37,819 bases of DNA from a virus: positions 1-37,819 of the IMG/VR virus record IMGVR_UViG_3300025127_004719. One strand, given 5' to 3'. The notes beneath the pieces were generated by a model that was not told the DNA's origin, made no database searches, and was given only the letters and a program-made list of their open reading frames with translations. This document shows, in pieces, positions 1 to 37,819 of this stretch. Made by a program: the position numbers and the translations under genes. Position 1 is the first letter of the stretch. Every line of letters begins with the position of its first letter.

Positions 1-142
1 GTCCCTGTAAAACTTGTATAGCTTGATTGGTAACACTGCCCGAGCTATTTGCTATTGGATTGGCTGTTGCACTCACACCCCCTACATTCTCCGCCAGTGT
101 GGCAGGGGCAATCGCAAGGTTGGATAGAAGACATAAGCTTAT
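1..142 (-). CDS. Partial secreted protein, conserved in cyanophages; C-terminus off the left edge
   Basis: Read leftwards, an open frame runs from about 142 to base 1. It encodes a hydrophobic signal-peptide-like start (LCLLSNLAIAPATLA, then ENVGG) followed by a Ser/Ala/Asn-rich stretch ending VTNQAIQVLQG at the edge. I recall this last segment from hypothetical cyanophage proteins, but could not check it. There is no ATG, GTG or TTG at the expected place. The only candidate near the preceding stop is ATA at 142-140, which would overlap the TAA of the upstream gene as ATAA. A nearby ATG is in the wrong frame. Either the start is unusual or there is a frameshift or base error. The gene continues beyond the window, so its length is unknown. 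It follows two other small exported proteins in the same operon. Confidence 0.55.
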   Translation of the reverse strand, partial: MSLCLLSNLAIAPATLAENVGGVSATANPIANSSGSVTNQAIQVLQG

Positions 143-615
143 TGGGTAAACGTTGAAGTTGTGTCGGTGACGCTTTGGATAGTGGTGGTCCTCTGGATTA
201 TGGTCTGGTTGGTCATGCCTGGCCCTTGATAGCTCTGAGTGAATTGGAACGCTTGGCCTGGATTTGTTATCGTGAAGTTCGTTGGGCTTGAAAAGTCTAA
301 GGAATCGAACGAACTTGTTACCGTTCCTGTTACGACTGCTCCTCCCGCTGCTCCACTTGAACTGCTTGGTGTTACGTTTACTGTTGATGTATTCACTGGT
401 GGGTTCAAAGCCTCTCCATTGTTGGAAACGTTTGTGCCCGTCACTGAGTATTCCCATCCTGTCCTCATATCAATTGAATTTATGGTCTCCGTCACGGTGG
501 ATTGAGTTTCCGTTCTGGAGGTCATAGAGCCCTGTTGGAAGTTTGGCACCACGGGCACTGCCATCACTGGAGTTGCCAGCGAAAACAATGCTACCGTAGC
601 GACCACTTTCCTCAT
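139..615 (-). CDS. Small exported Ser/Thr-rich protein, function unknown
   Basis: A 158-residue protein with a clear signal peptide: MRK, a hydrophobic core (VVATVALFSLATP), then VMA, with likely cleavage before VPVVPNF. The mature part is rich in Thr, Ser, Val and Asn and has few charged residues, as in beta-rich surface or fibre-associated proteins. No enzyme motif is visible. It starts 15 bases after the 170-aa exported protein upstream, and its stop touches the start of the next one. An ATAAATA box lies only three bases before the ATG, too close for a normal leader. Gene reality is likely from coherent composition, the signal peptide and operon position; the function is not recognised. 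Confidence 0.75.
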   Translation of the reverse strand: MRKVVATVALFSLATPVMAVPVVPNFQQGSMTSRTETQSTVTETINSIDMRTGWEYSVTGTNVSNNGEALNPPVNTSTVNVTPSSSSGAAGGAVVTGTVTSSFDSLDFSSPTNFTITNPGQAFQFTQSYQGPGMTNQTIIQRTTTIQSVTDTTSTFTQ

Positions 616-618
616 TTT

Positions 619-625
619 TATTTAT
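619..625 (-). promoter_or_regulatory. Possible T4-type late promoter box
   Basis: On the minus strand the sequence reads GATAAATA, matching seven of eight bases of the T4 late box TATAAATA. It sits three bases before the ATG at 615. At the usual distance, transcription would start at or inside the start codon, so this may be chance in AT-rich DNA. Confidence 0.25.
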
Positions 626-629
626 CTAG

Positions 630-1142
630 CTAGTCTACGGAGATTTCAGAAACAAATTGGCCAGTAGCTGAGGTGCCCGCCCCGCCAGCTGTTAGTGTCA
701 TAACGCCCGCTGAAGTAATTGTACCAGCAAGACTGCCTGCCACACCACCACTTTGAGTAGTTACACTACCATAAGCGGGCATGTCAGCAACAATACCAGC
801 AGATACGTCAACACCAGTTCCTATTGGATTTACTGCGTCGCCTAAAATAAATGATTCTGTTAAGCTGAACGCACTGCCAGCAGTTGTAACTGAATATGAA
901 CCTTGAGTCTGACTAGCAGCCGCAGTTGTAATTGTATCTCCAGCTGATTTGGTGAGTCCACCCATAGTACCAGCGGTGATATTGTTACCACTTACACTGT
1001 AAGTTGAACCAATTCTTGTAGCCTGAGTCGCTGCCCCGTCCACACTGAGTTGTGTACTTGTAGTCAAACGGTGTATCAAATCGGCCCTTGCTGCCATGGG
1101 AGCCGCCATCAAAAGCATAATTATAGGTAAAAATCTTTTCAT
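630..1142 (-). CDS. Small exported protein, function unknown
   Basis: About 170 residues from the ATG at 1142. A GTG four codons upstream (1154) is in frame, but ATG is preferred because it gives a classic signal peptide (MKRFLPIIMLLMAAPMAARA, cut before DLIHRL) and has GGGAA just upstream. The mature part is low in charge and rich in Gly, Thr, Ser, Ala and Val, with alternating small residues typical of beta structure. It resembles its downstream neighbour in character, though I see no clear sequence repeat between them. A perfect late-promoter box lies 28 bases upstream of the ATG, so it should be made late with the virion proteins. Function unknown; an envelope or virion-surface role is inference only. 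Confidence 0.75.
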   Translation of the reverse strand: MKRFLPIIMLLMAAPMAARADLIHRLTTSTQLSVDGAATQATRIGSTYSVSGNNITAGTMGGLTKSAGDTITTAAASQTQGSYSVTTAGSAFSLTESFILGDAVNPIGTGVDVSAGIVADMPAYGSVTTQSGGVAGSLAGTITSAGVMTLTAGGAGTSATGQFVSEISVD

Positions 1143-1169
1143 GTGATTTCCCACTATTTTTTCTAGCCG

Positions 1170-1177
1170 TATTTATA
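1170..1177 (-). promoter_or_regulatory. T4-type late promoter, perfect TATAAATA
   Basis: Read on the minus strand the box is TATAAATA, identical to the T4 late consensus recognised by the phage gp55 sigma factor. It lies in the short gap between the 199-aa gene and the 170-aa exported protein. It would start transcription roughly 20 bases before the ATG at 1142. Confidence 0.75.
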
Positions 1178-1182
1178 CTTAT

Positions 1183-1782
1183 TTAATTTGCAACAAAAGT
1201 TATCTGAAATGTGTTTAAATCTATGATTGCACGAGTTAGTCTCTGACCTGTAAATTCTCTGTCTGTTGATGTTACCACAGTTCCAGCACTTTGTTTGTAG
1301 TCTGTGAACGATTGTGCGTAACCAGTATTGATAAATCCATATCCAGAAGCACCAATGGTATCTCTTTCTAGTGTCATAGTTCCACCTTGATATCCACTAG
1401 CGTTTATAACTACTGGATTCTGTCCGACTTCTGCATACCAACTTCCTCGTAAGTCCAGTTCAATAATATTCTCTGATATACCACCAGGCACTGATTTGAT
1501 TGCATTTACATCAATGTATATTCCTTCATATCCTACTGTATCTGTTTGGTTGTCACCTCCCCACTTCATATAGGTTACAGAACCACCACCATCAGTTATC
1601 TGTGGTAACTTATCAGTTCCCACTACTTGTCCAGCTAATTGTGTTGGTCTAATAAATTCTGCTCTGAGGTCAAAGTCTTTTCCGTCAGTCCAGTTCCAAT
1701 AGAACTGCAATATATCGCAGTAAAATATAGCAGGGTCAAAGACAGATCCTCTTGACTTTCCAATTCCAAATGATAATGGCAT
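1183..1782 (-). CDS. Conserved phage protein of unknown function, probably structural
   Basis: A 199-residue protein without signal peptide or membrane segment. It is aromatic- and glycine-rich, with segments such as FYCDILQFYWNWTDG near residue 20, a GGGSVTYMKWGGDNQTD segment near residue 70 and ELDLRGSWYAEVG in the middle. The composition suggests a compact beta-rich domain. It starts four bases after the stop of the cupredoxin-bearing fibre protein, and lies in the same late operon as the protease and the large fibre protein. This points to a virion or tail-tip component by context only. No known family is recognised with confidence. Confidence 0.75.
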   Translation of the reverse strand: MPLSFGIGKSRGSVFDPAIFYCDILQFYWNWTDGKDFDLRAEFIRPTQLAGQVVGTDKLPQITDGGGSVTYMKWGGDNQTDTVGYEGIYIDVNAIKSVPGGISENIIELDLRGSWYAEVGQNPVVINASGYQGGTMTLERDTIGASGYGFINTGYAQSFTDYKQSAGTVVTSTDREFTGQRLTRAIIDLNTFQITFVAN

Positions 1783-1786
1783 AATA

Positions 1787-2659
1787 TTAACTAGGGATAA
1801 TGAAACTTCCTTTCATACCAGCATGGCCTGGTACAGTGCATTGATACTCATAACTTGCTGGTGCATCATGTGGTATTGTAAATATCTGTACTCCTGTTTG
1901 AGATCCACTGACATATGTTCCTACGCCTGTAGTTGTGTTTGTAAATTGAATACGGAATGGATGTGAACCACCTGTTGAGTTCTCAAACATATATGAGAAA
2001 CCTCTCATCAAATAAAGAGTAGGATTTCCCACAGTGTTTCTTTGTCCAGGCCCTGCCATACTGTATGAAGAAGAACCGTTTGCAGTAATATAATATCTGG
2101 TACAGAATCCTCTACCAGTTCCATTGCCAGGAATAAGATCAGTAACAAAACTACCAGAAGTTGTGATTCCAGTAACATCTAGAGTTGCTAATGTTAGGTT
2201 TTGTGGTGTACTTGCACCAGCAATAGTAATTGTCTTAGTTGCTGCACCACCAGATGCAACCACTCCATCACCAACGAAGTTGAGTGTAGTTGCAGTTCCT
2301 AATCCACTTCCTTCATCTTGAACTTGAATTCCACTATCACTTGCAGCTGCGTTTACAGTTACAGATCCACCTGATAGTGCAGTTACAGTTAAGTTAGTTC
2401 CGAAATCTATTGTTCCAGCAGTTCCTACTAAACCACCGCCATCTTTAACGATAATACCACTTCCAGAAGCAGTGATTCCTGTTAGTAAAGATCCATCACC
2501 ACTAAACTTTGTTGCAGTAATTACTCCTGTGACTGCGGTATTGGTCTGAATTGCAACTTGACCAGCTTTTAAATTTAGGTCGCCGTTACTCTCTATAGTT
2601 GGGTCGCCACTTGCTCCAACTATATTAAGATCCTTTACACCGAACGATTTTTCTGCCAT
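1787..2659 (-). CDS. Tail-fibre-like protein with C-terminal cupredoxin (type-1 copper-like) domain
   Basis: 290 residues. Residues 1-190 consist of fibre-type repeats: a GDGSLLTGIT motif, then GSGIIVKDGGGLVG, then beta-rich Gly/Thr/Val stretches, closely like modules in the 986-aa protein of the same operon. Residues about 195-290 look like a small cupredoxin: SHPFRIQF with His233, then YEYQCTVPGHAGMKG with Cys274, His279 and Met282. That order (His, later Cys, His, Met) is the type-1 copper ligand pattern of plastocyanin and azurin. The His-Met spacing is shorter than usual, so copper binding is inferred, not shown. There is no signal peptide, as expected for a virion protein assembled in the cytoplasm. 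A late-type promoter box precedes it. Confident as a fibre-like structural protein; moderately confident in the copper site. Confidence 0.8.
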   Translation of the reverse strand: MAEKSFGVKDLNIVGASGDPTIESNGDLNLKAGQVAIQTNTAVTGVITATKFSGDGSLLTGITASGSGIIVKDGGGLVGTAGTIDFGTNLTVTALSGGSVTVNAAASDSGIQVQDEGSGLGTATTLNFVGDGVVASGGAATKTITIAGASTPQNLTLATLDVTGITTSGSFVTDLIPGNGTGRGFCTRYYITANGSSSYSMAGPGQRNTVGNPTLYLMRGFSYMFENSTGGSHPFRIQFTNTTTGVGTYVSGSQTGVQIFTIPHDAPASYEYQCTVPGHAGMKGSFIIPS

Positions 2660-2677
2660 TGCGCTAGTCTTTTTTAG

Positions 2678-2685
2678 TATTTATT
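2678..2685 (-). promoter_or_regulatory. T4-type late promoter box AATAAATA
   Basis: The minus strand reads AATAAATA about 20 bases upstream of the ATG at 2659, one base off the T4 late consensus. The box overlaps the TAA stop of the upstream protease gene. It would add late transcription of the cupredoxin-bearing protein and the genes after it. Confidence 0.6.
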
Positions 2686-4894
2686 AGGAGAACTTTATCT
2701 CAACTCCACCACTAAACTTTAGGTTAGGTGAGTTTGTGATTCTGATCTCAGGTTTTTTAGGTTCAGAGGGTGAACCAGTGGGAGCATCCCATATTACAAC
2801 AGGACCTTGACCATACATTTGGACGGAATACATATCTTCCCATGCCTGTGTTGTTGCAGTAAAAGATGTAATGTTATCACCATAATAAAATCTGTCAGGA
2901 TCTTGAGTTCCACAGTTATTTTTCAACCAGTTTTTCACATCCCTCCAAGTCCAGTCTCTATTATATTGTAACTTGGTAGTAATCCATCCAGCACATGTAG
3001 GACATGCAGAACTAGTTCCACCAAAGTCAACGTCATAGGGGACAAATCCTAGTCCAGTATAGTCTTCTGGATGAGGATATGTTAAGTCTGAATCTCTACC
3101 ATCAGCTGTGAGTGTATCGTCAGCAGCACCAAAACAGTCAATACCTGTTCCCATGTCACTATAACTGACTTTCTTTTCTTTATAGTCTGTTTGATTACCA
3201 CCTAACCCACTACTTATATACTGGTCATCTAATGCACCAATATTGATGCAAGCATACTCAGTTCCAGCAGTGGATATTCCAGATGTGGTCTTACCGAGTG
3301 CCTGAGGCCATCCTCTTCTGTTGACAGTGTTATAACATTGTAAACCAAATTCAAAATGAGTTGCAGATTGTAAGGAGACACTATCACCTTGAGAAGATGT
3401 AGACCAATAGTTATCAAAATCAAGATCGCCAGGACTTGTTTGAGTCTGATTACTGTTACCAGCTGCAGCAATGAATATGACTCCCGCTTCAGCTAACTCA
3501 TCACCAGCTGCGGTGACAGAACTGTCTATCATCTCACCTTTACATCTACTACCATCACCATATGCACCTAGTAGATCAAAGAAAGCTGGTTCACTACCAC
3601 TGTTATATGACACACCAGTTACAGTTCCGTCTATCGCTGATGGTCTATACCAATAATATCCAGTGGTATGAATACTGCTTGATCTATATCCCCAACTATT
3701 ACTTGATGTTGTGGGATTTTTTGTATCATTTTCTCTACCAGTTATTGCAGAATGTCTATCATAGTTGGGTTTATACAAGTGAAATAGTTTCTGTACATCA
3801 AACTGACTACCATTGATTCCAGCATTAGATCCCCCTATACCATTGATAACCCATTTGTTGGCATTGTATGCTGAACCATAGTTCTTACCAAATACTTGAC
3901 CAGCACATTGAGTTCCGTGATCAGAATTATTTTGTGGTTTTGAAGTATTAGTACCGTTGCAATTATCTCTTGTATATGAACCACTAATACCATTTGTGGT
4001 CCCTATAGTAGAGAATCCCACTGATCTTTGACTAGAATTAGACCACCATGCTCTTGCAACAGATTCTACTGGAACTGTTGTACCGTCCCAACGTTGAGTT
4101 AATCTATTGTCTGGATCTGCATTGAACCAGTCTGGATCAATATAATATGGGCCATCAAGAACTACATCTAGAACACCACATGTGCCTGGTGTTGTAGATA
4201 TACCACTCCATGTCAATGCGTTTCCTGTTGACCATCCTACAGGATCATCGGCAGTTGTTACAAATTCTGGGTGTGCAATCCAGAAACCATCATCAGATAC
4301 GATTGCATCTACGCCAGTTCCGTCACCTAATTGTTTTGGTTCTGTCTCTATTATTATATGATCAGATCCAGTCAGTCCAGTGGATGTTGCATCCCAAGGA
4401 TTTTCTTTTTGTGTGTGTCTCAGTATTTGATATCCAGTTCTGTTCTTATCTGATGCACCTATACCAGCCTGAGATGTAGGTGGTGTGGATGGTGCAGTAT
4501 TCCATGCTCTGTAGTTAGATACTGTCTTATTAAATCTACCAAACCTCCTTACACCAGCGACAATATCTTTTGGATCTGGAGAATAGTTGCCTGGGTAAAC
4601 GTCATAGTCAATACACACCCACTGCACCTTCTCATGTTTTCTTAGATCTTCTGCTTCCGCATCAGTCAACATGTAAGTTGCTCTGGTATCACTGTGTTCT
4701 TTCTTGTCGGGACACACTATAGATGGATCTGGAATATTATCCTCCAGTGAACCATCTTTCTCTAGTTCTTCGTGAATGAATACCCAATCATCTTTGGTAT
4801 AACACTTGATGGAGTATGCTTTCTTATCATCAGCTCCAGTTGGTTTGACAGCCAACCCTGTCCTATCAAGAGTGTTCGTACTAGTATGAATCAT
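2684..4894 (-). CDS. Subtilisin-family (S8) serine protease in the tail-fibre operon
   Basis: 736 residues. The S8 subtilase signature is complete: an Asp region IVSDDG (Asp201), HGTQCAG (His326), the oxyanion-hole IAAAGN (Asn480) and GGTSSACP (Ser628). Residues 1-180 form an N-terminal extension and a long C-terminal tail follows the Ser block, ending in a short beta-rich segment (IRITNSPNLKFSGG). There is no signal peptide, so this is more likely a virion-borne protease than a secreted one. It overlaps the stop of the 986-aa fibre protein by four bases (ATGA) and precedes the cupredoxin-bearing fibre protein, implying coordinated late expression and tail or fibre location. Substrate unknown: it could mature fibre proteins or act on host surface proteins. 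Confidence 0.9.
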   Translation of the reverse strand: MIHTSTNTLDRTGLAVKPTGADDKKAYSIKCYTKDDWVFIHEELEKDGSLEDNIPDPSIVCPDKKEHSDTRATYMLTDAEAEDLRKHEKVQWVCIDYDVYPGNYSPDPKDIVAGVRRFGRFNKTVSNYRAWNTAPSTPPTSQAGIGASDKNRTGYQILRHTQKENPWDATSTGLTGSDHIIIETEPKQLGDGTGVDAIVSDDGFWIAHPEFVTTADDPVGWSTGNALTWSGISTTPGTCGVLDVVLDGPYYIDPDWFNADPDNRLTQRWDGTTVPVESVARAWWSNSSQRSVGFSTIGTTNGISGSYTRDNCNGTNTSKPQNNSDHGTQCAGQVFGKNYGSAYNANKWVINGIGGSNAGINGSQFDVQKLFHLYKPNYDRHSAITGRENDTKNPTTSSNSWGYRSSSIHTTGYYWYRPSAIDGTVTGVSYNSGSEPAFFDLLGAYGDGSRCKGEMIDSSVTAAGDELAEAGVIFIAAAGNSNQTQTSPGDLDFDNYWSTSSQGDSVSLQSATHFEFGLQCYNTVNRRGWPQALGKTTSGISTAGTEYACINIGALDDQYISSGLGGNQTDYKEKKVSYSDMGTGIDCFGAADDTLTADGRDSDLTYPHPEDYTGLGFVPYDVDFGGTSSACPTCAGWITTKLQYNRDWTWRDVKNWLKNNCGTQDPDRFYYGDNITSFTATTQAWEDMYSVQMYGQGPVVIWDAPTGSPSEPKKPEIRITNSPNLKFSGGVEIKFS

Positions 4895-7851
4895 AGTCCT
4901 TGAATTAAGGTCTTAACGAATCTGTATGTTGTTAGTCCAGATATTCCAGCCTCAGGTGTAAACTTAACCAAGACATTGGTGCTACTTACTGTTGCAGCGA
5001 TGGATACCTGTTGTTCTGGGGTGAACATGATAGCATATTCTTGTGAGTATGCTGTAACTCCGTCGTGCATTACTAGAACTTTCTGTGATTGTCTATATGT
5101 TCCTATACCAATCATGAATGTGTATTCTGCACTTGAGTAACTAGCGACTGGGAATGAATCTATTTGTTGTTCAACACCAGCAGATGCAGTGAATGTTCCG
5201 AATCCAGTAGTAGAAACTCCTCCACCACCACCTGTTGCAGTGATCGTGATAGTTGCATCAGTTCCAGATGCCGTTGCAGTCACACCAGATCCAACGAAGT
5301 TGATTGATGTTACACCTGATGCAACATTAGTTCCCTCTTCTTTGATGATAACACCACTTCCACCACCACCTGTAGGTGCAGATGGAACCCATGATGATCC
5401 ATTCCATGTTAGTACATTGTTAACACTTGGGCCCGCATTAGAAACATTAGATAGATCACCTAAGTTTTGACTATTAATATTTGTTAGATATCCAGCACTT
5501 GCATGATTGCCCCAACCATATGCAGTCTCATACTGTGTGATATCAAGTGCAGTTATATTTGCTGCAGGGCCTGTGAAAGGAACTGCTCCTGCCAAGTTAA
5601 CAGTTGCAACTCCACCACTATGAGTTACTGTACATGCAGATCCGATAAAGTTAACTGTTTGTGCAGTACCAACGGTAGATCCTTCTTCTTGATATACCAT
5701 ACCAGCGATACCACCACCTCCACCACCACCTGATGCGGTGACTGTTACAACACCAGCAGATGCAGCAGATACGGATAGATTTGTACCAAAGTTAATAGTA
5801 CCAATGGTTCCTACAAGTGTGCCATCGTCTCTGATTATGATACCTGTACCAGATGCAGTAACACCAGTTATTCCAGAACCATCACCAATAAAACTTTGAG
5901 CAGTTACAACACCAACATTCAAACTAGGAATTCCAGTTAACCCCTCTGCCAGAGTTGCGACTCCAGCTACCGCTGTATATGTGACTGCGATTCCAGTTAT
6001 ACCAGATCCGTCACCAGCGAATGATGTTGCAGTTACAACACCAATATTATAGTTCTCAGTTCCTGTTCCTACAGTAGTATCAGCATTTTTATTAACAAGT
6101 TCTCTCCAACCTATAGCATTATTATTGAGTGCTAATCTATTTCCTTGACCTGTGTGGAAGTGACACCAATACCAAAGTGTGTTAGGTGCAGACGCTGGAG
6201 GTGTAAAGTGTACAGTCTTAGTAGTAGCAGTAGAAAAACCACTGGTGTATTCTGCCATGGTTTTTTCGACACCATCTAGTCTGTAAACTGTAGTGGTAGG
6301 ATCATAGTGAGCTCCGCCTGGTATCAAGTCTCCATCTTCTGTCAGACTGAACATGAGTGGGTGAGCCTGATTATTATAGTTGGCATTTGAAGCATCATTC
6401 TGATCAAACAGATAAGTCGCTCCTCTTGTTATGGGGAATTGATCTGGTTTTTCTACACCATTAAAGTAGAATACACCTGTTGCTTGACCGCCCACAGTGT
6501 CTGTGCCGACTGCAACTTGAACTGTTATCTCTTCCTTATGACCATAGTATGCCTTATCAAATTCATTAACGTGTGCAAATTGACCATGATTTACTCCCGC
6601 TGATGGTAGATCACTATAATTATTCCATAAGTGGGGTAGAATATTACCTGTTGCAGTGCCGTCTAAACGACCAGCAAGTCTCATATTACCTACAACTTTG
6701 AGTTTGTATCCTTCATTGTTGGTAGTACCAATACCAACACTGGTCAACGTGTGAATACCAGTTGTATTCGATCTCCATATACTATCTGTTGATGGTAAGT
6801 TAGTAAGTTCAGAACCATCACCAGCAAACTTAGATGCAGTTACGACACCTACAGTAAAGTAGTTGCCATACATGTCTTGATGAAGTATCTGTCTCCAACC
6901 ATTGTAACCACCCATTGTGGTTCCAGTTGAAACATATGCTCTCTTAAGGTTGTTTGCATAAGCAAACATACCTCTCCAACTTGTAGCAGAGGGTAGATCA
7001 CCTGTTGCGTCAAAGTCGAAACGCATCTTACTGCCTTGGCCTGGGAAGGTTACAATTCCAGTACCATTAATATTATCGACAAGTATTGATGGAGTTCCTG
7101 TTAAATTCTGTGCGACTGAGGCGATGCCTGCTGTATGTGCATACCCTGCCATGGTTGAGAACCCTGCATTGGCAACGTATGATGCGATACCAGCTACCTT
7201 TGCATACTCGGCTACTCCTGAGTTAGTTGAAACTCCAGATGCTGATGCGTATGTTACAATACCAGCGACTGTGGCAAAGTTTGCACTGATTGCCAAGGTT
7301 GCTGTGTCAGCGAATCCAGTTGTTGCTGATCTAGTAGCAATTCCAGAAGAGTCTGCGTATGCAGATGTAGTAGAAAATCCAGAAGTAAATGCAAATCCTA
7401 CCGTGTCAGCAGCAGAAACTGTGACATTACCACCAAATACCTGTGTAACATCTAAGTTGTTATCGAAGTTAAGACTTTGTGCAACACCAACTAGTACACC
7501 ACTATCTTTAATGACAACACCAGAACCTGTTGCAGTCACACCAGTTAGACCAGAACCATCTCCAACGAATGTTCCAGTTGTAATACCTGTTAATTGAACG
7601 TTACCTGATACAAATAAAGCTGCACTAGGATCAGTTGTGCCTATACCTACGTTCTTACTTGTGTATATTCCTGAGTTCCCTGCCTTAGTCCAAGTACCAG
7701 CACTCCCTGCATTGGCACTAAGATTATCTCCGTCACCAAAGGTTTGATATATCTCTGTAAAGTTTGCATTAACCTTACTTGCACCTAAGGCTAGGGAATC
7801 TCCCAGTCCATCGTTCGGTGTGAATCCAGTAAATATTCCCTGACGAGCCAT
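4891..7851 (-). CDS. Large tail-fibre-like repeat protein with internal cupredoxin-like domain
   Basis: 986 residues. The N-terminus (GFTPNDGLGDSLALGASKVN, then ANFTEIY) is a common start of phage baseplate or fibre proteins. The rest is built of repeats: several FxGDGS(G/E)(L/I)T motifs, Ala/Gly/Ser/Thr-rich stretches around residues 150-240 with repeated AGIA(T/S)YA-like units, and beta modules with a GSGVVIKDSG...VG...NF pattern occurring at least four times. Residues about 440-577 differ and look like a cupredoxin fold: His497 in HPLMFS and the block WYWCHFHTGQG with Cys563, His566 and Gln569. The C-terminal ~100 residues after a Gly run form a separate beta-rich tip. It is the first gene leftward of a late promoter. 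Fibre or adhesin role is inferred from architecture. Confidence 0.85.
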   Translation of the reverse strand: MARQGIFTGFTPNDGLGDSLALGASKVNANFTEIYQTFGDGDNLSANAGSAGTWTKAGNSGIYTSKNVGIGTTDPSAALFVSGNVQLTGITTGTFVGDGSGLTGVTATGSGVVIKDSGVLVGVAQSLNFDNNLDVTQVFGGNVTVSAADTVGFAFTSGFSTTSAYADSSGIATRSATTGFADTATLAISANFATVAGIVTYASASGVSTNSGVAEYAKVAGIASYVANAGFSTMAGYAHTAGIASVAQNLTGTPSILVDNINGTGIVTFPGQGSKMRFDFDATGDLPSATSWRGMFAYANNLKRAYVSTGTTMGGYNGWRQILHQDMYGNYFTVGVVTASKFAGDGSELTNLPSTDSIWRSNTTGIHTLTSVGIGTTNNEGYKLKVVGNMRLAGRLDGTATGNILPHLWNNYSDLPSAGVNHGQFAHVNEFDKAYYGHKEEITVQVAVGTDTVGGQATGVFYFNGVEKPDQFPITRGATYLFDQNDASNANYNNQAHPLMFSLTEDGDLIPGGAHYDPTTTVYRLDGVEKTMAEYTSGFSTATTKTVHFTPPASAPNTLWYWCHFHTGQGNRLALNNNAIGWRELVNKNADTTVGTGTENYNIGVVTATSFAGDGSGITGIAVTYTAVAGVATLAEGLTGIPSLNVGVVTAQSFIGDGSGITGVTASGTGIIIRDDGTLVGTIGTINFGTNLSVSAASAGVVTVTASGGGGGGGIAGMVYQEEGSTVGTAQTVNFIGSACTVTHSGGVATVNLAGAVPFTGPAANITALDITQYETAYGWGNHASAGYLTNINSQNLGDLSNVSNAGPSVNNVLTWNGSSWVPSAPTGGGGSGVIIKEEGTNVASGVTSINFVGSGVTATASGTDATITITATGGGGGVSTTGFGTFTASAGVEQQIDSFPVASYSSAEYTFMIGIGTYRQSQKVLVMHDGVTAYSQEYAIMFTPEQQVSIAATVSSTNVLVKFTPEAGISGLTTYRFVKTLIQGL

Positions 7852-7881
7852 TTAGCTAAAAATTATAGAGTCCCTGTCTTC

Positions 7882-7889
7882 TATTTATT
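7882..7889 (-). promoter_or_regulatory. T4-type late promoter for the leftward fibre operon
   Basis: The minus strand reads AATAAATA, seven of eight bases of the T4 late box, about 30 bases upstream of the ATG at 7851. It is back to back with a rightward box at 7895-7902. Confidence 0.7.
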
Positions 7890-7894
7890 GATAT

Positions 7895-7902
7895 AATAAA
7901 TA
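7895..7902 (+). promoter_or_regulatory. T4-type late promoter for the rightward lysine-rich genes
   Basis: The plus strand reads AATAAATA. At the usual distance, transcription would begin near 7908, just past the ATG at 7907. This is the main reason for choosing the later ATG at 7934 for the next gene. Confidence 0.65.
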
Positions 7903-7933
7903 CGTTATGATAGCTATACTGTATCCGTTGAAA

Positions 7934-9466
7934 ATGGACAAGAATTTATCTGAAGCATACTCTTCAATTTATAAAGAAGGAACAAAATATGGTCTTACCA
8001 AAGGTACAGGAAAGCCTGGTGGTGCCATGAAAGATTATCTTGACAAGAAAGCGAAGAAGTTAGAGGACGAAGAGAAAAAGAAAAAACCAGAGTATAGAAA
8101 CAACCCTGCATTTGGTGATCCATCACATCATTCAAATGCTAAGAGTAAGAATGAAGAGTTTGTGGCTGAAAGAAGAGGATCTTCACCAGAGCAGTTAACA
8201 AAGAACAGAGAAAAAGCATTTACACCTAAAAAAGCACTTAAAGACACTGGTAATCCCATTCAAAATGCTTGGAATAAGTTTGTTCCTCCTCCAGAGTCAT
8301 CTAATAATCCAAATGTAAGATCAGGAAAAAATAAACCTGGCAAATTGGAAGGTGGTCTTTTGAAAACGATGAATAATACTGCGAAGAACATAAACGCACC
8401 AATTAAAACCACTAGTAAGGTAGTAAAAAAAGGTAAAAAAGTTATCTCAAGTGCAATACAGAAAGTAGATAAACTTAATAAGATGGCTGATAAATTACCT
8501 GGCCAAGTTAAGACTGGTGCTAAAATTGCGTTGGGTACTGGTGCTGCTATCCTTGGAGCAAAAGCTCTTATGGATCGTAGAAAGAAAAAGAAGGAAGAAC
8601 AGATGAGACAAAATAATGAAGGTACGTTCAGAGCCGAGTGGGAAGCATTTAAACTCATTGAAAAGGAAGATTATATCGAGAGATTTGAAAATTGGAAAAA
8701 TGGATTAGTAGAAGAGGGGTATGATGTTTCTAGATGGACAAAAGAAGATCTAGTTGAAACATTTATCAATGAGAATGATCTTTTCTCATCACAAGAATCA
8801 ATTATAGATGCACTTTTTGAAGCAAAAGATAAGAAAGGAAAGGGTAGTGGTAAGAAAGATGCTTGTTATCATAAAGTAAAGTCACGTTACAGTGTTTGGC
8901 CTTCTGCATATGCTTCTGGAGCGTTAGTTAAGTGTCGTAAGAAAGGTGCAAAGAACTGGGGTAACAGTAGTAAGAAAGAAGATTTCTCTGATTGGAGAAG
9001 TGATCTTGGGTTATTAGATGAGAATAAGGATATGTCAGATAAGTTCTATGCTATTGCTAAAAAAAAAGGTGAGCAGAGAAGAAGTTCTCGTGAGTATAGA
9101 AAAGGTGGTAGAAGAGGTGTAGAGAAGAATGAAAGAGCTGCATACAATCTATCACAGGCATCAGTCAGTAGAAATAAGAGTCTAGAAACTCAAGGTGGAC
9201 CACAAACAGGTGGCGGATCAAAACCATTTGGATATGCTAGTGACAAGAAAAACCCTGTCAAGTCTAAGAGTGTAGGTGATACTGGTGCTGAAGGACATCG
9301 TAAGAATAGAGATGAGAAGATCACTACGAAAAAAGATGGAAAGACACCTTTGAAGACTCCTCGTTACAAATTGAGTATGGGTAAAAGGGTAGATCATCAT
9401 AGTTCTAGGAGACAAGAATTAAAAGATCCTAAGAAGAACCCTAAGCATGAGGCAAACAAAAAGTGA
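7934..9466 (+). CDS. Lysine-rich modular protein with DUF5872-like domain
   Basis: 510 residues from the ATG at 7934 (MDKNLSEAYSSIYKEG). An in-frame ATG at 7907 adds nine residues, but the late promoter at 7895-7902 would start RNA inside it. The protein is strongly basic and low in complexity. Features in order: a Lys/Glu-rich N-terminal third; a hydrophobic Gly/Ala segment near residues 194-212 followed by RRKKKKEE; a helical acidic stretch (EDYIERFENWKNGLVEEGYD); a compact block near residues 297-343, KKDACYHKVKSRYSVWPSAY and then SGALVKCRKKGAKNWG, which I recognise as DUF5872-like; then a long Lys/Arg/Gly/Ser tail. The DUF has no known function. Late expression and high charge suggest a DNA-associated or internal head protein, which is inference. 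Confidence 0.8.
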   Translation: MDKNLSEAYSSIYKEGTKYGLTKGTGKPGGAMKDYLDKKAKKLEDEEKKKKPEYRNNPAFGDPSHHSNAKSKNEEFVAERRGSSPEQLTKNREKAFTPKKALKDTGNPIQNAWNKFVPPPESSNNPNVRSGKNKPGKLEGGLLKTMNNTAKNINAPIKTTSKVVKKGKKVISSAIQKVDKLNKMADKLPGQVKTGAKIALGTGAAILGAKALMDRRKKKKEEQMRQNNEGTFRAEWEAFKLIEKEDYIERFENWKNGLVEEGYDVSRWTKEDLVETFINENDLFSSQESIIDALFEAKDKKGKGSGKKDACYHKVKSRYSVWPSAYASGALVKCRKKGAKNWGNSSKKEDFSDWRSDLGLLDENKDMSDKFYAIAKKKGEQRRSSREYRKGGRRGVEKNERAAYNLSQASVSRNKSLETQGGPQTGGGSKPFGYASDKKNPVKSKSVGDTGAEGHRKNRDEKITTKKDGKTPLKTPRYKLSMGKRVDHHSSRRQELKDPKKNPKHEANKK

Positions 9467-9828
9467 AGAATTTTCAAGAGTTTCAAGAGGCCACTCGTCT
9501 CAAGAAAGAGATGGGTTACGACAAAGGTGGAACTAAGAAACCACCATCAACATCTAGGGATACCGTTCTAGATGCAGTGAAGAAGTCCATCACAGACAAG
9601 TATGGCAAGGGTGCTATCATGAGAAGTGGTAGTAATCAACAGAAGAAAGTTAAAGGTCAGAAGACTGACGGTGAAGGTAAGTATCTCAAACAACATAAGG
9701 CAAATCAACAACTCAAGAAAGATGCTAAAGAGATGGGTTACGGTAGTGATACAAAAGGATATGTAGAAACAAGAGCGAGATATGGTAGTAAAGAGAACAT
9801 GAAATCAGGAAGAGGATTAGGTACATGA
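9463..9828 (+). CDS. Small basic protein of unknown function
   Basis: 121 residues, starting with GTG at 9463 that overlaps the TGA of the preceding gene (GTGA), which favours coupled translation. Rich in Lys, Gly, Gln and Ser; two copies of an EMGYDKG/EMGYGSD-like motif occur near residues 16 and 90, hinting at an internal repeat. No signal peptide or membrane segment. It lies between two much larger lysine-rich proteins and shares their composition, so it is probably part of the same late functional set. No family recognised. Confidence 0.7.
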   Translation: MKNFQEFQEATRLKKEMGYDKGGTKKPPSTSRDTVLDAVKKSITDKYGKGAIMRSGSNQQKKVKGQKTDGEGKYLKQHKANQQLKKDAKEMGYGSDTKGYVETRARYGSKENMKSGRGLGT

Positions 9829-9829
9829 C

Positions 9830-12800
9830 ATGCCAGCAGTCTCAAAAAAACAACAAAGGTTCTTCGGAATTATTAGAGCGATTAAAAAGGGTGTTTTCAA
9901 GGGGGAAAAAACGCCTGAGATTCAAAGAGCTGCTTCCAGCATAAGTGATAAGGATTCTAAAAAAATGGCATCAACTAAACATAAAGGATTACCTGAGAAA
10001 ATAAAAGAAGCTGTAAAATCCGAAAAGGGTTTGACTACAGATCAGAAGAAGGAGAGAAGGAATATCAGAGACTATGGTTCAAAAAATGCTGTTCCGTTTC
10101 CAGATATTAATCGCACTGCTGATCATGAAATGAAGAGAGGAGAAAAGAAAAACAAAGGTGAAAAGAAAGATGATAACTGGATGGTTAGTCAAAAAAGAAT
10201 CAAAGAAGATTATGTCAAGGAACTAGAAGATGGTCTAGTTAAATTGGACTACCCCACATATGATGAGGTAGATGAATTGATGAAAAAGATTGCTAAGGAC
10301 AATGGCATTGACACCACTGTTCTACACATGGCATTTAAAACCAAACATCTTATGGTTCCAGATGATTGGGCTAAGAAAAAAATGATGGAACCTGTAGTTA
10401 TCCCCAGAACACCTATGAAATCCGTAGAAGAATGTTGGAAGACTCACAAGAAGGTGGGTATGAAAATGAAAGGAGGTAAACTCGTTAATGATTGCCGTCC
10501 TAAGAATGAAGAGGTAGAATATATTAACGAGAGAGGAAAGTACAGTGCAATAGTGGATGCTGGTGTAAGAGTGGGTGGAAAGAAAGGTGGTAGAGCAGCA
10601 CAGAAGGCAGAGAAAGAAATTAGTAAAGCTGCTCTTAAGAAGGGTGGTGAAGCAGCTGCAAGTGCGAAGAAGGGAAATCCAAAGAAACAAGTAGGAGCTG
10701 GTAAGTTTGAAAAAATAGGTGCATTTACTGGTGGTACTATTGGTGGTGCTGCTGGTATGTTAGTTCCAGATGGTGCTCCTATATTAGTACCAGCGGGTGA
10801 AATTGCTGGTGGTTATGTTGGTTCTAAAATCGGTGGTAAGATTGGTAGACAACTTGATAAAATCACTACTCCTAGTAGTAAAATGAGAAAAACTGATGAT
10901 AAGAAAGCAGGGCGTAAGACTTCAAAATATCAAAAAGAGGAAGTCATAAATGAAATAAGTAAAGAGAATCCTACTAGAATTAAAAAAGAAAATCCTTATT
11001 CAGTAAAAAATAAACTCAAGATGGCAATTAGATCTGTATCCGAAAGGAATAGATTTAAGGCTGGTGCTGTCAAAGAAAGCACTCAAGATGAGACAATGGC
11101 AGCATCGGAAAAAACTGTCCAACAAAATGTACAGGCAAATAAGTTTAAAAAACAGAAACCAGTCTCCAGAGAAACTATAAAAAGAATGAACAAACCAGAG
11201 GGTCAATTCAATTCTTTTGAACCAGACATGAGCATGGTAGAGGGTTCTCTTCGTGATTGGTTCAAAGGTTCTAAATCCAAAGACGGAAAAGGTGGTTGGG
11301 TCAACGTGGTCACAGGTGGAACTTGTGCAAGTGATGAGCCAGGTGAGGGTACTCCTAAGTGTGTATCATCATCAAAACGTGCAAGTATGAGTAAGTCTGA
11401 AAGACAGTCTGCAGCAAGAAGAAAGAAGGCAGCAGATCCTAATCAACAGTCCAAGTCAGGTGCAGCAAAACCTACATATGTTAGTACAGATAAGAAAAAA
11501 GCAGTGAAAGAAGATTTTCTATCAATCGTCTTAGAAATGTCAGACTCTAAGATGCAGAGACAATCTGATGAGAACTTAGATGCACTACAGAAAAAGTTTA
11601 CTGACATGAGTAAGGATGGTTCTCCATCTAACAAGTTCATGTTGAATAGAATTCAGAGAGAACAGAAGAGGAGATTGGCACAGAAACAAAAAGAAGCTAA
11701 GAGAATGTCGGCTCAAAATAATAATCCTAAAGGAGCACAGGTTATAGAAGATTTTATGCCTGAGATCGCAGAAGATTGTTGGGATGGATATGAGAAGAAA
11801 GGTATGAAGACCATGTTTGGTAAGAGATATCCAAACTGTGTGAAGAAAAAGAAGACTCGTAAAGAAGCAGTTGAATATACAGGCCCCAATAAAGAAGACA
11901 GAAAGCAAATCAAAAAAATGGATGACCCTAGTTATGCTAAGAAGTTAGCAGACTATGAAAAGAATATGGATCCTAAGAAACGTCAGGAACTTAAGGATAA
12001 AGCAACTAAGGGTATGAAGTTTACTCGTGAAGATTATTATAGAGGACAGGGTGAAAAGAATGTAGAGAGAACTAAAAAATATATGAAGAGCAAAGGACAG
12101 GAGGGAGCTCCTGGCTTAAATGCAATGAAAGCTAGACAAGAAGATCATAAAGCAAGAAGAGGTGTCAAGAAAACTAAGAGAGATGAGTACGGTGATCCAG
12201 TAGGTGGCCCAAAAATTTCTAAGAAAGAAAAAGAAAAGAACCTCAAAAAGAATACACCTGATGAACAACATACTACCACAACATCAGAAGCAGTAAATCC
12301 AGCACAACAGGCAGCAATCGCTATCGCAAAGAGAGAAAAGAAAGAACGTGATATGGTTGCGAAAAAAATGAGGAAAGAAGATGTTAAGATGTCTCGTAAG
12401 GCATATAATAAACTTCATAAAGATTTTAAGAGTGATGATCCTAAGAATCCTAGAACTACAAAGTATGTTCCAGGCAAGGGAACTGTATCGATGCCTGTAA
12501 CTTTTACTGATAATTATGAACCTGACATGAGTTTGGTAGAAGGAACACCAGCATGGCAGAGAAAGGCAGGCAAAAGTGAGTCAGGTGGACTTAATGCAAA
12601 AGGTGTTGCATCATATCGTGCTGCAAACCCAGGCTCAAAACTTAAGACTGCGGTTACAACAAAACCATCTAAGTTGAAGAAAGGATCTAAGGCAGCGAAG
12701 AGAAGAAAGTCATTCTGTAAGAGAATGAAAGGTATGAAAAAGAAACTTACCTCAGCTAAGACTGCAAGAGATCCAGATTCAAGGATCAATAAGTCACTTC

Positions 12801-13252
12801 GTAAGTGGAACTGTTCTTTTGAACCTGAGAATGGTGAAATTCTTAGTGAGACTATGCTCTCAACAATCAAGAGAAAGGTATCTGTATTAGGTGGTGGATC
12901 AAATAAGAAGCCAGCTCCTAAGACAACAGGTAGAGATGCTGGTGCGATTGCAAAGAAGATTTTACAACAGAAACAACATAACAAGTATGTAAACTTCTTA
13001 CCTATGGATGAGGAAAAGAAGAAGTGTGGTGAGGGAGAATATTATTGTAATGATGACAAAAAGTGTAAACCTATTCCCAAAGGATATAAAATAGGTTATG
13101 GTGGGTATCTAAAACCAGAAAACAAAGAAGATGAATCTAATGGTAAAAAAGGCGGTTCTAATGGCAATGGGAACGGTAATGGTGGCAATGGGAACGGTCA
13201 TGGTGGTAACGGCAACGGTGGAAATGGTGGAGGAAACGGCGGCGGAGAATAG
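9830..13252 (+). CDS. Giant lysine-rich mosaic protein with several small DUF modules
   Basis: 1140 residues. Modules in order: residues 1-62 match DUF3008 (MPAVSKKQQRFFGIIRA ... TKHKGLPEKIKEA); near 202 a Cys motif ECWKTHKKVGMKMKGGK; near 297-343 a glycine-zipper hydrophobic segment (GGTIGGAAGMLVP ... GSKIGGKIG); near 464 EPDMSMVEG; near 488-555 GGWVNVVTGGTCASDEPGEG and a Lys/Ser tail; near 650 a second Cys motif CWDGYEKKGMKTMFGKRYPN; near 898 EPDMSLVEG again; near 920-997 GLNAKGVASYRAANPGSKLK and a basic block (DUF6321-like); near 1062 CGEGEYYCNDDKKCKPIPKG; and a Gly/Asn tail. Such modules are shuffled among marine phage proteins. No enzyme motif. A virion-internal or DNA-binding role is only inferred from charge and late context. 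Confidence 0.8.
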   Translation: MPAVSKKQQRFFGIIRAIKKGVFKGEKTPEIQRAASSISDKDSKKMASTKHKGLPEKIKEAVKSEKGLTTDQKKERRNIRDYGSKNAVPFPDINRTADHEMKRGEKKNKGEKKDDNWMVSQKRIKEDYVKELEDGLVKLDYPTYDEVDELMKKIAKDNGIDTTVLHMAFKTKHLMVPDDWAKKKMMEPVVIPRTPMKSVEECWKTHKKVGMKMKGGKLVNDCRPKNEEVEYINERGKYSAIVDAGVRVGGKKGGRAAQKAEKEISKAALKKGGEAAASAKKGNPKKQVGAGKFEKIGAFTGGTIGGAAGMLVPDGAPILVPAGEIAGGYVGSKIGGKIGRQLDKITTPSSKMRKTDDKKAGRKTSKYQKEEVINEISKENPTRIKKENPYSVKNKLKMAIRSVSERNRFKAGAVKESTQDETMAASEKTVQQNVQANKFKKQKPVSRETIKRMNKPEGQFNSFEPDMSMVEGSLRDWFKGSKSKDGKGGWVNVVTGGTCASDEPGEGTPKCVSSSKRASMSKSERQSAARRKKAADPNQQSKSGAAKPTYVSTDKKKAVKEDFLSIVLEMSDSKMQRQSDENLDALQKKFTDMSKDGSPSNKFMLNRIQREQKRRLAQKQKEAKRMSAQNNNPKGAQVIEDFMPEIAEDCWDGYEKKGMKTMFGKRYPNCVKKKKTRKEAVEYTGPNKEDRKQIKKMDDPSYAKKLADYEKNMDPKKRQELKDKATKGMKFTREDYYRGQGEKNVERTKKYMKSKGQEGAPGLNAMKARQEDHKARRGVKKTKRDEYGDPVGGPKISKKEKEKNLKKNTPDEQHTTTTSEAVNPAQQAAIAIAKREKKERDMVAKKMRKEDVKMSRKAYNKLHKDFKSDDPKNPRTTKYVPGKGTVSMPVTFTDNYEPDMSLVEGTPAWQRKAGKSESGGLNAKGVASYRAANPGSKLKTAVTTKPSKLKKGSKAAKRRKSFCKRMKGMKKKLTSAKTARDPDSRINKSLRKWNCSFEPENGEILSETMLSTIKRKVSVLGGGSNKKPAPKTTGRDAGAIAKKILQQKQHNKYVNFLPMDEEKKKCGEGEYYCNDDKKCKPIPKGYKIGYGGYLKPENKEDESNGKKGGSNGNGNGNGGNGNGHGGNGNGGNGGGNGGGE
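13159..13249 (+). repeat. Asn-Gly coding repeat at the C-terminus of the 1140-aa protein
   Basis: Short units such as GGCAATGGGAACGGT and GGTGGTAACGGC are repeated with small changes, encoding (N-G/G-G-N-G)n. It is a low-complexity, probably disordered tail and likely prone to length change by slippage or recombination. Confidence 0.8.
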
Positions 13253-13253
13253 G

Positions 13254-13282
13254 TTGACAAGATAAGTAATTAACATTATAAT
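13254..13282 (+). promoter_or_regulatory. Perfect sigma-70-type early promoter, predicted leaderless
   Basis: TTGACA at 13254-13259 and TATAAT at 13277-13282 are separated by exactly 17 bases, full consensus for the host primary sigma factor. Only six bases separate TATAAT from the ATG at 13289, so transcription should start on or next to the start codon. Confidence 0.85.
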
Positions 13283-13288
13283 CACATT

Positions 13289-13978
13289 ATGAAATATATT
13301 TTTGACGTTGATGGGACTCTCACTCCCAGCAGAAAGAAAATTGATCCAGACTTTCTAATATTCTTTAACAGTTTTGCTCTTGCAAACGAGGTCTATCTCG
13401 TCACAGGAAGCGATAGGGATAAGACTATAGAACAAATCACACACCTTCTCTATTGTAATTGTAAGAGGGTGTATAATTGTGCTGGCAATGATGTATATGA
13501 AGGCGACATTTCCATCTATACTAATCCTTGGACACTGCCACTAGATGCAAGAGAACATCTAAATGAGGAATTACTTGAAAGTACTTTCCCTGTCAGAACA
13601 GGAACTCACATAGAGGAAAGGCCAGGTTGTGTAAATTTTAGTATTGTTGGTAGAGGTGCCAATCAGACAGAAAGATTAGTGTATAGTGATTGGGATACTA
13701 TAAAAGAAGAGAGGAAAGGAATAGCAGAGAGATTCAATAAAAAGTTTCCTGATTTACAAGCCTTTGTTGGTGGTATAACAGGCGTAGATATATCAAGTAA
13801 AGGAAGTGATAAGAGTCAGATCATCAGAGACTTTATGGACGGTGATGTAGTGTTCTTTGGAGACAGGTTAGATCCACATGGGAATGACAGACCACTAGCA
13901 GATGCGATTGAGAAAAATAAATTAGGTACGGTAGTAGAAGTCTTAGGTTGGGAAGATACTTGGAAAAAACTAACATGA
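13289..13978 (+). CDS. HAD-superfamily hydrolase, phosphomannomutase-like
   Basis: 229 residues. The N-terminus MKYIFDVDGTLTPSRKK holds the HAD nucleophile motif DxDGT (Asp6, Asp8). Later LVTGSDRDKT is the Ser/Thr motif II, SSKGSDKSQI supplies the Lys, and VVFFGDRLDPHGNDRP is the acidic motif IV. The GDR-x-P-x-GND ending closely resembles alpha-phosphomannomutases of the eukaryotic type (HAD IIB), which convert mannose-6-phosphate and mannose-1-phosphate. That would feed GDP-mannose to the downstream cassette, where a GDP-mannose 3,5-epimerase homologue is encoded. No alternative start exists before the DxD motif, so the ATG at 13289 is firm even though the promoter leaves no leader. HAD membership is secure; the exact substrate is inferred. 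Confidence 0.8.
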   Translation: MKYIFDVDGTLTPSRKKIDPDFLIFFNSFALANEVYLVTGSDRDKTIEQITHLLYCNCKRVYNCAGNDVYEGDISIYTNPWTLPLDAREHLNEELLESTFPVRTGTHIEERPGCVNFSIVGRGANQTERLVYSDWDTIKEERKGIAERFNKKFPDLQAFVGGITGVDISSKGSDKSQIIRDFMDGDVVFFGDRLDPHGNDRPLADAIEKNKLGTVVEVLGWEDTWKKLT

Positions 13979-14448
13979 ACGAAGTCCAGTTTATAAAACA
14001 TAGAATCTTTAGAGAGACAGACGCTGTTGTATTCTATGATATATCTGTTGAGGAATCTAACGCAGCAGACCTAGTAATCCATGAGGGATCTGCCACCTCA
14101 CCACCAGATGATTGTGTAGGTGCAAAGTCATTTTATATTCACAGTTTTCAAGACGATTATAATAGAGTGGTTCAAGGGTCAAGGACATTTGAATTAGTAA
14201 ATCTACAATGGAAGTATCCATATCATCTTGTCAATCTTACCAGACAGAGTGGCGCTCTACTGATACCTCGTGGTACATTTCACAGATCACAATCAGGAGA
14301 GGAGGGTTCTATCGTAATCAACCAAGCAAAAAGGTATGATGGATTCGATGCCAGTGCTGAGTTCTATCCTGTATCTGCATCTGAAAACAGAGATCTATAC
14401 AACGTTTTGAGGAATGAAAAACCTGTTATACATAGTGTAAAGATATGA
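13975..14448 (+). CDS. Cupin-like protein
   Basis: 157 residues from the ATG at 13975, which overlaps the TGA of the HAD gene (ATGA). The centre and C-terminal half carry beta strands with GALLIPRGTFHRSQSGEEGS, a typical second cupin motif in which the Pro-Arg-Gly turn is followed by a metal-binding His. No clear first cupin motif with two His is visible, so metal binding may be partial. Cupins in sugar clusters often act as isomerases or epimerases on nucleotide sugars, and the HAD neighbour fits this, but the substrate cannot be read from the sequence. Cytoplasmic: no signal peptide. Confidence 0.65.
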   Translation: MNEVQFIKHRIFRETDAVVFYDISVEESNAADLVIHEGSATSPPDDCVGAKSFYIHSFQDDYNRVVQGSRTFELVNLQWKYPYHLVNLTRQSGALLIPRGTFHRSQSGEEGSIVINQAKRYDGFDASAEFYPVSASENRDLYNVLRNEKPVIHSVKI

Positions 14449-14458
14449 AAATCATGAA

Positions 14459-14893
14459 ATGGTTGAAGGAGGAGTTTACGAAAACCCCTGGCTATATGAG
14501 GGTAAACCTTTTACTTCTGACGACATTGGCGATTTCTTCGGTTACGTCTACCTCATTACTAATAAGACAACAGGTAAGAAGTACATCGGCAGAAAGTACT
14601 TTGTACAGAAACGCAAGCCTAAGGGAGGCAAGAGAAGAGTCACTAGCGAATCAGATTGGAAGAAGTATTATGGATCGTCCCCCGAACTCAAAGCCGACGT
14701 ATCCGCCTACGGAAAGGATAATTTTTCCAGAGAGATCTTGTCACTCCATACTACTTTGGGGAAAACCAACTATGAAGAGACCAGACAACTGTTTAGCCAT
14801 GATGTCTTAACGGAGTCTCTTGACAATGGAGAACCAGCATATTATAATAGCAACATTTTAGGAAGATATTACAGGAAGGATTATTTTGAATAG
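14459..14893 (+). CDS. GIY-YIG-type endonuclease, Seg-like
   Basis: 144 residues. FGYVYLITNKTTGKKYIGRKYF is the GIY-YIG signature in variant form (GYVY ... YIG-R-K), followed by SDWKKYYGSS, then YGKDNFSREILSL with further conserved residues, and NSNILGRYYRKDYF at the end. The arrangement fits the small T4-like phage family related to Seg homing endonucleases. The gene starts 11 bases after the stop of the previous one, at ATG 14459. It may be a free-standing homing or host-DNA nuclease, or a repurposed enzyme. A consensus promoter for the next gene lies inside its 3' end. Family assignment good; biological role unknown. Confidence 0.8.
   Translation: MVEGGVYENPWLYEGKPFTSDDIGDFFGYVYLITNKTTGKKYIGRKYFVQKRKPKGGKRRVTSESDWKKYYGSSPELKADVSAYGKDNFSREILSLHTTLGKTNYEETRQLFSHDVLTESLDNGEPAYYNSNILGRYYRKDYFE
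14820..14848 (+). promoter_or_regulatory. Perfect sigma-70-type promoter inside the GIY-YIG gene
   Basis: TTGACA at 14820-14825 and TATAAT at 14843-14848 are 17 bases apart. It would start RNA near 14855, about 30 bases before the TTG start at 14886, so the cupin-like gene and those after it can be transcribed independently. Confidence 0.75.
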
Positions 14894-15467
14894 TTATCCA
14901 ACGTGGCAACAACCACCAGTTCCTGACTTCATGCCTTATCTTGAGGGTGCAGCTCAGATTATAAAAGATCATGAAATTACTTTAGATGAAGATGGGATAT
15001 TAGATTTACTACAGATAAAATATAGATGGCCAGAACCAGCATTGGAAGTTATAAATCAATGTCAAAAAAAATCTAATGGATTTTTTGATTCTAGAGGTTA
15101 CATTTATTATGATAGGTGGAAGAGATTATATGATCTCGGATTCACTAGTCTCTTGAGTAACATAATGGATCTTACCTCAGAACTTAGATCTCTTGACGAT
15201 AAATTATATGAATACAAAGGATCAGAAACCAATGCTAACATGTATCTGAGTGCTGGCACTACAAAACATAGAGCCAGTTTTGATCCACACAATCATGATT
15301 ACCATGTTATAGTGAAACCAATTTATGGCACTTGTATATGGATCATCAATGGAAAATCTCAAGAGGTAGATCCATCTGATGTTTTAATCATACCAGCTGG
15401 AACCATGCACTCTGTTGCAGAAAATAAAGAACCTCGACTATCCCTTACAATGAATCTCAGTGGATGA
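14886..15467 (+). CDS. Cupin / JmjC-like protein with HxH metal motif
   Basis: 193 residues starting with TTG at 14886. The start is supported by a strong Shine-Dalgarno AGGAAGGA seven bases upstream, and it overlaps the stop of the nuclease gene. The N-terminal half is helical. The C-terminal half holds FDPHNHDYHVIVKPIYG and later VLIIPAGTMHSVAE, matching the two cupin motifs with likely metal ligands His, His and the later His. This fold includes oxygenases, isomerases and sugar-modifying enzymes; the long helical N-terminal region is not typical of sugar isomerases. The overlapping GTG of the next gene suggests coupled expression. Substrate unknown. Confidence 0.65.
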   Translation: MNSYPTWQQPPVPDFMPYLEGAAQIIKDHEITLDEDGILDLLQIKYRWPEPALEVINQCQKKSNGFFDSRGYIYYDRWKRLYDLGFTSLLSNIMDLTSELRSLDDKLYEYKGSETNANMYLSAGTTKHRASFDPHNHDYHVIVKPIYGTCIWIINGKSQEVDPSDVLIIPAGTMHSVAENKEPRLSLTMNLSG

Positions 15468-15873
15468 TTACATAAACTACATGATCAAACTTGGTGCTGA
15501 TAGGATTCCTCATCTCCATGATGATCTATTGTCTCACTCTATAAGAGTTTCTGGTTTACTATACAACTATGGTAGACCTATGGATGAGGTTAAAGCAGGC
15601 CTTTTCCATTCGATATATGGTAATGAATTTCAAATGTACAAAATTAATGTATCAAGAGAAGAAATTCAAAGTGTGATAGGAGAACGTTCTGAACACATAG
15701 TAAACCTATTCAATACTTTAATTGATAGAGTTGATACTATACTTTATGCCAGAGGTTTAGATGAACCAGACAAGACAACTCTTAGGTGGTTGGAGTATTG
15801 TAATATCAAAGACCACGATCCAGAAGCGGATATATTAAAAGAGTTTGAACTATTGTTAAAGGTTGACGGATAA
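15460..15873 (+). CDS. HD-like domain protein (DUF6817-like)
   Basis: 137 residues from GTG at 15460, which overlaps the previous stop; an ATG at 15481 is a possible alternative start. Early residues include ADRIPHLHDDLLSHSIRVSGLL, then AGLFHSIYGNEF, an arrangement of His and Asp residues typical of metal-binding HD-type domains and close to what I recall as DUF6817. Members are often next to oxygenases or glycan genes, with no established reaction. The C-terminal part is helical with an acidic end. It is the last gene before the promoter of the peroxiredoxin-like gene. Fold assignment moderate; function not known. Confidence 0.65.
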   Translation: MDDYINYMIKLGADRIPHLHDDLLSHSIRVSGLLYNYGRPMDEVKAGLFHSIYGNEFQMYKINVSREEIQSVIGERSEHIVNLFNTLIDRVDTILYARGLDEPDKTTLRWLEYCNIKDHDPEADILKEFELLLKVDG

Positions 15874-15891
15874 CCGAAAATGTCTTATAAT
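15863..15891 (+). promoter_or_regulatory. Sigma-70-type early promoter TTGACG-17-TATAAT
   Basis: The -35 element TTGACG (15863-15868) overlaps the last codons of the upstream gene. The -10 TATAAT (15886-15891) is 17 bases further on. Transcription would start near 15898, giving a leader of about 37 bases before the ATG at 15935. Confidence 0.8.
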
Positions 15892-15934
15892 ATACTGGCA
15901 TACATAATATACATGAAAGTTATTTTTTAAAGAA

Positions 15935-16603
15935 ATGAATTTGTTACCAAACGCTGAACTGTTTTTCTTAAGTGGGAAAGGTGCTAAAAGAAAATTAGTA
16001 AAGAAAGCAGTTCATGATCTTTTTGCAGATAAAGATGTTCTCATAGTTTCTGTGTGTGGCGCTTTCACACCTCCATGTACAGAGATGGTCAAGGAGTATG
16101 AAAAACTCTACGACACCTTCATGAAAGAAACTATCGTTGATGAGATTTACATCCTGTCAATGAATGACGCATTTGTTATGGAAGAATGGTTCAAGTCTAT
16201 GAAGATCAAGAAATGCAAAATGTTACCAGATGGAAATGGTGCATATGTATTGAGACTTGCCAACCAAGGTGGAATGGCTGCATCACAATGCGCTATTGAA
16301 ATGTACAATAAGGGAATGGGTAAGAGAGCATGGAGATGGGTTCTTTTGGTAGAGAACAATATACAAATGGTTTATCTTGAGGAAGAGACACCAGATGGAA
16401 AAGGAACTAGGGATAACTTAGATGAAGATCCATTTGAACTCACTCATGCACAACAGATGCTTGATCTATTAAAGAACAGAGATCAGATAGATCACATCAA
16501 AGAAGAAAATGATGCCACTGATAAGGGATTGTACTTAGATAATACACCAGCACCTAAGAAACCAAAATCAAAAAATAATCCACTTGATCATACTGCGTAT
16601 TAA
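15935..16603 (+). CDS. Peroxiredoxin-like protein (Prx5/thioredoxin fold)
   Basis: 222 residues. VSVCGAFTPPCTEM carries the peroxidatic Cys48 in the T-x-x-C setting (T45-P-P-C48), and IYILSMNDAFVMEEWF matches the conserved strand-helix of the Prx5 group. KRAWRWVLLVENN supplies the conserved Arg. An extra Cys at 41 sits just before. The last ~45 residues are a charged Lys/Glu/Asp/Pro tail with no homology I recognise. It would reduce hydroperoxides, perhaps those arising in a host photosynthesising during infection, but thiol reductant and substrate are not visible; the phage glutaredoxin at 37448 is a possible partner. It has its own early promoter and a short leader. Confidence 0.8.
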   Translation: MNLLPNAELFFLSGKGAKRKLVKKAVHDLFADKDVLIVSVCGAFTPPCTEMVKEYEKLYDTFMKETIVDEIYILSMNDAFVMEEWFKSMKIKKCKMLPDGNGAYVLRLANQGGMAASQCAIEMYNKGMGKRAWRWVLLVENNIQMVYLEEETPDGKGTRDNLDEDPFELTHAQQMLDLLKNRDQIDHIKEENDATDKGLYLDNTPAPKKPKSKNNPLDHTAY

Positions 16604-16608
16604 ATGAG

Positions 16609-16809
16609 ATGAAAATCATAAGTCTGAAGTATCTGGAGGAAAATTTTAGTGAGATAGTTGATCGAGCTCAGGCTGGTGAGACTTTCTTACTAGACACTCC
16701 TGATGGTCAGATAGCATTGGTTCCAGATAAAAATGTTCTTAAACCAGTTATTGATTCTGGTCAGGCTAAGGACATAGAATATATGTGGAATCATGATGAT
16801 GGTGCTTGA
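16609..16809 (+). CDS. Phd/YefM-type antitoxin-like protein without visible toxin
   Basis: 66 residues. MKIISLKYLEENFSEIVDRA, then GETFLLDTPDGQIALVP, follows the Phd/YefM N-terminal DNA-binding fold: a short strand, helix with FxEI-x-D, a QAGE turn and two strands. The rest is a short acidic tail ending HDDGA. In toxin-antitoxin systems this fold represses its own operon and neutralises a toxin through its tail. No toxin gene follows: the next genes are small and not toxin-like, and a new promoter starts just downstream. It may counter a host toxin or act only as a DNA-binding regulator. Starts five bases after the peroxiredoxin-like gene, so probably cotranscribed. Confidence 0.7.
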   Translation: MKIISLKYLEENFSEIVDRAQAGETFLLDTPDGQIALVPDKNVLKPVIDSGQAKDIEYMWNHDDGA

Positions 16810-16834
16810 CTTAGAATAATAAATTGTATATAAT
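16806..16834 (+). promoter_or_regulatory. Sigma-70-type early promoter TTGACT-17-TATAAT
   Basis: TTGACT (16806-16811) overlaps the stop of the antitoxin-like gene and TATAAT (16829-16834) follows at 17 bases. RNA would start near 16841, fourteen bases before the ATG at 16855. No clear Shine-Dalgarno is present. Confidence 0.8.
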
Positions 16835-16854
16835 AAAGTATATGCTATTTTATT

Positions 16855-17082
16855 ATGATTGAAGTGATTCGCCAAAACGATCCGTACAGGTATGTAAAAA
16901 TGCCTGACCTCCTTGAGAATGGTCAACCAGACTATCGTATTCAGAAGTGGAATAATTACAATGGTTACAAAGATATGTACCTTTGTGATAATTGGATGCA
17001 GATGAAAACAGCTATTCAAGATTTTGAATACACAAAATGGTTAGATCCAGCTGGAGTTCCATGTTACATCAAAGATGATTGA
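16855..17082 (+). CDS. Small conserved-type phage protein, unknown function
   Basis: 75 residues, MIEVIRQNDPYRYVKMPDLL and onward, rich in Tyr, Trp, Asn and Asp. No signal peptide, membrane span or metal motif. It is the first gene after a near-consensus early promoter, and its last codons overlap the next gene, so early expression is likely. It is soluble and mildly acidic. I do not recognise a family with a known function. Confidence 0.65.
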   Translation: MIEVIRQNDPYRYVKMPDLLENGQPDYRIQKWNNYNGYKDMYLCDNWMQMKTAIQDFEYTKWLDPAGVPCYIKDD

Positions 17083-17266
17083 AATACTTATCGCATGTAG
17101 TCCTCGATTGGATGGTGGGCCTACCATTTGTCCTCCACACGATTGGATTCCACCTTTAGAAAAGAGAGTGTCTAAACCTAAAGTAATCGAGGAAAGGGAT
17201 TTTACTAATCCATTTGAATATGTAACAATATATAAGTGGAAGTACGAGTTTAATAAAGATGAATGA
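17075..17266 (+). CDS. Small protein of unknown function
   Basis: 63 residues, starting at an ATG that overlaps the end of the preceding gene by eight bases. The segment SPRLDGGPTICPPHDWIPPL contains one Cys and one His and several prolines; the second half is charged (Lys/Glu/Asp). No recognisable family. Kept as a gene because it fits the overlapping chain and its reading frame ends exactly at the next gene. Confidence 0.6.
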   Translation: MIEILIACSPRLDGGPTICPPHDWIPPLEKRVSKPKVIEERDFTNPFEYVTIYKWKYEFNKDE

Positions 17267-17504
17267 CGAACCATCTCTACCAGATCAGGCAAAAAACATC
17301 ACAAAAACTGCCTATGATATAGTTAAGGGTTTCGTTTTCAATGGAATGTTAATCGTTCCTCCAGAGGTGAAAAAAGCTAGAATAGATATATGTAGAGAGT
17401 GCAATAGATTTGATCCTGATCGTATGAAATGCAACGAGTGTGGTTGTTTTCTAGTAAACAAGGTCAAGTTTTCAGCTGCACACTGCCCACTTAGACTTTG
17501 GTAA
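17259..17504 (+). CDS. Small zinc-ribbon-like protein
   Basis: 81 residues. The second half has CRECNRFDPDRMKCNECGCF and then HCPLRLW: two CxxC pairs plus a further Cys and His, a pattern expected to bind zinc. The N-terminal half is a predicted helix (AKNITKTAYDIVKGFVFNG). Such small proteins are common in cyanophages. They could bind nucleic acid or protein, but no role is established that I can name. Its start overlaps the previous gene, and the next gene begins just after its stop. Confidence 0.7.
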   Translation: MNDEPSLPDQAKNITKTAYDIVKGFVFNGMLIVPPEVKKARIDICRECNRFDPDRMKCNECGCFLVNKVKFSAAHCPLRLW

Positions 17505-17506
17505 TT

Positions 17507-18133
17507 ATGGAAGAACAAATTGATTCTAAATTAAGAATTGAACATAGAGATTTTATTGGAATATATGAGAACGCAGTAGACCCACGCTTTTGTGACTTCC
17601 TTGTAGACTACATGGACAAAGCAGAGTTTACAGATTTCAAAAGAAACTTTAGTCATGTAAAAGATAAACAGATATGCTTAGATGGATTCTCTCCTAGTGA
17701 ATCTCATCAGTTGATGGAGTATGTTCAGAATTGTTTGTTTCATTATATCAATGAATACACTTACCTAGGCAATTTCAGTTATGTAAGTTCCTTAGTTTTG
17801 CTTCAGAAGACAGAACCAACTCAGGGTTATCATTTGTTTCATGCTGAGAATGTGAATTGGAATTTAGAAAGTAGAACTATGGCGTGGATGGTATATCTAA
17901 ATGATGTAGAGGAAGGAGGAGAGACAGAATTTTTATATCAGAAGTTAAAAGTAAAACCAAGTAAAGGGACTATACTAATATGGCCTGGAAGTTATACTCA
18001 TTTGCATAGAGGTAATCCTCCTATGACAAACAAGTATATTGCTACTGGTTGGTGGCAGGGAAACATAGGACTTAAACAAGTTAATACAGCAGGCATACTT
18101 GATAAACAATATATGGAAAGTTTGAATTCATAA
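17507..18133 (+). CDS. 2-oxoglutarate/Fe(II) oxygenase, prolyl-4-hydroxylase-like
   Basis: 208 residues from the ATG at 17507; a TTG three codons earlier is not needed. The double-stranded beta-helix motifs are visible: YHLFHAENVNW with the first metal His and an acidic residue (H-x-E in place of H-x-D), MAWMVYLNDVEEGGETEF, and IWPGSYTHLHRGNPPM with the distal His, then NKYIATGWW, where the Lys/Arg that binds 2-oxoglutarate lies. This is the P4H-alpha-like branch of the superfamily, which hydroxylates proteins or small molecules using O2 and 2-oxoglutarate. Its stop overlaps the start of another oxygenase (TAATG). Target unknown. Confidence 0.85.
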   Translation: MEEQIDSKLRIEHRDFIGIYENAVDPRFCDFLVDYMDKAEFTDFKRNFSHVKDKQICLDGFSPSESHQLMEYVQNCLFHYINEYTYLGNFSYVSSLVLLQKTEPTQGYHLFHAENVNWNLESRTMAWMVYLNDVEEGGETEFLYQKLKVKPSKGTILIWPGSYTHLHRGNPPMTNKYIATGWWQGNIGLKQVNTAGILDKQYMESLNS

Positions 18134-18780
18134 TGTCTGATCTACACATTCTTTTTCCTACACCAGTGTATCAGAATGTCTTAGACTTTAGACCATCTGA
18201 ACTCAAGTCTATGTTAGATTTTATGTCGGAGTTGGAGTGGGCTCCAGATAGAGATATAGTCAATAGGCTCAATGGGGAGACAACAAAATTAGAAGCAGAT
18301 CTTCTCATTAGACCAGAGTTGAAGGAGTTAGAAAAGAAGATAACGGAAGAGGTTCATAATTATGCTAAGATGTTACAGATTGATTTAACAAAGCATGGGT
18401 TGAAAAGAATCAATTCATGGGGTAATCTACAAAGGAAGGGAAATTATATTGCAGAACATCGTCACAACAATACTCAGTTTGCTGGAGTCTTTTATTTACA
18501 AACTCCAGAGGATAGTGGAGACATAGTTTTCTCAACTAGAAATGCCACTTGGATCACAAGTCATTGGGAACCATCTGTAACTGGCTATGACGATCTCAAT
18601 AGTTTTGAGAAGAGATTTGAACCACAGGAGTGTGGTATATTTCTTTTTCCCGCTCACTTAGATCACTATGTTACTCCCTCCAATTCTAACTTGGAAAGAT
18701 ATAGTATCTCATTCAATTACAATCTTGATGGTAAGTTCTTTGGGGATTGTAATAATCATTTGACAATCAAAGTATTATGA
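18133..18780 (+). CDS. 2-oxoglutarate/Fe(II) oxygenase (2OG-FeII_Oxy_5-like)
   Basis: 215 residues. LHILFPTPVYQ at the start is the usual opening of this family. YIAEHRHNNTQFAGVFYL carries the first metal ligands (H-x-H), and FLFPAHLDHYVTPSNSN with ERYSISFNYNL has the distal His and the Arg that holds 2-oxoglutarate. It differs in sequence from the oxygenase immediately before, so the two are not a recent duplication. Similar proteins recur at 31510. It overlaps its neighbours on both sides (TAATG, ATGA), indicating a single operon. The substrate is unknown; placement next to nucleotide-sugar enzymes suggests a glycan or small molecule, but that is inference. Confidence 0.8.
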   Translation: MSDLHILFPTPVYQNVLDFRPSELKSMLDFMSELEWAPDRDIVNRLNGETTKLEADLLIRPELKELEKKITEEVHNYAKMLQIDLTKHGLKRINSWGNLQRKGNYIAEHRHNNTQFAGVFYLQTPEDSGDIVFSTRNATWITSHWEPSVTGYDDLNSFEKRFEPQECGIFLFPAHLDHYVTPSNSNLERYSISFNYNLDGKFFGDCNNHLTIKVL

Positions 18781-18983
18781 CTCCAGAAGAAAAAGAACTA
18801 AGATCAATTTACAATTTTTATAAAGATACCAAGAAAGGTTTCTTTACTAAGGATGGATATGCAGCAGTGCCTTGCGGAGAAAAGAAAAGAGTGATAGTAT
18901 ATGAAGGAGAGATCCTACACACGGCTCTCAATGATGACACCGCAAGAAATTGGATTGCACGCCATAGAAAGAAAAGAAAATGA
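18777..18983 (+). CDS. Small basic protein of unknown function
   Basis: 68 residues starting MTPEEKELRSIYNFYKDTKK, with a central strand-turn segment (KKRVIVYEGEILHTA) and a very basic C-terminus RHRKKRK. Overlaps both neighbours by four bases (ATGA), which makes it likely to be translated. The basic tail could bind nucleic acid. No recognised family. Confidence 0.65.
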   Translation: MTPEEKELRSIYNFYKDTKKGFFTKDGYAAVPCGEKKRVIVYEGEILHTALNDDTARNWIARHRKKRK

Positions 18984-19717
18984 AAGTATTAGTCACAGGT
19001 CATAAAGGTTTCATTGGCAGTCATGTCTTTGATTTTCTGAGTGACATCTTTGATGTTGATGGATTAGACAGACCAGACGACATAGAAAACTTTGTAGATG
19101 TTGGATGTGCGGACTATGATCTTATAATTCATCTAGCAGCCTACGCCGCACTTAGAGATAGTGTAGATAATCCTGATAAATTCTGGGAGAACAACGTTGA
19201 AAAATCTAAACCCATATTTGATTATTGCAGAAAGTATAATACTAGGTTGTTGTATGCAAGTTCTGCTGGTGCATATAGTTGGTGGCAGAATCCCTACGCC
19301 ATAACAAAGAAAGTAAATGAGATACAGGCTCCACCTAACAGTGTGGGTATGAGGTTCTTCAATGTATGGGCAGAGGAAGGAAGTAGAGATGATATGTTAT
19401 ATGAAATGTTGAAACAAGGAACTGCAAAATATATCACAAGACATAAGAGAGATTGGGTTCATGTACTAGATGTTGTCAGAGCGATTGCAACCTTGATTCC
19501 CAGTTCATTTACAGGAACAATAGATGTAGGAACAGGACAGATGACTTCTGTGATAGATTTGGCCAATGCCATGGGTATGGGTCATCTTCCTATCAAGGAG
19601 GACACACCTAATGAACCCGATGAGTTGTGTGCTAATATAGAACCTCTCATGGAACTTGGTTGGTTTCCAACCGTTAACATTTTAGATACGGTTATTGCGA
19701 AAACCGTCAGTGTGTGA
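18980..19717 (+). CDS. NAD(P)-dependent sugar-nucleotide epimerase/dehydratase (extended SDR)
   Basis: 245 residues. The dinucleotide-binding loop TGHKGFIGSH (Gly7, Gly10, Gly13) opens the Rossmann fold; YASSAGAYS supplies the Ser near 94-95 and NPYAITKK the Tyr106/Lys110 pair of the SDR active site. It is somewhat short for UDP-glucose 4-epimerases (about 330 residues), with a reduced C-terminal substrate domain. Probable substrate is an NDP-sugar; the particular reaction cannot be read. It overlaps the preceding gene and is followed by a late-type promoter before the GDP-mannose 3,5-epimerase homologue. Confidence 0.85.
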   Translation: MKVLVTGHKGFIGSHVFDFLSDIFDVDGLDRPDDIENFVDVGCADYDLIIHLAAYAALRDSVDNPDKFWENNVEKSKPIFDYCRKYNTRLLYASSAGAYSWWQNPYAITKKVNEIQAPPNSVGMRFFNVWAEEGSRDDMLYEMLKQGTAKYITRHKRDWVHVLDVVRAIATLIPSSFTGTIDVGTGQMTSVIDLANAMGMGHLPIKEDTPNEPDELCANIEPLMELGWFPTVNILDTVIAKTVSV

Positions 19718-19720
19718 TAC

Positions 19721-19728
19721 ACTAAATA
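19721..19728 (+). promoter_or_regulatory. Late-type promoter box ACTAAATA
   Basis: ACTAAATA differs from TATAAATA at its first two positions; CTAAATA-type boxes are, as I recall, used by cyanomyoviruses. It is preceded by a small AGTGT/ACACT hairpin and lies 24 bases upstream of the ATG at 19753. It would allow late expression of the sugar cassette. Confidence 0.45.
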
Positions 19729-19752
19729 AGGTGAAGTTTATTTTAAACTTGT

Positions 19753-20808
19753 ATGAATAAGAAAACAGCACTAGTATTGGGTGCAGGCGGCTTCATTGGA
19801 AGTCACATGGTAAAACGATTACGATCAGAAGGGTATTGGGTTCGTGGCGTAGATTTAAAGTACCCCGATTTCACTATGAGTGCTGCAGACGAGTTCATTC
19901 AAGGTGACTTGAGAGATGTAGGTTTGGTTGCAACAGCATTAGATGTTGAAGGAGATTCCTTTGACGAGATCTATCAGTTTGCTGCAGACATGGGTGGAGC
20001 TGGTTACATCTTTACGGATGAACACTCTGCTGATATCATGCACAACTCTGCTTCAATCAATCTAAATGTATTGAACGAACAAGTTACACTGAATAGATTG
20101 TTGGGAGTAAACAAAACAAAGATATTCTATTCTAGTTCTGCATGTATGTACCCAGAACATAATCAATTAGATCCTAACAACCCAGATTGCCGTGAAGAAT
20201 CCGCTTACCCTGCTAACCCTGACTCCGAATATGGATGGGAAAAACTCTTCTCGGAAAGATTATATCTCGCTTATAACCGTAACTATAATATACCTGTTTG
20301 CGTTGCTCGCTACCATAACATTTTCGGTCCCGAAGGAACATGGGATGGAGGAAAAGAAAAGGCTCCAGCAGCTATCTGCCGCAAGGTTGCGTTACTCCCA
20401 GCAGTGGGAGGAACGATTGAGGTGTGGGGTGATGGCTTGCAGACAAGATCCTTCCTCTTCATCGACGAATGTATTGAAGCAACCTATAGATTGATGCACT
20501 CTGATTTCCAAGGCCCTGTAAATATAGGATCGGAAGAAATGGTTACTATCAATGAGTTGGTAGAAACTGCAGCAAGAGTATCAGGAAAGGTTGTCAGAAA
20601 GGCACACAAACTTGATGCACCTCTAGGTGTTCGTGGACGTAACTCAAACAACGATCTTGTAAGAGAGAAACTTGGATGGGATTATTCACAGACTCTTGAA
20701 GAAGGAATTGCCAAGACTTATGCTTGGATCTCTGAACAGATTAAATCTCGCCAACATGGCGTAGTTGAAATTACATCAAAGGAACTAGAACATGCCGAAA
20801 GTATCTAA
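19753..20808 (+). CDS. GDP-mannose 3,5-epimerase homologue
   Basis: 351 residues, the usual length of this family. The Rossmann loop LGAGGFIGSH is followed by QFAADMGGAGYIF, FYSSSACMYPEHNQL (catalytic Cys131), PDSEYGWEKL (Tyr160, Lys164), RYHNIFGPEGTWDGG, KEKAPAAICRKV (Lys203), then EVWGDGLQTRSFLFIDEC and GVRGRNSNND. These segments closely track plant GDP-mannose 3,5-epimerase, which makes GDP-L-galactose (and GDP-L-gulose) from GDP-mannose in vitamin C and cell-wall synthesis. All catalytic residues I know of are present. Because GT10/GT11-type transferases lie downstream, L-galactose or a related sugar could be their donor. Overlaps the next gene by 17 bases. Confidence 0.9.
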   Translation: MNKKTALVLGAGGFIGSHMVKRLRSEGYWVRGVDLKYPDFTMSAADEFIQGDLRDVGLVATALDVEGDSFDEIYQFAADMGGAGYIFTDEHSADIMHNSASINLNVLNEQVTLNRLLGVNKTKIFYSSSACMYPEHNQLDPNNPDCREESAYPANPDSEYGWEKLFSERLYLAYNRNYNIPVCVARYHNIFGPEGTWDGGKEKAPAAICRKVALLPAVGGTIEVWGDGLQTRSFLFIDECIEATYRLMHSDFQGPVNIGSEEMVTINELVETAARVSGKVVRKAHKLDAPLGVRGRNSNNDLVREKLGWDYSQTLEEGIAKTYAWISEQIKSRQHGVVEITSKELEHAESI

Positions 20809-21382
20809 GAAAACTATCAAACTTGATAAGGATGCAATCAAAACTCTAGATGTATCTCATCTAGCAGAACAATCACTCAATGCAAATGACTGGCTTACTG
20901 CTGGTCAGAGTGAGTATAGATTATATGCTTGGTTATCGAAACAATTTAATAACACCACCATCTTAGATGTTGGTACAAGAACAGGCGGATCTGCTCTAGC
21001 ATTATCTTATAACGATAAAAACAAAGTTATAAGTTATGACCTAGTAGAGCAGGGCGCCTCTTCTGGTATTAAGAAAGATAATGTTGAATTTAAGATTCAA
21101 GATTTCCGTGAAGATGATACTCTAGATTACGATAATATTTCTATCATAATGATTGATGTTGATCCACATGATGGCACAGCAGAGGAAGAGATGTTTGAAT
21201 ACCTAGAAGAAAAAGGATGGAAAGGTTTAGTTTTACTTGATGACATAGGACCACAATGGCCAGAGATTGAAGATTTCTGGAATAGAATTACATTCCCTAA
21301 AATTAATGTAACAGAGGTTGGACATATGAGTGGAACAGGTCTAGTAAATTTTGATGAGAAACATAATGTTTCTTGGCTCTAA
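20792..21382 (+). CDS. SAM-dependent methyltransferase-like protein
   Basis: 196 residues. TTILDVGTRTGGSALAL (about residues 55-71) is the class I SAM-binding motif, VISYDL the acidic end of strand 2, and IIMIDVDPHDG and LVLLDDIG follow at motif positions IV and V. The pattern is like Methyltransf_24-type enzymes found in glycan clusters. Acceptor unknown; an O-methylated sugar is likely from context. Begins inside the 3' end of the epimerase gene and abuts the next SDR gene with TAATG. Confidence 0.75.
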   Translation: MPKVSKKTIKLDKDAIKTLDVSHLAEQSLNANDWLTAGQSEYRLYAWLSKQFNNTTILDVGTRTGGSALALSYNDKNKVISYDLVEQGASSGIKKDNVEFKIQDFREDDTLDYDNISIIMIDVDPHDGTAEEEMFEYLEEKGWKGLVLLDDIGPQWPEIEDFWNRITFPKINVTEVGHMSGTGLVNFDEKHNVSWL

Positions 21383-22287
21383 TGGAGGTTGTTATTACTG
21401 ACATGGATTATGAAGTAGATTATTTTGAAGGAAAGACTCGTAAGATTTTAGTTTTAGGATCAGGTGGTCAGGTAGGAGCATATCTTACCGAGTATCTCAG
21501 GTGTGCTGATGTTGAAGTCATGGAGTTTGATATTACTAATGGTCCTGATCAGGACATGACGGTCATTCCAAACGGTGAACTAGAAGCCAAAATTTATATG
21601 GCAGATTTTGTTTACTTTCTTGCCTTTGATGTAGGTGGTTCACACTATCTTAAAAAATATCAACATACTTTTAATTTCATTGACAACAATACTAGACTTA
21701 TGGCAAATGCCTTTGGTCTAATAGAGAAGTATAAGAAACCATTTGTATTTGCATCATCACAGATGAGTAATATGTCTTACTCTCCCTACGGTGTATTGAA
21801 AAGAGTTGGCGAACTTTATACTAAGTCTCTTGGTGGATTGATCGTCAAGTTCTGGAATGTATATGGTATCGAGAAAGACATGGACAAGGCACATGTCATT
21901 ACAGATTTCATTCGTAAAGGATTTGAAACTGGTGTCATAGATATGATGACAGACGGAACTGAAGCGAGGGAATTTCTTTATGCAGAAGATTGTTGTGAGG
22001 CATTGGAAACTGTTATGGATGAATATGACAACCTCTCTTGTGACGATGAACTTCATATTACTACTGGTGTTTATACAACTGTTCTGGAAATTGCAGAAGA
22101 AATTAAATCATTATTCTTCAGTATTGGAAAGAAAATCACGGTTATCCCAGACGAGAAAAAGGACTCGGTGCAGAGGGATGCTAGAAATGTACCAGACCCA
22201 TACATAAAAGAATTTTGGCAACCCACTACCTCTGTTAAAGAGGGTTTGAAAAAAGTATTTGAGGAGATGAAAAAGGACTATGAATAA
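21382..22287 (+). CDS. NAD-dependent epimerase/dehydratase (extended SDR)
   Basis: 301 residues from the ATG at 21382; an in-frame TTG nine bases upstream is less likely because the ATG overlaps the previous stop. After a short acidic leader the dinucleotide loop LGSGGQVGAYL (about residues 26-36) begins the Rossmann fold. VFASSQMSNMSYSPYGVLKR carries the Ser, Tyr and Lys of the active site. KFWNVYGIEKDMDK and EAREFLYAEDC are typical of the substrate domain of sugar-nucleotide epimerases. The reaction is not resolvable. It lies between a methyltransferase and a GT10 transferase, so it probably prepares a donor sugar. Confidence 0.8.
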   Translation: MEVVITDMDYEVDYFEGKTRKILVLGSGGQVGAYLTEYLRCADVEVMEFDITNGPDQDMTVIPNGELEAKIYMADFVYFLAFDVGGSHYLKKYQHTFNFIDNNTRLMANAFGLIEKYKKPFVFASSQMSNMSYSPYGVLKRVGELYTKSLGGLIVKFWNVYGIEKDMDKAHVITDFIRKGFETGVIDMMTDGTEAREFLYAEDCCEALETVMDEYDNLSCDDELHITTGVYTTVLEIAEEIKSLFFSIGKKITVIPDEKKDSVQRDARNVPDPYIKEFWQPTTSVKEGLKKVFEEMKKDYE

Positions 22288-23257
22288 GTATGATGCTGAG
22301 GCTGAAGCACTTAGACTTGCAGTTGAAAAAGCAAAACAAAATCCAGGCGGTATGGACTTTCCTGTTCTTGGTCCTGATCAAAAGTTTCCAATAAATTTGT
22401 TCTGTAATGATTCTCTAGAACCATCCACATCAGCGAACAATAGATCTGTTTTTACTAGATGGATTCGTAATGGAACTGGTCTAGTAAATCTATATGTAAA
22501 TGGAGAAGCACTTAAAGTTTTAGAAGATGATTCTGATAAACCTAAATTTATTTGGTTGTTAGAATCAAGAGAAATTATCCCAGATCAATATAAATTTATA
22601 GAAGAAAATTATGATTTTGTTGCTAGTAGGGTTGATGGGATCTTTACTGCTGATCAGAGACTCACAACTGAGGCTGGCCCTGATGGTAAATTTCTCTATT
22701 GTTTGTCTAATGCTGCTCCTTGGGTTATGGATAGAGCCGTTTATAAGAAATCAAAACTGGTATCTATGATCGCATCCAACAAAGGATACACGGAAGGACA
22801 TCGCCGTAGACTCAGAGTTGTTCAGGCATTTGTAGATAAGTTTGGACAGGAAGATCTATATGGTTGGGGATTGACACATGAGTTACCATTGAAAGAAAAG
22901 TCCACAGGATTAAAAGATTACATGTTCTCCTTTGCTTGTGAGAACGCAAACTATCCAACATACTTCACTGAGAAGTTGACAGATTGTTTTGCCTGTGGGA
23001 CAATACCAGTATATTATGGAACGGCTGGTGTTGCACAGTATTTTAATCCAGATGGTATAATCTTTTTAGAATCAGCTGCACCTTGGGTTAATATTCCTTG
23101 GGAAAAACTCACACCAGAGTATTATGAATCCAAGAAAGATGTGATACAAGAAAACTTTGAGATTGCTCAGTGCATGAGAGTCGCAGAGGATTACATGTAT
23201 GGAAATTATCTCTATCAACTAGACCCACTTAGACAACAAAAACCACAATTAAAATGA
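22280..23257 (+). CDS. GT10 (alpha-1,3-fucosyltransferase-type) glycosyltransferase
   Basis: 325 residues. The C-terminal half has the GT10 donor-site signature MFSFACENANYPTYFTEKL, then DCFACGTIPVYYGTAG (about residues 213-250), preceded by SMIASNKGYTEGHRRRLRVV, the usual upstream basic motif. The N-terminal half is a divergent acceptor domain (FIWLLESREIIP). No signal peptide or membrane anchor: a cytoplasmic, bacterial-type GT10. GT10 enzymes transfer L-fucose from GDP-fucose. No GDP-fucose synthesis pair is visible in the window, while GDP-L-galactose synthesis may be, so the true donor is open. Overlaps both neighbours by a few bases. Confidence 0.85.
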   Translation: MNKYDAEAEALRLAVEKAKQNPGGMDFPVLGPDQKFPINLFCNDSLEPSTSANNRSVFTRWIRNGTGLVNLYVNGEALKVLEDDSDKPKFIWLLESREIIPDQYKFIEENYDFVASRVDGIFTADQRLTTEAGPDGKFLYCLSNAAPWVMDRAVYKKSKLVSMIASNKGYTEGHRRRLRVVQAFVDKFGQEDLYGWGLTHELPLKEKSTGLKDYMFSFACENANYPTYFTEKLTDCFACGTIPVYYGTAGVAQYFNPDGIIFLESAAPWVNIPWEKLTPEYYESKKDVIQENFEIAQCMRVAEDYMYGNYLYQLDPLRQQKPQLK

Positions 23258-24066
23258 GCGAAATCATTGACGTATCTGCCACTGCTGTTCAAGATGACCG
23301 CAGTGGATGGCAAGCAGAAGATCAAATTGCCGTAGAATATCTTGAAGCATGTAAAGAGGCTGTAGCATCTGATGATGCCTTTGCAAATTTCAAATCTAAT
23401 CCTAAGTACAAAACTATTTTAGAACATGTACTCAAGGATCAAGGACAAGCCTATCTTAATATCTGTAAGGATATGAATGAAGATGCAGTGTGGGATAATC
23501 TTGAGGCGTTCAAAGAGAATGATAAGATTGGTAATCCAGAGACACATGTATATCCAGGCATGGAAGGTCAGATTTCTCCCACCACTCTCAGATATATGAA
23601 GAATACTTTTGAGATGGGATTTTTACTTGATGGTGCTCCTGTTGGTAAAGTAGTAGAAGTAGGTGGTGGTTATGGCGGATTGTGTAGAGTGTTAAGTAAG
23701 GTATGTGAGTTTGATGAATATGTTTTGATAGATCTACCAGAGGTATCTGCTTTACAAAGAAAGTATTTGGATCAGTTTCCTGATCTAAAAGATAAGGTAA
23801 CTTGTATTCCATGTACAGAGTATGAAGAGATCAAAGATGTAGATCTTTTTATCAGTAATTATGCTCTATCTGAATGTGATTTGCCTACACAAATGGCATA
23901 TTATGATAAGATAATTACCAACTCTAAGTTTGTGTATATGATATACAACCTTGTCAATTTTAATGAAAACTACTATAATGATTTTATAGAGAAAATCAAA
24001 GCGGACTACACATTTGATGTGGGTCGTGATTATGAGAACACAGTAATTCTAGCAACTAAAAAATGA
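23254..24066 (+). CDS. Putative sugar O-methyltransferase (SAM-dependent)
   Basis: 270 residues. An N-terminal helical region of ~110 residues leads to SPTTLRYMKNTFEMGFLL and then VVEVGGGYGGLCRVLSKV (about 131-148), the SAM-binding motif, with YVLIDLPEV as motif II and DLFISNYALSE as motif IV. The preceding SPTTLRY-x-K segment is characteristic of the putative sugar O-methyltransferases of polysaccharide clusters. Would cap or decorate the glycan made by the neighbouring transferases. ATGA overlaps on both sides. Confidence 0.8.
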   Translation: MSEIIDVSATAVQDDRSGWQAEDQIAVEYLEACKEAVASDDAFANFKSNPKYKTILEHVLKDQGQAYLNICKDMNEDAVWDNLEAFKENDKIGNPETHVYPGMEGQISPTTLRYMKNTFEMGFLLDGAPVGKVVEVGGGYGGLCRVLSKVCEFDEYVLIDLPEVSALQRKYLDQFPDLKDKVTCIPCTEYEEIKDVDLFISNYALSECDLPTQMAYYDKIITNSKFVYMIYNLVNFNENYYNDFIEKIKADYTFDVGRDYENTVILATKK

Positions 24067-24824
24067 ATCGAGTAACGGATTATCGATCATTGGCCATAGA
24101 TGTAGTCGGATGGTTATGTAAGTATGCCAATGATAACAATGTAAAAAGTTTTGTAGTAGGAGTATCAGGTGGAATAGATTCTGCTGTGTCTTCTACTCTT
24201 GCAGCAAAGACTGGTAGACCAGTTTATGCAATAGGGATGCCACTTAACCAAAATCTAGATCAAGAGACACTATCAGATTCTCATCTATACTGGTTAGAAT
24301 GTAACTATCCTAATGTGAAAAGATTGAAGGCAGATCTCTCCGAAACTTACGCCAAGTTGATGACAGACTTGACAAAGGAATTTACAATGGAGTATACTGG
24401 ACATCCAATGGCGAAGGCCAATACTAAATCTAGATTACGAATGGTGACATTATATCATGTCGCTGCCAATGTAGGTGGTATAGTAGTAGGCACAGGAAAC
24501 AAAGTGGAGGATTATGGAGTCGGTTTTTATACTAAGTATGGTGACGGTGGTGTTGATATCGCCCCTCTTGCAGACCTTTATAAAACGGAGGTCAGAGAAC
24601 TCGGAAGAGAACTCGGAGTGATACCAGAGATCATTACTGCCACACCTACAGATGGTCTGTGGGAAGATGGTAGAAATGATGAAGATCAAATCGGTGCATC
24701 ATACGAACAATTAGAAGAGGCAATGGAGACAGGTGCAGGGCCTGGATTGGAAGCACTTCAAAAGTTCTATGCACAAAACAAACATAAAATGGATCCTATT
24801 CCAACGTACAAACTAGAGGTTTAA
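24063..24824 (+). CDS. nadE: NAD+ synthetase (ammonia-dependent)
   Basis: 253 residues. VVGVSGGIDSAVSS (residues 32-45) is the ATP-pyrophosphatase P-loop. GTGNKVEDYGVGFYTKYGDG and IAPLADLYKTEVRELGRELG, then PTDGLWEDGRNDEDQIG, are the signature blocks of bacterial NadE. No glutaminase domain is present, so ammonia is the expected nitrogen donor. It makes NAD+ from nicotinic acid adenine dinucleotide in the cytoplasm. Here it sits inside the sugar cassette, between a methyltransferase and a UDP-glucose dehydrogenase-type gene. It could supply NAD+ to the several NAD-dependent enzymes nearby, or be adapted to an amidation step in sugar synthesis. Confidence 0.9.
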   Translation: MNRVTDYRSLAIDVVGWLCKYANDNNVKSFVVGVSGGIDSAVSSTLAAKTGRPVYAIGMPLNQNLDQETLSDSHLYWLECNYPNVKRLKADLSETYAKLMTDLTKEFTMEYTGHPMAKANTKSRLRMVTLYHVAANVGGIVVGTGNKVEDYGVGFYTKYGDGGVDIAPLADLYKTEVRELGRELGVIPEIITATPTDGLWEDGRNDEDQIGASYEQLEEAMETGAGPGLEALQKFYAQNKHKMDPIPTYKLEV

Positions 24825-24831
24825 TTTTACA

Positions 24832-25983
24832 ATGAAAATCGGTGTAATCGGAGCAGGGAGACTCGGCATTTGTTTCGCTCTTCTCGCTGAGTCTGCTGGT
24901 CATGATGTTTATGTTTCTGATGTAAGACCAAATTATGTCGCACAAATAAATGCTAGAGAAATATTCAGTAACGAACCAGATGTAGAAGAACTCTTGATGG
25001 AGTCAAAACATCTGAGAGCCACCACTAACAATCAAGATGTTATTAAATCCTCTGATGTTATTTTTACTTTTGTTCCTACCCCTTCTTTAGATGATGGTAG
25101 TTATGATTGTAGTCTAGTTGATAGTGTCGTATGTGATTTGCTCAGAGCACCTAATCTAGAAGGTAAGAAGTTTATTGTGGGTTGCACTACCAATCCAGGC
25201 TTTGTTGATAAGGTAGATGAGAAATTAGAAGGAAGAGGTATAAGTGTATTCTATAGTCCTGAGTTTGTGGCGCAAGGTACAATCATCAGAGATATGAAGA
25301 ACGCAGATATGATTCTGTGTGGTGGTAGAGATGATGATGGATTTGAAAAGATCAAAGCGATCTATCTTTCATTCATGGATAGTCAGGTTAACTTCTATCC
25401 TATGTCTAATACTGCTGCAGAGATTACAAAGATCGGCATCAACTGTTTCCTAACTTACAAGATAAGTTATGCTAACATGATGGGTCAGATTCTATACAAC
25501 TCTGGGTGTGGTGATGAGATCAAAAACATTCTCTCATCCATAGGAGCAGACAGTAGAATCGGGTCTAAATATTTGAACTACGGTTTAGGTTTTGGTGGGC
25601 CTTGTCTACCTCGTGACAACCGTGCTTTAGGATACTATGCAGATAAGGTTGGTCTTAAGTATAGTCTTCCACAAGTAACTGATGATTTCAATGAGGCACA
25701 CGCAGACTTCATTAAAAACTACTGCGTTGAAAGAAATACAGAAGGTCTTGCCTTCTTCATTGATAGTATTGGTTATAAGATAGGATGTGATCTTGTAATA
25801 GAAAGTCCAAGACTTAGACTAGTAGAAGATCTACTAAAGGACGGGCATAGAGTATATGTTCAAGAGATTGATGATGTCATTGCGGAGTATCAAGAGGAAC
25901 TGGAAGAGGATTACGGAGATAATATTATCTTTGTAAAGGGTCGTAGTGAAGCACATGAAAGAACATGGAGGATTGATCTTTGA
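24832..25983 (+). CDS. ugd: UDP-glucose/GDP-mannose 6-dehydrogenase family protein
   Basis: 383 residues. GVIGAGRLGICFALL is the N-terminal NAD-binding loop, FTFVPTPSLDDGSYD and VGCTTNPGF are conserved loop segments, YSPEFVAQG holds Glu144, NCFLTYKISYANM the catalytic Lys210, and GLGFGGPCLPRDN the catalytic Cys258. These residues fit four-electron oxidation of a nucleotide sugar to a uronic acid. UDP-glucose is the commonest substrate, giving UDP-glucuronate, but GDP-mannose or UDP-HexNAc are possible. The protein is a little shorter than many family members. GAGG precedes the ATG by several bases. The next gene starts on its stop codon. Confidence 0.85.
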   Translation: MKIGVIGAGRLGICFALLAESAGHDVYVSDVRPNYVAQINAREIFSNEPDVEELLMESKHLRATTNNQDVIKSSDVIFTFVPTPSLDDGSYDCSLVDSVVCDLLRAPNLEGKKFIVGCTTNPGFVDKVDEKLEGRGISVFYSPEFVAQGTIIRDMKNADMILCGGRDDDGFEKIKAIYLSFMDSQVNFYPMSNTAAEITKIGINCFLTYKISYANMMGQILYNSGCGDEIKNILSSIGADSRIGSKYLNYGLGFGGPCLPRDNRALGYYADKVGLKYSLPQVTDDFNEAHADFIKNYCVERNTEGLAFFIDSIGYKIGCDLVIESPRLRLVEDLLKDGHRVYVQEIDDVIAEYQEELEEDYGDNIIFVKGRSEAHERTWRIDL

Positions 25984-26840
25984 CGATTAGTTATAATCGC
26001 CTTGGTAGTAATGGTAGACTTGGAAATCAAATGTTCCAGTATGCCTCTCTTCGAGGGATTGCAAATTACAATCAGTATCAGTGGATGATTCCGCCACCTG
26101 ATTGTAACCATAAAGATAATTATGGATTGTTTGATACCTTTGAAATGAAACATTGCAAACCAGAGAATTTAGGATTCAATGATGCAATGACCGTCAAAGA
26201 AAAAACACATGCTTTTGATGATGGTTTATTTTATTGTACAGATGGTGTCAACATAGATGCCTACCTTCAAACAGAAGATTACTTTGTTCACATTGCAGAT
26301 CAGATCCGTGAAGATTTCACATTTAAAAAAGATTTTCTTGAGCCTTGTCAGGAATTCATATCCAGTTTGGGTTCTTCTCCTATCTTCATTCATATTCGTC
26401 AATCTGATAATATTGGAAGAGAAGAATTCCACCCAATCCTCCCGCTCTCATATTTTGAGACTGCTCTAGAATTTTGGAGTCCAGACACTCCATGTTTTGT
26501 ATTCACAGATGATTTAGAATGGTGTAAGAATCAATCATTCTTTGACAACGATAGGTTTATCTTCAATGATAATCCTGAGCGATATGAATATCAAACGATA
26601 GATGGTACAGGACAGATGCAGAACACTTTGTTACCACAAGTTGACTTATGCTTGATGTCTTTGTGTTCTGGTGGTATAATAGCTAACAGTTCATTCAGTT
26701 GGTGGGGTGCTTGGTTGCAAAATGGTAGAGGTAATATCATTGCACCAGACCCAGAGAAGTGGTATGGTTCTGCCATGACACATCTTGATACAAGTATGAT
26801 GGTCCCTGCCCGTTGGCAGATACACTATTGGAGTAAATAA
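25980..26840 (+). CDS. GT11-type alpha-1,2-fucosyltransferase-like protein, copy 1
   Basis: 286 residues, starting with TTG at 25980 that overlaps the previous stop (TTGA) and has GGAGG eight bases upstream. SNGRLGNQMFQYASLRG is the GT11 N-terminal motif, CFVFTDDLEWCKNQ the mid motif, and LMSLCSGGIIANSSFSWWGA, then WLQNG, the C-terminal motif. The usual HxRRGD motif reads HIRQSDN, so the second Arg is lost, unlike copies 2 and 3. Activity may be altered or its partner different. GT11 enzymes use GDP-fucose. First of three homologues in this cassette. Confidence 0.85.
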   Translation: MTISYNRLGSNGRLGNQMFQYASLRGIANYNQYQWMIPPPDCNHKDNYGLFDTFEMKHCKPENLGFNDAMTVKEKTHAFDDGLFYCTDGVNIDAYLQTEDYFVHIADQIREDFTFKKDFLEPCQEFISSLGSSPIFIHIRQSDNIGREEFHPILPLSYFETALEFWSPDTPCFVFTDDLEWCKNQSFFDNDRFIFNDNPERYEYQTIDGTGQMQNTLLPQVDLCLMSLCSGGIIANSSFSWWGAWLQNGRGNIIAPDPEKWYGSAMTHLDTSMMVPARWQIHYWSK

Positions 26841-27766
26841 TGGCAATTTCATTTCAAGGATTAGGTAACGAAGGTAGACTTGGAAACCAAATGTTTCAGT
26901 ATGCTTTCGTAAGAGGGGTAGCTGCCAATCGTGGATTCGATTGGGTAATTCCAGGCCCTGATGCAGATAGGTTAGACAACTATGGTTTGTTTGAGGCCTT
27001 TGAATTATATGGATGTCTCCCACGAAATCAGGGAGAACCATTCTTTCATAAACAGGAAGTCTATAGAGACATGGCTTTCAATGAGAAGATCTATAATGAG
27101 TGTGAAGACAACACTAACTTCTCTGGTAACTTCCAAACAGAATATTATTTTGAATCTATCGCTGCAGATATCAGATACGATTTTACATTCAAGAAAGAAT
27201 ATCTAGAACCCTGTACAGAGTTTATTGAAGAGAACGGTGGACAAGATAAGAATATCTTCCTACATGTTCGTAGAGGTAATCCTAATGTGACAGGCAGAAG
27301 GGGAGAGAAATGGTCTTACCAGATGGTACAAGAGTATCATCCTATTTGTAAGAAAGAATATTATATTGAGGCACTATCAAAGTTCCCAGAAGATAAAAAT
27401 GTCATTGTAGTTTCTGACACTATTGATTGGTGTAAGAAACAGGATTGGTTACAGGGAGATAGATTCCTATTCTCTGATGCCTCTTATGAGGAGTTTGGAG
27501 ATGGTGCATCTGTTCCTTACATTGATCTATGCCTTATGACACTATGCGGTGGTGGTATCATTGCCAACTCATCTCTATCATGGTGGGGTGCATGGTTACA
27601 AAAAGGTGGCGACAAGATGGGTAAAAACTCTATCCAAAGACACTGGCAAGTTGTTGCTCCTGATCCTTGGTTTGGAATTAAGTATGACATGTATGACATG
27701 AAAGATTTGATCCCTCCACGTTGGATTAAATTACATAATGATCCATCATATATCGAGCCAGAATAA
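26840..27766 (+). CDS. GT11-type alpha-1,2-fucosyltransferase-like protein, copy 2
   Basis: 308 residues, ATG joined to the previous stop as TAATG. GNEGRLGNQMFQYAFVRG, HVRRGNPNV, IVVSDTIDWCKKQ and LMTLCGGGIIANSSLSWWGA match the GT11 family in order. The core HVRRG is intact, with Asn where the family often has Asp. It has an extra segment after the HVRRG motif (GRRGEKWSYQMVQEYHPI) that copy 3 shares but copy 1 lacks, so copies 2 and 3 are closer to each other. Cytoplasmic. Confidence 0.9.
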   Translation: MAISFQGLGNEGRLGNQMFQYAFVRGVAANRGFDWVIPGPDADRLDNYGLFEAFELYGCLPRNQGEPFFHKQEVYRDMAFNEKIYNECEDNTNFSGNFQTEYYFESIAADIRYDFTFKKEYLEPCTEFIEENGGQDKNIFLHVRRGNPNVTGRRGEKWSYQMVQEYHPICKKEYYIEALSKFPEDKNVIVVSDTIDWCKKQDWLQGDRFLFSDASYEEFGDGASVPYIDLCLMTLCGGGIIANSSLSWWGAWLQKGGDKMGKNSIQRHWQVVAPDPWFGIKYDMYDMKDLIPPRWIKLHNDPSYIEPE

Positions 27767-27939
27767 TGAAGTATCATTTGTATGATGAAAATTACAATCA
27801 TAAGGGAGATTTCCAAACATTACAGGAAATGAGAAACTTTCTATGTGAGTGGAAATATGACAATAATGATAAAACATATATGGATGACACATTTGACTTT
27901 ATCAAATCAATTAAATGGCATTGGGACATGACAGAATGA
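27766..27939 (+). CDS. 57-residue protein of unknown function
   Basis: Starts on the last base of the previous stop (TAATG) and ends in ATGA with the next gene. It encodes MKYHLYDENYNHKGDFQTLQ and onward, ending KWHWDMTE: a short soluble acidic protein with several Trp, Tyr and Asp. The exact coupling to both neighbours, in a frame with no internal stop, supports its reality. No family recognised. Confidence 0.65.
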   Translation: MKYHLYDENYNHKGDFQTLQEMRNFLCEWKYDNNDKTYMDDTFDFIKSIKWHWDMTE

Positions 27940-28772
27940 AAGATGTAACCTACCTACTACCATGTAGGATCGAATCCGAAGATAGGCTAAGAAACGTCAT
28001 AACTTCGGTTAGTTATATACTAAAAACCTTTCCCGAATCAAAGGTATTAGTAAAAGAAGTTGACACACAATCACACTTTAGTGAGAGTGCCTTACCTCGT
28101 ATAAAAAAATATGTGGGAGATACTTCACAATTAAAACATATCTTTGAACAAAATTCAGAGAAACTTTTTCATAAGACGAGGATACTAAATGACTTATGCG
28201 TTGCCGCTGATACTCCTATTCTATACAATCATGATGTGGACGTTGTTGTCCTAAAAAATTCACATGAACTTGCCTATCGTGCCATCACAAAAGAAGGATC
28301 TGATGCTGTCTATCCTTTTGGATGTGGCATATATCAATGGGCAGTCACATATTCAGACATACTATTAGATAAGTTTTTATCATCACATGATGGAACTGAT
28401 GCTGATTATGAAGTTCTGAAAGATGCCAAAGTTAGGATTCCCTCATCTATTGGATGGGGTCAAATGATAACTAAATCATGTGAGATATCTGCTGGACTAT
28501 GGAACGAAGAATTTCTTTCATGGGGTGCAGAAGATTGTGAGTTTTATTATAGATTAAATCTTTTTGGATTTAAAGTTGGCAGAGTCATAGATGATATCTA
28601 TCACTTTGAACATGGCAGAACATTTAATTCACACTATCACAATCCAAAGTTCCAAGACAATGATAGATTGTGGAACTGGATTAGGACTCAAGATAAAGAG
28701 TCTTTGACACAATACTATGGAAAGCTAGACTACATCAAACGCAGGGGGAAAGAATTAAATGCTAGCCTTTAA
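27936..28772 (+). CDS. GT-A-type glycosyltransferase (GT2 / Glyco_transf_7C-like)
   Basis: 278 residues from the ATG at 27936, which overlaps the previous stop; a longer in-frame start at 27915 would read across that gene. TYLLPCRIESEDRLRNV opens a GT-A fold, ILYNHDVDVVVL holds the DxD metal motif, and GWGQMITKSCEI with EEFLSWGAEDCEFYYRL is the family C-terminal WGxED block, as in galactosyltransferase-like C domains. Uses a nucleotide sugar, likely with a divalent metal; donor unknown. It sits between GT11 copies 2 and 3 and overlaps copy 3 by 14 bases. Confidence 0.8.
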   Translation: MKDVTYLLPCRIESEDRLRNVITSVSYILKTFPESKVLVKEVDTQSHFSESALPRIKKYVGDTSQLKHIFEQNSEKLFHKTRILNDLCVAADTPILYNHDVDVVVLKNSHELAYRAITKEGSDAVYPFGCGIYQWAVTYSDILLDKFLSSHDGTDADYEVLKDAKVRIPSSIGWGQMITKSCEISAGLWNEEFLSWGAEDCEFYYRLNLFGFKVGRVIDDIYHFEHGRTFNSHYHNPKFQDNDRLWNWIRTQDKESLTQYYGKLDYIKRRGKELNASL

Positions 28773-29616
28773 TCAAATGGGAAACCTAGGCAGACTAGGT
28801 AATCAAATGTTTCAGTATGCTGCCGTTAGAGGTATCTCTGCGATGCGTGGATATGAATTTGGTATTCCGCCTTTTGAATCTAAGAGAGTGGATAATTATA
28901 GTTTACATAGAGCATTTACATTAGAGAGTGTAGGAAGAAGTAACCTTGCAGTTTTAGATAGAGGACATGCTCCTGTTGTAATCGAAAAACATTTTGAGTT
29001 TGATGAAGAACTCCATAGAATGTGCCCTAATGATGTAAGTTTATTTGGATTCTTTCAGACAGAAAAGTATTTTAAAAATATAGAGATGGACATTAGGAGA
29101 GACTTTACTTTCCATGAATCTATATTGACTCCATGTAAAGAGATGATCGATTCCTTAGATCAGGCTCCATTATTCTTACATGTAAGAAGAGGAGATCCTA
29201 ATTTAGTAGATGCTAGAGGATTCAAATGGTCATACACAGAATGTTCTGGTCAACATCCTCCACAACCTGTAGAGTATTATGAAAAGGCACTTAAGGAGTT
29301 CCCAGAGGATCAGCCTATAGTAGTATGTTCGGACTCTCCTGAGTGGGTAAACGAACAGGAGTTCTTTGCTGATGATAGATTCCTAGTGTCAGAACCAACA
29401 GACAAATATCCTGATGGATCTTATGAACCATTTGTTGATCTCTGTATTATGAGTTTATGTTCTGGTGCAATTATTGCCAACTCATCTTTATCATGGTGGG
29501 GAGCATGGTTACAAAATGGTAGAGGAAAAGTTGTAGCACCTAAACAATGGTTCGGGCCAGATTATAAAGACAAAAATCTCAAGGACTTATATTGTGACGG
29601 ATGGATCGTAATTTAA
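28759..29616 (+). CDS. GT11-type alpha-1,2-fucosyltransferase-like protein, copy 3
   Basis: 285 residues. GNLGRLGNQMFQYAAVRG, LHVRRGDPNLVDARG (intact HVRRGD), IVVCSDSPEWVNEQ and IMSLCSGAIIANSSLSWWGA are in family order. It is the most canonical of the three copies. The Lys/Glu-rich middle and a WFGPDYKDKNLKDL end resemble copy 2. Overlaps the GT-A gene before it and the DUF6445-like gene after it. Three GT11 homologues in one cassette suggests sequential transfers or different acceptors rather than simple gene dosage. Confidence 0.9.
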   Translation: MLAFNQMGNLGRLGNQMFQYAAVRGISAMRGYEFGIPPFESKRVDNYSLHRAFTLESVGRSNLAVLDRGHAPVVIEKHFEFDEELHRMCPNDVSLFGFFQTEKYFKNIEMDIRRDFTFHESILTPCKEMIDSLDQAPLFLHVRRGDPNLVDARGFKWSYTECSGQHPPQPVEYYEKALKEFPEDQPIVVCSDSPEWVNEQEFFADDRFLVSEPTDKYPDGSYEPFVDLCIMSLCSGAIIANSSLSWWGAWLQNGRGKVVAPKQWFGPDYKDKNLKDLYCDGWIVI

Positions 29617-30110
29617 TTGTATTAGATAACTTTCTTGATGATCCTGACAGAATAAGATTTCATGCCTTAGGTTTGGATTTTGATAGAGTACAACCATCTG
29701 TGCCAGGCGTACGTTCAATGCGTCTGGGAGGAGATTTGCAAAGAGAAGTAGAAGATAAATTAAAGATCGCCTTTGGATGTAAGGAGATCATATGGGACAT
29801 GACACAGGACACTCTCTGTTTTCAATCTTGTATGGAAGGTACGGAGACTTGGGTTCATAGAGATAGTCAGGGAGAAAAACAAGGAGAATGGGCAGCAGTA
29901 TTATATCTGACACCTAATCCTCCTCTAGATTCTGGAACAGCAATATATGAAAATGAAGAGAGTGATATGAATATTGGTGTAGGAAATGTTTACAATAGAC
30001 TGGTTGCGTATCGGGGCAAAGTGTTGTATCATAGAAGTATTCTGCCTGGTTTTGGCAACACACTAGAAACAAGTAGACTCACACAAACATTCTTTTTCGA
30101 TGTCAAATAA
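29601..30110 (+). CDS. 2OG-Fe(II) oxygenase-like protein (DUF6445-like)
   Basis: 169 residues. LIVLDNFLDDPDRIRFHAL is the typical start of DUF6445-like proteins. TWVHRDSQGEKQGEWAAVLY with LTPNPP carries the first H-x-D metal motif, and GKVLYHRSILPGFGNTLETS with RLTQTFFF the distal His and the Arg that would bind 2-oxoglutarate. This makes it a probable iron oxygenase of the double-stranded beta-helix type. It is the fourth such enzyme in the window. Overlaps both neighbours. Substrate unknown; an amino acid or sugar attached to the glycan is a guess. Confidence 0.7.
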   Translation: MDRNLIVLDNFLDDPDRIRFHALGLDFDRVQPSVPGVRSMRLGGDLQREVEDKLKIAFGCKEIIWDMTQDTLCFQSCMEGTETWVHRDSQGEKQGEWAAVLYLTPNPPLDSGTAIYENEESDMNIGVGNVYNRLVAYRGKVLYHRSILPGFGNTLETSRLTQTFFFDVK

Positions 30111-30909
30111 ATCTGCATATAAACTGAAAGGGTTCGGCCCACTATACATCATTAATCTGGACGATCAACCAGAAAGAATGGAGTGGATGGCTAATCAACT
30201 TAAAGAGTGGGAGATAGAAGATTACACTCGTATCTCTGCATATGATGGTAGACCCTCAACAGGAGATGATCTCAGTGATATTATTTCTGGAAAGTATCCA
30301 GAGAGTGTCACGCCTGGGGAGATTGGTTGTGTGACATCACACCTCAAGGCATTGAAACATTTTGTTGAGGAGACAGATCATCCTTATGCCATCATCATGG
30401 AAGATGATTGTGATATTAGTATTGCAAGGTTCTGGACATTCACATGGAGACAGTTTCTATCTCGTATGCCATATGATTGGGATACCATACAACTTGCAGT
30501 TATATGCCCTGGCGAATTACATGTTCAAGTTCATAGAAGATTTATCAATGATTTCTCTACTGCTTGTTATGTTATTACAAGACACCATGCAGAGAAGATA
30601 CTTAAGTTGCATGTCAGGGGATCAAAATATAAGTTGGACAATGGTGTGAAACCACGACCTGTTGCTGATGATTTGATATACAACTCAGGTGCCGCCTATG
30701 CTTGTCCGATATTACTATACAAAATTGAGTTGGGTTCCTCTATACATGAGGAACACATAGAGATCTTCCATAGGGGTAGTCACGATGGACTTAGAGAACT
30801 ATGGACAACTCGTGGAAGTGAGATCACCATTGATATCTTGTCAGATTTTGACCCCTATCTAGGACGTATTGCTGGTGGTGATCCCCGAAACAAAGGACAG
30901 GGGGCTTGA
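30100..30909 (+). CDS. GT25 (LPS-type) glycosyltransferase
   Basis: 269 residues. GPLYIINLDDQPERMEWMAN is the GT25 N-terminal signature, followed by ISAYDGRPS and GEIGCVTSHLKALKHFVE, then YAIIMEDDCDIS with the acidic metal motif EDD, and CYVITRHHAEKIL. These blocks match lipopolysaccharide and lipooligosaccharide galactosyltransferases. Last gene of the sugar cassette; its stop lies next to the -35 of the following early promoter. Acceptor unknown. If the glycan is host-directed, it may modify the host LPS; if virion-directed, a capsid or fibre glycan. Confidence 0.85.
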   Translation: MSNKSAYKLKGFGPLYIINLDDQPERMEWMANQLKEWEIEDYTRISAYDGRPSTGDDLSDIISGKYPESVTPGEIGCVTSHLKALKHFVEETDHPYAIIMEDDCDISIARFWTFTWRQFLSRMPYDWDTIQLAVICPGELHVQVHRRFINDFSTACYVITRHHAEKILKLHVRGSKYKLDNGVKPRPVADDLIYNSGAAYACPILLYKIELGSSIHEEHIEIFHRGSHDGLRELWTTRGSEITIDILSDFDPYLGRIAGGDPRNKGQGA

Positions 30910-30933
30910 CAAGATCCAGTATCTTGTTATACT
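30906..30933 (+). promoter_or_regulatory. Sigma-70-type promoter TTGACA-16-TATACT
   Basis: TTGACA (30906-30911) and TATACT (30928-30933) drive the 31083 gene; the -35 overlaps the end of the GT25 gene. RNA would begin near 30940 with a leader of about 140 bases. Confidence 0.75.
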
Positions 30934-30939
30934 ATATAA

Positions 30940-31082
30940 GAGAAGCAAAGGACGCTTTGCGAACGTGTATTCCGAATGCCTCAATTACTCGCGCTAGGTC
31001 TCTTCAGTTCAACCTAACACGAAGTCAAGTCGAGACTTCTATCATCTGCTGGTATAAACTCAGCAAGTAAACTAAAAAGAAA
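30940..31082 (+). promoter_or_regulatory. Structured 5' leader of the exported 118-aa protein
   Basis: About 143 bases without an obvious gene. It holds a perfect 6-bp hairpin, GCAAAG-GACG-CTTTGC (30945-30960), a second 6-bp hairpin GAAGTC...GACTTC (31021-31039), and a possible TAGGT...ACCTA pairing. It ends in AAAAAGAAAATG with a weak purine-rich ribosome site. Probably stabilises the mRNA or controls translation; no known riboswitch class is recognised. Confidence 0.55.
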
Positions 31083-31439
31083 ATGTTTAAAACTTCAATT
31101 GCAGCATTAACTGCTGCCCCTCTCCTAGCATCTGGTGCCGCATTTGCAGGCCCTTACGTTAACCTAGAAATGTCTGGTTCATATCCTGACGGTGCATACT
31201 CTTCTGGAACTCTAGAAGCAATCATCGGTTACGAAGGGACAACAGAATCAGGAATCGGTTACTACGTTGCTGGTGGCCCTACAGCTTCACACTCTGACTC
31301 AACAGATGAGTTCGGTGATGTAGAATTCATTGGATATATTGGTGGTACATACGATAAGTTCTATGCAGAACTATCTGGCGTAACAAACGTTGATGACGTT
31401 GATTGGGCAGCTAAAGGTGGAGTTAAGTTCACTTTCTAA
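31083..31439 (+). CDS. Small exported, outer-membrane-like beta protein
   Basis: 118 residues. MFKTSIAALTAAPLLASGAA then FAGP is a strong signal peptide, likely cut after AFA. The mature ~96 residues alternate hydrophobic and small polar residues (YVNLEMSG, AIIGYEG, GIGYYVAGG, EFIGYIGG, FYAELSG) and end in GGVKFTF. A final Phe after alternating residues is the mark of bacterial outer-membrane beta-barrels. It is small for a full barrel and may form an oligomeric one. Codon choice is richer in C-ending and GGT/GCA codons than its neighbours and more like psbA, suggesting high expression. It is a one-gene unit with its own promoter, leader and strong terminator. Function unknown; homologues are, as I recall, common in cyanophages. 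Confidence 0.75.
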   Translation: MFKTSIAALTAAPLLASGAAFAGPYVNLEMSGSYPDGAYSSGTLEAIIGYEGTTESGIGYYVAGGPTASHSDSTDEFGDVEFIGYIGGTYDKFYAELSGVTNVDDVDWAAKGGVKFTF

Positions 31440-31459
31440 GTCTGTTATCATATAAAAAC

Positions 31460-31493
31460 AAAGAGACTCCTACAAAGTAGAGGGTCTCTTTTC
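31460..31493 (+). terminator. Strong intrinsic terminator
   Basis: AAAGAGACTCCTAC pairs with GTAGAGGGTCTCTTT (one bulged base) around an AAA loop, followed by T residues. A stem of about 14 bp with a U-tract makes this the strongest terminator in the window; it isolates the 31083 gene from what follows. Confidence 0.85.
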
Positions 31494-31496
31494 TAT

Positions 31497-31504
31497 TATA
31501 AATT
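31497..31504 (+). promoter_or_regulatory. Possible late-type box TATAAATT
   Basis: Seven of eight bases match TATAAATA. It is five bases before the ATG at 31510, so RNA would begin at the start codon. No sigma-70 -35 element is visible at the right distance. It is directly downstream of the terminator, where a new promoter is needed. Confidence 0.45.
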
Positions 31505-31509
31505 ATAGT

Positions 31510-32043
31510 ATGAGAAACCCACACGCTATATTTGCTGCACCATTTTTTATTGAAGAACTTGATCTAGATAAAGTTAAATTGGTGTCAGAAGATTATCAAC
31601 CAACATTCTTGAGTGGATGCCCTACAACATTAGGAAGTGACAAGTTTACAGACGAATCATATGAATATGTGAAAGGACTCATTGCAGAGTGCATACAACA
31701 ATTCATACCAGATGACTTTGTAATTGGACAGGTATGGCGTAACAGATATACGAAATCGGATTGGCAAGATCCACATATACATTCTGGAGCTCAATGGAGT
31801 TTCGTTATTGTAGAGTCTGTGGAACATTCCAATACTGTTTTTATGAACCCTTCTCGTAAATTGATAATGAATCAGTGGGCGATGTATGGAACCGCCATCT
31901 CTATGGACTTCATTCCTAACGCTCCCGCTGGTAGTATTATTATATTCCCTTCATGGATAGAACACTTTGTAACAAGTGGTAATGAGGGAACTACAATATC
32001 GGGTAATGTATATCTGACAACACCACCCAGAGGACCATCATGA
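31510..32043 (+). CDS. 2-oxoglutarate/Fe(II) oxygenase (2OG-FeII_Oxy_5-like)
   Basis: 177 residues, beginning MRNPHAIFAAPFFIEELDLD. GQVWRNRYTKSDWQDPHIHS, then GAQWSFV, holds the first metal motif (H-x-H), and SIIIFPSWIEHFVTSGNEGT, then TISGNVYL, the distal His; the Arg that normally follows is not obvious, so cofactor binding is less certain than in 18133. Starts right after a strong terminator and ends in ATGA with the next small gene. Substrate unknown. Confidence 0.7.
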   Translation: MRNPHAIFAAPFFIEELDLDKVKLVSEDYQPTFLSGCPTTLGSDKFTDESYEYVKGLIAECIQQFIPDDFVIGQVWRNRYTKSDWQDPHIHSGAQWSFVIVESVEHSNTVFMNPSRKLIMNQWAMYGTAISMDFIPNAPAGSIIIFPSWIEHFVTSGNEGTTISGNVYLTTPPRGPS

Positions 32044-32204
32044 ACGGAAGACTAGACAAAGTAGCAATGACAAACAAACTTATGCAACTCAAGAGAGAAC
32101 TGCATTACAAGTGTGAGATAGGAGAGAAAGGCGAATGGGAATGTAAAGGTGCAAACGATTATCTCAACAGAGTATTTGACGTGTTAGACGAATATTGGCA
32201 GTAA
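32040..32204 (+). CDS. 54-residue protein of unknown function
   Basis: Starts in the previous stop (ATGA at 32040). It encodes MNGRLDKVAMTNKLMQLKRE, then LHYKCEIGEKGEWECKGAND, and ends VFDVLDEYWQ: a short amphipathic, probably helical protein with two Cys about ten residues apart. A conserved cyanophage small protein as far as I recall. No function known. Confidence 0.65.
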   Translation: MNGRLDKVAMTNKLMQLKRELHYKCEIGEKGEWECKGANDYLNRVFDVLDEYWQ

Positions 32205-32241
32205 AATATTAGGGATCAGAAATATTCAATTATTAAGTTTC

Positions 32242-32270
32242 TTGACAAAATTTAATATTTACTATATAAT
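32242..32270 (+). promoter_or_regulatory. Perfect sigma-70-type early promoter for the hli genes
   Basis: TTGACA (32242-32247), 17 bases, TATAAT (32265-32270): full consensus. RNA would begin near 32277, about 18 bases before the ATG of the first hli gene. Confidence 0.85.
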
Positions 32271-32294
32271 AATGTTACATAACTTAATAATCTA

Positions 32295-32492
32295 ATGACA
32301 GTTACAACTGAATCAGGTGGAAGACAAAATGCTTTCCCAACTGAAACTCGCCCATACATTGATGAGTCAGTTTCATACGAAGGTTATCCTCAAAATGCAG
32401 AGAAGGTTAATGGTCGTTGGGCTATGATAGGTATGGTTGCACTACTAGGTGCATACATCACAACTGGGCAAATCATCCCAGGCATATTCTAA
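32295..32492 (+). CDS. hli: High-light-inducible protein, 65 residues
   Basis: Residues about 35-65 are the single transmembrane chlorophyll-binding helix: AEKVNGRWAMIGMVALLGAY and then TTGQIIPGIF, with the ExxNGRxAM signature (Glu, Asn, Arg). The N-terminal half is polar. HLIPs pair across the thylakoid membrane, bind chlorophyll and protect photosystem II, as shown for cyanobacterial homologues. Transcribed from a consensus early promoter; the next hli gene begins 25 bases after its stop, and its last ten residues are repeated there. Confidence 0.95.
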   Translation: MTVTTESGGRQNAFPTETRPYIDESVSYEGYPQNAEKVNGRWAMIGMVALLGAYITTGQIIPGIF

Positions 32493-32517
32493 GTAAACAC
32501 TAACACAGGACACAATC

Positions 32518-32625
32518 ATGACTCCAGAAGCAGAAAGATTTAACGGTTGGGCAGCTATGCTCGGTTTCGTTGCAGCAGTAGGCGCTTACGCAACAACAGG
32601 ACAAATCATCCCAGGCATCTTCTAA
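32518..32625 (+). CDS. hli: Very short high-light-inducible protein, 35 residues
   Basis: MTPEAERFNGWAAMLGFVAA, then VGAYATTGQIIPGIF: almost only the membrane helix. The chlorophyll-binding signature normally reads ExxNGRxAM; here the Arg is Trp (ERFNGWAAM). The last ten residues equal those of the first hli protein. Probably binds in a pair with another HLIP. An upstream GAG sequence is weak as a ribosome site; its stop overlaps the next ATG (TAATG). Confidence 0.9.
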   Translation: MTPEAERFNGWAAMLGFVAAVGAYATTGQIIPGIF

Positions 32626-32741
32626 TGGAAAAACAGAAGGTTATCGCTGAAAGATGGAACGGTAGACTAGCAATGTTAGGTTTAGTTGCAGCAGCAACAT
32701 CCGACATTCTTACAGGTCACATGTTCTTCGGAATGTTCTAG
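32625..32741 (+). CDS. hli: Short high-light-inducible protein, 38 residues
   Basis: MEKQKVIAERWNGRLAMLGL, then VAAATSDILTGHMFFGMF. ExxNGRxAM is intact (ERWNGRLAM). The C-terminal part differs from the first two copies (TGHMFFGMF instead of TGQIIPGIF), so it is an older paralogue. Starts on the stop of the 35-residue gene. Its TAG stop lies in an inverted repeat. Confidence 0.9.
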   Translation: MEKQKVIAERWNGRLAMLGLVAAATSDILTGHMFFGMF

Positions 32742-32763
32742 GGACTTTTTTTTACCCTAGAAC
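32735..32763 (+). terminator. Inverted repeat with a T8 loop after the hli genes
   Basis: GTTCTAGGG and CCCTAGAAC pair perfectly over nine bases, with an 11-base loop containing eight T. The T run is in the loop, not after the stem, so it is not a textbook intrinsic terminator. The stop codon of the last hli gene lies inside the left arm. A weaker UUCG-capped hairpin just upstream could use the T run instead. Confidence 0.5.
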
Positions 32764-32771
32764 TTTACAAA

Positions 32772-32779
32772 ACTAAATA
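32772..32779 (+). promoter_or_regulatory. Late-type promoter box ACTAAATA
   Basis: Same ACTAAATA as at 19721-19728. It lies about 30 bases before the ATG at 32810 and directly follows the hli inverted repeat, so it likely starts a late transcript of the small membrane-protein genes. Confidence 0.5.
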
Positions 32780-32809
32780 AAACAAGTAAAAAAGTTAACA
32801 AATCAACAC

Positions 32810-33007
32810 ATGGTTGAATACCAATACGCAGCTGAATCGTTTACAATATGGAAAGCAATACTATGGTGTTTCTATCCAGTCGTCACATTAGTTGGCATAG
32901 AGTTATTACTCCGTGCAGTAAATGATGATGACGATGATGACGAAGGCGGCGGTATTGGTATGAGGGTCGATGACTCACAATTAGTTCCACTACCACAAGG
33001 CACATAA
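32810..33007 (+). CDS. 65-residue single-span membrane protein
   Basis: After a short N-terminus a hydrophobic span (AILWCFYPVVTLVGIELLL) crosses the membrane, followed by a run of six Asp in DDDDDDEGGGIGMRVDDSQL and a polar tail. The acidic side is likely on the lumenal or cytoplasmic face. I recall similar proteins near psbA/hli genes in cyanophages; function unknown. First gene after a late-type box. Confidence 0.7.
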   Translation: MVEYQYAAESFTIWKAILWCFYPVVTLVGIELLLRAVNDDDDDDEGGGIGMRVDDSQLVPLPQGT

Positions 33008-33008
33008 A

Positions 33009-33095
33009 ATGAAAGTCAAATTAGCATCATCAGGACTATTTCTAATAAGTTTAGTCGCATGTGCAGGCGGCGGAATGTCATTCGTATTCGCATGA
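33009..33095 (+). CDS. 28-residue lipoprotein-like peptide
   Basis: MKVKLASSGLFLISLVACAG, then GGMSFVFA. The segment LVAC followed by Ala-Gly matches a lipobox, with Cys as the possible lipidated residue. If cleaved, only about 11 residues remain. It overlaps the next gene (ATGA at 33092). Kept because both ends fit the neighbouring genes, but too short to be sure. Confidence 0.5.
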   Translation: MKVKLASSGLFLISLVACAGGGMSFVFA

Positions 33096-33205
33096 TATTC
33101 CTCTCCGACCTAGCTTTAAATATTCCATCAGGCTCTAAAGACCTCGTAGAGTTTGGTTTCTTTTTGTTCGTCGGGGTCACAGCAGGTTCTTTAGGACTAC
33201 TATGA
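33092..33205 (+). CDS. 37-residue single-span membrane peptide
   Basis: MIFLSDLALNIPSGSKDLVE, then FGFFLFVGVTAGSLGLL: a short polar head and one hydrophobic helix. Size and shape resemble the small single-helix subunits of photosystems and cytochrome b6f, but I do not match it to any of them. It overlaps both neighbours by four bases. Confidence 0.6.
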   Translation: MIFLSDLALNIPSGSKDLVEFGFFLFVGVTAGSLGLL

Positions 33206-33588
33206 TGGCAGACGTTCTACCACAATCTTATCATGACGTGATGAAGGCATACAAGAAACAATACTTGTTACCTCTCAGACACATTCCTACAATCTTTTGG
33301 TCGATCATATCGATCATATCGATTTCTCTTGCCTTCCCAACATTGACTCATGCCTTTGAGGCAGAACCTGTTATCTGGGTTCAAGTTCCTCAGTGGACAG
33401 ATGATTGGGCAGTTTGTGCAGTAGACATCCCAGACGCAGCCTGCCATTGGTATGTTGCAAACGCAGACAATACATTCGGTGAAGGTTTCGATTGGGAGAG
33501 TGCTCCTTGGTTCGATGCCAATGGTTTAAATGATGTTGCTCCTATGCAAGCATCAACACAATTAGAAAAATTACAAGAGGTAGGATGA
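33202..33588 (+). CDS. Membrane-anchored or exported protein, unknown function
   Basis: 128 residues; a shorter start at 33241 is possible. IFWSIISIISISLAFPTLTHA (near 30-50) is a signal or anchor segment, with probable cleavage before FEAEP. The mature part has Trp-rich segments (VIWVQVPQWTDDWAVC, CHWYV) and two Cys that could form a disulfide (CAVDIPDAAC). Lumenal or periplasmic location is likely. The anchor is encoded partly by a 9-base tandem repeat. No family recognised. Confidence 0.65.
   Translation: MMADVLPQSYHDVMKAYKKQYLLPLRHIPTIFWSIISIISISLAFPTLTHAFEAEPVIWVQVPQWTDDWAVCAVDIPDAACHWYVANADNTFGEGFDWESAPWFDANGLNDVAPMQASTQLEKLQEVG
33301..33323 (+). repeat. Short tandem repeat TCGATCATA in a membrane-anchor segment
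   Basis: Two and a half copies of a nine-base unit encode S-I-I-S-I-I-S-I. The unit keeps frame and so can expand or contract the hydrophobic segment without a frameshift. Confidence 0.75.
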
Positions 33589-33848
33589 TTCCATTCTTAA
33601 TAACAACATCAAGTTTCCTCAACTTCGCCTTCTACATTTATGCAATTGGATTTGTGGTTGCATTGATACTAGAACAAGTAGTAAGACCAACTGGAAACGA
33701 AAGAAATATTTTTATAGTAGAGACAAACAGAAAATATCTTTGGAAACAGACATGGGTTATAAATGTTCTTTGGTTTTTTACTAACATAAGTTTGTATTTG
33801 GCATCAAGAAATGCTCAACCAGTGGACAATTTCTGGCAAGGCATGTAG
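33585..33848 (+). CDS. 87-residue two-span membrane protein
   Basis: MIPFLITTSSFLNFAFYIYA, then IGFVVALILEQ, is a first membrane region, a basic/polar loop (RPTGNERNIFIVETNRKYLW) follows, then a second span (VINVLWFFTNISLYLA). Start overlaps the previous stop (ATGA). Unknown function; same membrane-protein cluster as the genes on either side. Confidence 0.65.
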   Translation: MIPFLITTSSFLNFAFYIYAIGFVVALILEQVVRPTGNERNIFIVETNRKYLWKQTWVINVLWFFTNISLYLASRNAQPVDNFWQGM

Positions 33849-33857
33849 AATATAAGT

Positions 33858-34058
33858 GTGAAAAAACTTTGGAGAGTTTGGGCAAAGGCACTTGGAGAAA
33901 AGTCTGGTAAATCCGATAAGGAAGCAGACACCATTGCCAGAATCCGAACATTTATATTCGTACAATTAGTCATCACTAATTGCTTTATCATTGCAGGCAA
34001 TATACGCCATTGGAATGATCATTATACACCACCTCAGTATGAAAGATGCCAGCCTTAA
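33858..34058 (+). CDS. 66-residue membrane protein with basic N-terminus
   Basis: Starts with GTG at 33858, nine bases after the previous stop. MKKLWRVWAKALGEKSGKSD is basic and amphipathic, then TFIFVQLVITNCFIIAGNI is a single span, ending in a short polar tail. Probably N-in. The next gene begins inside its 3' end. Conserved in cyanophages as far as I recall; function unknown. Confidence 0.65.
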   Translation: MKKLWRVWAKALGEKSGKSDKEADTIARIRTFIFVQLVITNCFIIAGNIRHWNDHYTPPQYERCQP

Positions 34059-34696
34059 TTTGTAATTTACCCTCCTATCATGTGTGGGTGCGAAAGGAAT
34101 ATCTAACAGATCATAAGAGCGGACACGGAGAATTTGTAGAAGGGTACTGGGTATCCGCAAAGTCAATTCCAGGCCGTGCCTTTTATTTTGAAACATATCT
34201 GCCTGATTATGCAGCGATGTATGATAAGTTACCTATCAGTGCTTTCGTATCATCACCTGAGTTACCAGAACCAGACATGGAGTTACACAACTTACAGTTC
34301 TGGAATTGTATGGACTATGGAGTTGTAGCAGTACAGAAACAATTCGTAGGTTCAATGCACTATGAGATTATGACTAGAGATTATGGTAATCAAACAGGGA
34401 CATACATCTGTACACTCGACAATTATCATCAAGACGTAGATGCAATAGATTACTCTACAAGTGAACAACCATCAGAACATAAAAGTCATAATCTAATAGA
34501 GCTTGACAGTGGACAATTCGCTTTGTATCCTAACAATAGGATGAGAATTTTTGATAATAGTTTGACACCTGAGAAACCAAAAGACCCTGACTTCAAGGTC
34601 TCCACAGTTTATTATCAGGTAGAGAATGGCCATGACCGTGATGGGTTAGGGTCGGAAGAAAATTACTTTTGGAAAACCGCTAAAGAAAGATCATGA
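34046..34696 (+). CDS. Conserved cyanophage protein of unknown function
   Basis: 216 residues starting MPALICNLPSYHVWVRKEYL. Soluble, rich in Tyr, Asp, Glu, His, with blocks KSIPGRAFYFETYLPDYAAM and DKLPISAFVSS that I recall from cyanophage genomes near psbA. No catalytic motif is obvious. Overlaps the previous gene by 13 bases and the next by four (ATGA). Confidence 0.7.
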   Translation: MPALICNLPSYHVWVRKEYLTDHKSGHGEFVEGYWVSAKSIPGRAFYFETYLPDYAAMYDKLPISAFVSSPELPEPDMELHNLQFWNCMDYGVVAVQKQFVGSMHYEIMTRDYGNQTGTYICTLDNYHQDVDAIDYSTSEQPSEHKSHNLIELDSGQFALYPNNRMRIFDNSLTPEKPKDPDFKVSTVYYQVENGHDRDGLGSEENYFWKTAKERS

Positions 34697-34824
34697 CCCC
34701 AGAGAAAGACCCACTACTTGAAGAGCTAGAAGAAAGGATCTACGAAGGCCCTGTTATATTCACGCCTGACGAAGATTTCATAGAAAAATTAAGAAAAAAG
34801 AAAGAACACTTGACAGATTTGTAA
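34693..34824 (+). CDS. 43-residue acidic/basic peptide
   Basis: MTPEKDPLLEELEERIYEGP, then VIFTPDEDFIEKLRKKKEHL and TDL: likely two short helices. Overlaps the previous stop (ATGA); its last codons overlap the TTGACA element upstream of psbA. Coupled position supports it; function unknown. Confidence 0.55.
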   Translation: MTPEKDPLLEELEERIYEGPVIFTPDEDFIEKLRKKKEHLTDL

Positions 34825-34835
34825 ACATTTGTTAA

Positions 34836-34843
34836 TATAAATA
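34836..34843 (+). promoter_or_regulatory. Perfect late promoter TATAAATA for psbA
   Basis: Exact T4 late consensus. A TTGACA lies at 34810-34815, with a possible -10 TTAATA (34832-34837) 16 bases on, overlapping the late box. The region may therefore serve both early and late polymerase forms. Expected RNA start near 34849 for the late form. Confidence 0.75.
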
Positions 34844-34848
34844 ACGAA

Positions 34849-35028
34849 AGGGTGTTGTTTTGCACACACCTAGCAATGGACTCGAAAGGATCGCCATCCA
34901 ATGCACAACTGCTCTCAAACCGAGACCTATAGGCAGTATAATACATCGTCTCTAATATCCAGTAGTGAGGGATTACTGGAAATAAGTTTCGCATCTACCC
35001 TTGGTGCCCTACTTAACGTCTTACTACA
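34849..35028 (+). promoter_or_regulatory. Long structured 5' leader of psbA
   Basis: About 180 bases without a supportable gene. It contains a 7-bp perfect hairpin TCCAGTA...TACTGGA with a nine-base loop (34958-34980), a GGTGT/ACACC pairing (34851-34870) and a small GGAT/ATCC hairpin near 34888. No strong Shine-Dalgarno directly precedes the ATG (CTTACTACAATG). Likely governs mRNA stability or translation. Confidence 0.55.
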
Positions 35029-36117
35029 ATGACAACCTCAAATATCACACGCAGACAAGGTGGACTCCTACAAGGATGGCCTGAGTTCTGTGAGTGGGTA
35101 ACATCAACAAACAACAGACTATATGTTGGTTGGTTCGGTGTACTCATGATCCCATGCTTACTCACAGCAGCAGCATGTTTCATCGTTGCTTTCATCGCAG
35201 CACCTCCTGTCGATATCGACGGAATCAGAGAACCAGTAGCGGGTTCTTTCATGTATGGTAACAACATCATCTCTGGTGCAGTTGTTCCTTCATCAAACGC
35301 TATAGGTCTACACTTCTACCCAATATGGGAAGCAGCAACAGTAGACGAGTGGTTATACAATGGTGGCCCATACCAGTTGGTAATCTTCCACTTCCTAATC
35401 GGAATCTCTGCCTACATGGGTAGACAGTGGGAACTATCATACAGACTAGGTATGAGACCTTGGATATGCGTTGCATATTCAGCTCCAGTATCTGCTGCGT
35501 TCGCAGTATTCTTAGTGTATCCTTTCGGTCAAGGTTCATTCTCTGACGGAATGCCACTAGGTATCTCAGGTACATTTAACTTCATGTTCGTGTTCCAGGC
35601 AGAGCACAACATTCTAATGCACCCATTCCACATGGCTGGTGTTGCTGGAATGTTCGGAGGATCTTTATTCTCTGCAATGCACGGTTCTCTAGTTACTTCA
35701 TCTCTAATCAAAGAGACAACAGAAACTGAGTCACAGAACTACGGTTACAAATTTGGTCAAGAAGAAGAAACATACAACATCGTAGCTGCACATGGTTACT
35801 TTGGTCGTCTTATCTTCCAGTATGCTTCATTCAACAACTCAAGAAGTTTACACTTCTTCCTAGCAGTATTCCCAGTAGTCTGCGTATGGTTAACCTCAAT
35901 GGGTATCTGTACAATGGCTTTCAACCTTAACGGTTTCAACTTCAACCAATCAGTTGTAGATGCTAACGGTAAAGTTGTTCCTACATGGGGAGACGTTCTT
36001 AACAGAGCTAATCTAGGTATGGAAGTAATGCACGAAAGAAATGCACACAACTTCCCACTAGACCTTGCATCAGCAGAGTCAACAACAGTTGCTTTAACAG
36101 CACCTTCAATCGGTTAA
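35029..36117 (+). CDS. psbA: Photosystem II reaction-centre protein D1
   Basis: 362 residues, full length and intact. The family segments are all there: [83 protein letters not shown], and the C-terminal [13 protein letters not shown] with the usual processing site. Gln133 corresponds to Gln130 of the standard numbering, the low-light-type form. Segments such as ISAYMGRQW and [17 protein letters not shown] match Prochlorococcus-type D1 as I recall them. D1 is the fastest-damaged photosystem II subunit; phage copies keep photosynthesis going during infection. It has a late promoter, a long leader and its own terminator. Confidence 0.98.
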
Positions 36118-36136
36118 TAAATCGATATAAGATATC

Positions 36137-36165
36137 AAAAGACCTCTTCACAGGGGTCTTTTTTT
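36137..36165 (+). terminator. Intrinsic terminator of psbA
   Basis: AAAAGACCTC and GGGGTCTTTT form a ten-bp stem (one G-T pair) with loop TTCACA, followed by T7. The loop also serves as the -35 element of the next promoter. Confidence 0.85.
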
Positions 36166-36175
36166 ATGGTATAAT
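36147..36175 (+). promoter_or_regulatory. Sigma-70-type promoter TTCACA-17-TATAAT, -35 in the terminator loop
   Basis: TTCACA (36147-36152) is five of six in TTGACA; TATAAT (36170-36175) is perfect; spacing is 17. RNA would start at or beside the ATG at 36182, so the message is predicted to be leaderless. Confidence 0.7.
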
Positions 36176-36181
36176 GTTTCC

Positions 36182-36802
36182 ATGTTGAAAGAACTTTTAT
36201 ATGATTATAAAGTGCCTTCGGATAAGAAGGTAACAGATTTTGATGTAAAGGTAAGTAATATACAGGTGGTTAGAGATTTTGTAGAATCATGGCACTATTC
36301 TAAGAGTGTAAATGGACTTAGAATATCACATGTGTTTGGTTTGTACTGTGAAGATAATTTGATAGGTGCAATGATATATGGCCCTCTAGGTATGGCAAAT
36401 GCGTGGAGGAAATATGGAGAGAGTGAGAGTGATGTCATTGAACTTAGGAGACTATGTTGTATAGATGACACGCCTAAGTGTACAGAGAGTTACTTCATAG
36501 GAAAGACTCAGAGGTGGTTGAAAAAGAATACTGACCATAAGATTATTGTATCCTATGCAGACGCATTTCACGGTCATACAGGAGTCATATATCGTGCAAC
36601 AAATTTCAAACATGAAGGACTAACATCTCCAGGCAGACTCATAAAATATGGTGACAAAACTTATCATGATAAGGCAATCAGAACAAAGTATAAGAATAAA
36701 TTAAAACCATTTGCACAGAAACTCAGAGATGCACTGGAGTCAGGAGATGCACATTATGTGAATACGCCAGGCAAACACATTTACACTTTTAGATTGAGAT
36801 GA
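36182..36802 (+). CDS. Mom-like / GNAT-fold DNA-modification candidate
   Basis: 206 residues. VESWHYSKSVNGLRISHVFG, then LYCEDNLIGAMIYGP, ELRRLCCIDDTPKCTESYFI, then WLKKNTDHKIIVSYADAFHG and HTGVIYRATNFKHEGLT. This order of Ser-Trp-His-Tyr, the Glu-Ser-Phe motif, SYAD and GHxGxIYxATNF resembles the phage Mom family, which adds a carbamoylmethyl group to adenine, with a GNAT-like fold. I did not confirm the assignment by a search. No other start exists before the conserved block. If true, phage DNA would be protected from host nucleases. Transcribed from a promoter immediately after psbA. Confidence 0.6.
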   Translation: MLKELLYDYKVPSDKKVTDFDVKVSNIQVVRDFVESWHYSKSVNGLRISHVFGLYCEDNLIGAMIYGPLGMANAWRKYGESESDVIELRRLCCIDDTPKCTESYFIGKTQRWLKKNTDHKIIVSYADAFHGHTGVIYRATNFKHEGLTSPGRLIKYGDKTYHDKAIRTKYKNKLKPFAQKLRDALESGDAHYVNTPGKHIYTFRLR

Positions 36803-36808
36803 TATAAT
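36780..36808 (+). promoter_or_regulatory. Sigma-70-type promoter TTTACA-17-TATAAT
   Basis: TTTACA (36780-36785) is five of six, TATAAT (36803-36808) perfect, spacing 17. It overlaps the 3' end of the Mom-like gene. A CTAAATA late-like box (36809-36815) sits directly on its downstream side, so late use is possible too. Confidence 0.7.
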
Positions 36809-36834
36809 CTAAATAGTTTTTTTAAGATAAGATT

Positions 36835-37008
36835 ATGTCTTGCGGAGATCATGGAAAGATGAATCCTGTCGTACATGCGTTGTACCATGTAAAGGAATGG
36901 GATAAGAAAATGGCAAAGAAATTTCAAGATAAGTTTGGACTTACAGACTATCAAATGAAGTGCATTGCTTTCGCTAAAGGATTTATTATCGGTGCTATTC
37001 TCCTTTGA
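36835..37008 (+). CDS. 57-residue conserved cyanophage protein
   Basis: Encodes MSCGDHGKMNPVVHALYHVK, then EWDKKMAKKFQDKFGLTDYQ, ending IIGAILL. Mostly helical and mildly basic with a short hydrophobic C-terminus. I recall near-identical proteins from cyanophages but no function. It follows an early-type promoter and its end overlaps the next gene. Confidence 0.75.
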   Translation: MSCGDHGKMNPVVHALYHVKEWDKKMAKKFQDKFGLTDYQMKCIAFAKGFIIGAILL

Positions 37009-37354
37009 AAAGACCTTCGGGGAAGGCGTAGACCCTTGGTACGATAAAGCCGAGAGATGGGTGAAGAAGAAATTCAAGAACCCATTTGTACAACACCTTG
37101 CACTAGGTTTCATCGAATGGTTGAAACAACAGTGGATTGAAGTCAAGGTTGCCAATGCAATGAGAGATATTGACAAACAAACCGAACAAATTAAAAAAAT
37201 CTGGGAGGAACAAGATGACAGAAGAGAACCGATTATCGTGGAGGAAGGAGTATTTGGGGATGAAGGCTGGTCTATCGAAATTTCAAACCCGATTGTTGGA
37301 GGAGGGACCTCACTCCCTATCTCAAAGTTGGTTCCTCCAAGCGATGCACAATGA
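36992..37354 (+). CDS. Small helical protein of unknown function
   Basis: About 120 residues from GTG at 36992, chosen because AAAGGA precedes it and it gives a start beside the end of the previous gene; a longer TTG start at 36965 is possible. WYDKAERWVKKKFKNPFVQH, then LALGFIEWLKQQWIEV, is a strongly helical amphipathic region; NAMRDIDKQTEQIKKIWEEQ continues as helix. A coiled-coil or membrane-peripheral protein is likely. Function unknown. Confidence 0.65.
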   Translation: MLFSFEKTFGEGVDPWYDKAERWVKKKFKNPFVQHLALGFIEWLKQQWIEVKVANAMRDIDKQTEQIKKIWEEQDDRREPIIVEEGVFGDEGWSIEISNPIVGGGTSLPISKLVPPSDAQ

Positions 37355-37451
37355 ATACAAGAGAATGAAGGGGATTAAAGAGCCTCCTTACCGTGAATCT
37401 GGTTATCAAACAACACTCAAAGAGTGGTTCCAAACTTACGAAACCAAATGA
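37215..37451 (+). CDS. 78-residue protein of unknown function
   Basis: Starts at the ATG at 37215, with GGAGG six bases upstream, better than a longer TTG start at 37170. MTEENRLSWRKEYLGMKAGL, then SLSQSWFLQAMHNEYKRMKG: helical, mixed charge, with several Trp. It overlaps the previous gene by about 140 bases in another frame, a long overlap, yet the strong ribosome site and the fit to the next start argue that it is real. Ends in ATGA with glutaredoxin. Confidence 0.65.
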   Translation: MTEENRLSWRKEYLGMKAGLSKFQTRLLEEGPHSLSQSWFLQAMHNEYKRMKGIKEPPYRESGYQTTLKEWFQTYETK

Positions 37452-37684
37452 ATTTCACCGTTTACTCAAAATCAGGATGTGGTTATTGCGAGAAAGTTAT
37501 TTCTGTGTTACAATTAGCAGAACTAAACTTTGTAGAATATAAACTTGATCGAGACTTCGACAAGAAACAATTTTACTCTCAGTTTGGAGAGGGATCTACC
37601 TTCCCTCAAGTCTCGGTAGACTCATACACCATTGGTGGCGCTGCCGATACTGTTAAATACTTACAAGAATACAATTTAGTTTAA
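37448..37684 (+). CDS. grx: Glutaredoxin
   Basis: 78 residues from the ATG at 37448, which overlaps the previous stop. MNFTVYSKSGCGYCEKVISV has the dithiol active site CGYC (Cys11, Cys14), and GSTFPQVSVDSYTIGGAADT the cis-Pro after Thr-Phe and the GG glutathione-binding turn. Reduces disulfides with glutathione and can serve ribonucleotide reductase in T4-type phages. A longer in-frame start adds residues that are not glutaredoxin-like. Possible reductant for the peroxiredoxin-like protein. Confidence 0.92.
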   Translation: MNFTVYSKSGCGYCEKVISVLQLAELNFVEYKLDRDFDKKQFYSQFGEGSTFPQVSVDSYTIGGAADTVKYLQEYNLV

Positions 37685-37686
37685 TT

Positions 37687-37819
37687 ATGATTCATTTGCG
37701 TGACGACATTCTTAAGTCGCAAGTTCGTTATTATGAAGGTTTAATCGCCAAGCATAAACAGAATGTCGAAGTTTACCTTACCTACCCTGTAGGAATAGGA
37801 GAACACCCTGATATCATGG
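37687..37819 (+). CDS. Partial conserved cyanophage protein, cut by the right edge
   Basis: From the ATG two bases after the glutaredoxin stop the frame stays open to the window end: MIHLRDDILKSQVRYYEGLI, then AKHKQNVEVYLTYPVGIGEH and PDIM. It resembles a small helical cyanophage protein I recall, of about 65 residues, with unknown function. The C-terminus lies beyond the window. Confidence 0.65.
   Translation, partial: MIHLRDDILKSQVRYYEGLIAKHKQNVEVYLTYPVGIGEHPDIM

Follow-up and report, generated by a model that had tools for sequence, protein, structure and literature searches.

A cupredoxin-like domain with a complete type-1 copper ligand set at the C-terminus of cyanomyovirus tail proteins

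The C-terminus of P0001, a tail protein of 290 residues encoded in a 37.8-kb IMG/VR virus record (the window, meaning the whole stretch of DNA that was analyzed), is a cupredoxin-like domain that carries a complete type-1 copper ligand set. An earlier note had proposed such a domain at the C-terminus of a tail-fiber-like protein from the letters of the DNA, and the proposal is supported by a family profile, by fold prediction and by ligand conservation; the binding of copper is inferred. Far from being peculiar to a single phage, the domain is a module widespread among the baseplate and tail proteins of cyanomyoviruses. It most likely serves as a copper-bearing tail module that faces the host or a partner, and a redox function is possible.

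1787-2659, minus strand: P0001, gp9-like tail/baseplate fiber protein of 290 residues (open reading frame; phrog_677; S-SSM7 gp9)
1790-2110, minus strand: cupredoxin domain, residues 184-290 (profile against PDB; AlphaFold2; Foldseek)
1961-1963, minus strand: His233, predicted copper ligand 1 (the N-terminal His), invariant in alignments A1 and A3 and aligned with the amicyanin His (2gb2)
1844-1846, minus strand: Tyr272, fifth invariant residue (A3)
1838-1840, minus strand: Cys274, predicted thiolate ligand, invariant and aligned with the Cys in the loop YHCTPHPFM of amicyanin
1823-1825, minus strand: His279, predicted copper ligand (the C-terminal His), invariant in A1 and A3 and aligned in the PDB profile comparison
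1814-1816, minus strand: Met282, predicted axial ligand, invariant in A3, with Gln in its place in a sister copy

The window is of the cyanomyovirus type. It carries psbA (PF00124, 3e-87) with a PhotoRC-II RNA element ahead of it, and its left end holds tail genes in synteny with those of Synechococcus phage S-SSM7. P0001 is 62% identical to S-SSM7 gp9 over its full length, and its residues 119-288 match positions 236-408 of the phrog_677 profile ('baseplate wedge tail fiber protein connector', 4.1e-42). The N-terminal half of P0001 is fiber repeat, and the PF07880 T4 gp9/gp10 anchor is absent both from P0001 in a Pfam search and from S-SSM7 gp9. The entire protein contains two Cys and three His residues. 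His233, Cys274, His279 and Met282 lie where the earlier note placed them in the reading frame, and the motifs SHPFRI and YQCTVPGHAGMKG that it quoted are both found. The C-terminal location that it gave likewise stands, but the extent requires correction, as the domain begins near residue 184 (window position ~2110), slightly before the proposed 2077. That the domain forms the tip of the fiber is inferred from its C-terminal position.

Searches with a single sequence returned weak matches (Pfam Copper-bind, 0.045; PDB auracyanin, 0.021). Neither P0001 (14.6 bits) nor the isolated domain (15.9 bits) reached the 21.2-bit cut-off of PF00127 Copper-bind, and the best relative matched this family with an E-value of 1.6e-4. 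Because such searches are too weak on their own, the case was settled by the family profile. Nearly all PDB matches to a profile of A1, an alignment of 28 members, are type-1 or CuA copper proteins; among them are CuNIR (1e-5), amicyanin (1.2e-5), plastocyanin, rusticyanin, auracyanin, azurin and CuA. With A3, an alignment of 79 sequences that share pairwise identities of 16-92% (median 43%), the corresponding values are 9e-8 for CuNIR and 6e-7 for amicyanin, the latter over most of the phage domain, and copper proteins account for 60 of the 60 matches listed. The HMM search against cupredoxin families that had been put forward as a check is thus positive for the family profile, searched against the PDB, and below the cut-off for the single sequence against PF00127.

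Structure prediction and fold comparison, also put forward as a check, bear out the assignment and the Greek-key beta-sandwich typical of cupredoxins. The AlphaFold2 model of the domain has a pLDDT of 90.5 and a pTM of 0.82, and the best 50 Foldseek matches in the PDB all belong to the cupredoxin superfamily (probability 0.99-1.00), with moderate TM values of ~0.4-0.5. His233 is situated just ahead of strand 64-68 of the model, and Cys274, His279 and Met282 are located at and after the penultimate strand (98-103); this predicted placement is the ligand topology of cupredoxins. That the four side chains converge on one metal is inferred from their position relative to secondary structure and from the alignment to solved copper proteins, without recourse to distances. 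Cyanophage tail proteins are the best matches to the model in the BFVD library of viral structures. The same library also contains matches annotated as 'beta-sandwich protein' (A0A481YWX9, A0A481Z6J5 and others) from Marseillevirus- and Pithovirus-like metagenomic viruses (E ~1e-6), and it is possible, judging from these modeled structures, that giant viruses have cupredoxin-like proteins.

Only five of the 104 well-filled columns in A3 are invariant, and they correspond to His233, Tyr272, Cys274, His279 and Met282. As the four ligands had been named before any alignment was made and then proved to be invariant together with a single Tyr, the pattern goes beyond chance. All four are retained in 249 of 254 aligned copies, and of the five that do not retain them, two or three are truncated or split pieces. 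The codons for the ligand His and Cys residues vary synonymously (CAT/CAC and TGT/TGC), demonstrating that conservation acts on the amino acid. Because the peptide patterns used to fetch some of the loci contain ligand residues, the sampling slightly favors absolute ligand invariance, although copies without the site still turned up despite these patterns.

The spacing of the ligands is that of amicyanin (TIGR02657; PDB 1aac, 1sf3, 2gb2) in most copies: the loop reads C-x2-H-x2-M in 226 of the 254, all four ligands of which are in register with 2gb2 in a profile alignment, and C-x4-H-x2-M in 24, including the window copy. The earlier note had regarded the interval between His279 and Met282 as short, which left the axial ligand in doubt. 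The interval is not anomalous, C-x2-H-x2-M being the normal amicyanin loop, and given the shared His-x2-Met spacing and the alignment of the ligands to 2gb2, the doubt is answered. The window copy instead departs from amicyanin by an insertion of two residues between Cys and His, and does not meet the loop criterion of the amicyanin equivalog. Further differences are that amicyanin is a free-standing periplasmic electron carrier whereas the phage domain belongs to a tail protein, and that the His-Asn pair of amicyanin and plastocyanin is His-Pro in the phage domain. A distant copy in S-SKS1 (locus L091, 6001-6288) also has the C-x4-H-x2-M spacing (CTTGGHGGM), which suggests, as far as a comparison of sequences can, that the insertion may have arisen more than once.

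Using tblastn, the window domain retrieved 320 phage records and another member retrieved 353, nearly all from cyanophages; the exceptions include two Pelagibacter phages and one Actinomycetia phage. For scale, core gp8 is present in 459 records named Synechococcus, Prochlorococcus or Cyanophage. Searches of whole records located the domain in P-HM2, S-SM1, P-SSM4, Syn9 and S-SSM7, and gave no significant match in S-PM2 (best partial match, E=0.016), HTVC008M, T4 or P-SSP7. Canonical cyanomyovirus gp9 (phrog_677 / T4-GC 398; S-SSM5, P-SSM4, Syn9) has the same C-terminal domain and is homologous to the window protein through the C-terminal ~170 residues of the latter. Unlike the window and S-SSM7 proteins, the canonical form (S-SSM5, P-SSM4) has an N-terminal PF07880 T4_gp9_10_N domain. 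This anchor is common to T4 gp9/gp10 and the canonical cyanophage homologues, but T4 itself has no cupredoxin match. Further tail proteins also carry the cupredoxin domain, and it can be fused to a subtilase. In the window, the genes next to P0001 encode a subtilase and a tail fiber protein with a cupredoxin-like copy.

2684-4894, minus strand: subtilase (S8) gene with HGT and GTSSA motifs (PF00082, 6e-11; phrog_9158, 6e-178)
4891-7851, minus strand: tail fiber protein of 986 residues with an internal cupredoxin-like copy (phrog_6942, phrog_708, phrog_677)
6112-6513, minus strand: second cupredoxin-like domain, residues 447-580 of that protein, with H497 and C563-x2-H566-x2-Q569 (axial Gln; iterated HMM, 5e-21)

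The subtilase-like gene sits between two cupredoxin-bearing tail proteins. A subtilase lies directly upstream of the domain in 93 fetched loci, a count biased by the use of the cupredoxin domain to fetch these loci, and a subtilase-cupredoxin fusion is encoded by six ORFs. The phrog_9158 profile also matches the cupredoxin domain in 26 of 28 members. Downstream of the tail genes are two small proteins (142-615 and 633-1154, minus strand), one of which is a DUF6322 protein (8.6e-36) and the other weakly alike. A pattern scan of contigs for cellular relatives yielded only two contigs in bacterial MAGs, both with phage gene order; as the pattern was narrow, cellular relatives are not excluded. 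The two (PAWX01000033.1 and NZVD01000020.1) are cyanophage contigs in Gammaproteobacteria and Rhodopirellula MAGs, and their genes are arranged as in the window and in canonical gp9 loci.

The second domain of the window, within the 986-residue protein, aligns with the gp9 family in hhalign (98.3%, 1.3e-14), with His, Cys and His in register and Met opposite Gln. In the family of 31 relatives of this domain the His, Cys and His residues are invariant and the Gln nearly so, with Met in one locus (L391). Besides Met, Gln is the other natural axial ligand known. The AlphaFold2 model has a pLDDT of 78, Foldseek returned only Ig-like folds with poor E-values, and the profile of this domain alone found no cupredoxin in the PDB. 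Given the weaker predicted structure and a fold search without a clear match, the copy is held at lower confidence, and its putative assignment as a cupredoxin rests on profile-profile comparison and not on fold.

We consider it probable that an intact type-1, amicyanin-like cupredoxin module forms the terminal head of the fiber or baseplate, and that copper in the virion rigidifies a contact loop. Since the N-terminus of the canonical relatives is an anchor of the T4 gp9/gp10 type, the head is inferred to lie on the outer surface of the baseplate or short fibers. The assembled virion would hold one copper for each cupredoxin domain, the metal would link the strand of the first His to the Cys-His-Met loop, and the loop so stiffened would present a contact surface toward the cell surface or another tail component. 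Homology, fold, the full ligand set, its near-absolute conservation, the spread over tail proteins and the absence from T4 are computed results, and the identity of the metal as copper, its loading into the virion and a contact role as the reason for retention are all inferences. Against a copper head, the Cys could be oxidized or the site could be apo in oxic seawater. Virion proteomics of S-SM1 have been published (PMC3037559).

The main rival to a copper-bearing contact head is a redox-active site, in which Cu(II)/Cu(I) cycling at the cell surface or periplasm would allow the tail to sense or exploit the photosynthetic host's redox state, for instance by gating adsorption or the firing of the baseplate. 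In type-1 copper sites, the axial Met mainly tunes the potential. That this residue is as invariant in the phage domain as the His and Cys ligands lends mild support to a redox role, as does the finding that Gln is its only frequent alternative. The domain is present in P-HM2, a phage that fails to adsorb in darkness (PMC7112961), and not in P-SSP7, which can infect without light, but this comparison involves a single myovirus and a single podovirus. No partner for electron transfer has been identified. Adsorption of S-PM2 is reportedly light-dependent, and as this phage has no significant copy, any simple link between the domain and light-dependent adsorption is weakened; with no partner known, a general role in that process is disfavored. 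We regard a redox-active site as unlikely. A bolder version, for which we see somewhat less justification, is that cyanomyovirus virions are copper metalloparticles whose redox-active Met- and Gln-type heads, borne on baseplate and fiber proteins, help during adsorption to recognize the redox state of the photosynthetic cell surface or to respond to it.

The domain may also be merely a sturdy beta-sandwich adhesin, with the site empty or occupied by another metal. This explanation requires no copper supply, and copies without ligands do persist in the same proteins. The baseplate protein that adjoins gp9 in S-SSM5, Syn9, P-SSM4 and other phages contains two further diverged copies, of which the first retains His/Cys/His/Met and the second is without the Cys-His-Met loop; in the S-SSM5-type protein, LYLFAYTTAGHG stands where the loop is lost. 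Similarly, Cys, His and Met are gone together from tandem copies in two other loci, L232 and L253 (YYYQSSASLGVGG in the latter). The joint loss in these copies indicates that the fold can persist, and be useful, without the metal, and that the ligands are kept or lost as one unit. Such joint loss, and the near-absolute conservation of four ligands down to 16% identity, would not be expected of a metal-free fold, and we find this explanation doubtful.

Scavenging of metal, whereby the metal-uptake machinery of the host would recognize the virion copper as a Trojan horse, is improbable. Type-1 copper sites are buried and bind their metal tightly, and are ill suited to offering it for uptake; no host receptor is known, although copies of the domain do occur on predicted host-facing proteins. 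An iron version of the idea has been proposed for phage tails with HxH motifs, which provides a precedent (PMC11705849). Those fibers likewise place metal ligands on a phage tail protein, but they hold iron at HxH, whereas in the cyanophage domain the predicted site is a mononuclear type-1 copper center within a beta-sandwich.

Capture of a host plastocyanin (petE), joined to the fiber and mimicking the host electron carrier, can hardly be entertained and was rejected on the basis of a separate petE in S-SSM7, the lack of a profile match, the ligand spacing and the absence of a signal peptide. The two S-SSM7 genes are ~17 kb apart, with petE at 165.6 kb, adjacent to PTOX, and gp9 at 183.4 kb, and the gp9 family profile has no match to the true petE of S-SSM7, Syn9 or S-SM1 at E<=0.001. 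The separate petE products of S-SSM7, Syn9, S-SM1 and P-SSM5 have signal peptides and a C-x2-H-x4-M loop, with PTOX nearby, features that the gp9 domain lacks. P0001 does not meet the plastocyanin criteria of this loop and a signal peptide, having C-x4-H-x2-M at the C-terminal end of a fiber-repeat protein. The gp9 family and phage PetE (PF00127, T4-GC 225) do share the cupredoxin fold, the types of ligand and remote homology (hhalign, 90.8%), and the S-SCSM2R record annotates a homologue as PetE. The gene so labeled (locus L085, PQ898602.1, 6001-6507) is a gp9-type tail cupredoxin and not a plastocyanin, and its annotation is corrected here. As amicyanin and CuNIR rank as near to the domain as plastocyanin among its solved relatives, and the domain is separate from phage petE, the suggestion in the earlier note of a mimic of a host copper protein is without support.

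The fold and the site are already known; what appears to be undescribed is that they serve widely as a tail module. No paper in the open-access literature searched joins a phage or cyanophage tail or tail fiber to a cupredoxin or type-1 copper, and no prior description of cyanomyovirus gp9 as a copper protein was found in the open-access literature searched; subscription papers and preprints were outside this scope. Should the domain prove to bind copper, blue-copper centers would be present on the tails of a large share of ocean cyanophages. Virion metal sites of this class are unreported in that literature, and the virions would constitute a small copper pool. The site would then give a first chemical handle on cyanophage tail proteins that are mostly unassigned, would tie phage adsorption to copper and redox chemistry, and would offer a candidate mechanism, open to testing, by which the environment could control how cyanophages adsorb.

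Elsewhere in the window, a phosphomannomutase-like gene (13289-13978, plus strand) and a nucleotide-sugar and glycosyltransferase cluster (18980-30909, plus strand) that encodes epimerases, UDP-glucose/GDP-mannose dehydrogenase, GT10 and GT25 raise the possibility of glycan modification by the phage. A Mom-family DNA-modification gene (36182-36802, plus strand; PF25680, 1.9e-32) adjoins psbA.
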